From Prevotella sp. (lineage in GTDB: Bacteria > Bacteroidota > Bacteroidia > Bacteroidales > Bacteroidaceae), in the NCBI GenBank assembly GCA_016284635.1, contig JAEEPF010000021.1, forward strand, positions 1 through 33,087: a stretch of DNA of 33,087 bases. The letters run 5' to 3'. The position numbers were made by a program, and so were the translations under genes. Of the stretch, positions 1 to 33,087 are shown piece after piece (position 1 is the stretch's first letter; every line of letters begins with the position of its first letter). Below the pieces are notes generated by a model. That model saw only the letters and a program-made list of their open reading frames with translations. It had not been told where the DNA came from and searched no databases.

Positions 1-28
1 TCTTTGCCATGTTTTTGAAAACTTGGTC

Positions 29-59
29 CAAAGGTACAAAAAATCTTGGACATAACAAA
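29..59 (-). promoter_or_regulatory. possible Bacteroidetes-type promoter reading out of the window
   Basis: On the minus strand TTTG (59-56) is followed after 19 bases by TACCTTTG (36-29), which fits the known Bacteroidetes sigma consensus TTTG-N19-21-TAnnTTTG. It would drive a gene lying left of base 1. The upstream box overlaps the hairpin at 56-87, and no downstream gene is visible, so this rests on motif match alone. Confidence 0.35.
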
Positions 60-87
60 GCCCTGGCTTGAGAAAGTCGGGGCTTTG
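56..87 (-). terminator. hairpin ending the yaaW-led gene run
   Basis: An eight-base perfect inverted repeat, CAAAGCCC (56-63) and GGGCTTTG (80-87), encloses a 16-base loop. It lies about 57 bases past the stop of the last gene of the leftward operon. The T-rich tail on the minus strand is weak (TTATG), so it may be an imperfect intrinsic terminator or an RNA-stabilising 3' hairpin. Confidence 0.4.
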
Positions 88-143
88 CGATAAAAAAATG
101 AGGATGTGCCTATTTTGACACACCCTCCTAAATAAATTATTGC

Positions 144-356
144 TTACACGTCATTTAGATATTTCTTCTTGAATATCTTAATTACTTCATCGGGTGTAAT
201 AATGACCTTGGCATATTCCTCTATATTTTCATTCAATTCTTTTATTAACCGCTTTGCCGAATCTTCACTGGCATCAGGGTCAGTATTCTTGTATTTCTTT
301 ACAATACGATCAATTGCTTTTTTCTTACTTGTTCTTTTGTTGCATATGATTATCAT
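144..356 (-). CDS. small basic hypothetical protein (70 aa)
   Basis: I do not recognise this protein. It is short, highly charged and Lys/Glu-rich, with no hydrophobic segment long enough to cross a membrane; a helical, possibly coiled structure is likely. The start is the ATG at 356, 27 bases after the stop of the coiled-coil gene upstream, and it reads in the same direction as the nine genes before it, so it is probably the last gene of that operon. A hairpin follows at 56-87. AT-rich codon use matches its immediate neighbours and differs from the genes beyond 6 kb. It could be a small accessory or regulatory subunit of the operon, but nothing in the sequence tells which. Confidence 0.55.
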   Translation of the reverse strand: MIIICNKRTSKKKAIDRIVKKYKNTDPDASEDSAKRLIKELNENIEEYAKVIITPDEVIKIFKKKYLNDV

Positions 357-383
357 AACTTAAACAATAAAGACGTATAAGGA

Positions 384-983
384 TTAAATCAGGATGGCAT
401 AAAACAATGAAGCTAATGAGACTACCAATGCAACAACTGAGATGGCTTTATAAACTGCCAATTGTTTCTTCATCTTTTCAAAAAGAGCATTTTGATTCTC
501 TATAAAGCCATCTGTCTGCTCTTGCATCTCGGCAGCCTTATGTTCTGCTTCTTTCTGGAAATCTGATAGGGCCAATGATGTTTGCTCTTTACTCTGAGAA
601 ATAAATTTCTCTTGTGACTTTGCCAAGGCGTTTGTCCTTTCTTCTGTTTTAGCAAGGTTCTCATTAACCAGTTTTTCTATTTTTTCGAGAAAATTCTGTA
701 TTGCCAATGTGTCATCCTCTCGTTTCTTGGCTAATGCATTAAGAGCCTGAGAGGTTTGCTCTTTGCTTTGAGAGATAAACTTTTCCTGCGACTCTGCAAA
801 GTTATTGTTTACCTCTTCTTGCCAAGAGATTATTTTTTTATTTGCATTTTCAATCCAGTTGTCTTGGGTCGTACAATACTCATCCAACTTCGTTTTTATT
901 TCAGACAGTCTCAAGGAGATTGATCTGATTTTTTTTGTCTTACTTTGGGCGAACAAAGTTATGTAGTCAATGAGACGTGACAT
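384..983 (-). CDS. coiled-coil protein with C-terminal membrane anchor and internal duplication (199 aa)
   Basis: Residues about 20-175 are strongly helical and Glu/Lys/Gln-rich with the look of a long coiled coil. Residues about 178-197 form a hydrophobic segment at the very C-terminus, so the protein is probably a tail-anchored or single-pass membrane protein with a cytoplasmic rod. The motif SQEKFISQSKEQTS occurs twice, at residues 65-78 and 123-136, a 58-residue spacing. The DNA of the two copies differs at several synonymous positions, so the duplication is not recent or is under protein-level selection. It lies 45 bases after the preceding gene. Architecture recalls phage tape-measure-like or RmuC-like rods only in general shape; I do not assign a family. 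Confidence 0.65.
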   Translation of the reverse strand: MSRLIDYITLFAQSKTKKIRSISLRLSEIKTKLDEYCTTQDNWIENANKKIISWQEEVNNNFAESQEKFISQSKEQTSQALNALAKKREDDTLAIQNFLEKIEKLVNENLAKTEERTNALAKSQEKFISQSKEQTSLALSDFQKEAEHKAAEMQEQTDGFIENQNALFEKMKKQLAVYKAISVVALVVSLASLFYAILI

Positions 984-1028
984 TTGTTCCTCCTTTTTTG
1001 AGCTATCTATTGCAGAATCATCTAAAGA

Positions 1029-1493
1029 TTAGAGGAATGACTTTTCCAACTCTTTCAACTGCCTTGCTGATTCTTCGTCTTCTGTAGAAAGATCTTTCAT
1101 ATCTGTAGCAAGATCTTGAAGTTTTTCATAAGAGTTAGCCTCTGCTATAGCTAACAAACCAACCAAACGACAAATGTTCATGTCGTTTTCATTTTGTTTT
1201 TCCTGGGTCGTAGCAACCATCTTGAAAGATTCCTGAACAAAGTTAGAGAAGGACTCCATCACATTGTTTACTTCTGTCACACTAGCTTTGCCAAAAGAAA
1301 ACTTATACCATGGCTCTCCATTTACAAGTGGAGGCTGTAATGAATTTATTTGATTTCTATAATTATTCACGGAATTCATTGCTTCTTGAATATCTTCTGA
1401 TACTTTTTGCAATGAATGAATATTATCAACATTTTCAAGTTTGTCAGAATGAACCAAAGATCTTATCTTTGAGATATTTGTATTATCAGTCAT
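1029..1493 (-). CDS. hypothetical helical protein (154 aa)
   Basis: No family recognised. The sequence is acidic and predicted mostly helical: an N-terminal region with Asn- and Ser-rich stretches (residues 1-60), a short Pro/Gly/aromatic patch around residues 55-68 (PPLVNGEPWYKFSF), and a C-terminal helical region ending in Glu/Lys-rich sequence. There is no signal peptide or clear membrane segment. Its ATG (1493-1491) lies inside the end of the upstream gene, overlapping it by eight bases, which suggests translational coupling. This makes a physical or stoichiometric partnership with the upstream membrane protein plausible. It is followed 45 bases later by the tail-anchored coiled-coil gene. 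Confidence 0.6.
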   Translation of the reverse strand: MTDNTNISKIRSLVHSDKLENVDNIHSLQKVSEDIQEAMNSVNNYRNQINSLQPPLVNGEPWYKFSFGKASVTEVNNVMESFSNFVQESFKMVATTQEKQNENDMNICRLVGLLAIAEANSYEKLQDLATDMKDLSTEDEESARQLKELEKSFL

Positions 1494-2697
1494 TGTCTAT
1501 TGATGGTAAATTATTCAACTTAATTTCAATATTTCTATTGCTATTATCTCTTGTCTGATTAAGAGCATTTTGAGTTTCCTCAATATCCTGTTGTATTTCT
1601 TCAATCTCATCGTGAATTATCCATTGCCTATTTATAGATTCTTTGATTTTATTTGTATAGGCTTCTATCTCACGATTATGTTCTACAATTGATATTAATT
1701 CTTGCCTAACCAATTCGGTGGTTTGAGCAATTATTACACTTGCTCTTGCGGCTGAAATCTGTACATGAGCGACACTGCTACCTGTCAATTGCATATTGAG
1801 AAGCAGAATCTGTCGTTCTTCGTCCTTTATTCTTAAAGTGGCTTTGTATCGGTCAAACGACATTAAAACAAGAGCAGAAAGAATAGAACTGATTAAACCA
1901 GAAATAACAGCTGATATATCACCAGCATAGCCGGCAAGGAAAGGAATATTTGTTGCAATAGCCTTTGCTATTAACTCGTTCAGTATAGATCCTGTTGCCA
2001 TGGCTATGCCAGCTGATATTATTTTCAAGGCTTCGAAAAGACGCTCTTCCCAAGGTCGGCTAGAGTCAAAGATAATCTTGAATGCTGATACTATTGAGCC
2101 AAACAAGCAACGTATGAGTTTAAATACGTTCTTTACCGTACTTACAAAATAGTTTAGAATGAGATTGACAATCTCAGATATAGCATTGTTTGCTGCAAAC
2201 TCCTTTATTTCTTGCCAAATATGTGACAATTCATGTTTTGCCCTCTTCATAATATTGCTGATGATACGTTTTATACGGTCCAGCAAATTCTCTTCGCTCT
2301 TTTGCTGGAATTCAACAAAAGTCTCACTCACAGCAATCTTCATCGCCTTACCAACTAGCATCTTGCCTGTTGAAGCTAATGTGGATTTTCCTACACCTAT
2401 CGCAAATTCTTTACTCTTTTCACCAATAGCATTTTTATGAAGATACTTGTTTTTAGCAGCATCTGCTTCTGCTTGCTTAGCCTTTACTTTTTCTGGATCC
2501 ATATTCAAATCGGGATTGCTTTCAGCAGCCTCCAAAGTGTCTTTATCCTTCATGCTCTTATTAGCATGTTCGTCAGACACTGCAAAATTGGCAGGATTAT
2601 TTGCCACATCGCGCATAGTCTGGTCAAAACTATCTTCTGTTGCACCACCATACAATGTCCTCATACAAAGATTTAACAGAATTAACATGATCAACAT
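1486..2697 (-). CDS. membrane protein with coiled-coil C-terminus, probable 3' part of a frameshifted gene
   Basis: No named family recognised. From the ATG at 2697 the frame gives 403 residues. Residues about 15-90 are polar; about 95-260 are helical with several hydrophobic stretches (NAISEIVNLILNYFVST near 170-185 and two more near 235-285), suggesting a few membrane segments; the last 110 residues are Gln/Glu/Ile-rich coiled coil. The start is doubtful: possible ATGs at 2697, 2688 and 2664 all lie inside the upstream gene and none has a ribosome site, and the first 15 residues look like an out-of-frame reading. Reading continuously from the upstream frame with a one-base shift near 2645-2665 would give one protein of about 594 residues. 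It overlaps the next gene by eight bases. Confidence 0.6.
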   Translation of the reverse strand: MLIMLILLNLCMRTLYGGATEDSFDQTMRDVANNPANFAVSDEHANKSMKDKDTLEAAESNPDLNMDPEKVKAKQAEADAAKNKYLHKNAIGEKSKEFAIGVGKSTLASTGKMLVGKAMKIAVSETFVEFQQKSEENLLDRIKRIISNIMKRAKHELSHIWQEIKEFAANNAISEIVNLILNYFVSTVKNVFKLIRCLFGSIVSAFKIIFDSSRPWEERLFEALKIISAGIAMATGSILNELIAKAIATNIPFLAGYAGDISAVISGLISSILSALVLMSFDRYKATLRIKDEERQILLLNMQLTGSSVAHVQISAARASVIIAQTTELVRQELISIVEHNREIEAYTNKIKESINRQWIIHDEIEEIQQDIEETQNALNQTRDNSNRNIEIKLNNLPSIDND

Positions 2698-3271
2698 TGA
2701 CTGTTTGGGTAGTATCGCGTGTCATGTCACCGCTTGTGTCTGCCTCATTGTATGTACGAGGGTCACACCAGTCATAGACAACAGTGTCGTTATAGTCATT
2801 ATTGTATGAACCATCAGGGTTTCGCCTTGAATCTTTGAAAGCCTTTTTGGATGAATCATATGAAGCCTTGAAACGAGTACGGTCTTCACGAAACTCGGAA
2901 GCTGAAGCTGCATTACCGTTAAGTCGATCTTGCCACATTTCATAACGCTTTTGGTCTGCTTTTGACGCAACAATCCCTTCACGGAAATTAAGAGGGGTTG
3001 TAATAACTGCACCTTGATCTGGACGCCAGTCTCCTCTATCGCTTAGGCCAATAATTTGCTCAATAGAATCAACTGCAGCTTTTTTAATTGTACCCCAGAT
3101 TTCTGTAGATAGATTATCTTGTTGCGTCCGATTCTGAAGTAGTTTATTAAGTTCATCTAAATCTGTTTGTTCTTGGGCAGACAATTCAATCTCAAACTCG
3201 TCAAGTTGAGATAGGTATTCAGAAATGACGATGTCATCATTTGCATAATTTCCTAAATCTAAATCTTTCAT
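2630..3271 (-). CDS. hydrophilic hypothetical protein (213 aa), possible 5' part of a frameshifted gene
   Basis: No family recognised. The chosen start is the ATG at 3271 (MKDLDLGNYANDD), 20 bases after the preceding stop; a longer frame from 3322 would overlap the upstream gene and lacks support. The product is acidic, rich in Asp and Asn, without membrane segments; the first 60 residues look helical and the remainder disordered or irregular (RRNPDGSYNNDYND near residue 150). It ends with an odd basic tail (VWWCNRR) exactly where the following frame takes over, and that following frame continues with equally plausible polar sequence (YGGATEDSFDQTMRD). I therefore suspect that this and the next gene are one coding sequence split by a one-base change, or a site of +1 frameshifting. 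Confidence 0.55.
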   Translation of the reverse strand: MKDLDLGNYANDDIVISEYLSQLDEFEIELSAQEQTDLDELNKLLQNRTQQDNLSTEIWGTIKKAAVDSIEQIIGLSDRGDWRPDQGAVITTPLNFREGIVASKADQKRYEMWQDRLNGNAASASEFREDRTRFKASYDSSKKAFKDSRRNPDGSYNNDYNDTVVYDWCDPRTYNEADTSGDMTRDTTQTVNVDHVNSVKSLYEDIVWWCNRR

Positions 3272-3291
3272 ATTTATATGGTTTCTACTAT

Positions 3292-3594
3292 TCAAATTTT
3301 TGCGACAAGAAGAGAAGGACACGTCCTCTCTATATACTTGCCTAGTAAGGTTCTGGAAAACCCGGAGTCACAAATATAGTAAGACAGTCCGTGCCCTTCA
3401 TCAGGGTACAAGACTGGCTTGACTAGACTTGATTTGACGCCTATTTCAAATTTTCCAGATTTAACTAGGTCAAAGCTTGTCAGCCTGTCGTGCAATATGT
3501 CAAAATGAGCATTGCCGCCCGTCTTCTCTAAGATTGCAGGGGCAAAGATAGGGAAAATTTCTGAAACGACAAAGTAATTTCTCATTTTTTTCAT
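3292..3594 (-). CDS. hypothetical protein (100 aa)
   Basis: I do not recognise this protein. It is about 100 residues, mildly basic, with a hydrophobic N-terminal patch (residues 8-22, VVSEIFPIFAPAILE) that is too short and interrupted to call a signal peptide. Tyr and Gly residues near YYICDSGFSR suggest a small globular fold. The start could be the ATG at 3594 or the one at 3585 (MRNYFV). It sits 21 bases after the small membrane protein gene and 20 bases before the next, consistent with operon membership. Base composition is AT-rich like its neighbours. It may be a small partner of the membrane proteins of this operon; nothing more can be said. Confidence 0.5.
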   Translation of the reverse strand: MKKMRNYFVVSEIFPIFAPAILEKTGGNAHFDILHDRLTSFDLVKSGKFEIGVKSSLVKPVLYPDEGHGLSYYICDSGFSRTLLGKYIERTCPSLLVAKI

Positions 3595-3615
3595 ATCACG
3601 GACTGATTTTCTATG

Positions 3616-3852
3616 TTATATACTCTGTGAAATCATATAAAAAACTCCCAAAGCAAACAGATGCCTGTAGGGCCATAAGGCCGGGAGTTCCAGAGAGAAT
3701 TCTTCCTCAGTGAGAGGAATTGACATGATGGCGCATGCGCCCCATGCCAATGCTGTATAAGAAAAGATTCTGGGAGCACCAGCAAATACCATAGATGCAA
3801 CAATAGCCATGTGAAAGAATGGAATACCTTTGGTTACAATATCTAACGTCAT
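3616..3852 (-). CDS. small two-helix membrane protein (78 aa)
   Basis: The product has two probable membrane segments: residues about 10-45 (hydrophobic with small residues, VASMVFAGAPRIFSYTALAW) and about 60-77 (HLFALGVFYMISQ), separated by an acidic loop with TEEEF. No signal-peptidase site is evident. No family is recognised. The ATG at 3852 lies 11 bases after the stop of the SprT-like gene, so the two are almost certainly co-transcribed. A small integral membrane protein directly after two HExxH metalloprotease genes could be a substrate, anchor or regulator of one of them, but this is inference from position only. Confidence 0.55.
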   Translation of the reverse strand: MTLDIVTKGIPFFHMAIVASMVFAGAPRIFSYTALAWGACAIMSIPLTEEEFSLELPALWPYRHLFALGVFYMISQSI

Positions 3853-3863
3853 ACTATATTACT

Positions 3864-4325
3864 TCATTTTACTTTATCGGGTTCGTATTCTACAGCGTAT
3901 ATGTCATATGCAAATACTTCTTCGTTATAGTCATATCTTCCCTGACAATTACATAACCCTAAATTGTACTTTTTATTGAGATATTTGCGTATCTTAGAGA
4001 ATAATGGACCATGTGGTGTCTTCTCTTTAACGTCCATAACCTTGTCTATATAACAATGAATCATTTCATGTATGATAGCCTCTCGGATTACCCAATCTGG
4101 TTCATATGTTGTCATAATATCAATCCAAATTTCAGGCATGTCTTTATATCCATAATATTGGCCCAAGCATCCATAATAGAGAGACATCGCATTAAAACGG
4201 AATTTACATGATGGTAGCTCACCAGCAAAGTATAGCTGGTTATATTCATAATATTTCCTTTGAACAAATTCTTCGGTAATTTCTTCATAAGGCTCTATCG
4301 GAATTCTTGTAATAGGATGTTTCAT
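3864..4325 (-). CDS. SprT-like zinc metalloprotease family protein (153 aa)
   Basis: Residues 15-125 match the SprT-like fold: an N-terminal helix beginning FVQRKYYEYNQLYF, a conserved strand segment (PEIWID), the zinc-binding HEMIH at residues 86-90, and a downstream His (H105, in TPHGPLF) in the place of the third ligand. Family members (SprT, Spartan/SPRTN) are zinc proteins; the eukaryotic ones degrade DNA-protein crosslinks, while bacterial roles are poorly known. A Cys pair near the C-terminus (LCNC) could bind metal but a full SprT zinc ribbon is not visible. The gene starts seven bases after the M48-type gene, so two different HExxH proteins are made from adjacent cistrons. Length is typical for bacterial SprT-like proteins. 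The peptidase activity is inferred. Confidence 0.8.
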   Translation of the reverse strand: MKHPITRIPIEPYEEITEEFVQRKYYEYNQLYFAGELPSCKFRFNAMSLYYGCLGQYYGYKDMPEIWIDIMTTYEPDWVIREAIIHEMIHCYIDKVMDVKEKTPHGPLFSKIRKYLNKKYNLGLCNCQGRYDYNEEVFAYDIYAVEYEPDKVK

Positions 4326-4332
4326 ACATTTC

Positions 4333-5115
4333 TTATATTGTTTCTCTTAATCTTCTGTATTGCCAGGAGTTCTTCCAACGGTCTATCTCCCAGGCTCGTT
4401 CACATCCATAAGGATGACTGTAGATTGCTTCTTGGCAGTTTTGCTGAATACGATTCCACCACGAGGCTCTTTTAAACTTATGGTATTTTTCTGCCTGATC
4501 CAAAAGAGGGCTTCTGTTGACTATTTGGGCATCAACACCACTTGACAATTTGAGCATCATGGATTGAAAGACAGAATCACCTGTAACAGCTGCAGCACAA
4601 CGGTCAGCAGACAATTCACTCTTTCGATTCCAATACTGCAATGCAAGGTATAGGGGTTCAAAAGCAATCCAACTGATGAGTCCTAAAGCGTCTTTCATAT
4701 CCATGAGATTGCGTAGTATGCTCTTATAGAATGAGTGCTTGCAAAGCAGATGACCACATTCATGTGCAATGACGCATTGGAATTCTTCGACTGTGAGTTT
4801 TTCAACCACAGCGCTGCTGACACATATAAACGTATTGGTTTCGCCATAGGTGTAGGCTCCGAGGTTGGCATCCTGATAGATATATAGATCCGGCTCTTTG
4901 ATGCCGACTTTCCTCACAACATCCTTGAAGGCTTGATATACTTTGGGCAGATTGTGAGTATTTACCTTTAGGTAGCTTCCAAGATTGATTCCACGAAATT
5001 TATTCTCATATCCATACGCCATTATTTTTCGTACCAGCGGATTGAGACTTTTTGTCTTTTGTATCACTTGGATGGCCTTTGCATCCTCAGGGTGCATAAT
5101 ATCTGTAGCTTTCAT
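4333..5115 (-). CDS. M48-family metalloprotease (260 aa)
   Basis: The chosen start is the ATG at 5115 (MKATDIMHPED), just five bases past the yaaW-like stop; a longer frame upstream runs antisense-like through that gene and is rejected. The catalytic zinc motif HECGH is at residues 118-122 and the third ligand region is SELSADR (Glu167, Asp171), the arrangement of the M48 (HtpX/Ste24/BepA-like) gluzincins. Hydrophobic residues about 140-160 between the two motifs fit the membrane-associated helices of the family, but there are not four clear membrane spans as in HtpX, so it may be soluble or peripheral. No signal peptide. Position directly after yaaW suggests membrane-protein quality control, which is inference. 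Confidence 0.85.
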   Translation of the reverse strand: MKATDIMHPEDAKAIQVIQKTKSLNPLVRKIMAYGYENKFRGINLGSYLKVNTHNLPKVYQAFKDVVRKVGIKEPDLYIYQDANLGAYTYGETNTFICVSSAVVEKLTVEEFQCVIAHECGHLLCKHSFYKSILRNLMDMKDALGLISWIAFEPLYLALQYWNRKSELSADRCAAAVTGDSVFQSMMLKLSSGVDAQIVNRSPLLDQAEKYHKFKRASWWNRIQQNCQEAIYSHPYGCERAWEIDRWKNSWQYRRLRETI

Positions 5116-5120
5116 TGGAC

Positions 5121-5858
5121 TTATATCTTTTGGGTTAACAATGCAGTTTGGCGAATACGCATAGAGGCAATCATCATGACTGCTGGGATCATCACACGAT
5201 AGGCAGGAGAGGCTATGTCGTTGAGAGTCCAGCCTGCTAAGAGGGCCCAACCTATAGGTCCTGTGGCCACTCCGATGTAGCGTCCAACAGTGCCTAATCC
5301 TACCATTGTTGCACATCGACCTAATAGCAATTCTGCCATATATGTTATGACGTAATATACCATCCGTGACAACAATACGACGTTGTGGCGCACTGCTGTC
5401 ATTAAGGCGTAAACGAGTGCCTGACGCTTCAGGTTCTTATGAACGATGCCTGCCTCATCAGCTATCTGATGGAGTTCATCATCAGAGAGATGGGAAGTAA
5501 ACTGTTCGCAGACTTCTGTCATCAGTTGTCTTTCCATCATTGGTACTGAATCGTATTCACTTACTTCCACATCCATTTTACGACAAACACGACGCACGAT
5601 GGTTTCATAAGTGTCAGCTTCACCGTGACGATACAAGGTCTTGAGGGTATTCGAGCCGTATTTACGCAATTCCTCGCTAAGCTCTGTTGTCATCAAGTAC
5701 ATGCGCTCTGGGTAATGACGCAGAAAAGCATCAGAGTTTGATAGTTGTTCACTCATTCGCAGCTCACCTTTCTTATTATAAATAAGGAAGTCACACAATG
5801 TGCGAAGGTCTTCATTCTGGCACGTGGCCAAGAACATTAAATCTTTGTCTTGTTTCAT
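5121..5858 (-). CDS. YaaW family protein (DUF3944 / UPF0174), 245 aa
   Basis: The ATG at 5858 is preceded, six bases away, by a strong GGAGGAC ribosome site (5871-5865), so I prefer it over an upstream ATG at 5915. Residues about 3-40 (KDLMFLATCQNEDLRTLCDFL) match the DUF3944 start of E. coli YaaW, and the C-terminal stretch AYRVMIPAVMMIASMR matches the conserved YaaW end (AYRV-IPAV). Residues about 165-215 include hydrophobic and Gly-rich segments that may associate with membranes. The family has no established function; part of it is assigned to a ubiquinol-cytochrome c chaperone-like fold. It is the first gene of the leftward operon, with a promoter-like box and a palindrome just upstream. 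Confidence 0.85.
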   Translation of the reverse strand: MKQDKDLMFLATCQNEDLRTLCDFLIYNKKGELRMSEQLSNSDAFLRHYPERMYLMTTELSEELRKYGSNTLKTLYRHGEADTYETIVRRVCRKMDVEVSEYDSVPMMERQLMTEVCEQFTSHLSDDELHQIADEAGIVHKNLKRQALVYALMTAVRHNVVLLSRMVYYVITYMAELLLGRCATMVGLGTVGRYIGVATGPIGWALLAGWTLNDIASPAYRVMIPAVMMIASMRIRQTALLTQKI

Positions 5859-5890
5859 ACTTTTGTCCTCCAATTTTAAGTTTCTGGGGG

Positions 5891-5924
5891 CAAAATTACG
5901 GCAGGGGGCGGACATAATGTGTCC
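5891..5924 (-). promoter_or_regulatory. putative promoter and operator of the yaaW-led operon
   Basis: On the minus strand TAATTTTG (5898-5891) fits the TAnnTTTG box and lies 33 bases before the yaaW start. No TTG is found 19-21 bases upstream. Instead a 15-base palindrome, GGACA-TAATG-TGTCC (5910-5924), occupies the space between the two usual boxes. A regulator binding this palindrome is plausible but inferred. Confidence 0.45.
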
Positions 5925-5973
5925 GATGAAAAATTATTTTTGATATTTATTGGAACTTAACAATAGGGGGCTT

Positions 5974-5993
5974 CCTTATATATATAAATAAGG
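5974..5993 (-). terminator. weak AT-rich hairpin downstream of the amylase region
   Basis: CCTTAT (5974-5979) and ATAAGG (5988-5993) form a six-base stem around an eight-base loop, just after the stop of the orphan fragment read on the minus strand. There is no T-run, so termination is uncertain. Confidence 0.25.
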
Positions 5994-5996
5994 TAT

Positions 5997-6158
5997 CTAC
6001 TTATTCTTCCAAACGGTATGTTGGACAAATAGGTTATAATCGGTGGTCAGGGAATCGCGCGAGGGGGACTCATTGATGAATAAGGTGATATCGCCAAGGA
6101 CAGCGCCTGTGTAGTCAGGTATCATGAATGTGGTGGTCTCATAGCCGTTCTGCTTCAC
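5997..6158 (-). pseudogene. orphan 3' gene fragment or small ORF (53 codons)
   Basis: A frame on the minus strand from a possible GTG at 6158 to a TAG at 5999-5997 reads VKQNGYETTTFMIPDYTG and onward to FVQHTVWKNK. Its codon choice (GGC, ATC, ACC) resembles the neighbouring GC-richer genes and the protein looks like the C-terminal strand-rich end of a larger secreted or lipoprotein-type domain. It begins four bases after the amylase stop; reading further up meets a TGA inside the amylase gene, so no longer form exists. I read it as the remnant of a truncated gene, alternatively a translationally coupled small protein. The family is not recognised. Confidence 0.4.
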
Positions 6159-6162
6159 TTTT

Positions 6163-7917
6163 TTATCGTTCCAATTTCACAATGGCATAACTTGTGGCGG
6201 GCATGCTGATGGTAACGTTGCCCGTCTTCTTGTTGCGAGTGATGGGGAAACGATCACCAGCAAGGAGTTTTGTGCGCTTGAAGGTGATGTTGACGGGGAA
6301 AGTGGCGTCAGAGGCTTCGGCACGTGGATTGAGCATCACCAGCACTACCTCGTTGCCAGCAGCACGGGCGTAGACGAAGGGATAAGGGTCTTGTCCCTCG
6401 GCAGAAGGATAGAGGGGTACGAACTCAGCATAGTTGGCCAGGGCGGGCTCGCTGTGATGAAGGGCGATGAGACGGCGCGTCTTGTTGAGCAACGAGCTGG
6501 GATTCTTCTGCTGCGTAGCAACGTTGGGAGCATCTGGCGATGGGTCGACGGGCAGATAGAGTTTGCTGGCGTCGCCTGTAGAGAATCCAAGATTCTTGTC
6601 CTGACTCCACTGCATTGGCGTGCGGGCACCATTGCGGGGCTGGTAGGCTCCCTCTACCTGCGGCCAACTCGTCGGCAACTGGCGCATGCCAATCTCGTTG
6701 CCGTAATACAGGAAAGGTACGCCAGGCATGGTGAAGCCGAAGGCATAGACTATCTCCAGTTCCTTGTCCGTGCGTTTATTGCCTAAGCGGGCGTTGTCGT
6801 GGTTGCCCATCGGCAGACTGATATAGCCCTTGCCTACGGTCTTCTGATACTGATCCATATAGCTGCGGAGAAATTCGCGGACGTCACCCCTACCCTCTGC
6901 GTCGAAATAGCTGTGGCCTTCGCTTACACCGTTCAAGATGCGCCAGCTCTCCTTCTGGAAGAGGTCGTTGTAGCCCTTGAACCAATGGAAGAAGTCCACA
7001 TGGAAGCAGTCATCGAGCGCATCCGATGGGTACGACCACTCGGCAACCATGAATCCCTGCGGGTACTCCTTCTCTAACAGCCGCCGTATCTCGCGCCAAA
7101 AGAGTTTCGTCTCATTCTCGTTGGTGTTGAAGAACTGCTCGTTGCCCCTGATGCGTCGAGTCTTCACCAGAGCACCTGCCATATCTGCACGGAAGCCGTC
7201 GGCACCCATATCCATCCAGAAGCGCAGCACGTTCTTCAGGTCTTCACGCATGGCCATCACATCAGGGTGATTGGTGGGCAACTGCCATTTCTGGGCAGGA
7301 TCTGGGTTGGCGAAACCGAAGTTCAATGCTGGCTGGCACCAGTAGAAGTTGCGCATGAACTGACCATTGCGCTGGCCGTAGCCCTTCACGAACTGACCAG
7401 CAAACTCCATAGGGGGATCAACCCAGTTGGTCTCAGTCCAGATGTAGTAGTTGGAATATTTGTTCTTCTCCTGCCGTTGCGAGGCCACAAACCAGGGGTG
7501 GTCGATGGCGGTATAGCTGATGACATAGTCGAAGATGACATGCATGCCTCGTTTGTGAGCCTCCTCGAAGAGCCGCTTCGCATCTTCATTGGTGCCATAG
7601 CGTGGCGCAATCTTGTAGTAGTCGCGGATGTCGTAGCCCGCATCATTGAAAGGTGAGTCAAAAAACGGGTTGAACCAGATGGCATCTACACCGAGGCTCT
7701 TCACGTAGTCAAGCTTGCTGATAATGCCCTTCAGGTCGCCGATACCGTCACCGTCGCTGTCGCAGAACGTCTGCGGATAGATCTGATAGAACACGGCATT
7801 CCGTGCCCACTCTGGCACCTTCGGGATGTCATACTTTCCAGTAATTGTCTGTGCCGACATCGCAAGTGACAGCATCACAGTTGCGAGCACAGTCATAAGA
7901 TGTCTGTTTGTTTTCAT
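6163..7917 (-). CDS. secreted GH13 alpha-amylase family enzyme (584 aa)
   Basis: Residues 1-22 form a signal peptide ending SA-Q, so the enzyme is exported to the periplasm or outer membrane. The rest is a GH13 barrel: FYQIYPQTF (44-52), the Ca-binding loop DSDGDGIGD (53-61), the nucleophile in GFRAD (Asp245), the acid/base in VAEW (Glu293) and GNHDN (His373, Asp374). The C-terminal ~90 residues fit the usual beta-sandwich domain C. Overall it resembles oligo-1,6-glucosidase/trehalose synthase-like members acting on alpha-glucans. Region I is odd: where DxxxNH is usual, the sequence is DYVISY (Asp130, Ser134, Tyr135), so both the Asn and the substrate-binding His are replaced. Specificity or activity could be altered. 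It follows the Dcu gene by 25 bases. Confidence 0.88.
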   Translation of the reverse strand: MKTNRHLMTVLATVMLSLAMSAQTITGKYDIPKVPEWARNAVFYQIYPQTFCDSDGDGIGDLKGIISKLDYVKSLGVDAIWFNPFFDSPFNDAGYDIRDYYKIAPRYGTNEDAKRLFEEAHKRGMHVIFDYVISYTAIDHPWFVASQRQEKNKYSNYYIWTETNWVDPPMEFAGQFVKGYGQRNGQFMRNFYWCQPALNFGFANPDPAQKWQLPTNHPDVMAMREDLKNVLRFWMDMGADGFRADMAGALVKTRRIRGNEQFFNTNENETKLFWREIRRLLEKEYPQGFMVAEWSYPSDALDDCFHVDFFHWFKGYNDLFQKESWRILNGVSEGHSYFDAEGRGDVREFLRSYMDQYQKTVGKGYISLPMGNHDNARLGNKRTDKELEIVYAFGFTMPGVPFLYYGNEIGMRQLPTSWPQVEGAYQPRNGARTPMQWSQDKNLGFSTGDASKLYLPVDPSPDAPNVATQQKNPSSLLNKTRRLIALHHSEPALANYAEFVPLYPSAEGQDPYPFVYARAAGNEVVLVMLNPRAEASDATFPVNITFKRTKLLAGDRFPITRNKKTGNVTISMPATSYAIVKLER

Positions 7918-7942
7918 ATTGCTTATTATTCTCTACGCCACG

Positions 7943-9268
7943 TTAATATAAGAATGATATGATCAAATAGCCAACACCGATGCTGACTAACGTTGTAATC
8001 CAACCTGAAAGCTGGAACGAGTGGTTCACCACATACTTGCCAACACGGGTAGTGCCTGTGCGGTCGAAGCCAATGGCAGCCACCTCGGTGGGATAGTTGG
8101 GCAGGAAGAAATAACCATTCACCGCAGGGAACAGTACCAGCAGTACCAAGGGCGGCACACCCATCAGCAGACCTACCGGGAAGAGCGTCTTGACGGTGGC
8201 AGCCTGTGAGAAAAGCATGATACTGAACAGGAAGAGCGGGATGGCAAAGAGCAGGGGATAGGTGGTGAAGACACCCTCTACACTGCCCATGATCACCTCC
8301 TGATGGCCCATGAAGAAGGTGCTGCCCATCCAGGCGACACCAAAGATGGATACCATGGCGTTCATGCCCGATGCAAACACGTTGCCCTTCATGGCCTCAC
8401 GCACATCAGCCTTGCCCACCAGCAGTATCAGTGCGGCTATACTCATCATGATGATCTCGATGGTGGTACTCATGTCCAGCGGATGACCGTCAATGGAAGG
8501 ACGTAATTCCGGGATGATGCCAAACAACACCACCAGTATCACACCCAGCAAGAATGCCAGCACGGCCCACTTGGCATGTGGATTCTCTGTCTTCATCTCG
8601 CTGGCGGTTTCCTCCTCCGCATCCAGCAATCCCTCGCTCAGTCGGCGCTGATACTCAGGATCTTTCTCCATGGGCTTACCTACATAGTTCTGAACCAGTG
8701 AAGCCACCAATATGGCTATGATAGAGGCTGGTATGGTGACCATCAGTATCTCCGTCATACCAATGCCCTTATCGCCCAACAGCTCTTTGGAAAGGATGGC
8801 TGCCGTAGCTGCAGACACTGGCGAACCCGTACAACCCAGCGAGGCGGCTATAGTGGCCACGCTTATCGGGCGCTCTGGTCTCACCTTTTCCTTACGGGCT
8901 ATTTCCGAGATGATGGGCAACAGCGCATAGCAGGTATGTGCAGTACCTGCCAAGTGGGTGAAAAGCCAGGTGACGAGGGGTGCGAAGAAGGTGATGCGGC
9001 TGGGATGCTTCCGCAGGAACCATGCCGCCTTGTTCACCATATAGTCCAATCCGCCGGCAGCCTGCAGCGCTGCAGAGGCCGTAATGACGCTGACGATGAT
9101 GAGCATCACGTCGATGGGAATGGATCCAGGCTTAAGTCCAAAGATGAATACCAGGATAAAGACACCCACCATGCCGTAGATGCCCAGTCCGATGCCACCC
9201 ACCTTGGCTCCGATAAATATCATCGCCAGTACGATAGCCAGTTGGAGTAATATAAACAGTGTAGCCAT
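7943..9268 (-). CDS. anaerobic C4-dicarboxylate transporter, DcuA/DcuB family (441 aa)
   Basis: The full length matches DcuA/DcuB (about 433-446 residues) and the landmark segments are present: an N-terminal pair of helices followed by KPGSIPIDVM, AAGGLDY (about residues 70-76), the GTAHTCYALLPII stretch, GSPVSAATAA, and the C-terminal FDRTGTTRVGKYVVNHSF. Ten or more hydrophobic segments are evident and there is a charged loop near residues 200-235. Dcu carriers exchange fumarate, malate or aspartate for succinate in fumarate-respiring anaerobes, which fits a succinate-producing Bacteroidales. It is the first gene of a two-gene unit with the amylase. A TATCTTTG box lies 36 bases upstream. I cannot choose between DcuA and DcuB. 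Confidence 0.92.
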   Translation of the reverse strand: MATLFILLQLAIVLAMIFIGAKVGGIGLGIYGMVGVFILVFIFGLKPGSIPIDVMLIIVSVITASAALQAAGGLDYMVNKAAWFLRKHPSRITFFAPLVTWLFTHLAGTAHTCYALLPIISEIARKEKVRPERPISVATIAASLGCTGSPVSAATAAILSKELLGDKGIGMTEILMVTIPASIIAILVASLVQNYVGKPMEKDPEYQRRLSEGLLDAEEETASEMKTENPHAKWAVLAFLLGVILVVLFGIIPELRPSIDGHPLDMSTTIEIIMMSIAALILLVGKADVREAMKGNVFASGMNAMVSIFGVAWMGSTFFMGHQEVIMGSVEGVFTTYPLLFAIPLFLFSIMLFSQAATVKTLFPVGLLMGVPPLVLLVLFPAVNGYFFLPNYPTEVAAIGFDRTGTTRVGKYVVNHSFQLSGWITTLVSIGVGYLIISFLY

Positions 9269-9303
9269 AGTCTATTACAGAGTTTCGTTTGTTGATTTGT
9301 CGG

Positions 9304-9311
9304 CAAAGATA
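9304..9311 (-). promoter_or_regulatory. minus-strand -7 box of the dcu-amylase unit
   Basis: TATCTTTG on the minus strand (9311-9304) fits TAnnTTTG and lies 36 bases before the Dcu start. No good TTG is seen at the expected distance, so only half the promoter is supported. Confidence 0.4.
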
Positions 9312-9394
9312 CTATTTTTTTTGCAATCACACAGAAGTTTACCTAACTTTTTTGGAAATAAAGTTAAATCCACAGAGATTTCCATATTTTTTGT

Positions 9395-9402
9395 TACCTT
9401 TG
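9395..9402 (+). promoter_or_regulatory. -7 box just before the first GT2 gene
   Basis: TACCTTTG ends eight bases before the ATG at 9411. A promoter here would give an almost leaderless mRNA. No TTG is present 19-21 bases upstream. The gap 9269-9410 therefore holds two divergent promoter boxes and nothing else recognisable. Confidence 0.45.
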
Positions 9403-9410
9403 CACCCGAT

Positions 9411-10382
9411 ATGAAACAACAGCCATTGGTCAGTTTTATCCTGACAGACTATAACCTGCCCACGGAACTGCTGTGCGAAGCCATCGACAGCATCCTCAGG
9501 CTCTCGCTGCGATCGACAGAGCGGGAGATCATCATCGTGGATGACGGCTCGGACAGCAGTCCGATGAACAGTCTGCTGAAATACGGTGACGACATCATCT
9601 ACCTGAGGCAGAAGAACAGCGGCGTGAGTGTGGCGCGAAACACGGCGATGGCCATGGCACAGGGGGAATACATCCAGATCATCGACGGTGACGACTACCT
9701 GATCCAGGCGCCCTACGAGCACTGCCTCGACATCATCCGCTACAACAAGGATGCCGATGTCGTGATGTTCGACTTCACCCACGATGAAGGTTCAAACGAC
9801 CTATCATACAACTCCCCGAGGGTCAAAAGCGGGACAGAACTGATGCGCAGCGAGAACATCCGGGGGACGGCCTGCTGCTATCTGTTCCGGCAGAGCGTCA
9901 GAAGTCAGCTGACCTTCACGCCTGGCATCCGCTATGGCGAGGATGAGGAGTTCACTCCGCAGTTGCTGATACGGGCAGAGCACGTCTATCTGACTGAGGC
10001 GAAGGCCTACTTCTACCGTGAGCGTCAGGCATCGGCCGTCCACCAGACTGACAAGACAAGCATCCAGCAACAGTTGGATGACCACCTCACTGTGATCCGT
10101 CGTCTGCAGAAACTTGCCGACACACTGCCACAGACAGACCGGCTGGCCCTGCAAAGGCGCGTGGCTCAACTGACGATGGACCACATCTACAACACGATCA
10201 TGCTCACCCGTTCGGAACAGCAACTCGACGAGACCATCGAGACCCTGCGCCAGAATGCCCTCTACCCCCTACCCGACCGTGACTACAGCACGAAATACGT
10301 GTGGTTCCGCAAGATGACCAACAGCCGACTGGGCCGTCGGATCCTGCTCCGTACACTACCTAAGATGAAAAAGGAAAGATGA
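9411..10382 (+). CDS. glycosyltransferase family 2 (323 aa)
   Basis: The start is the ATG at 9411 (MKQQPLVSFILTDYN), where the GT2 fold begins; an upstream ATG in frame would prepend 77 residues overlapping the divergent Dcu gene and is rejected. GT-A features: SFILTDYN first strand, IIIVDDGS (nucleotide-binding Asp-Asp) near residues 42-49, NSGVSVARNTAM, and the metal-binding IDGDDYL near residues 92-98. The C-terminal part (residues about 220-323) is helical. No membrane segment, so it is a cytoplasmic or peripheral enzyme transferring a sugar from a nucleotide donor in surface glycan synthesis. It overlaps the next gene by four bases (ATGA). Donor and acceptor cannot be told. Confidence 0.88.
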   Translation: MKQQPLVSFILTDYNLPTELLCEAIDSILRLSLRSTEREIIIVDDGSDSSPMNSLLKYGDDIIYLRQKNSGVSVARNTAMAMAQGEYIQIIDGDDYLIQAPYEHCLDIIRYNKDADVVMFDFTHDEGSNDLSYNSPRVKSGTELMRSENIRGTACCYLFRQSVRSQLTFTPGIRYGEDEEFTPQLLIRAEHVYLTEAKAYFYRERQASAVHQTDKTSIQQQLDDHLTVIRRLQKLADTLPQTDRLALQRRVAQLTMDHIYNTIMLTRSEQQLDETIETLRQNALYPLPDRDYSTKYVWFRKMTNSRLGRRILLRTLPKMKKER

Positions 10383-11374
10383 TGAAGGAGATGATTTCGG
10401 TCGTTGTCGTGACCTACAACCAGGCAGCCACCATCGGGCGGACACTGAACTCGATCCTGATACAACGGTGCCATGTGCCCTTCGAGATCGTCATTGGCGA
10501 AGACTGTTCGACCGACAACACCCGAGCCATCTGCCAGGCCTACGCCGACCAGCATCCCAGCACCATCCGCCTCATCTGCAACGAACGGAACAAAGGCATC
10601 GTGGACAACTATTACGACTGTCTCCTGGCGTGTCGTGGAAAATATATCGCTGACTGTGCGGGTGATGACTTCTGGATTGATCCGCTGAAGTTGGAGAAGG
10701 AAGTCACGGTGATGGAAAACCATCCGGAGGTTTCGATGGTCATCACCAACTGGCAGTATTACAACGAACAGACCAGGGGAACCACCTCCAGCCGACAGCA
10801 GCAGTATGCACCCATCACGCCTGGTCACGACCTGTTGCGGGCCATCATCACCCAACAGAACATGAGCGTGTTCCATCTCTGCACTGCCCTCTACCGCGCA
10901 GACATCTTCAGAAAGGCGTATGAGGACGATACGGACCTCTTCCGCAACAAGACCTATGTGAGTGAGGATATGCAGATAGCCTTTACGATGGCCCTGAACG
11001 GTGACATCGCCTATCTGCCGTACGTGACACTCAATTACAGTCTGGGCAGTGGCAGTGTGTCGAACGTCACCGACAGCGAGAAGGCATTCCGCTTTGTGAG
11101 CAGATCAACAGAACTTATCTGCTATCTGGCCAATAAGCACGATCTGGATATCCAGGACTTTATGACCCAGCGCATCTTCGAACTGGGCATGCACGCTTTC
11201 CGCTCATACCAGCCCTCACTCTATGAGGAGACACTGGCCTGCGAGCAGAAGTGGCAAGTCAGGAGAAGTTTCAAGAATACGTGTTTGTTTGCTGTGATGC
11301 GCCACGACTGGCTGTGGCGGGCAGGACTTGCCCTGCGAAGCGTGTTTGTCAGGCTGAAACAAGCAGTCCGTTGA
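10379..11374 (+). CDS. glycosyltransferase family 2 (331 aa)
   Basis: The ATG overlaps the previous stop (ATGA) and follows an AAGGAAAG ribosome site located in the end of that gene, so the two GT2 enzymes are translationally coupled. The GT-A domain opens with ISVVVVTYNQAATIGRTL; the nucleotide-binding motif is GEDCSTDNT and the metal-binding motif AGDDFWID. The pattern resembles GT2 members found in capsule and O-antigen clusters. The last ~90 residues are helical and basic, which may favour membrane association. Its 3' end overlaps the convergent GT4 gene by 26 bases. The two GT2 genes probably add successive sugars to one glycan, but no polymerase, flippase or precursor-synthesis gene accompanies them. 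Confidence 0.88.
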   Translation: MMKEMISVVVVTYNQAATIGRTLNSILIQRCHVPFEIVIGEDCSTDNTRAICQAYADQHPSTIRLICNERNKGIVDNYYDCLLACRGKYIADCAGDDFWIDPLKLEKEVTVMENHPEVSMVITNWQYYNEQTRGTTSSRQQQYAPITPGHDLLRAIITQQNMSVFHLCTALYRADIFRKAYEDDTDLFRNKTYVSEDMQIAFTMALNGDIAYLPYVTLNYSLGSGSVSNVTDSEKAFRFVSRSTELICYLANKHDLDIQDFMTQRIFELGMHAFRSYQPSLYEETLACEQKWQVRRSFKNTCLFAVMRHDWLWRAGLALRSVFVRLKQAVR

Positions 11375-12500
11375 AGAGTGTCGTCAACCGACGACCAATC
11401 ACTTCGGGGGAGGCCAACTGACTGACAGATTCCGAGACAGCCACCCCATCAAATTCTTTTCTTGACACCACCTGACGCATGGCATCAGACAATGCCTGAA
11501 CGTCATCGACGGGTACAATCGTACAACCTTCCTCAATGCGCAGGCTCTGCGGTACACACTCAGTAGCGACTACCGGAATGCCCGTGCTCATCGCCTCCAA
11601 CAAGGCCAATGGCTGTACTTCACTACGACTGGCAAGTACCAGTGCATCAGACTGATAGAGCAATTTTCTTACATCATCCCTTGAAATCAGTCCGTGTGAG
11701 ATAACACCCTCGGACAGCATCGCCTTGCAAGCTGCAGAATCAGTGCCTCTGCCGGCTATATGTAACTCGACATCCAGTCCAGCTTCCTTTAATTGACGGA
11801 AGGCTGGCAACAGCACATCATAGCCTTTCAACGGCCAGAAGTTGGCCAGACAACAGAAACGGAACGGACGGTCAGACAACGACTCACGAGGTTGGTAATG
11901 GAAATAATCTACGTCGATGGTGTTAGACACCGCCTGCCAACGATAGGCCTTGCCGAAATAGCAAGAGATATTGTCGACCAGTTCCTCGGAAACGGGAATC
12001 ACCAGATTGGCGTTCTCGTAGGCGTCTCGTAAAAGCGGAATCTGCCAGGCACAACTGGGTGCTGGGCCAAACTCCTTCTCAAACACCAGTCGGGAGAGGT
12101 GTTCGGTGATGACATAAGGAATCTGATACTTCCGGCTGATCAGCATCGCTGCATAGCCTCCCCACTTCGAACAATGGGCGTGGAGGATATCAGGCCGGCC
12201 ATATTTATCGGTATAGTCGTCGAACATATCACAGACGATCTGCACCCAACGACGGACATTCCAACGGACGGTCAGAGGAATGCCACGCTGGAACGACTGA
12301 CAGACAGTGATACCATCCCGCTGATGTTCATAACGACGAAAAGGCAGGGAGAGGAAGTCTTTCAGTCTGATGGTGACACCCAACTGCACATTGCTGAGGA
12401 TACGCACCTCGTGGCCCTGCGCCTTCAGGGCCATGGCCTGATCGAGGCAGAACTCCCCGCCATAAGGGGTGAAGAAGGATGGTATCTCAAGGATATGCAT
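11349..12500 (-). CDS. glycosyltransferase family 4 (383 aa)
   Basis: Two Rossmann-like halves of a GT-B fold are recognisable. N-terminal: FFTPYGGEFCLDQAMALKAQG with the glycine-rich acceptor loop, and DILHAHCSKWGGYAA near residue 105. C-terminal: FCCLANFWPLKGYDVLLPAF, LHIAGRGTD, and the retaining-GT4 EX7E motif with Glu294 and Glu302 in EVQPLALLE followed by AMSTGIPVVAT. Such enzymes are cytoplasmic and transfer sugars from nucleotide donors to lipid-linked or polysaccharide acceptors. The gene is convergent with the GT2 pair and shares its final 26 bases with it. Upstream of its ATG there is only the heptamer array 12507-12569, so its promoter is not identified; read-through from rpsP would have to pass a terminator. 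Confidence 0.88.
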   Translation of the reverse strand: MHILEIPSFFTPYGGEFCLDQAMALKAQGHEVRILSNVQLGVTIRLKDFLSLPFRRYEHQRDGITVCQSFQRGIPLTVRWNVRRWVQIVCDMFDDYTDKYGRPDILHAHCSKWGGYAAMLISRKYQIPYVITEHLSRLVFEKEFGPAPSCAWQIPLLRDAYENANLVIPVSEELVDNISCYFGKAYRWQAVSNTIDVDYFHYQPRESLSDRPFRFCCLANFWPLKGYDVLLPAFRQLKEAGLDVELHIAGRGTDSAACKAMLSEGVISHGLISRDDVRKLLYQSDALVLASRSEVQPLALLEAMSTGIPVVATECVPQSLRIEEGCTIVPVDDVQALSDAMRQVVSRKEFDGVAVSESVSQLASPEVIGRRLTTLFNGLLVSA

Positions 12501-12506
12501 ATTTTA

Positions 12507-12569
12507 GAGGTAAGAGGTAAGAGGTGAGAGGTAAGAAGTAAGAGGTAAGAGGTGAGTGGTGAGAGGTGA
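12507..12569. repeat. heptamer array, nine units of GAGGTAA/GAGGTGA
   Basis: Nine consecutive seven-base units occur, mostly GAGGTAA or GAGGTGA with two single-base variants (GAAGTAA, GTGGTGA). The array sits in the 5' region of the GT4 gene. The same heptamer, on the other strand, recurs inside addA at 24411-24438. Confidence 0.9.
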
Positions 12570-12586
12570 GAGATATGAGATGGGAG

Positions 12587-12624
12587 TTAAAAAAGGAGGA
12601 ATGAGGTCGTTATCCCCATTCCTC
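12587..12624 (-). terminator. intrinsic terminator of rpsP
   Basis: Read on the minus strand, GAGGAATG and CATTCCTC form an eight-base stem (12624-12617 with 12603-12596) around a 13-base loop, followed at once by a run of six T (12594-12589). It lies about 30 bases after the rpsP stop. Confidence 0.8.
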
Positions 12625-12654
12625 ACAATTTCATTTTCTCTTAGCAAGAGTACC

Positions 12655-13206
12655 TTATGCCTCAGCTGGAGCCTCAGCGGCGGGAGCCTCGGCAGCAGCG
12701 GCCTCAGCAGCCTTTGCAGCCTCTTCCTCAGCCTTAGCGGCAGCCTCAGCAGCCTTCTTGTCGGCTACCTTCTTGGCGATGGCCTCGTTGACGGCCTTCT
12801 CTGCCTTCAGGGCATTGGCAGCAGCATCCTTCTTTGCCTTAGCATCTGCCTCAGCGATCTTTGCCAGACCGTTCTGCTTGTCAGCCTTCCAGGCCTCGAA
12901 CTTCTTCTGGGCAGCAGCCTCATCGAAAGCGCCCTTCTTCACGCCACCACGGAGGTGCTTCATCAGGTACACGCCCTCACGGCTGAGGATGTTACGTACG
13001 GTGTCTGTGGGCTGGGCACCAACCTCAACCCAATACAGTGCACGCTCGAAATTCAAGTCTACTGTGGCAGGATTGGTGTTGGGATTGTAAGTACCAATCT
13101 TCTCAGTAAAACGACCATCACGTGGTGCACGAGCGTCGGCGATAACGATTCTGTAGAAAGCGTAGCCCTTACGGCCGCCGCGCTGCAATCTGATCTTTGT
13201 TGCCAT
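12655..13206 (-). CDS. rpsP: 30S ribosomal protein S16 with long Ala/Lys/Glu tail (183 aa)
   Basis: Residues 1-80 are a typical S16: [19 protein letters not shown], the [14 protein letters not shown] motif, and [22 protein letters not shown]16 binds 16S rRNA in the 5' and central domains and is needed for small-subunit assembly. Canonical S16 is about 80-90 residues; here another ~95 residues follow, helical and Lys/Ala-rich, then a low-complexity tail of Ala, Glu and Pro. Long S16 tails are known in Bacteroidetes, so this supports the taxonomic placement. The gene is single, with its own promoter (13280-13311) and terminator (12587-12624), between glycosyltransferase genes on both sides. Confidence 0.97.
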
Positions 13207-13279
13207 AATTTTTAATTTTTTACCTTTTTAATTGTTTAATTTAACTGAATTTCATGCTCTTAACTCGTAAAAGCGGGTG

Positions 13280-13311
13280 CAAAGGTACTAAAAATAATGG
13301 ATAATGGACAA
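13280..13311 (-). promoter_or_regulatory. rpsP promoter
   Basis: On the minus strand TTG (13311-13309), 21 bases, then TACCTTTG (13287-13280) fits the Bacteroidetes promoter consensus. The start codon of rpsP lies 73 bases downstream, leaving room for an A/T-rich leader. The upstream box lies within the TAATGGA repeat stretch. Confidence 0.7.
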
Positions 13312-13328
13312 TTGATAATGGATAATTT
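13295..13328. repeat. TAATGGA-type short repeats
   Basis: Four imperfect units of the form TAATGGA (variants TGATAATGG, ATGGACAAT) fill the gap between the divergent rpsP and GT2 promoters. The TTG of the rpsP promoter falls inside it. Confidence 0.6.
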
Positions 13329-13371
13329 GCTTCCGAGGACACATTTTTAACTATTTTTGGGTCTTATATGC

Positions 13372-13401
13372 TTGATTATTGAGGGAAAAAGTGTAATTTT
13401 G
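13372..13401 (+). promoter_or_regulatory. promoter of the third GT2 gene
   Basis: TTG (13372-13374), 19 bases, TAATTTTG (13394-13401): a full match to the Bacteroidetes consensus. The ATG at 13411 is only nine bases after the box, so the transcript would be nearly leaderless. Confidence 0.7.
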
Positions 13402-13410
13402 CACGTTGAA

Positions 13411-14313
13411 ATGACACAAAAGGCGAAAAAGGAATTGTCGATCCTGATTCCTAATTATAATAATGTATGCGTGGAATTGGTGACGGTGCTCCAGCAACAG
13501 GCTGAGACACTGGGCATCGACTATGAGATCCTCGTGGCAGACGATGCCTCGCCACAAAAGGACACAATCCCGCTGAACCAGCCCATCAACGAACTGCCTC
13601 ACTGCCGATACATCATCAAGGAGACCAACACCGGCAGTGCCGCCACACGCAACTATCTTGGAGAACAGAGCCAATACCACTGGCTGCTGTTCCTCGACTG
13701 CGACATCAACATCCCAGACGACCATTTCCTCGAACGATATATGTCCGCCCCCCACGAAGGAGTGGTCAACGGTGGCATCTGCATCATCGATGATGACACG
13801 CTGAGCCATAACCTGCGATATCTTTACGAGAAGGACGCCGAACCCGCACATACTGCCGAGAAACGACAGGCGAACAAATATCACGAATTCCGCTCCACTA
13901 ATTTTATGATTGAGCGCGAGGTGTTTAAGGCCTGTCCCTTCGACGAGCGGTTCAAACGTAGTGGCTATGAGGATGTGCTGTTCGGGAAGATGCTGAAACA
14001 GCAGCAGATTCCCGTGACGCATATCGACAATCCCGTGATGATGACCAAGTTTGAGTCGAACCCAGACTATGTGACAAAGATAGAACGGAGTATGAGGACC
14101 CTCCACACGTTCCGAAACGAGTTGCGGGGCTACTCACGCATTCTGACCTTCGACAGTGGCATTCACATCTCTGCCGTACGTGGGCTTATCCGACTGTGGC
14201 ATCGTATCTTCGGGAATATGGAGCGGCGAAATCTCTGTGGTTCCAAGCCTATCCTGAAGTTGTTCACGCTCTATCGGCTGGGGTATTATCTGACACTACC
14301 GAAGGGTGATTAG
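13411..14313 (+). CDS. glycosyltransferase family 2 (300 aa)
   Basis: The start is the ATG at 13411 (MTQKAKKELSILIPNYNN); an in-frame ATG at 13357 would lie upstream of the promoter and is rejected. GT-A features: SILIPNYNN, ILVADDASPQKD, TGSAATRNYL and the metal-binding LDCDINIPDDHF, followed by a region with FKRSGYEDVLFGKML that resembles the acceptor-side ED motif of GT2 enzymes. No membrane span. It stands alone after its own promoter, divergent from rpsP. The last codons and the TAG stop lie inside a nine-base tandem array (14303 on), so the C-terminal residues PKGD are repeat-derived. Substrate unknown; likely cell-surface glycan synthesis. Confidence 0.87.
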   Translation: MTQKAKKELSILIPNYNNVCVELVTVLQQQAETLGIDYEILVADDASPQKDTIPLNQPINELPHCRYIIKETNTGSAATRNYLGEQSQYHWLLFLDCDINIPDDHFLERYMSAPHEGVVNGGICIIDDDTLSHNLRYLYEKDAEPAHTAEKRQANKYHEFRSTNFMIEREVFKACPFDERFKRSGYEDVLFGKMLKQQQIPVTHIDNPVMMTKFESNPDYVTKIERSMRTLHTFRNELRGYSRILTFDSGIHISAVRGLIRLWHRIFGNMERRNLCGSKPILKLFTLYRLGYYLTLPKGD

Positions 14314-14342
14314 GGCGATTAGGGTAATTAGGGTGATTAGGG
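14303..14342. repeat. nonamer array, AGGGTGATT units
   Basis: Four nine-base units, AGGGTGATT, AGGGCGATT, AGGGTAATT and AGGGTGATT, plus a partial AGGG. The first unit and the start of the second contain the last codons and the stop codon of the glycosyltransferase gene. Confidence 0.85.
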
Positions 14343-14394
14343 AAGAGGCCCTGCAAACCTTTACGCAAGTTTTTACATACAACAATTGTTAATA

Positions 14395-14426
14395 TTTGGT
14401 TGTTTCGAAAAAAATCACTATCTTTG
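14395..14426 (+). promoter_or_regulatory. uxaB promoter
   Basis: TTTG (14395-14398), 20 bases, TATCTTTG (14419-14426) fits the Bacteroidetes consensus. The uxaB ATG lies 49 bases after the box, behind an A-rich leader with GTAAAAAG repeats typical of SD-poor Bacteroidetes translation starts. Confidence 0.75.
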
Positions 14427-14475
14427 CACTCACAATTGAGAAATGTAAAAAGTCAAATAGTAAAAAGGTAAAAAA

Positions 14476-15915
14476 ATGAAACCACTAAACAAACAATTCG
14501 CTCCTAAGAGCGTGATGCCTGAAAAGGTGATTCAGTTCGGTGAGGGTAACTTCCTCCGTGCATTCGTTGATTGGATTATCTGGAATATGGACCAGAAGAC
14601 CGACTTCAACGGCAGTGTCGTTGTCGTACAGCCCATTGAGAGAGGTATGGTGGACTGGCTCAATGCCCAGGACTGTCTGTACCACGTGAACCTGCAGGGT
14701 CGTGAGAACGGCAAGCCCGTGAACACACTCGAGCGTATCGACGTCATCAGCCGTGCACTGAACCCCTACACCCAGAACGCTGCCTTCATGGCACTGGCCG
14801 ACCAGCCTGAGATCCGTTTCGTCATCTCGAACACCACCGAGGCCGGTATCGCCTTCGATCCCAACTGTAAGCTTGAAGATGCGCCTGCCAGCTCATATCC
14901 CGGCAAGCTCGTGCAGTTGCTGTACCGTCGTTATCAGACCTTCAACGGCGATCCCACGAAAGGACTGATCATCTTCCCTTGCGAGCTGATCTTCCTTAAT
15001 GGTCACGTCTTGAAGGACTGCATCAACAAATATATCGACCTGTGGAACCTCGGTGCCGACTTCAAGAAGTGGTTCGACGAGGCTTGTGGAGTCTATGCCA
15101 CCCTCGTAGACCGTATCGTGCCGGGCTTCCCCCGCAACGAGATCCAGCAGATCCAGGAGAAGATCTGCTACCGCGACAACCTCGTCGTACAGGCAGAGAA
15201 CTTCCACCTCTGGGTGATTGAGGCCCCGAAGGAAGTAGCCAAGGAGTTCCCCGCAGACAAGGCTGGTCTGCACGTGCTGTTCGTGCCTTCAGAGGAGCCC
15301 TACCACAAGCGTAAGGTGACGCTGCTCAACGGCCCGCACACTGTACTCTCTCCCGTGGCCTTCCTGAGTGGTGTGAACATCGTGCGTGATGCCTGTAACC
15401 ACGAGGTCATCTCGAAGTATATCCATAAGGTGCAGTTCGACGAGCTGATGCAGACCCTCGACCTGCCGATGGAGGAGCTGGAGAAGTTTGCCGGTGACGT
15501 GCTGGAGCGTTTCGACAACCCGTACGTTGACCATCAGGTGACTTCGATCATGCTGAACTCGTTCCCGAAGTTCCAGGCCCGTGACCTGCCCGGTGTGAAG
15601 ACCTATCTGGAGCGCAAGGGTGAACTGCCTAAGGGTCTGGTGTTCGGTCTGGCTGCCATCATCACCTACTACAAGGGTGGTAAGCGTGAGGACGGTGTGG
15701 AGATCGTGCCCAACGACGACCAGAAGATCATGGACCTCCTGAAGGAACTGTGGGCTACCGGCGACACCCAGAAGGTGGCTGACGGTGTGCTTGGTGCTGA
15801 GTTCATCTGGCAGGAGAACCTGAATAAGATTCCCGGCCTCAATGAACTGGTGAAGCAGTTCCTCGACCTCATCAAGAGCGTTGGCATGCTCGAGGCAGTC
15901 AAGAGCATCTTGTAA
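14476..15915 (+). CDS. uxaB: tagaturonate reductase (479 aa)
   Basis: The protein belongs to the long-chain mannitol dehydrogenase/uronate reductase family: the N-terminal NAD-binding start VIQFGEGNFLRAFVDW (residues 18-33), a central ISNTTEAGI segment, and the family catalytic pattern K-x4-N-x2-H in KVTLLNGPHT (about residue 280). Length and the opening match tagaturonate reductase (UxaB) better than fructuronate reductase. UxaB reduces D-tagaturonate to D-altronate with NADH in galacturonate and pectin catabolism. It has its own promoter and is followed by the palindrome 15926-15998. No other uxa gene is adjacent, so the pathway must be completed elsewhere. No cofactor residue appears lost. 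Confidence 0.92.
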   Translation: MKPLNKQFAPKSVMPEKVIQFGEGNFLRAFVDWIIWNMDQKTDFNGSVVVVQPIERGMVDWLNAQDCLYHVNLQGRENGKPVNTLERIDVISRALNPYTQNAAFMALADQPEIRFVISNTTEAGIAFDPNCKLEDAPASSYPGKLVQLLYRRYQTFNGDPTKGLIIFPCELIFLNGHVLKDCINKYIDLWNLGADFKKWFDEACGVYATLVDRIVPGFPRNEIQQIQEKICYRDNLVVQAENFHLWVIEAPKEVAKEFPADKAGLHVLFVPSEEPYHKRKVTLLNGPHTVLSPVAFLSGVNIVRDACNHEVISKYIHKVQFDELMQTLDLPMEELEKFAGDVLERFDNPYVDHQVTSIMLNSFPKFQARDLPGVKTYLERKGELPKGLVFGLAAIITYYKGGKREDGVEIVPNDDQKIMDLLKELWATGDTQKVADGVLGAEFIWQENLNKIPGLNELVKQFLDLIKSVGMLEAVKSIL

Positions 15916-15925
15916 ATAATTTATT

Positions 15926-15998
15926 GGCACGGATTACACGGCTCTCTTTGAGAGTCACGGAAAAATATAAAGCCGTGTTAATCTGTGTAATCCGTGCC
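15926..15998. repeat. dispersed palindrome, copy A
   Basis: GGCACGGATTACACGGCT at the left (15926-15943) is mirrored on the right by AGCCGTGTTAATC...GTAATCCGTGCC (15971-15998), the right arm carrying ten extra bases. It follows the uxaB stop by ten bases and precedes the uvrA start by 14, so it may act as a terminator for uxaB and as structure in the uvrA leader. Further copies lie at 29728-29819 and 32438-32508. Confidence 0.9.
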
Positions 15999-16012
15999 TA
16001 ATTTTAAATAGT

Positions 16013-19000
16013 TTGAGCGATTTTATTGAGATCAAGGGGGCGAGGGTCAATAATCTGAAGAATGTTGACGTCAAGATCCCCCGAAACAAATTCATAGTGA
16101 TTGCCGGAGTCAGTGGCTCCGGCAAATCTTCGTTGGCATTCGACACGCTCTACGCAGAAGGCCAACGACGGTATGTAGAGAGTCTGTCCAGTTATGCCCG
16201 ACAGTTTCTCGGGCGAATGAACAAGCCCGAGTGTGACTTCATCAAAGGCATACCGCCTGCCATCGCCATCGAGCAGAAGGTGAACTCGCGTAATCCGCGC
16301 AGTACGGTAGGCACCTCAACGGAGATATACGAATATCTCCGATTGCTTTACGCGCGCATAGGGCGCACGTATAGTCCCATCAGCGGCGAGGAGGTGAAGA
16401 AGCACACGACGGAGGATATCGTGCAGAAGATGCTGGAATATTCAAGTGGGACTCGCTTTGTGGTGATGGCTCCCATCCACCTGCCGGAAGGGAGAACGAT
16501 GGAGCAGCAGTTGAAGGCGTATATGCTGGAAGGGTATGCGAGGATTTACAGGCCCCCTAAGTTCTTCGCAGAGCGAAGCGGCAAAGCCGAGCGAGGGGGC
16601 GACAGGGGTCTGAACGAGGTAGAATTCATGCGGATCGATGAGTATCTGGAAACATGCGCTACTTCAGACCCCCAACCCCCTAACTTAGGGGGCTTGGACT
16701 TATACCTAGTGATCGACCGGCTCTCTGCAGATAACACTCCTGACAACATCGCCCGTCTGGTAGACTCCGCAGAGACAGCTTTCTACGAAGGTAACGGTTC
16801 CTGTCGGCTGCTCTTCCCACCGTCGAACATCTTCTATGACTTCTCGATGAAGTACGAGGCTGACGGTATGACATTCGAGGAGCCCAACGACAATATGTTC
16901 TCCTTCAACTCACCTGTCGGGGCCTGTCCTGAGTGTCAGGGATTCGGACGGGTCATCGGCATCGACGAGAAGCTGGTCATCCCCAACACGACCTTATCCG
17001 TCTATGACGGTTGTGTGGTCTGCTGGCACGGAGAGAAGATGAAAGAGTGGAAAGACTGGTTCTGCCGACATGCCGCAGAGGACGATTTCCCGATCTTCGA
17101 GCCGTATATGAACCTGACACAGCAACAGAAAGACTGGCTGTGGCATGGTCTGCCGTCGGACAAACGGAAGAAGGAACGTCCTTGCATCGACGCGTTCTTC
17201 GATATGCTCAAGGAGAACCAATACAAAATCCAATACCGTGTGATGCTGAGCCGGTACAGGGGCAAGACCAACTGCCCCGTCTGTCACGGAACCCGTCTCA
17301 AGCCAGAGGCGAACTACGTGAAAATCGGTGGCCGAAGCATCACCGACCTGGTACAGATGCCCGTTGTACGACTGAAGGAGTGGTTCGACCATCTGTCGCT
17401 CGACTGTCAGGACCAAGAGATCGGCAGACGACTGCTGGTAGAGATCACCAGTCGCCTGCAGTTCCTGTTGGATGTCGGACTGGGGTACCTCACCCTCAAC
17501 CGTCTCTCCAACTCCCTGTCGGGCGGTGAGAGCCAGCGCATCAACCTGTGTACGTCTTTAGGCAGTTCACTGGTCGGTTCCCTCTATATCCTCGACGAGC
17601 CGAGTATCGGACTGCACAGCCGCGACACAGAACGACTGATCCACGTGCTGAAGGAGCTCCAGTCGCTGGGCAATACCGTCATCGTCGTTGAACACGATGA
17701 GGAATTGATGCGCGCTGCAGACTACCTGATTGACGTCGGACCGGATGCAGGCCGACTAGGGGGAGAGATTGTGTTTGAAGGGGAAGCTAAAGATATTTTG
17801 GAAGTTCTTGGCGATGCCAAGCGGCAAAGCCGAGCGAAAGAAGTTAAGGAAGTTAAAGAAGTCAAAGGACAATACTCTGCGGTGGAGAAATGGCCGAGGA
17901 GCCATACTGTAAAGTATCTGCTTCATGAGGATAAGATCCCCGTACCTCAGACGCGTAGGCCATGGAACCGTCATATCGACATCAAAGGAGCCCGTATGAA
18001 CAACCTGCGTGGCATCGACGTACAGATTCCGTTGAATGTGATGACCGTTGTCACTGGTGTGTCGGGCTCAGGCAAGTCCAGTCTGATCAAGGGCATCCTC
18101 TACCCTGCCATGAAACGACATCTTGGTGAGGTCTGTGACTTACCGGGCGAATATCTCGGCATCAGTGGCGACATCGATTCCGTGAAACACGTGGAGTTCG
18201 TTGACCAGAACCCCATCGGTAAGTCCACCCGTTCCAATCCCGCCACATACGTCAAGGCCTACGATGCCATCCGTGACCTCTATGCCGACCAGCCGCTGTC
18301 ACAGCAGATGGGCTTCACGCCACAGTATTTCTCGTTCAACACCGAGGGTGGTCGTTGTGAGGAGTGTAAGGGAGCCGGTGTCATCACGGTAGAGATGCAG
18401 TTCATGGCCGACCTCGTCCTGGAGTGTGAAGCCTGTCACGGTCATCGTTTCAAGAAAGACATCCTCGACGTGGCCTATCACGGGAAGAACATCGACGACG
18501 TGCTGAACATGACGATATCAGAAGCCGTTGAGTTTTTTGAGGAGAGAAGGAGAGAAGGAGAAAAGAGAGAAGGAGAAATGTGCAAGACGATCGTCAAGCG
18601 GTTGAAGACACTCGAGGAGGTGGGACTGGGATATATCAAGCTGGGCCAGAACTCTTCTACCCTCTCCGGCGGTGAGAACCAGCGTGTGAAACTCGCCTAC
18701 TTCATCGGACAGGAGAAGCAGGAACCGACGCTCTTCATTTTCGACGAGCCAACGACTGGTCTACACTTCCACGATATCCAACGGCTGCTGCAGGCCTTCA
18801 ACGCCCTCATCGAACGTGGTCACTCCATCCTCATCATTGAGCATAACATGGAGATCATCAAGTGTGCCGACCATATTATCGACCTTGGTCCAGATGGTGG
18901 TGACCATGGAGGAGCATTGGTGGTGGCAGGTACACCAGAAGTGGTGGCGCAATGCAAGGAAAGCCTGACGGGACAATTCCTCAATGAGAAGTTAAAGAAG

Positions 19001-19033
19001 TTAGAGGAAGTTAAAGAAGTTAGAGGAAGTTAA
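16013..19033 (+). CDS. uvrA: excinuclease ABC subunit A with several in-frame repeat insertions (1006 aa)
   Basis: UvrA is the damage-sensing ATPase of nucleotide excision repair. Seen: Walker A GVSGSGKSS at about residues 32-40 and again near 681; first zinc module CPECQGFG...CPVCHGTRL; ABC signatures LSGGESQR (about 501) and LSGGENQR (about 884); Walker B/D-loop LDEPSIGLH and FDEPTTGLH; second zinc finger CEECKGAG...CEACHGHRF. Start is a TTG at 16013 (MSDFIEIKGARVNN); no in-frame ATG is nearby. At 1006 residues it exceeds the usual ~940. The excess sits in repeat-derived segments at residues about 180-201, 217-227, 597-619, 843-856 and the C-terminus 991-1006, all in linkers rather than motifs. 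The stop codon lies in a tandem array. It probably heads the repair block with addAB. Confidence 0.96.
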   Translation: MSDFIEIKGARVNNLKNVDVKIPRNKFIVIAGVSGSGKSSLAFDTLYAEGQRRYVESLSSYARQFLGRMNKPECDFIKGIPPAIAIEQKVNSRNPRSTVGTSTEIYEYLRLLYARIGRTYSPISGEEVKKHTTEDIVQKMLEYSSGTRFVVMAPIHLPEGRTMEQQLKAYMLEGYARIYRPPKFFAERSGKAERGGDRGLNEVEFMRIDEYLETCATSDPQPPNLGGLDLYLVIDRLSADNTPDNIARLVDSAETAFYEGNGSCRLLFPPSNIFYDFSMKYEADGMTFEEPNDNMFSFNSPVGACPECQGFGRVIGIDEKLVIPNTTLSVYDGCVVCWHGEKMKEWKDWFCRHAAEDDFPIFEPYMNLTQQQKDWLWHGLPSDKRKKERPCIDAFFDMLKENQYKIQYRVMLSRYRGKTNCPVCHGTRLKPEANYVKIGGRSITDLVQMPVVRLKEWFDHLSLDCQDQEIGRRLLVEITSRLQFLLDVGLGYLTLNRLSNSLSGGESQRINLCTSLGSSLVGSLYILDEPSIGLHSRDTERLIHVLKELQSLGNTVIVVEHDEELMRAADYLIDVGPDAGRLGGEIVFEGEAKDILEVLGDAKRQSRAKEVKEVKEVKGQYSAVEKWPRSHTVKYLLHEDKIPVPQTRRPWNRHIDIKGARMNNLRGIDVQIPLNVMTVVTGVSGSGKSSLIKGILYPAMKRHLGEVCDLPGEYLGISGDIDSVKHVEFVDQNPIGKSTRSNPATYVKAYDAIRDLYADQPLSQQMGFTPQYFSFNTEGGRCEECKGAGVITVEMQFMADLVLECEACHGHRFKKDILDVAYHGKNIDDVLNMTISEAVEFFEERRREGEKREGEMCKTIVKRLKTLEEVGLGYIKLGQNSSTLSGGENQRVKLAYFIGQEKQEPTLFIFDEPTTGLHFHDIQRLLQAFNALIERGHSILIIEHNMEIIKCADHIIDLGPDGGDHGGALVVAGTPEVVAQCKESLTGQFLNEKLKKLEEVKEVRGS
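16552..16693. repeat. inverted pair of C-rich elements in uvrA, one carrying a 30-base insert
   Basis: GCCCCCTAAGTT (16552-16563) is mirrored by AACTTAGGGGGC (16682-16693), and GGGGTCTGAA (16605-16614) by TTCAGACCCC (16663-16672). The two elements face each other around 48 bases of native uvrA sequence (FMRIDEYLE). The left copy contains an extra 30 bases (16564-16593) absent from the right copy. Confidence 0.85.
17802..17868 (+). repeat. AAGTTAAAG nonamer array in uvrA interrupted by the 30-base two-hairpin element
   Basis: Without bases 17807-17836 the stretch reads as four near-identical nonamers (AAGTTAAAG, AAGTTAAGG, AAGTTAAAG, AAGTCAAAG). The 30-base element sits after the first AAGTT. 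The region encodes the linker KRQSRAKEVKEVKEVKG between the two ATPase halves. Confidence 0.85.
18541..18577 (+). repeat. purine-only GGAGAGAA repeat in uvrA
   Basis: About 37 bases of pure A/G with units AAGGAGAG encode ERRREGEKREGE, an insertion before CKTIVKRLKTLEEVGLGY where other UvrA proteins have a short loop. Confidence 0.7.
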
Positions 19034-19088
19034 AGAAGTTAGAGGAAGTTAGAGGAAGTTAAAGAAGTTAGAGGAAGTTAGGGGGAGT
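18985..19088 (+). repeat. AAGTTAAAG/AAGTTAGAGG array spanning the uvrA stop codon
   Basis: About ten units alternate between nine bases (AAGTTAAAG) and ten bases (AAGTTAGAGG), giving a 19-base higher-order period. The array starts inside uvrA, supplies its last ~15 codons and TAA, and runs to two bases before the next ATG, also supplying that gene's GGGGGAG ribosome-site-like sequence. Confidence 0.9.
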
Positions 19089-19089
19089 T

Positions 19090-21129
19090 ATGAAGAGGTT
19101 CCTTGTATCCTACACCAGAACGATGCTGGCTGGCATACTACTCTGTATGTCTGTCAGCATCGTCGCCAAGGAGAAGGAAGACTCGCTCATCCTCGATAAG
19201 ATCTTCAAATATCGGGATGACAACATCTCTGAGTTCCAGTCGCTCGAAGACAATATCTACACGAAGTACCGCTTCAACGTGGAGGAACGTAACTTCGGTC
19301 TCTGGCTCATCCCGACGACCTACGTGCTGGCAAAAGACCCCCGTGAGTATATCCGTGAGGCATACAGCAAGTTGACGTTCAACGATGTCCATAACTTCGA
19401 CATCAAAAGTCAAGTGCTCAGCGGCACCATCCGCAAGAACCGCAGAGCCATGCCGACACTCATCGACTACATGACTCCGAACATCTACGATGTCTCCTTC
19501 TACGAGGGGCACGTGCTGTCGCCCTTTAACAGATGGAACCGCCGCTTCTACCACTACACCCAGATACGACTGATGAACGGTGCCACACGCCTCGACTTCC
19601 GCCCGAAGCTCTACAACACCCAGCTGTTGAACGGCTATGCTGTCATAGAGACAGAGACGGGACGTATCCTGAGAACCGTCCTCAACGGCGAGTTCGACAT
19701 GATCACCTTCCGTACGGAGATCACTCAGAGCGAGGAAGAGGGCCGCACACTGATGCCGGCGAAATGTAACACAGCCGCCACCTTCCGATTCCTGGGCAAC
19801 AGAATATCCGTGCTGTTCAATGCCTTCTACAACTGTCCCACAGACCTTCCCGACAGCATCGGATATATAACAGACCGGGAAATGATGGACTCGATCCGTC
19901 CGGTGCCCTTGAACCGGCTCGACAGGGCTATCTACGAGGCATATGACAAACAGCAGGAGGCCGCTGCCCAGGCTGCTGCAGCCGACACCCTGCCCCATAA
20001 GACGAACATCTGGAAAAAGATTTTCTGGGACTCCATTGGCGAGACACTCGTCACACCCATCAGTGCAGAGGCAGGTAACACCACCTTCCGTCTCTCACCC
20101 ATCATCAATCCCCTCTATGTCAGCTATAGCGGCAGCCGTGGCTGGCGTTACAAGATGAAACTGCGCATCAGGTTCACCTTCTCCGAGCACCGTTACCTGA
20201 ACATCGAGCCATCCATCGGTTACAACTTCAAGCAGCACCAGGTGTATTATGACGTCCCGATACAGATGATCTACAACCCGAAGCGAAACGGCTATGCAGA
20301 GGTCATCTATGCCAACGGCAACCGCATCAGTACCCCTGCCGTGATGGAAGCCATCAGCAAGGCTCATCAGGACACCATTAATCTTGAAAACCTGGACCTG
20401 ACAGAGTTCCGGGACAACTACGTCCGACTATTCAACAACATCATGGTCTTCGACTGGCTGGACATTGAGACGGGTCTGATACTCCACCAGCGCAAAGCCA
20501 TCAACCCAGAAGTGATGCACTACTACAACATGCCAGACGAATACCGGAGCTTTGCCCCCACGTTAGGTATCAAGCTGTCGCCCTGGCTCAAGAAAGGGCC
20601 ACTTCTCGCCATTGACTGGGAACACAGTTTCAAGGGTGTCAACGGATCGAACCTTTCCTATGACCGCTGGGAGTTCGATGCCCAGTGGAAATACCCCATC
20701 CCGGGCCTGCGACTGCTCAACATGCGTGCCGGAGTCGGTTTCTTCGCCTCCAAGACCTCCGACATCTTCCTCGACTACTCCAACTTCCGTGACGAGAACC
20801 TGCCTCAGGGCTGGAACGATGACTGGAGCGGAAATTTCCAGTTGCTCAGCAGCCAGGAATACAACGTGTCCGACTATTATGTCCGTGCCAACGTGTCATA
20901 CGAGTCCCCACTCATGTTGTCCACCTGGATCCCCTATCTGGGCAAATACATCGAGAAGGAGCGCTTCTACGTCAGCGGTGTGCTGCTCGAACGGTCCAGA
21001 CCCTACTTTGAATTAGGCTATGGCTTCTCCAACCGATATATCTCCGTTGGCGCCTTTGCCAGTTTCCGAAACACCAAGTTCGAGAAGTTTGGTATGAAAT
21101 TCGACTTTGAACTCTTTAAGCGATGGTAA
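19090..21129 (+). CDS. DUF5686-type outer-membrane beta-barrel protein (679 aa)
   Basis: Residues 1-26 form a signal peptide (MLAGILLCMSVSIVAKE). The remainder is rich in Tyr, Asn, Phe and alternating hydrophobic strands, and ends in FELFKRW, an aromatic C-terminus typical of outer-membrane barrels. Segments such as IYTKYRFNVEERN, RRFYHYTQIRLMNG and the C-terminal SYESPLMLSTWIPYLGKYIEKERFYV match my memory of DUF5686, a Bacteroidetes-specific family often preceded by a carboxypeptidase-regulatory-like domain; that N-terminal domain is absent here, making the protein shorter than many members. Function is unknown, probably surface or envelope-related. Its stop overlaps the addA start by seven bases, an unexpected coupling of an envelope protein with DNA repair genes. 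Confidence 0.8.
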   Translation: MKRFLVSYTRTMLAGILLCMSVSIVAKEKEDSLILDKIFKYRDDNISEFQSLEDNIYTKYRFNVEERNFGLWLIPTTYVLAKDPREYIREAYSKLTFNDVHNFDIKSQVLSGTIRKNRRAMPTLIDYMTPNIYDVSFYEGHVLSPFNRWNRRFYHYTQIRLMNGATRLDFRPKLYNTQLLNGYAVIETETGRILRTVLNGEFDMITFRTEITQSEEEGRTLMPAKCNTAATFRFLGNRISVLFNAFYNCPTDLPDSIGYITDREMMDSIRPVPLNRLDRAIYEAYDKQQEAAAQAAAADTLPHKTNIWKKIFWDSIGETLVTPISAEAGNTTFRLSPIINPLYVSYSGSRGWRYKMKLRIRFTFSEHRYLNIEPSIGYNFKQHQVYYDVPIQMIYNPKRNGYAEVIYANGNRISTPAVMEAISKAHQDTINLENLDLTEFRDNYVRLFNNIMVFDWLDIETGLILHQRKAINPEVMHYYNMPDEYRSFAPTLGIKLSPWLKKGPLLAIDWEHSFKGVNGSNLSYDRWEFDAQWKYPIPGLRLLNMRAGVGFFASKTSDIFLDYSNFRDENLPQGWNDDWSGNFQLLSSQEYNVSDYYVRANVSYESPLMLSTWIPYLGKYIEKERFYVSGVLLERSRPYFELGYGFSNRYISVGAFASFRNTKFEKFGMKFDFELFKRW

Positions 21130-24100
21130 CACCCCTGATAGTATACAAAGCCAGTGCCGGCAGCGGAAAGACCTTCACGCTCGCCACCGAATATATCTCC
21201 CTGCTGGTAGAGGACCCGATGAACTACCGCACCATTCTCGCCGTCACCTTCACCAACAAGGCCACCGAGGAGATGAAGATGCGTATCCTCAGCCAACTCT
21301 ACGGCATCTGGAAACAGTTACCCGACTCCGACGACTACGTGAAGGCCGTCCAGAAGAAGACGGGCCTCGACACGAAGGTCATCAGCGAACGGGCGGGCAT
21401 CAGTCTCTCCAACCTCCTCAATAACTACAACTACTTCCGTGTGGAGACCATCGACACCTTCTTCCAGAGTGTCATGCGGAACATGGCCCGTGAGCTCGAC
21501 CTCACCACCAACCTGCGCATTGGCCTCAACGACTATCAGGTGGAGGAACTCGCTGTCGACCAGCTCATCGCTGACCTCAGCACCACCGATGCCATGCTCC
21601 AGTGGATCCTACGATACATCATGGAGAACATCTCCGACGACAAGTCTTGGAACGTCATCGGACAGATCAAGCAGTTCGGCCGTCATATCTTCAGCGACGC
21701 CTACAAGGATGTCAGCCGCGCTCTTGAAGAGAAACTGGCTGAGCCGGGTTTCTTCGACCAGTATGCCACCCGTCTGCGCGAACTCCGCCAGAGTGCTGAG
21801 CAGCGGATGAAGCAGTTTGCCGACACGTTCTTCGACATCCTCGAATCAGAAGGTCTCACCGTCGATGACTTCCCATACGGCAAGTCGGGCCTGTGTAGTT
21901 TCTTCCTCAAGCTGCGACAGGGACAGTTCGACGAGGGAATTGTAGGCAAGCGTGTCACCGACAGCGTGGGCGATCCTTCGAAATGGTACAAGAAGAACCA
22001 CCCGCGTCGTGATCTCATCCACGCCCTTGCTGACAGCACCCTCGGCAGTCTGCTGCGACAGGCACTCGACGAACGTCCTAACCAGTGGCGACTCTTCAAG
22101 AGTGCCGACCTCACCCTGCGCCACCTCAGTCAGTTACGCCTGTTGAGCAGCATCGAGCAGAAGGTGCACGAGTTGAACCAGGATGCGAACCGCTTCCTGC
22201 TCAGCGACACCCAGCAACTACTCCATTCCCTCATCGGCGACAGCGACTCACCGTTCATCTTCGAGAAGATCGGGGCCCAGTTGGAGCATGTGATGATCGA
22301 TGAGTTTCAGGACACCTCCACCGTACAGTGGCAGAACTTCCGTGTGCTCCTCGACGAGGCCATGAGCCATGAAGGCAGTTCGAATCTCATCGTGGGTGAC
22401 GTCAAGCAGAGCATCTACCGCTGGCGAGCCGGTGACTGGCGGTTGCTCAACGATATCGAGAGCCAGTTTGATGCGCGACAGGTGGAGACGCGTTGCCTCG
22501 ACACGAACTACCGTTCACAGCGTCGCATCATCACCTTCAACAATACCTTCTTCCAGCAGGCCGCCCGACTCGAATACCTGTCGTTACAAGAGATCAATGA
22601 GGCCGAAGCCGATCAGTTGGGCAGGGCCTATGCCGATGTGGTGCAGCAAATACCAGAGAAGCGGCCCGACGAAGGATACGTCCGCATCGAGTTCTTGCCT
22701 GCTGAGGATTATCAGACACAAGTGTTCCAACGCCTGACAGAAACCGTCAGCGAACTTCTTGAGACTGGCGCCACCCAGCAGCAGATAGCCATCCTCGTAC
22801 GCACCAATGCCGTCATCCCCCTCATCGCCCAATACTTTATGGAGCAGAAGCCCGAGGTGACTATAGTTTCCGACGAGGCCTTCCGTCTCGATGCCTCCAA
22901 CGCCGTCTGTCTGCTCATCAACGCCATGCGACTGCTCGTCCGCCCTGACGACCAGTTGACGAAAGCCGCCATCGCCAAGAGTTACCATCAGGACATCCTA
23001 CAGGACTACCTTGGCGACGGCATCCACCTGCTGAGTGTGTCGGCATTTCATGACGACACCCAGCCCTCCTCCCTTCTCCCTCCTCCCTCCACGAACCTCG
23101 ACGCTCTCCTCCCCGAGGCCTATATCGCCCACTTCTCCGACCTCCGTTCCCTTCCCCTCTACGACCTCGCAGAACGCCTCTACACCATCTTCGGCCTTGA
23201 ATGCCTCACTGACCAAAGTGCCTATGTCTGTGCCTTCTACGACCAACTCGTGAACTACGTCAATGAGAATGCCGCTGACATCAGCGCCTTCCTCACCGAA
23301 TGGGATGAGACACTCTGCAGCAAGACCATCCAGAGCGACGAGACCACTGGCGTGCGCATCTTCTCCATCCATAAGTCGAAGGGACTGGAATACGAACACG
23401 TCATCATTCCCTTCTGCGACTGGCAGTTAGAAAAACAGTCGGGCAACATCCTCTGGTGCCAGCCAACTGAGGCCCCCTTCAACGACCTCCCTATCGTACC
23501 CGTCGACTACAGTCAGAAGCAGATGATGGGCACCATCTTCGAGGCCGACTACCGCCACGAGCACTTACAGAACACCGTCGACAACCTCAACCTGCTCTAC
23601 GTCGCCTTCACCCGTGCTCGCAGCAGCCTTTTCGTCATCGGTCGCCGCAAGGCCTCCGGCACCCGTTCCCTGCTCATCGAACAAAGCCTACCCCTCCTCA
23701 CTGACGCCCTCCGCGAATCAGACCCCAACGCCGACATCCTCCTCGAAGGCCTCGACGATGACACCGCCACCATCCGCCTCACCTACGGCACTCTCCCCTC
23801 AACGGAAAAGGAAGCCTCAAACATATCTCGTACCCCCGCACCATCGCACCCCCGTACCCCCGAAATCATTCCTCATTCCTCGAGCAACCCCTTCCTCCAG
23901 CCCTACGTCCCTCTTCCTGTCGCCATCCGCACCTTCTCCAGCAAGGTATCCTTCCGTCAAAGCAACCGTAGCAAGGCCTTTGTCGAGGCTGAAGACGAGG
24001 AGGCTGCACGCCAGCAGAACTACATCCAGACGGGTAGCATCCTCCATGAGATCTTCTCCACCATCCGCACCACAGCCGACATCCCCGACGCCCTGCAGCG

Positions 24101-24494
24101 CCTCCAGTCCGAGGGCATCATCTACGACGGGACCCTCACCCCAGAGCGTATCACCGGAATGCTTCAGAAACGCTTAAACGATCCTCGTGTAGCGGACTGG
24201 TTCTCAGGAAATTGGACACTCTTCAACGAATGTTCCATTCTCTCCATCGAAGACGGTCAAGTCTGTCAGCATCGTCCAGACCGTGTGATGACGGACGGCC
24301 ACCAGTGGATCGTCGTCGACTTCAAGTTCGGTTCCCCCAAACCCGAATACCACGACCAGGTCCGCCGCTACATGCAGCTCCTCTCCGACATGACCGCCTC
24401 AGACAAATCTCTCACCTCTCACCTCTCACCTCTCACCTCTATAAAGGGCTACCTCTGGTACGTTTACTCCAACCTCATCGAGGAAGTAAAATAA
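21123..24494 (+). CDS. addA: AddA/RecB-like UvrD-family helicase-nuclease (1123 aa)
   Basis: This is the motor and nuclease subunit of a double-strand-break end-processing complex that prepares 3' ends for RecA. Helicase motifs in order: Walker A ASAGSGKTF (Lys16), AVTFTNKATEEM, VMIDEFQDTS (about 388-397), IYRWRAGDW, NYRSQRRI, IFSIHKSKGLEYEHVI and LLYVAFTRARSS. The C-terminal nuclease shows GSILHEIF (about 970) and IVVDFKFG followed by HDQVRRYMQLL (about 1063), the PD-(D/E)XK pattern of AddA/RecB. In-frame repeat segments interrupt it near residues 647-657 (Ser/Pro-rich), 900-915 (48-base module shared with addB) and 1097-1105 (heptamer array). It begins inside the DUF5686 gene and is followed 29 bases later by addB. 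Confidence 0.88.
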   Translation: MVTPLIVYKASAGSGKTFTLATEYISLLVEDPMNYRTILAVTFTNKATEEMKMRILSQLYGIWKQLPDSDDYVKAVQKKTGLDTKVISERAGISLSNLLNNYNYFRVETIDTFFQSVMRNMARELDLTTNLRIGLNDYQVEELAVDQLIADLSTTDAMLQWILRYIMENISDDKSWNVIGQIKQFGRHIFSDAYKDVSRALEEKLAEPGFFDQYATRLRELRQSAEQRMKQFADTFFDILESEGLTVDDFPYGKSGLCSFFLKLRQGQFDEGIVGKRVTDSVGDPSKWYKKNHPRRDLIHALADSTLGSLLRQALDERPNQWRLFKSADLTLRHLSQLRLLSSIEQKVHELNQDANRFLLSDTQQLLHSLIGDSDSPFIFEKIGAQLEHVMIDEFQDTSTVQWQNFRVLLDEAMSHEGSSNLIVGDVKQSIYRWRAGDWRLLNDIESQFDARQVETRCLDTNYRSQRRIITFNNTFFQQAARLEYLSLQEINEAEADQLGRAYADVVQQIPEKRPDEGYVRIEFLPAEDYQTQVFQRLTETVSELLETGATQQQIAILVRTNAVIPLIAQYFMEQKPEVTIVSDEAFRLDASNAVCLLINAMRLLVRPDDQLTKAAIAKSYHQDILQDYLGDGIHLLSVSAFHDDTQPSSLLPPPSTNLDALLPEAYIAHFSDLRSLPLYDLAERLYTIFGLECLTDQSAYVCAFYDQLVNYVNENAADISAFLTEWDETLCSKTIQSDETTGVRIFSIHKSKGLEYEHVIIPFCDWQLEKQSGNILWCQPTEAPFNDLPIVPVDYSQKQMMGTIFEADYRHEHLQNTVDNLNLLYVAFTRARSSLFVIGRRKASGTRSLLIEQSLPLLTDALRESDPNADILLEGLDDDTATIRLTYGTLPSTEKEASNISRTPAPSHPRTPEIIPHSSSNPFLQPYVPLPVAIRTFSSKVSFRQSNRSKAFVEAEDEEAARQQNYIQTGSILHEIFSTIRTTADIPDALQRLQSEGIIYDGTLTPERITGMLQKRLNDPRVADWFSGNWTLFNECSILSIEDGQVCQHRPDRVMTDGHQWIVVDFKFGSPKPEYHDQVRRYMQLLSDMTASDKSLTSHLSPLTSIKGYLWYVYSNLIEEVK
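23820..23867 (+). repeat. 48-base in-frame module in addA, shared with addB
   Basis: The bases encode NISRTPAPSHPRTPEI. A 48-base segment at 26273-26320 in addB matches at 41 of 48 positions and is read in the same frame (NISRTSAPPHPRTSEI). It consists largely of CGCACCCC-like octamers and lies between the helicase and nuclease domains. Confidence 0.9.
24411..24438 (-). repeat. heptamer array inside addA, four CTCACCT units
   Basis: Four perfect CTCACCT units (reverse complement AGGTGAG, the same heptamer as GAGGTGA at 12507-12569) encode LTSHLSPLTS near the end of the nuclease domain, just before GYLWYVY. Confidence 0.9.
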
Positions 24495-24511
24495 TTCGTT
24501 TAATTCGTTGT
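24493..24511 (+). repeat. AATTCGTTTAATTCGTTGT spacer repeat, addA-addB gap
   Basis: This 19-base sequence overlaps the last two bases of the addA stop and fills most of the gap to addB. Its exact reverse complement is at 30754-30772, between truA and the EamA-type gene. Confidence 0.85.
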
Positions 24512-24523
24512 CTTAAAAAAAAT

Positions 24524-27316
24524 ATGGTTTCCTTTCTTGAACACGTCGCCTCTGACCTCCTCGCCCGCTTCGGCACTAACCTCTCCCGTGTCGCCGTAGT
24601 CTTCCCCAACAAACGTGCCTCACTGTTCCTCAACGACCACCTTGCCCGTCTGGCAGAACGTCCGTTGTGGAGTCCCGCCTATATCACCATCAGCGACCTC
24701 TTCCGCAGCCACTCCAGACTGCAGGTCGCCGACCCCATCCTGCTCGTCTGCGAACTCCACAAGTGCTTCACCCGATGCACGGGCATCGACGAGACGCTCG
24801 ACCACTTCTATGGCTGGGGCCAGCTGCTGCTCTCCGACTTCGACGACCTCGACAAGAACATGGGTCCTGCCGACCGCGTCTTCGCCAACCTGCGTGACAT
24901 CCACGAACTCGATGACGTGTCGTACCTCACCGATGAGCAGCGCAAACTCATACAACGCTTCTTCAGCAATTTCTCCGACGAACACAACAGCGAACTCAAG
25001 CAGCGGTTCCTCCGTCTGTGGAGCCGCATCGGGGATATCTACCACACCTTCAACGAACAACTCGCTGCACAGGGACTCGCCTACGAGGGTGCCCTCTACC
25101 GTCAGGTGGTTGAAGACGAGACCATCACCTTCGACTACGACACCTACGTCTTTGTAGGTTTCAATCTCCTGCAACATGTGGAACAGACGCTCTTCCGCCG
25201 ACTGGAGCGCGAGGGCAAGGCCCTGTTCTATCAGGACACCGAGGAACAGCCGCCTCAGCAGATCACCTTCATTTCTGCCCCGACGGAGAATATCCAGGCC
25301 CGTTACGTCAGCCAGTGGCTCACCCCTGAGCGTATCGCTGACGGACGGCGCACTGCGGTTGTCCTTTGCAACGAGGGACTGCTGCAGGCTGTCATCCACT
25401 GTCTGCCTGATACCGTCGACAAGGTGAATGTCACTACCGGCTATCCCCTCCTGCAGACACCCATCGCCTCGCTCGTCACCCAACTCCTCAACCTCCAGGT
25501 CAACGGCTTCTCTACCCGCACCCAGTCCTTCCGCCGCCGCTGGCTCGACACTGTTGCCCGTCATCCCTACGCCGCCTTCCTGCCCGAGGACTATGCCGCC
25601 ACCCATATCACCGACGGCCCTTCCCTCCTCCACTGGCTCCTCTCCCTCGTCCGCCACATCGCCACCTGTTCTGCATGTGGCAATACCATCGCCACCACTC
25701 CCGCCTCTGCTTCAAACTCCGCCTCAGACATTTCTCATTCTTGCGTCCCTTCAGTAGCAAGCGACCAGAGGTCGAGCGCCTCATTCCTCACTCCTCCTTC
25801 CTCGAACGACCCTCTTACCTCCGAGTCTCTCTTCCGTATGTACACCCTGCTCAACCGTCTGAGCGGACTGACAGACGAAGGAATCCTCACAGTCGACATT
25901 CCCACCTTACAGCGTCTCGTCGCCCAAGTAGTACAGTCCACCACGATCCCCTTCCACGGCGAGCCTGCCGAGGGCATCCAGGTGATGGGTGTGCTCGAAA
26001 CGCGCAACCTCGACTTCGACCACGTGCTGCTACTCTCCTGCAACGAGGGCAATATGCCGCGTGGCGTCAACGACACCTCGTTCATCCCCTACGCCATCCG
26101 CAAGGCCTACGGACTGACCACCGTCGACTACAAGGTGGCCATCTACGAGCACTACTTCCACCGTCTGCTCCAGCGCGCCCACGATGTCACCATCGTCTAC
26201 AACAACGCCACCGTCGATGCCCAGAAGGGCGAGATGTCCCGTTTCATGCTCCAGTTGATGGTCGATTCCTCTAACATTTCTCGCACCTCCGCACCCCCGC
26301 ACCCCCGCACCTCCGAAATCTCTTTTCGTAGTTTGCGCGCCGGTCAATCCCCCCTCCTCCATCAGCCGCAGCCCATCGACAAGACCGCTGCCATACTCGA
26401 CATCCTCCGCCAGCGTTTCTCCAATGACCGCGGTGGCATCAGTCCAACGGCTGTCAGCACTTACCTGCGCTGCCAACTGCGTTTCTTCTACCGTTATGTC
26501 AGCAACCTTCAGGAGCCAGACGATATCGATGACGAACTCATCGACAACCGCCTCTTCGGCAACATCTTCCACAAGGCAGCCCAGACGCTCTACGAGCCAT
26601 TCAACCGCCGTCGCGTCACCACCATGATGCTCGACGACCTCCTCAAAGACGAAGTAGCCATCGAGCGTGCCGTAGATGCCGCCATCCGCAGCGAACTCTT
26701 CAAGAATAACGGCGCAACCGATTCTTCACTCTCCCTCGACGGCCTCCAACTCATCAACCGCGAAGTGATTATCAAATATGTACATCTGCTTATTGAGACC
26801 GACAGACGCTTAGCGCCTTTCACCATCCTCGGTCTCGAAAAACATGTATCTATGCCTTGGGGAGATACAAAGGTCGGTGGCATCATCGACCGTCTCGACA
26901 GCGTCACCGACCCCGCCACAGGTCAGGAGCGCATCCGCGTGATCGACTACAAGACCGGCGCCCGTCATCTCCGCCCCATGCCCGACATCGATGCCATCTT
27001 CGACCCCGCCCAGATTTCCAACCACAGCGACTACTACCTCCAGGCCTTCCTCTATAGCCACATTGTCCGCCAGCATCGGGGAGAGCCTGTATCACCATCG
27101 CTTCTTTTCATCCAGCATGCCGCTGCCGAGGGCTACGACCCCACACTTGTCATCGGCCGGGAACCCGTCACCGACATCGCCGTCCACAGCGACCGCTTCA
27201 TCGCCCTCCTCAAAGAGACCACCGATGCCATCTTTTCTCCCGACCTCCGCTTCACCCCCACCGACGACCGTAACCGCTGCCGCTCCTGTCCCTACACCGC
27301 CCTCTGTGGCAGATAG
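24524..27316 (+). CDS. addB: AddB-like PD-(D/E)XK nuclease subunit (930 aa)
   Basis: Partner of AddA. The ATG at 24524 (MVSFLEHVASDLLARFG) is chosen; the frame is open further up but runs through addA. The N-terminal half has an inactive-helicase look: VAVVFPNKRASLFL occupies the place of a Walker A but has no GxGKT. The C-terminal nuclease has GGIIDRLD and VIDYKTG (about residue 807). Cysteines in LRCQLRFFY (about 649) and CRSCPYTALC (918-928) fit the iron-sulfur staple of AddB nucleases. Two repeat-derived Ser/Pro-rich insertions are present, about residues 395-435 (contains the two-hairpin element) and 583-605 (the 48-base module). The 350-base gap after it carries palindromes and the htpG promoter. 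Confidence 0.87.
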   Translation: MVSFLEHVASDLLARFGTNLSRVAVVFPNKRASLFLNDHLARLAERPLWSPAYITISDLFRSHSRLQVADPILLVCELHKCFTRCTGIDETLDHFYGWGQLLLSDFDDLDKNMGPADRVFANLRDIHELDDVSYLTDEQRKLIQRFFSNFSDEHNSELKQRFLRLWSRIGDIYHTFNEQLAAQGLAYEGALYRQVVEDETITFDYDTYVFVGFNLLQHVEQTLFRRLEREGKALFYQDTEEQPPQQITFISAPTENIQARYVSQWLTPERIADGRRTAVVLCNEGLLQAVIHCLPDTVDKVNVTTGYPLLQTPIASLVTQLLNLQVNGFSTRTQSFRRRWLDTVARHPYAAFLPEDYAATHITDGPSLLHWLLSLVRHIATCSACGNTIATTPASASNSASDISHSCVPSVASDQRSSASFLTPPSSNDPLTSESLFRMYTLLNRLSGLTDEGILTVDIPTLQRLVAQVVQSTTIPFHGEPAEGIQVMGVLETRNLDFDHVLLLSCNEGNMPRGVNDTSFIPYAIRKAYGLTTVDYKVAIYEHYFHRLLQRAHDVTIVYNNATVDAQKGEMSRFMLQLMVDSSNISRTSAPPHPRTSEISFRSLRAGQSPLLHQPQPIDKTAAILDILRQRFSNDRGGISPTAVSTYLRCQLRFFYRYVSNLQEPDDIDDELIDNRLFGNIFHKAAQTLYEPFNRRRVTTMMLDDLLKDEVAIERAVDAAIRSELFKNNGATDSSLSLDGLQLINREVIIKYVHLLIETDRRLAPFTILGLEKHVSMPWGDTKVGGIIDRLDSVTDPATGQERIRVIDYKTGARHLRPMPDIDAIFDPAQISNHSDYYLQAFLYSHIVRQHRGEPVSPSLLFIQHAAAEGYDPTLVIGREPVTDIAVHSDRFIALLKETTDAIFSPDLRFTPTDDRNRCRSCPYTALCGR
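25740..25778 (+). repeat. two-hairpin element, variant copy inside addB
   Basis: CTTGC...GCAAG forms the first stem and CGACC-AGA-GGTCG (25762-25774) the second. The left half matches 27541-27562 at 21 of 22 positions, while the second stem differs by paired changes from the CGGC-AAA-GCCG of the other copies. It is read as part of SCVPSVASDQRSSA. Confidence 0.85.
26273..26320 (+). repeat. 48-base in-frame module in addB, shared with addA
   Basis: Encodes NISRTSAPPHPRTSEI; matches 23820-23867 at 41 of 48 bases in the same reading frame. It is placed just before the C-terminal nuclease domain. Confidence 0.9.
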
Positions 27317-27394
27317 ACCTGAGAGGCCTTAAATGACCATCTTCTTACCCAAAATCAGTCAATAAAGTAAAAACTTTAAACAATTTTCAAAATA

Positions 27395-27419
27395 GTTGCC
27401 ATTTTTATCAATTGGCAAC
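27395..27419 (+). terminator. possible terminator after addB
   Basis: GTTGCCA (27395-27401) and TGGCAAC (27413-27419) form a seven-base stem with an 11-base loop, 79 bases past the addB stop. No T-run follows, so it may instead stabilise the 3' end. Confidence 0.35.
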
Positions 27420-27512
27420 CTTACAATAGTGTTAATTTGTGTAACCTAGCCCGAAAAGGAACTACTTTTTCAGTGGGCTCTAGGACAAGGAAGGTTGGAT
27501 GGTTGTGAAAAT

Positions 27513-27576
27513 GTCCTTGGGACAAGGACGAACGGGGTTTTTGCGTCCCTTCGGTAGCAAGCGGCAAAGCCGAGCG
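27513..27576 (+). repeat. palindrome cluster with two-hairpin element, addB-htpG gap
   Basis: GTCCTTG-GGA-CAAGGAC (27513-27529) is followed by a two-hairpin element copy (27540-27576) containing AAGCGGCAAAGCCGAGCG, identical over those 18 bases to the copies at 16576 and 17819 in uvrA. A further CAGGGC-ATC-GCCCTG hairpin lies at 27594-27608. The gap 27317-27666 holds no gene. Confidence 0.85.
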
Positions 27577-27617
27577 GGGGATGATGGAGGAAGCAGGGCA
27601 TCGCCCTGCAAAATGTT

Positions 27618-27633
27618 TGGCACGGTTTTTGCA
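27618..27633 (+). promoter_or_regulatory. sigma-54 type promoter of htpG
   Basis: TGGCACG (27618-27624), four bases, TTGCA (27629-27633) matches the RpoN -24/-12 consensus TGGCACG-N4-TTGCW at every defined position. The inferred start of transcription, about 12 bases beyond the -12 GC, would be near 27643, leaving a leader of about 24 bases before the htpG ATG. Confidence 0.7.
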
Positions 27634-27666
27634 ATGCCAATGGTAAAATTATTAAATATTTGATTT

Positions 27667-29721
27667 ATGCAAAAAGGTAATATTGGGGTTACAACCGAGA
27701 ACATCTTCCCCGTCATCAAAAAGTTTCTCTATTCAGACCATGAGATTTTCCTCCGTGAGATGGTGTCAAACGCCGTCGACGCCACACAGAAGATGAAGAC
27801 GCTCCAGGAGAAGGGCGACTTCAAAGGTGAACTAGGTGACCTGACCGTCCGCATCAGCTTCGACAAAGACAAGGGTACCATCACCATCAGCGACCACGGT
27901 ATCGGCATGACGGAGGAGGAGATCGACAAGTATATCAACCAGATCGCCTTCTCGGGTGTCTCGGACTTCCTCGAGAAGTACAAGGACAATGCCAACAACA
28001 TCATTGGCCACTTCGGACTGGGATTCTACTCTTCGTTCATGGTATCGAAGAAGGTGGAGATCATCACGAAGTCGTGGCAGGAAGGTGCCAAGGCCGTAAA
28101 ATGGAGCTGTGACGGCTCACCCGCCTACGAGATCGACGATGCTGACCGTGCAGAGCGCGGTTCGGACATCATCCTCTATATCGACGACGACTGCAAGGAG
28201 TTCCTCGACAAGTATAAGCTCGAGGGCCTGCTTCAGAAGTACTGTAAGTTCATGGCCGTGCCCGTGGCCTTCGGCAAGAAGACGGAATGGAAGGACGGCA
28301 AGCAGGTGGACACCGAGGAAGATAATATTATTAATAATGTGGAGCCGCTGTGGACAAAGACGCCCAGCACGCTGAAGGACGAGGACTACAAGTCGTTCTA
28401 TCGTACCCTCTACCCCATGAGCGACGAGCCGCTGTTCTGGATTCACCTGAACGTGGACTATCCCTTCAACCTGACGGGTATCCTCTACTTCCCGAAGATC
28501 AAGTCGAATATCGAACTGCAGCGTAACAAGATCCAACTGTACTGCAACCAGGTGTTCGTGACAGATCAGGTGGAGGGCATCGTGCCGGAGTTCCTGACAC
28601 TGCTGCACGGTGTCATCGACTCTCCGGATATCCCCCTGAACGTATCCCGCAGCTATCTGCAGAGCGACCGCGAGGTGAAGAAGATCTCCACGTACATCAC
28701 GAAGAAGGTGGCAGACCGCCTGAAGGCTATCTTCGCTGAGAACCGCAAGGAGTATGAGGAGAAATGGGACGACCTGAAGCTGTTCATTAACTACGGTATC
28801 CTCTCTGAGGAGAATTTCTACGACCGTGCGAAGGAGTTTGCCCTGATGAAGGATACGGAGGGCAAGTACTTTACCTTCGACGAATACAAGACACTCATCG
28901 AGGCAAACCAGAAGGACAAGAACGACCAGCTGGTATATCTCTATGCCACAGACAAGGAGGAGCAGTACTCATATATCAAGGCTGCCCAGGACAAGGGCTA
29001 CAGTGTGTTGCTGCTTGACGGTCAGCTCGACGTGCCCACCATCCAGACGCTGGAGCAGAAGTTTGAAAAGAGCCACTTCACACGTGTGGACTCCGACATC
29101 ATCGACCGTCTGATTGTGAAGGAGGATGCCAAGAAGAGTCAGTTGAGCGAGGAGCAGTCTGACAATCTGTCAGCTGTCTTCCGTACACAGATGCCAAAGA
29201 TTGACAAGGCAGAGTTTATGGTGCAGGTGGATGCCCTCGGTGAGGAGGCTCGTCCGGTGATCATCACGCAGAACGAGTATATGCGTCGTATGAAGGATAT
29301 GAGCAAGTTCCAGGCTGGTATGGGATTCTACGGACAGATGCCAGACTCGTATAACATCGTGCTGAACTCAGACCACCCGTTGGTGAAGAAGGTGCTTGAG
29401 GACTCTGAGGCTGCTACCGCCGAGGCTCTGAAGCCCATCGTCTCGGAACTCAAGGGTCAGGAGGCCCGTCTGGCTGCCATCCGTCAGGCTCAGGACAAGA
29501 AGAAGTATGACGAGCTGACACAGGAGGATAAGGACCAGAAGGCCGAGGCAGAAAAGGCCGTGCAGGAGCAGAAGGACAAGAAGCAGGCTGTCATCGCCGA
29601 CTATGCGAAGGACAACTCGATCGTCCACCAGCTCATCGACCTGGCACTGCTTCAGAATGGTATGCTGAAGGGCGAGGCCCTCGACAAGTTCCTGAAGCGC
29701 AGCGTGGACTTAATCAAATAA
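27667..29721 (+). CDS. htpG: molecular chaperone HtpG, Hsp90 family (684 aa)
   Basis: HtpG is a homodimeric ATP-dependent chaperone in the cytoplasm. The GHKL ATP-binding domain shows the N-box in EMVSNAVDATQKM, DHGIGM and the lid region GHFGLGFYSSFMV. The middle domain has FWIHLNVDYPFNLTGILYFP and VSRSYLQSDREVKKI with the conserved Arg that contacts ATP. The C-terminal domain is followed by a Lys/Glu/Gln-rich charged segment (residues about 590-655) and ends with VHQLIDLALLQNGML and a short tail. Length is typical of Bacteroidales HtpG and longer than E. coli (624). The ATG at 27667 follows a sigma-54-like promoter. It is monocistronic, ending at palindrome copy B. Confidence 0.97.
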   Translation: MQKGNIGVTTENIFPVIKKFLYSDHEIFLREMVSNAVDATQKMKTLQEKGDFKGELGDLTVRISFDKDKGTITISDHGIGMTEEEIDKYINQIAFSGVSDFLEKYKDNANNIIGHFGLGFYSSFMVSKKVEIITKSWQEGAKAVKWSCDGSPAYEIDDADRAERGSDIILYIDDDCKEFLDKYKLEGLLQKYCKFMAVPVAFGKKTEWKDGKQVDTEEDNIINNVEPLWTKTPSTLKDEDYKSFYRTLYPMSDEPLFWIHLNVDYPFNLTGILYFPKIKSNIELQRNKIQLYCNQVFVTDQVEGIVPEFLTLLHGVIDSPDIPLNVSRSYLQSDREVKKISTYITKKVADRLKAIFAENRKEYEEKWDDLKLFINYGILSEENFYDRAKEFALMKDTEGKYFTFDEYKTLIEANQKDKNDQLVYLYATDKEEQYSYIKAAQDKGYSVLLLDGQLDVPTIQTLEQKFEKSHFTRVDSDIIDRLIVKEDAKKSQLSEEQSDNLSAVFRTQMPKIDKAEFMVQVDALGEEARPVIITQNEYMRRMKDMSKFQAGMGFYGQMPDSYNIVLNSDHPLVKKVLEDSEAATAEALKPIVSELKGQEARLAAIRQAQDKKKYDELTQEDKDQKAEAEKAVQEQKDKKQAVIADYAKDNSIVHQLIDLALLQNGMLKGEALDKFLKRSVDLIK

Positions 29722-29727
29722 TTTTTA

Positions 29728-29819
29728 GGCACGGATTACACGGCTTTTATCAAAGACACGGCTTTTTCTGCGATAGAGAAAGCCGTGTCCTTATTATATA
29801 AGGCTGTGTAATCCGTGCC
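29728..29819. repeat. dispersed palindrome, copy B, with nested hairpin
   Basis: Outer arms GGCACGGATTACACGGCT and its mirrored GTGTAATCCGTGCC enclose a second perfect hairpin, GACACGGCTTTTTC (29755-29768) against GAAAGCCGTGTC (29778-29789). It fills the gap between the convergent htpG and EamA-type genes and probably ends transcription from both sides. Confidence 0.9.
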
Positions 29820-29824
29820 AAAAA

Positions 29825-30742
29825 CTATTTACTACCGATATAAAGGAAGAGCATTCCTAAAAGTACCAAGGCGAGGTCGAAGGCTTTGGCTTTGAGGTTC
29901 TTCTCTCGGAAGAACAGGGCACCGAAGAGGAAACTCACGATGACACTGCCACGACGGATCATCGACACAATGGAGATCATCGCATCAGGCAACGAGAGGG
30001 AATAGAAATACATGAAGTCGGCGGTGGAGAGGAAGATACTCACGCCAAGGATTGACCAAGACCAATGGAACGGCGTCGTCTCCTGATGTTTCGGCCACCA
30101 GAGCAACCACAACATCAAGGCCATCATCCCACACTGGTAGATATTATACCACGACTGCACCATCATACGATCGAGTCCTACGCCACCACTCTCTACAGGT
30201 GCCATGAGGTATTTGTCGTAGAGACCACTGATGGCGCCAAGCATGGCAGCACCCACAATCATATAGATCCAGTGGTCGTGCTTGAAGTCGATACCCTCTT
30301 TCTTGCCACTACGGCTGAGCATCAAGAAAGAGGCCACTGCCAACAGCACACCAATCCACTGCCATACGTTCAGGCGTTCGCCAAAGAACAGCAATGCTCC
30401 CACGAGCACCATCACAGGACGGGTGGCGTTGATAGGTCCGACAATGGTCAGGGGCAGATGCTTCATGCCGAAATAGCCGAGGATCCAGCTCGACAGGACG
30501 ATGAGGGCTTTGAGAACGATGTATTTGTGCATCTCCCAACCACCAGAGGCCGTCTGGAAGATGGTGCCTTGTAAAGTATCCGTCGTCGCACTGAGTACGA
30601 TGAAAGGCAGGAAGATCAGGGATGAGAAGAGTGTATTTAGAAACAGGACGGGAATGACGGCATTCGCCTTGAGTGCCTGTTTCTTAAAGGAATCGTAGCA
30701 GCCTAACATCGCTGCCGACAAGAATGCGAGAATTAACCACAT
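29825..30742 (-). CDS. EamA/DMT-superfamily transporter (305 aa)
   Basis: Ten hydrophobic segments arranged as two repeats of five are visible, as in EamA (drug/metabolite transporter) proteins: first half from WLILAFLSAAMLGCYDSFKK to GERLNVWQWIGVLLAVASFLML, second from HWIYMIVGAAMLGAISGLYDKYL to FREKNLKAKAFDLALVLLGMLFLYIG. The first half carries the typical IVGPINATRPVMVLVGALLFFGE and the second MISIVSMIRRGSVIVSFLFGALFF, the EamA helix 8-9 signature. It sits in the inner membrane; substrate unknown. It lies 55 bases after truA in the same direction, the gap being a spacer repeat, so it is probably the last gene of the GH25-truA unit. Confidence 0.87.
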   Translation of the reverse strand: MWLILAFLSAAMLGCYDSFKKQALKANAVIPVLFLNTLFSSLIFLPFIVLSATTDTLQGTIFQTASGGWEMHKYIVLKALIVLSSWILGYFGMKHLPLTIVGPINATRPVMVLVGALLFFGERLNVWQWIGVLLAVASFLMLSRSGKKEGIDFKHDHWIYMIVGAAMLGAISGLYDKYLMAPVESGGVGLDRMMVQSWYNIYQCGMMALMLWLLWWPKHQETTPFHWSWSILGVSIFLSTADFMYFYSLSLPDAMISIVSMIRRGSVIVSFLFGALFFREKNLKAKAFDLALVLLGMLFLYIGSK

Positions 30743-30753
30743 GAATTTTCAAA

Positions 30754-30782
30754 ACAACGAATTAAACGAATTTCACGAATTT
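30754..30782 (-). repeat. AATTCGT-type spacer repeat, truA-transporter gap
   Basis: ACAACGAATTAAACGAATT (30754-30772) is the exact reverse complement of 24493-24511, extended by a third unit (TCACGAATTT). It fills about half of the 55-base gap. Confidence 0.85.
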
Positions 30783-30797
30783 AGCTGCGACAGGAGA

Positions 30798-31532
30798 TCA
30801 CTCATATTTCACATCCTCCAGAAATAAAGCATTGGCGGGCATGGACTCACCGGCCTCTGTACGACGCTTGCCTTCGATGACCTTACGGAAGTCGTCGAGC
30901 GAGAGACGTCCACGGCCTACATCGATAAGCGTACCCACAACGGCACGGACCATATTCCTAAGGAAACGGTTGGCGGTGATCTCGAAATACCAAGTAGATG
31001 GGGATGTCTGATGCCACTGGGCGGAAGTGATATGGCAGAGGGTGGTCTTCACGTCAGCATGCGCCTTGCAGAACGCGCCGAAGTCCTCGTAGGTCATCAG
31101 GATGGCAGCGGCCTTGTTCATCAACTGGAAGTCGAGGGGATAGTGCAGTTCGCAGGAGTAAGCCCTAAGGAACGGATCCTTCACGGTATTTATATAATAA
31201 TGGTACGTGCGCGAGGTGGCAGAGAAACGGGCGTGCATCTCGTCGTCAACGGGTTCCATCTTCTGAATGGCGATGTCCTGAGGTAACAGGCGGTTCAGCT
31301 TATACGTCAGGTCCTGCAGTTCGAAGTCCATCGTCTCTACATCGAAATGTGCCACCATCATCCGGGCATGCACCCCAGCATCCGTCCTTCCGGCACCCGT
31401 CACCTGGATATCCTGACGGAGGATGGTAGACAGTGCCCATTGCAGTTTCTCCTGTACGGAAGTTCCGTTGGGCTGTACCTGCCAACCGTGATAGCGCGTG
31501 CCGTCGTAACTCAGGGTAATGAAGAATCTCAT
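30798..31532 (-). CDS. truA: tRNA pseudouridine(38-40) synthase TruA (244 aa)
   Basis: TruA isomerises uridines 38-40 in tRNA anticodon stems. The start at 31532 (MRFFITLSYDGTRYHGWQVQ) is the family's usual opening; the frame continues upstream into the lysozyme gene but this is not coding. The catalytic Asp51 is in GAGRTDAGVHA. Other family segments: ARFSATSRTYHYYI, LRAYSCELHYPLD and FLRNMVRAVVGTLIDVGRGRLS near the C-terminus. Length is normal. Its ATG overlaps the lysozyme stop by four bases (ATGA), so the two are translationally coupled although unrelated in function. Confidence 0.96.
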   Translation of the reverse strand: MRFFITLSYDGTRYHGWQVQPNGTSVQEKLQWALSTILRQDIQVTGAGRTDAGVHARMMVAHFDVETMDFELQDLTYKLNRLLPQDIAIQKMEPVDDEMHARFSATSRTYHYYINTVKDPFLRAYSCELHYPLDFQLMNKAAAILMTYEDFGAFCKAHADVKTTLCHITSAQWHQTSPSTWYFEITANRFLRNMVRAVVGTLIDVGRGRLSLDDFRKVIEGKRRTEAGESMPANALFLEDVKYE

Positions 31533-32425
31533 TCGTTGTATGCCTTTTCGCCGATAGTCTCCTGCGATCCGATGGTCATCTGGCGGAGATCGTAATAGGA
31601 ACCATTGTAGATGTTGAAGTCCACATTGCCCTTGATGCCCGGCAGACGGCCCGCATCCGTATGCTGCCAGAACTTCCACTTACCCTTGTATTGGAGGGAG
31701 TCGACATAATAGTGGGCAATCCAATAGGGATACTGGTCAAAGATAGTATCGTTGAGATAACGTGTCTTGAACTTGAAATAGGTATAAAGTATGGGCTTCA
31801 CGCCATAGTGCTTCTCCACCATATCCAGCCATTGCAGCACGGAAGTCTTGAACTCCTCATCGGTCTGTTCCTGCGGTTTATGCTCCACGTCAAGCACGGG
31901 AGGCAGGTCACCGTTCTCCAGTTTGACGGTGTTGATAAAGTGCCAGGCCTGTTGTTCGGCAGGGCTATGGACACTATAGAAATGATAGACACCACGGGTG
32001 AAACCGTTCTCCCTGGCCTGATAGAAATTATCGCGGAAGTTCTCATCAATGAGCGTACCTCCTTCCGTCGCCTTGATCATCACGAAACGGATGGGACACT
32101 TGTTGATGGAGCCGTTGTCTTTCAGTTCTCCCCAGTCGATACGTCCCTGATGATGGGAGATGTCGATGCCGTGGATCTCGTAGCCTTCGGGATAATTGAC
32201 GGTGCCATAGAGGGCGCGCCAACGGAAGCCGAAGGGTCCAACGAAGAAATAATAGAAGAACCAGATGTAACCCAAAACGATGGCGCCACCACCGATCCAC
32301 CATCCCCAGGAAGGAACCTTCTGAAGAAGACGAATCACGACACCAGGGCGTTTCCGATGCCCTGGGCCGTGATAGGTCTTAGTGGTTCCGACACCTTTTC
32401 GTCGGATTACACGTTTCTTCGACAT
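31529..32425 (-). CDS. GH25 family lysozyme-like protein, membrane anchored (298 aa)
   Basis: Residues 1-35 are basic and cytoplasmic-like (KKRVIRRKG), followed by one membrane segment at about 42-62 (WWIGGGAIVLGYIWFFYYFF), so the catalytic domain is held in the periplasm by an N-terminal anchor. The GH25 domain begins with HGIDISHHQGRIDW and has IKATEG, the catalytic pattern in PVLDVEHK, and the late FWQHTDAGRLPGIKG...DFNIYNG. GH25 enzymes cleave the beta-1,4 bond between N-acetylmuramic acid and N-acetylglucosamine. Role is likely peptidoglycan remodelling rather than phage lysis, given the housekeeping context (truA, pfp). Palindrome copy C lies just upstream, so its promoter is not apparent. 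Confidence 0.92.
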   Translation of the reverse strand: MSKKRVIRRKGVGTTKTYHGPGHRKRPGVVIRLLQKVPSWGWWIGGGAIVLGYIWFFYYFFVGPFGFRWRALYGTVNYPEGYEIHGIDISHHQGRIDWGELKDNGSINKCPIRFVMIKATEGGTLIDENFRDNFYQARENGFTRGVYHFYSVHSPAEQQAWHFINTVKLENGDLPPVLDVEHKPQEQTDEEFKTSVLQWLDMVEKHYGVKPILYTYFKFKTRYLNDTIFDQYPYWIAHYYVDSLQYKGKWKFWQHTDAGRLPGIKGNVDFNIYNGSYYDLRQMTIGSQETIGEKAYNE

Positions 32426-32437
32426 AACATATAATGA

Positions 32438-32508
32438 GGCACGGATTACACGGCTCTTTCAGAGACACTGCTTTATATTAAGCCGTGTTAATCCGTGTAA
32501 TCCGCGCC
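32438..32508. repeat. dispersed palindrome, copy C
   Basis: GGCACGGATTACACGGCT (32438-32455) is mirrored by AGCCGTGTTAATCCGTGTAA and TCCGCGCC (32481-32508). It fills nearly all of the gap between the pfp stop and the GH25 start, both on the minus strand. Confidence 0.9.
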
Positions 32509-32515
32509 AAATAAT

Positions 32516-33087
32516 TTATTTACTTTGCTCGAGAGCCAGTGTCTTCGTAGGCTGGTCGCAGACCTCCGTCGGTCCCCAGTACTGGATAGGACCAGGATAG
32601 ATGTAAGCGGTCTTGCGGGCCCATTCGTCACGATGAGCAGCAAACTCCTTGAAGGGTGCACCGTCGAGTTCGACGAGAGCCTTGCGGATCACAGGCTTCA
32701 TCTCACCGGCACGACGCTCCATGTTCATCATCATCGTGATGGGCACACCACCGGCAATCCACTGGTCTGCTGGAGCTGTAGTATTCTTCACGATGGCCAT
32801 GTAACCAGTCTTGCCGTTGGCAATCAGCTGGGCAGCAGAGGTACCAAGGGCGTAGCAATAGTCGGCATCAAAGTTTGAAGGCGCAGCACAGCGTCCCTCA
32901 TAACCGAAGAAGTGGTGCAGCGTGGCGAACTTACCCACGAACTTGCCTTCCTTCTTCATTCTCTCCAGTTTCTGGGCAACCATCGTCGAAAGCAGCTTCT
33001 CTGTCTCGATGAGTGACACCTGCACATTGCCGTGAGGATCGCGGTCGAGAGCAAGCTGACGGGCAACACCCGTAGGCAGGGAGTTGA
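32516..33087 (-). CDS. pfp: pyrophosphate-dependent phosphofructokinase, 3' part only
   Basis: The frame is open to the window edge, so the N-terminus lies beyond 33087; at the edge it reads [20 protein letters not shown] and continues [12 protein letters not shown]. The visible 190 residues match the C-terminal part of diphosphate-fructose-6-phosphate 1-phosphotransferase: [34 protein letters not shown] and the closing [13 protein letters not shown]. The enzyme interconverts fructose 6-phosphate and fructose 1,6-bisphosphate with PPi instead of ATP, a usual glycolytic step in Bacteroidales. The active-site region with the PPi-binding motif is outside the window. A GTG at 33025 is internal, not the start. 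Confidence 0.93.

Follow-up and report, generated by a model that had tools for sequence, protein, structure and literature searches.

The four hairpin sequences of the analysed window (the whole 33,087-nt stretch of a Prevotella sp. contig) are copies of one double-hairpin repeat of the Prevotella sp. genome. The repeat family, first noticed in a sequence-only reading, is confirmed and lies well beyond what chance would give. The second hairpin's 17-nt core matched 73 times in the genome of the window and the reversed pattern not once, and a two-hairpin scan of the collected loci gave 207 matches, with none on the reversed sequence; a chance origin is excluded because core and two-hairpin matches abound while the reversed controls are zero. 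We delimited 88 copies of 29-44 nt in this genome. The sequence-only reading had tied the family to further copies genome-wide and to stems that keep their pairing in larger alignments, and both were found. We suggest, at about even chances, that the repeat is a non-autonomous mobile DNA element that a putative HUH (Y1) transposase moves in trans, with folded single-stranded DNA as the probable moving form.

When TT, two hairpins abutting each other and AGCG were required, a scan detected exactly four matches in the window, each of them on the + strand, and the positions first proposed for the four copies held when checked in the sequence. The uvrA gene (16013..19033, +) holds two 30-nt copies in frame. 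Copy 1 (16564..16593, +) consists of hairpin 1 (16564-16578; stem CTTCGC/GCGAAG, loop AGA), hairpin 2 (16579-16589; stem CGGC/GCCG, loop AAA) and the tail AGCG (16590-16593). Its insertion is directly 3' of TT on the target side (16553..16563, +; CCCCCT, then AAGTT), and the empty site is a palindrome of CCCCCT and AGGGGG (16594-16599) with the loop AAGTT. Copy 2 (17807..17836, +) has hairpin 1 at 17807-17821 (stem CTTGGC/GCCAAG, loop GAT) and hairpin 2 at 17822-17832, followed by the AGCG tail. Copy 3 (25740..25778, +; 39 nt, in frame) is placed in a linker, variable among relatives, of an AddB-like PD-(D/E)XK nuclease gene (24212..27316, +), whose start probably lies some 100 codons inside this frame (930 aa in the database protein); a long, 22-nt hairpin 1 (25740-25761) is followed by hairpin 2 (25762-25774; stem CGACC/GGTCG, loop AGA) and the tail AGCG (25775-25778). 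Copy 4 (27540..27576, +) is intergenic, between the AddB-like gene and htpG (27667..29721, +), which lies 3' of it, and its 37 nt are not a multiple of three; hairpin 1 (27540-27561) and hairpin 2 (27562-27572) are again followed by AGCG.

Several details of the original description needed correction. The CTT...AAG foot was ascribed to every first hairpin, but the htpG copy begins with T (TTTGCG...AGCAAG, 27540), which makes its foot pair a G-T wobble. The first hairpins are of two types: both uvrA copies have one of 15 nt whose stem is 6 bp, and the addB and htpG copies have one of 22 nt whose outer stem is 5 bp. The GAGCG ending is present, its G being the last stem base and AGCG the unpaired tail. 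Single-strand DNA folding predicted two hairpins for each of the four copies; 3, 12, 4 and 85 of 200 shuffles folded at least equally well for copies 1, 2, 3 and 4, respectively, the htpG copy being no more stable than its shuffles.

Genome-wide, the copies are made up of two abutting hairpins, whose stems measure about 4-6 bp, and a tail that is AGCG in 83 of the 88 copies; TT precedes 65/68 copies having both hairpins. Among 72 copies located by the second hairpin alone, 68 had a first hairpin of 5 bp or more abutting it (19% in shuffled upstream sequences), two of the remaining four had a weaker abutting hairpin by eye, and no autonomous copy was seen. The feet are CTT...AAG and CG...CG, GTAG is present only within the 22-nt first hairpin, and CGTC is confined to the first hairpin of one subtype.

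The paired stem changes described from the four copies were also detected in larger alignments of copies, where stems are altered on both sides and pairing is retained. None of 500 shuffles reached the covariation score in either of two alignments, both composed mostly of copies picked by a scan requiring pairing; one row from the genome G292 is off register by 1 base and one row from locus L077 differs in a loop base, with no stem touched. Paired changes were also seen in copy sets chosen without a pairing requirement on the tested hairpin, and in one such set 5/52 copies had an internal mismatch in the second stem.

Frame-breaking lengths are shown to be missing from genes. For the frame test each element was removed in silico, because a frame-breaking copy destroys the very frame being sought. 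Copies with a length divisible by three were in open frames in 35/45 cases, about as often as random positions fall in genes (976/1459), versus 1/43 for copies of other lengths and 0/33 for the 37-nt copies. Genic in-frame copies were 18 sense and 17 antisense to the open frame.

Insertion occurs without general target duplication. Exact flanking direct repeats were detected at few of 220 sites: two of length 2, four of length 3, none of 4-6, ten of length 7, and one each of lengths 8 and 9; the 7-mers fit heptamer arrays present before insertion. Compared with 2497 A/G-TT control sites, insertions favour the loops of other hairpins and the borders of tandem repeat units: a hairpin stem of at least 6 bp spanned the junction at 26/220 element sites versus 56/2497 controls, and a tandem repeat of at least 80% identity was found at 38/220 versus 57/2497. 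Neither feature was present at these thresholds at 159/220 sites. The element also nests, with two clear cases of a copy within the first-hairpin loop of another, and both of its ends are exact across many differing surroundings.

Presence and absence among near relatives was shown at the protein level and speaks for mobility. The UvrA protein P0001 (97% identical) is without copy 2, which varies among relatives jointly with two tandem KEV units, and the relative P0002 has an exact empty site for copy 1. In a 90% UvrA relative the element lies in the partner palindrome of uvrA, in inverted orientation. Element peptides of 8 residues were detected in 4/120 UvrA homologues and 9/120 AddB homologues (the window's own protein among the nine), and they differ between the UvrA and AddB relatives. 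The element is common in the surveyed genus, the core being carried by 77/150 genomes, and rare outside it; G292, a genome of another family, has an element with the same ends and a similar insertion context. Prevotella sp. khp7, a record not labelled as MAG, also carries it. No element match was found in annotated phages and plasmids, and none in IMG/VR with the strict element pattern. The core was present in 20 IMG/VR stretches (some of them duplicates), 19 with a first-hairpin start by pattern, and 2 of 10 proteins of the core-bearing contigs had Pfam matches, both to DnaG-type zinc ribbons.

In the mobile-element reading, TT, usually after A or G, would be the target and left cleavage site, and AGCG the right cleavage site. 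The two hairpins would correspond to the terminal hairpins, left and right, of an IS200/IS605-like element that has no interior. A RAYT-type partner had been proposed at the outset, and Y1-type genes are indeed present in the genus. When 66 Y1 loci (part of the Y1 matches) were scanned, elements were found in five, always on one side, at 66 nt (L198), 120 nt (L306), 118 nt (L369), 1027 nt (L202) and 2642 nt (L356) from the Y1 frame. The 3/66 genes with a copy 66-120 nt away compare with 0.09 expected from density alone, a figure uncorrected for intergenic placement; these three are of differing classes, and 0/66 had a copy within 200 nt on each side. The same scan found no element at 29 uvrA control loci of the genus. 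For RAYT as the mover, 20 loci were inspected; 19 hold Y1 genes about 250-290 aa long, and a full element was found at the ends of none. In 20 loci for the classes of about 180 aa, most with such a gene, flanking repeats of the GTAGGGGC type and the GGATTTGCAATCCGC type were noticed by eye, and the L306 element is downstream of its gene. A divergent Y1 class with weak Pfam scores was detected by profile search in 80/150 genomes. The assembly of the window's genome (82.8% complete) had no member of it; the only Y1 match there was a 98-aa fragment adjoining a TnpB-like gene, and the scan found no element in the 3.2-kb locus of this fragment. In the genome G149, which has 34 copies, a Y1 match was lacking; both assemblies are incomplete.

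In counts that ignore phylogeny, the core was carried by 67/112 genomes with any Y1 versus 10/38 without. By classes defined by frame length, and again ignoring phylogeny, carriage of at least one core copy was associated with RAYT-like genes (22/28 versus 55/122), with the divergent class (53/80 versus 24/70) and with its closest members (14/16 versus 63/134), and not with IS200-like Y1 (12/31 versus 65/119). Y1 was present in 34/36 genomes holding at least 5 copies, the window's genome counted via its fragment. We consider a link between the element and Y1 transposases possible. Known Y1 elements favour the lagging strand template, according to a passage of PMC6006769; in one complete genome no replication-strand bias of the element was detected (18 leading, 19 lagging). 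When the frames of 191 loci were clustered, no transposase was present among the clusters listed; the commonest neighbour (13 loci) has the look of an HU-type DNA-binding family.

Other routes of spread were weighed against this reading. The copies might be spread by recombination, gene conversion and template switching at hairpins, with the arms correcting each other and no true mobile element involved, which we consider unlikely. Template switching is expected in other repeats and tandem arrays, where copies are enriched, the joint variation of uvrA copy 2 and the KEV units agrees with it, and arm-to-arm correction could likewise yield paired stem changes. It is opposed, however, by the exact ends in many surroundings, the 159 sites with neither hairpin nor tandem repeat at the thresholds used, the inverted element in the 90% UvrA relative, and the same ends in G292. 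RNA-borne spread, in which a folded RNA would enter structured RNA or nicked DNA and be copied by reverse transcriptase, has in our estimate a rather small probability; the lack of general target duplication and the hairpin-loop preference agree with it, but insertion into mRNA would favour the sense orientation, and genic copies are evenly divided. Part of PMC2800124 shows that such a route was proposed for the Allomyces elements since duplications are absent there.

It is very improbable that the repeats are hairpins of use to the host (as terminators, RNA stabilisers or protein binding sites) and retained site by site. Pairing that is retained while the sequence changes speaks for such a role, but frame-keeping copies are about as frequent in genes as random positions would give, both orientations occur, distribution among relatives is patchy, and an Rfam search of 16400-27800 found no relevant match.

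The transposase-moved, non-autonomous element is the reading we prefer. More tentatively, and with a probability short of even, it may represent a minimal class of transposable element, in which two abutting hairpins, 28-30 nt at the smallest, would be both ends of a cargo-free single-strand transposon. Any paired stem would work, the element would land in hairpin loops including its own, and length forms would be specialised, with 30, 36 and 39 nt in genes and 37 nt between them. As a mobile element the repeat would be among the smallest described in DNA, and it adds 10-13 in-frame residues to proteins as conserved as UvrA. Since the stem sequence varies and pairing persists, structure-led recognition by a DNA-moving enzyme could be tested on natural variants. 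How tiny hairpin repeats with no known transposase move, a question raised by the mitochondrial and cyanobacterial cases, could then be tested in a bacterium that has a named strain, Prevotella sp. khp7.

Double-hairpin elements were reportedly described from Allomyces mitochondria by Paquin in 2000. They are thought to be mobile, without flanking duplication, according to the relevant part of PMC2800124. The Allomyces elements share with the present one two adjacent hairpins and the lack of flanking duplication, a likeness of form only; they belong to fungal mitochondrial DNA, whereas the element here is in a bacterial chromosome, with TT before it, AGCG after it and frame-keeping genic forms. 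Very small mobile repeats of Nostoc, with no known transposase and entering other repeats, are said to have been described by Elhai in 2008; these dispersed repeats are likewise tiny and bacterial, but their sequences are cyanobacterial.

No named family of matching sequence was known to the sequence-only reading, and none was found in the searches run. Its likeness to Rickettsia palindromic elements stands for palindromic repeats lying in frame within unrelated genes, and also outside genes, and fails for size and peptide: those elements are about 150 bp with a conserved encoded peptide, as stated in a passage of PMC10969869, whereas the element here has 29-44 nt, both orientations, several frames and no fixed peptide. 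REP/REPIN sequences with RAYT (TnpA-REP) are also many-copy small hairpins. PMC6006769 includes descriptions of Bacteroidetes subclass 2.6 genes with atypical flanking hairpins, copies of which are also elsewhere, and of subclass 2.4 REPs (Bacteroidetes) inserted in frame in their own transposase gene. The present element differs from REP/REPIN in having no GT[AG]G foot; among the 66 Y1 genes inspected, three have a copy on one side and none has copies on both. CGTC-tagged REPs are small palindromes with no known transposase, also within genes, reported in part of PMC3733652 from Bacteroidetes among other phyla, with one 8-9 bp hairpin and an unpaired CGTC end; here there are two hairpins with shorter stems and no CGTC end tag. 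Unlike a MITE, the element has no terminal inverted repeats (CTT at one end and AGCG at the other do not form an inverted repeat), and exact flanking repeats of 2-9 nt are present at few sites. Unlike IS200/IS605-derived non-autonomous elements, it has no lagging-strand bias in the one complete genome and no shared ends with a resident autonomous copy found in the window's genome (82.8% complete); like them, it inserts 3' of a short fixed target (TT) without duplication.

A structural search of the window, which required TT, two hairpins in direct succession and a final AGCG, gave exactly four matches: copies 1 (16564..16593) and 2 (17807..17836) in uvrA, copy 3 (25740..25778) in the AddB-like gene and copy 4 (27540..27576) before htpG. 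A sequence check confirmed these coordinates, proposed in the sequence-only reading; the CTT closure that it gave the first hairpin was found in the other copies and not in the htpG copy, whose first base is T instead of C. These copies belong to a repeat family that is built of two hairpins, sits in frame inside genes and is present in some near relatives and absent from others. The genome-wide search that the same reading had called for yielded many more copies. In the own genome (GCA_016284635.1; 3.67 Mb, 304 contigs, 82.8% complete) the 17-nt second-hairpin core AGCGGCAAAGCCGAGCG has 73 matches at up to 2 mismatches (51 forward, 22 reverse) and its reversed pattern has none in the same search; a more permissive pattern, meant to capture different second stems, gave 68 matches vs 7 for its reversed form. 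In loci fetched around the pattern matches we delimited 88 copies with TT in front, of 29 nt (3 copies), 30 (24), 36 (6), 37 (33), 38 (1), 39 (15), 41 (1) and 44 (5). The structural scan of all loci gathered by then gave 207 matches (two, lacking the usual feet, were removed later) vs 0 on the reversed sequence.

A copy comprises TT, the two hairpins in order (hairpin 1, then hairpin 2) and a terminal tail, which in the own genome is AGCG in 83 of the 88 copies, AGTC in 4 and ATCG in 1. Variants ending in AGTC, AGTT or AGCA were seen at loci L231, L063 and L065-L068. Hairpin 1 occurs as a 22-nt type (CTTGCGTCC-NNNN-GGTAGCAAG), a short type of 14-15 nt (CTTXG(C)-loop-(G)CX'AAG), a longer type (CTTTT...AAAAG) and, once, as CTCGAC GGGA GTCGAG, with most of the stem changed. 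The main form of hairpin 2 is CGGC AAA GCCG, alongside CGACC/GGTCG, CGAGC/GCTCG, CGGCC/GGCCG and CGGGC/GCCCG. The fourth pair of the short hairpin 1 is GC nine times, CG six times and UA three times, and hairpin 2 exchanges GC with AU and CG with GC. In two alignments of distinct copies (37 and 19 rows, mostly picked by a scan that required pairing) the covariation score was reached by 0 of 500 shuffles each, and further pair types were no more numerous than in shuffles. Pairing was also seen in copies picked without a pairing requirement on the hairpin in question: hairpin 2 is paired in 52 copies picked by hairpin 1 and GAGCG alone, bar 5 with mismatches, and hairpin 1 is present in 68/72 copies picked by hairpin 2 alone, vs 19% of shuffled upstream sequences. 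The stems noticed in four copies thus stay paired when more are aligned. Single-stranded DNA folding gave two hairpins in all four window copies; three of the folds outperform most shuffles, and that of the htpG copy does not.

The core (up to 1 mismatch) was detected in 77 of 150 genomes of the genus, with a maximum of 151 matches (genome G138). Across the order, 6/247 genomes have a match, the own genome among them, and by inspection of these matches the only clear carrier outside is G292, from another family, where 6 of 8 matches have a paired first hairpin. In a phylum-wide set of 395 genomes, which contained very few members of the genus, a slightly different pattern matched only the own genome. 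A strict 37-nt pattern gave at least 102 matches in GTDB r220, and the titles among the matches listed are Prevotella or Prevotellaceae, many from ruminants, except for three contigs of one Bacteroidaceae isolate. The core was also seen in 20 IMG/VR stretches (L390-L409), 19 with the first-hairpin start by pattern; phage, provirus or host DNA are all possible sources.

The relation to genes was analyzed by removing each element in silico and reading through the flanks, open meaning at least 60 codons on each side. In the own genome, the frame was open for 35/45 copies with a length divisible by three vs 1/43 others (0/33 for the 37-nt copies) and for 976/1459 random positions in the same loci; frame-keeping copies are therefore genic at about the rate of random positions, and genes are nearly free of frame-breaking copies. 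By open frame, 18 of the genic frame-keeping copies are sense and 17 antisense. Slightly fewer frames contain a stop in distinct elements (about 1.1 of 6) than in shuffles (about 1.6 of 6).

Comparison of orthologous loci, also proposed in the sequence-only reading, produced UvrA relatives with and without the element at the protein level (25 of 120 listed homologues), the best evidence for its movement. In P0001 (97% identical) copy 1 is present, and copy 2 is missing along with two KEV repeat units. P0002 (90%) reads PPKLGGD vs PPKFFAERSGKAERGGD in the window, a difference that matches the 30-nt copy 1 exactly. P0002 also contains RSALPLRSAK, which is the same element read on the reverse strand, where the same larger repeat has its partner palindrome; the element therefore inserted into a site of the same kind on the opposite strand. 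An element peptide lies in the copy-2 linker of P0090 and, by eye, apparently in those of P0005 and P0031. Among the few of 30 loci read at the DNA level, the uvrA of L324 (89% identical) has neither copy and no larger repeat. Eight-residue element peptides occur in 4/120 UvrA and 9/120 AddB homologues; the window's own protein is one of the nine, and seven of them have just one such 8-mer. The linker that contains the AddB copy varies among relatives, and among 22 aligned proteins only P0121 (the window's own) and P0122 (93%) have it.

The larger inverted repeat at 16553-16690 (CCCCCTAAGTT...AGGGGG...GTCTGAAC ... TTCAGACCCCC...CCCCCTAACTTAGGGGG) is itself an in-frame insertion in uvrA, absent from most aligned UvrA relatives, and many elements elsewhere in the own genome reside in variants of it that have CCCCTCC arms. 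At 12492-12603, 17839-17874 and 18978-19090 the window has tandem arrays whose units are 7 or 9-10 bases long (AGAGGTA and GAAGTTA types); elsewhere the element lands in arrays of this kind.

TT stands in front of 65/68 copies with both hairpins, picked by hairpin 2 alone, and in a 204-site profile that required TT, G accounts for 63% and A for 22% of the bases immediately before it. The flanks are often palindrome halves or tandem-repeat units, for instance (insertion at the slash) CCCCTCCTGAGTT/AGGAGGGG, AGGGGAAGTT/CCCCT, CAAAGTT/CAAAGTT and CCACATT/CCACATT. We set 220 non-redundant insertion sites against 2497 control A/G-TT sites from the same loci, unmatched as to coding or intergenic location: the junction is spanned by a hairpin stem of 6 bp or more at 26/220 vs 56/2497, tandem repeats with 80% identity or more occur at 38/220 vs 57/2497, and either at 61/220 vs 102/2497, leaving 159/220 with neither at these thresholds. 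Exact flanking direct repeats are rare (2, 4, 0, 0, 0, 10, 1 and 1 of the 220 sites at lengths 2-9). Two copies sit in another copy's first-hairpin loop (L254, L286), and a third nesting match (L171) is not clear-cut; L198, L291 and L302 look nesting-like by eye.

The repeat is most economically interpreted as a mobile element. Its spread may alternatively have followed an RNA route, and the equal sense and antisense orientation in genes counts against insertion at the messenger level; template switching may also be the origin. For a mobile element, Y1-type chemistry would be a candidate mover. IS200/IS605 and RAYT Y1 enzymes recognise hairpins and cut beside short guide-paired motifs, according to the part of PMC6006769 consulted, and the element resembles these systems in its fixed ends, outside TT target, inside conserved tail, hairpins and lack of general duplication. 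That an HUH/Y1 enzyme moves it is a guess with partial support. In its favour, carriers are 67/112 genomes with any Y1 protein found vs 10/38 without, and 34/36 genomes with at least 5 copies have one. A copy lies 66-120 nt away at 3/66 Y1 genes, where density alone, uncorrected for intergenic placement, predicts 0.09. Several results count against it: these three genes are of different classes, and none of the 66 has an element on both sides within 200 nt. The own genome has a Y1 fragment only and no match to the divergent Y1 class, and G149, with 34 copies, has no Y1 match. Nor is there a replication-strand bias in a complete genome (18 leading vs 19 lagging, 2 near the terminus excluded; strand sense from the GC skew of 20 sampled stretches).

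Several Y1-type genes were observed alongside. The divergent class (RHHRE...PDHVH...YVKDNPRRLW; L356-L360, L370) occurs in 80/150 genus genomes with up to 15 matches each; its proteins carry a repeat insert that varies, and their C-terminal part has no Pfam match above cut-off. RAYT-like proteins at L369 (119-967) and L368 are possibly inactive because, by eye, TPKQFR replaces MPNHVH in the HUH stretch; at L369 an element lies 118 nt downstream of the gene. By eye, the ~180-aa Y1 genes of L306, L308, L318 and L319 resemble published TnpA-REP subclass 2.6 motifs and adjoin GGATTTGCAATCCGC / GCATTTGTAATGC type hairpins, candidate atypical REPs of these genes. By hand count, 8 of 31 HU-HIG genes (PF18291) in the own genome lie within ~1.2 kb of an element, ~2 being expected from element density.

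The reader had known no named family with this sequence, and we found no account of one in the literature searched. A search for the motif GCAAAGCCGAGCG returned one paper, on Taq polymerase mutants in the part seen (PMC4153296). GTAG and CGTC REPs are treated in the sections consulted of PMC3733652, and further comparison drew on parts of PMC10969869, PMC3116915, PMC2800124 and PMC4478555.

RPE (Rickettsia palindromic elements), REP and MITE each have at least one defining trait, among those tested, that this element does not share. Closest in form are mitochondrial double-hairpin elements, reportedly those of Allomyces (Paquin, 2000). In habit it is closest to RPEs and to the Nostoc repeats, said to have been described by Elhai in 2008, and in presumed chemistry to REP/RAYT.
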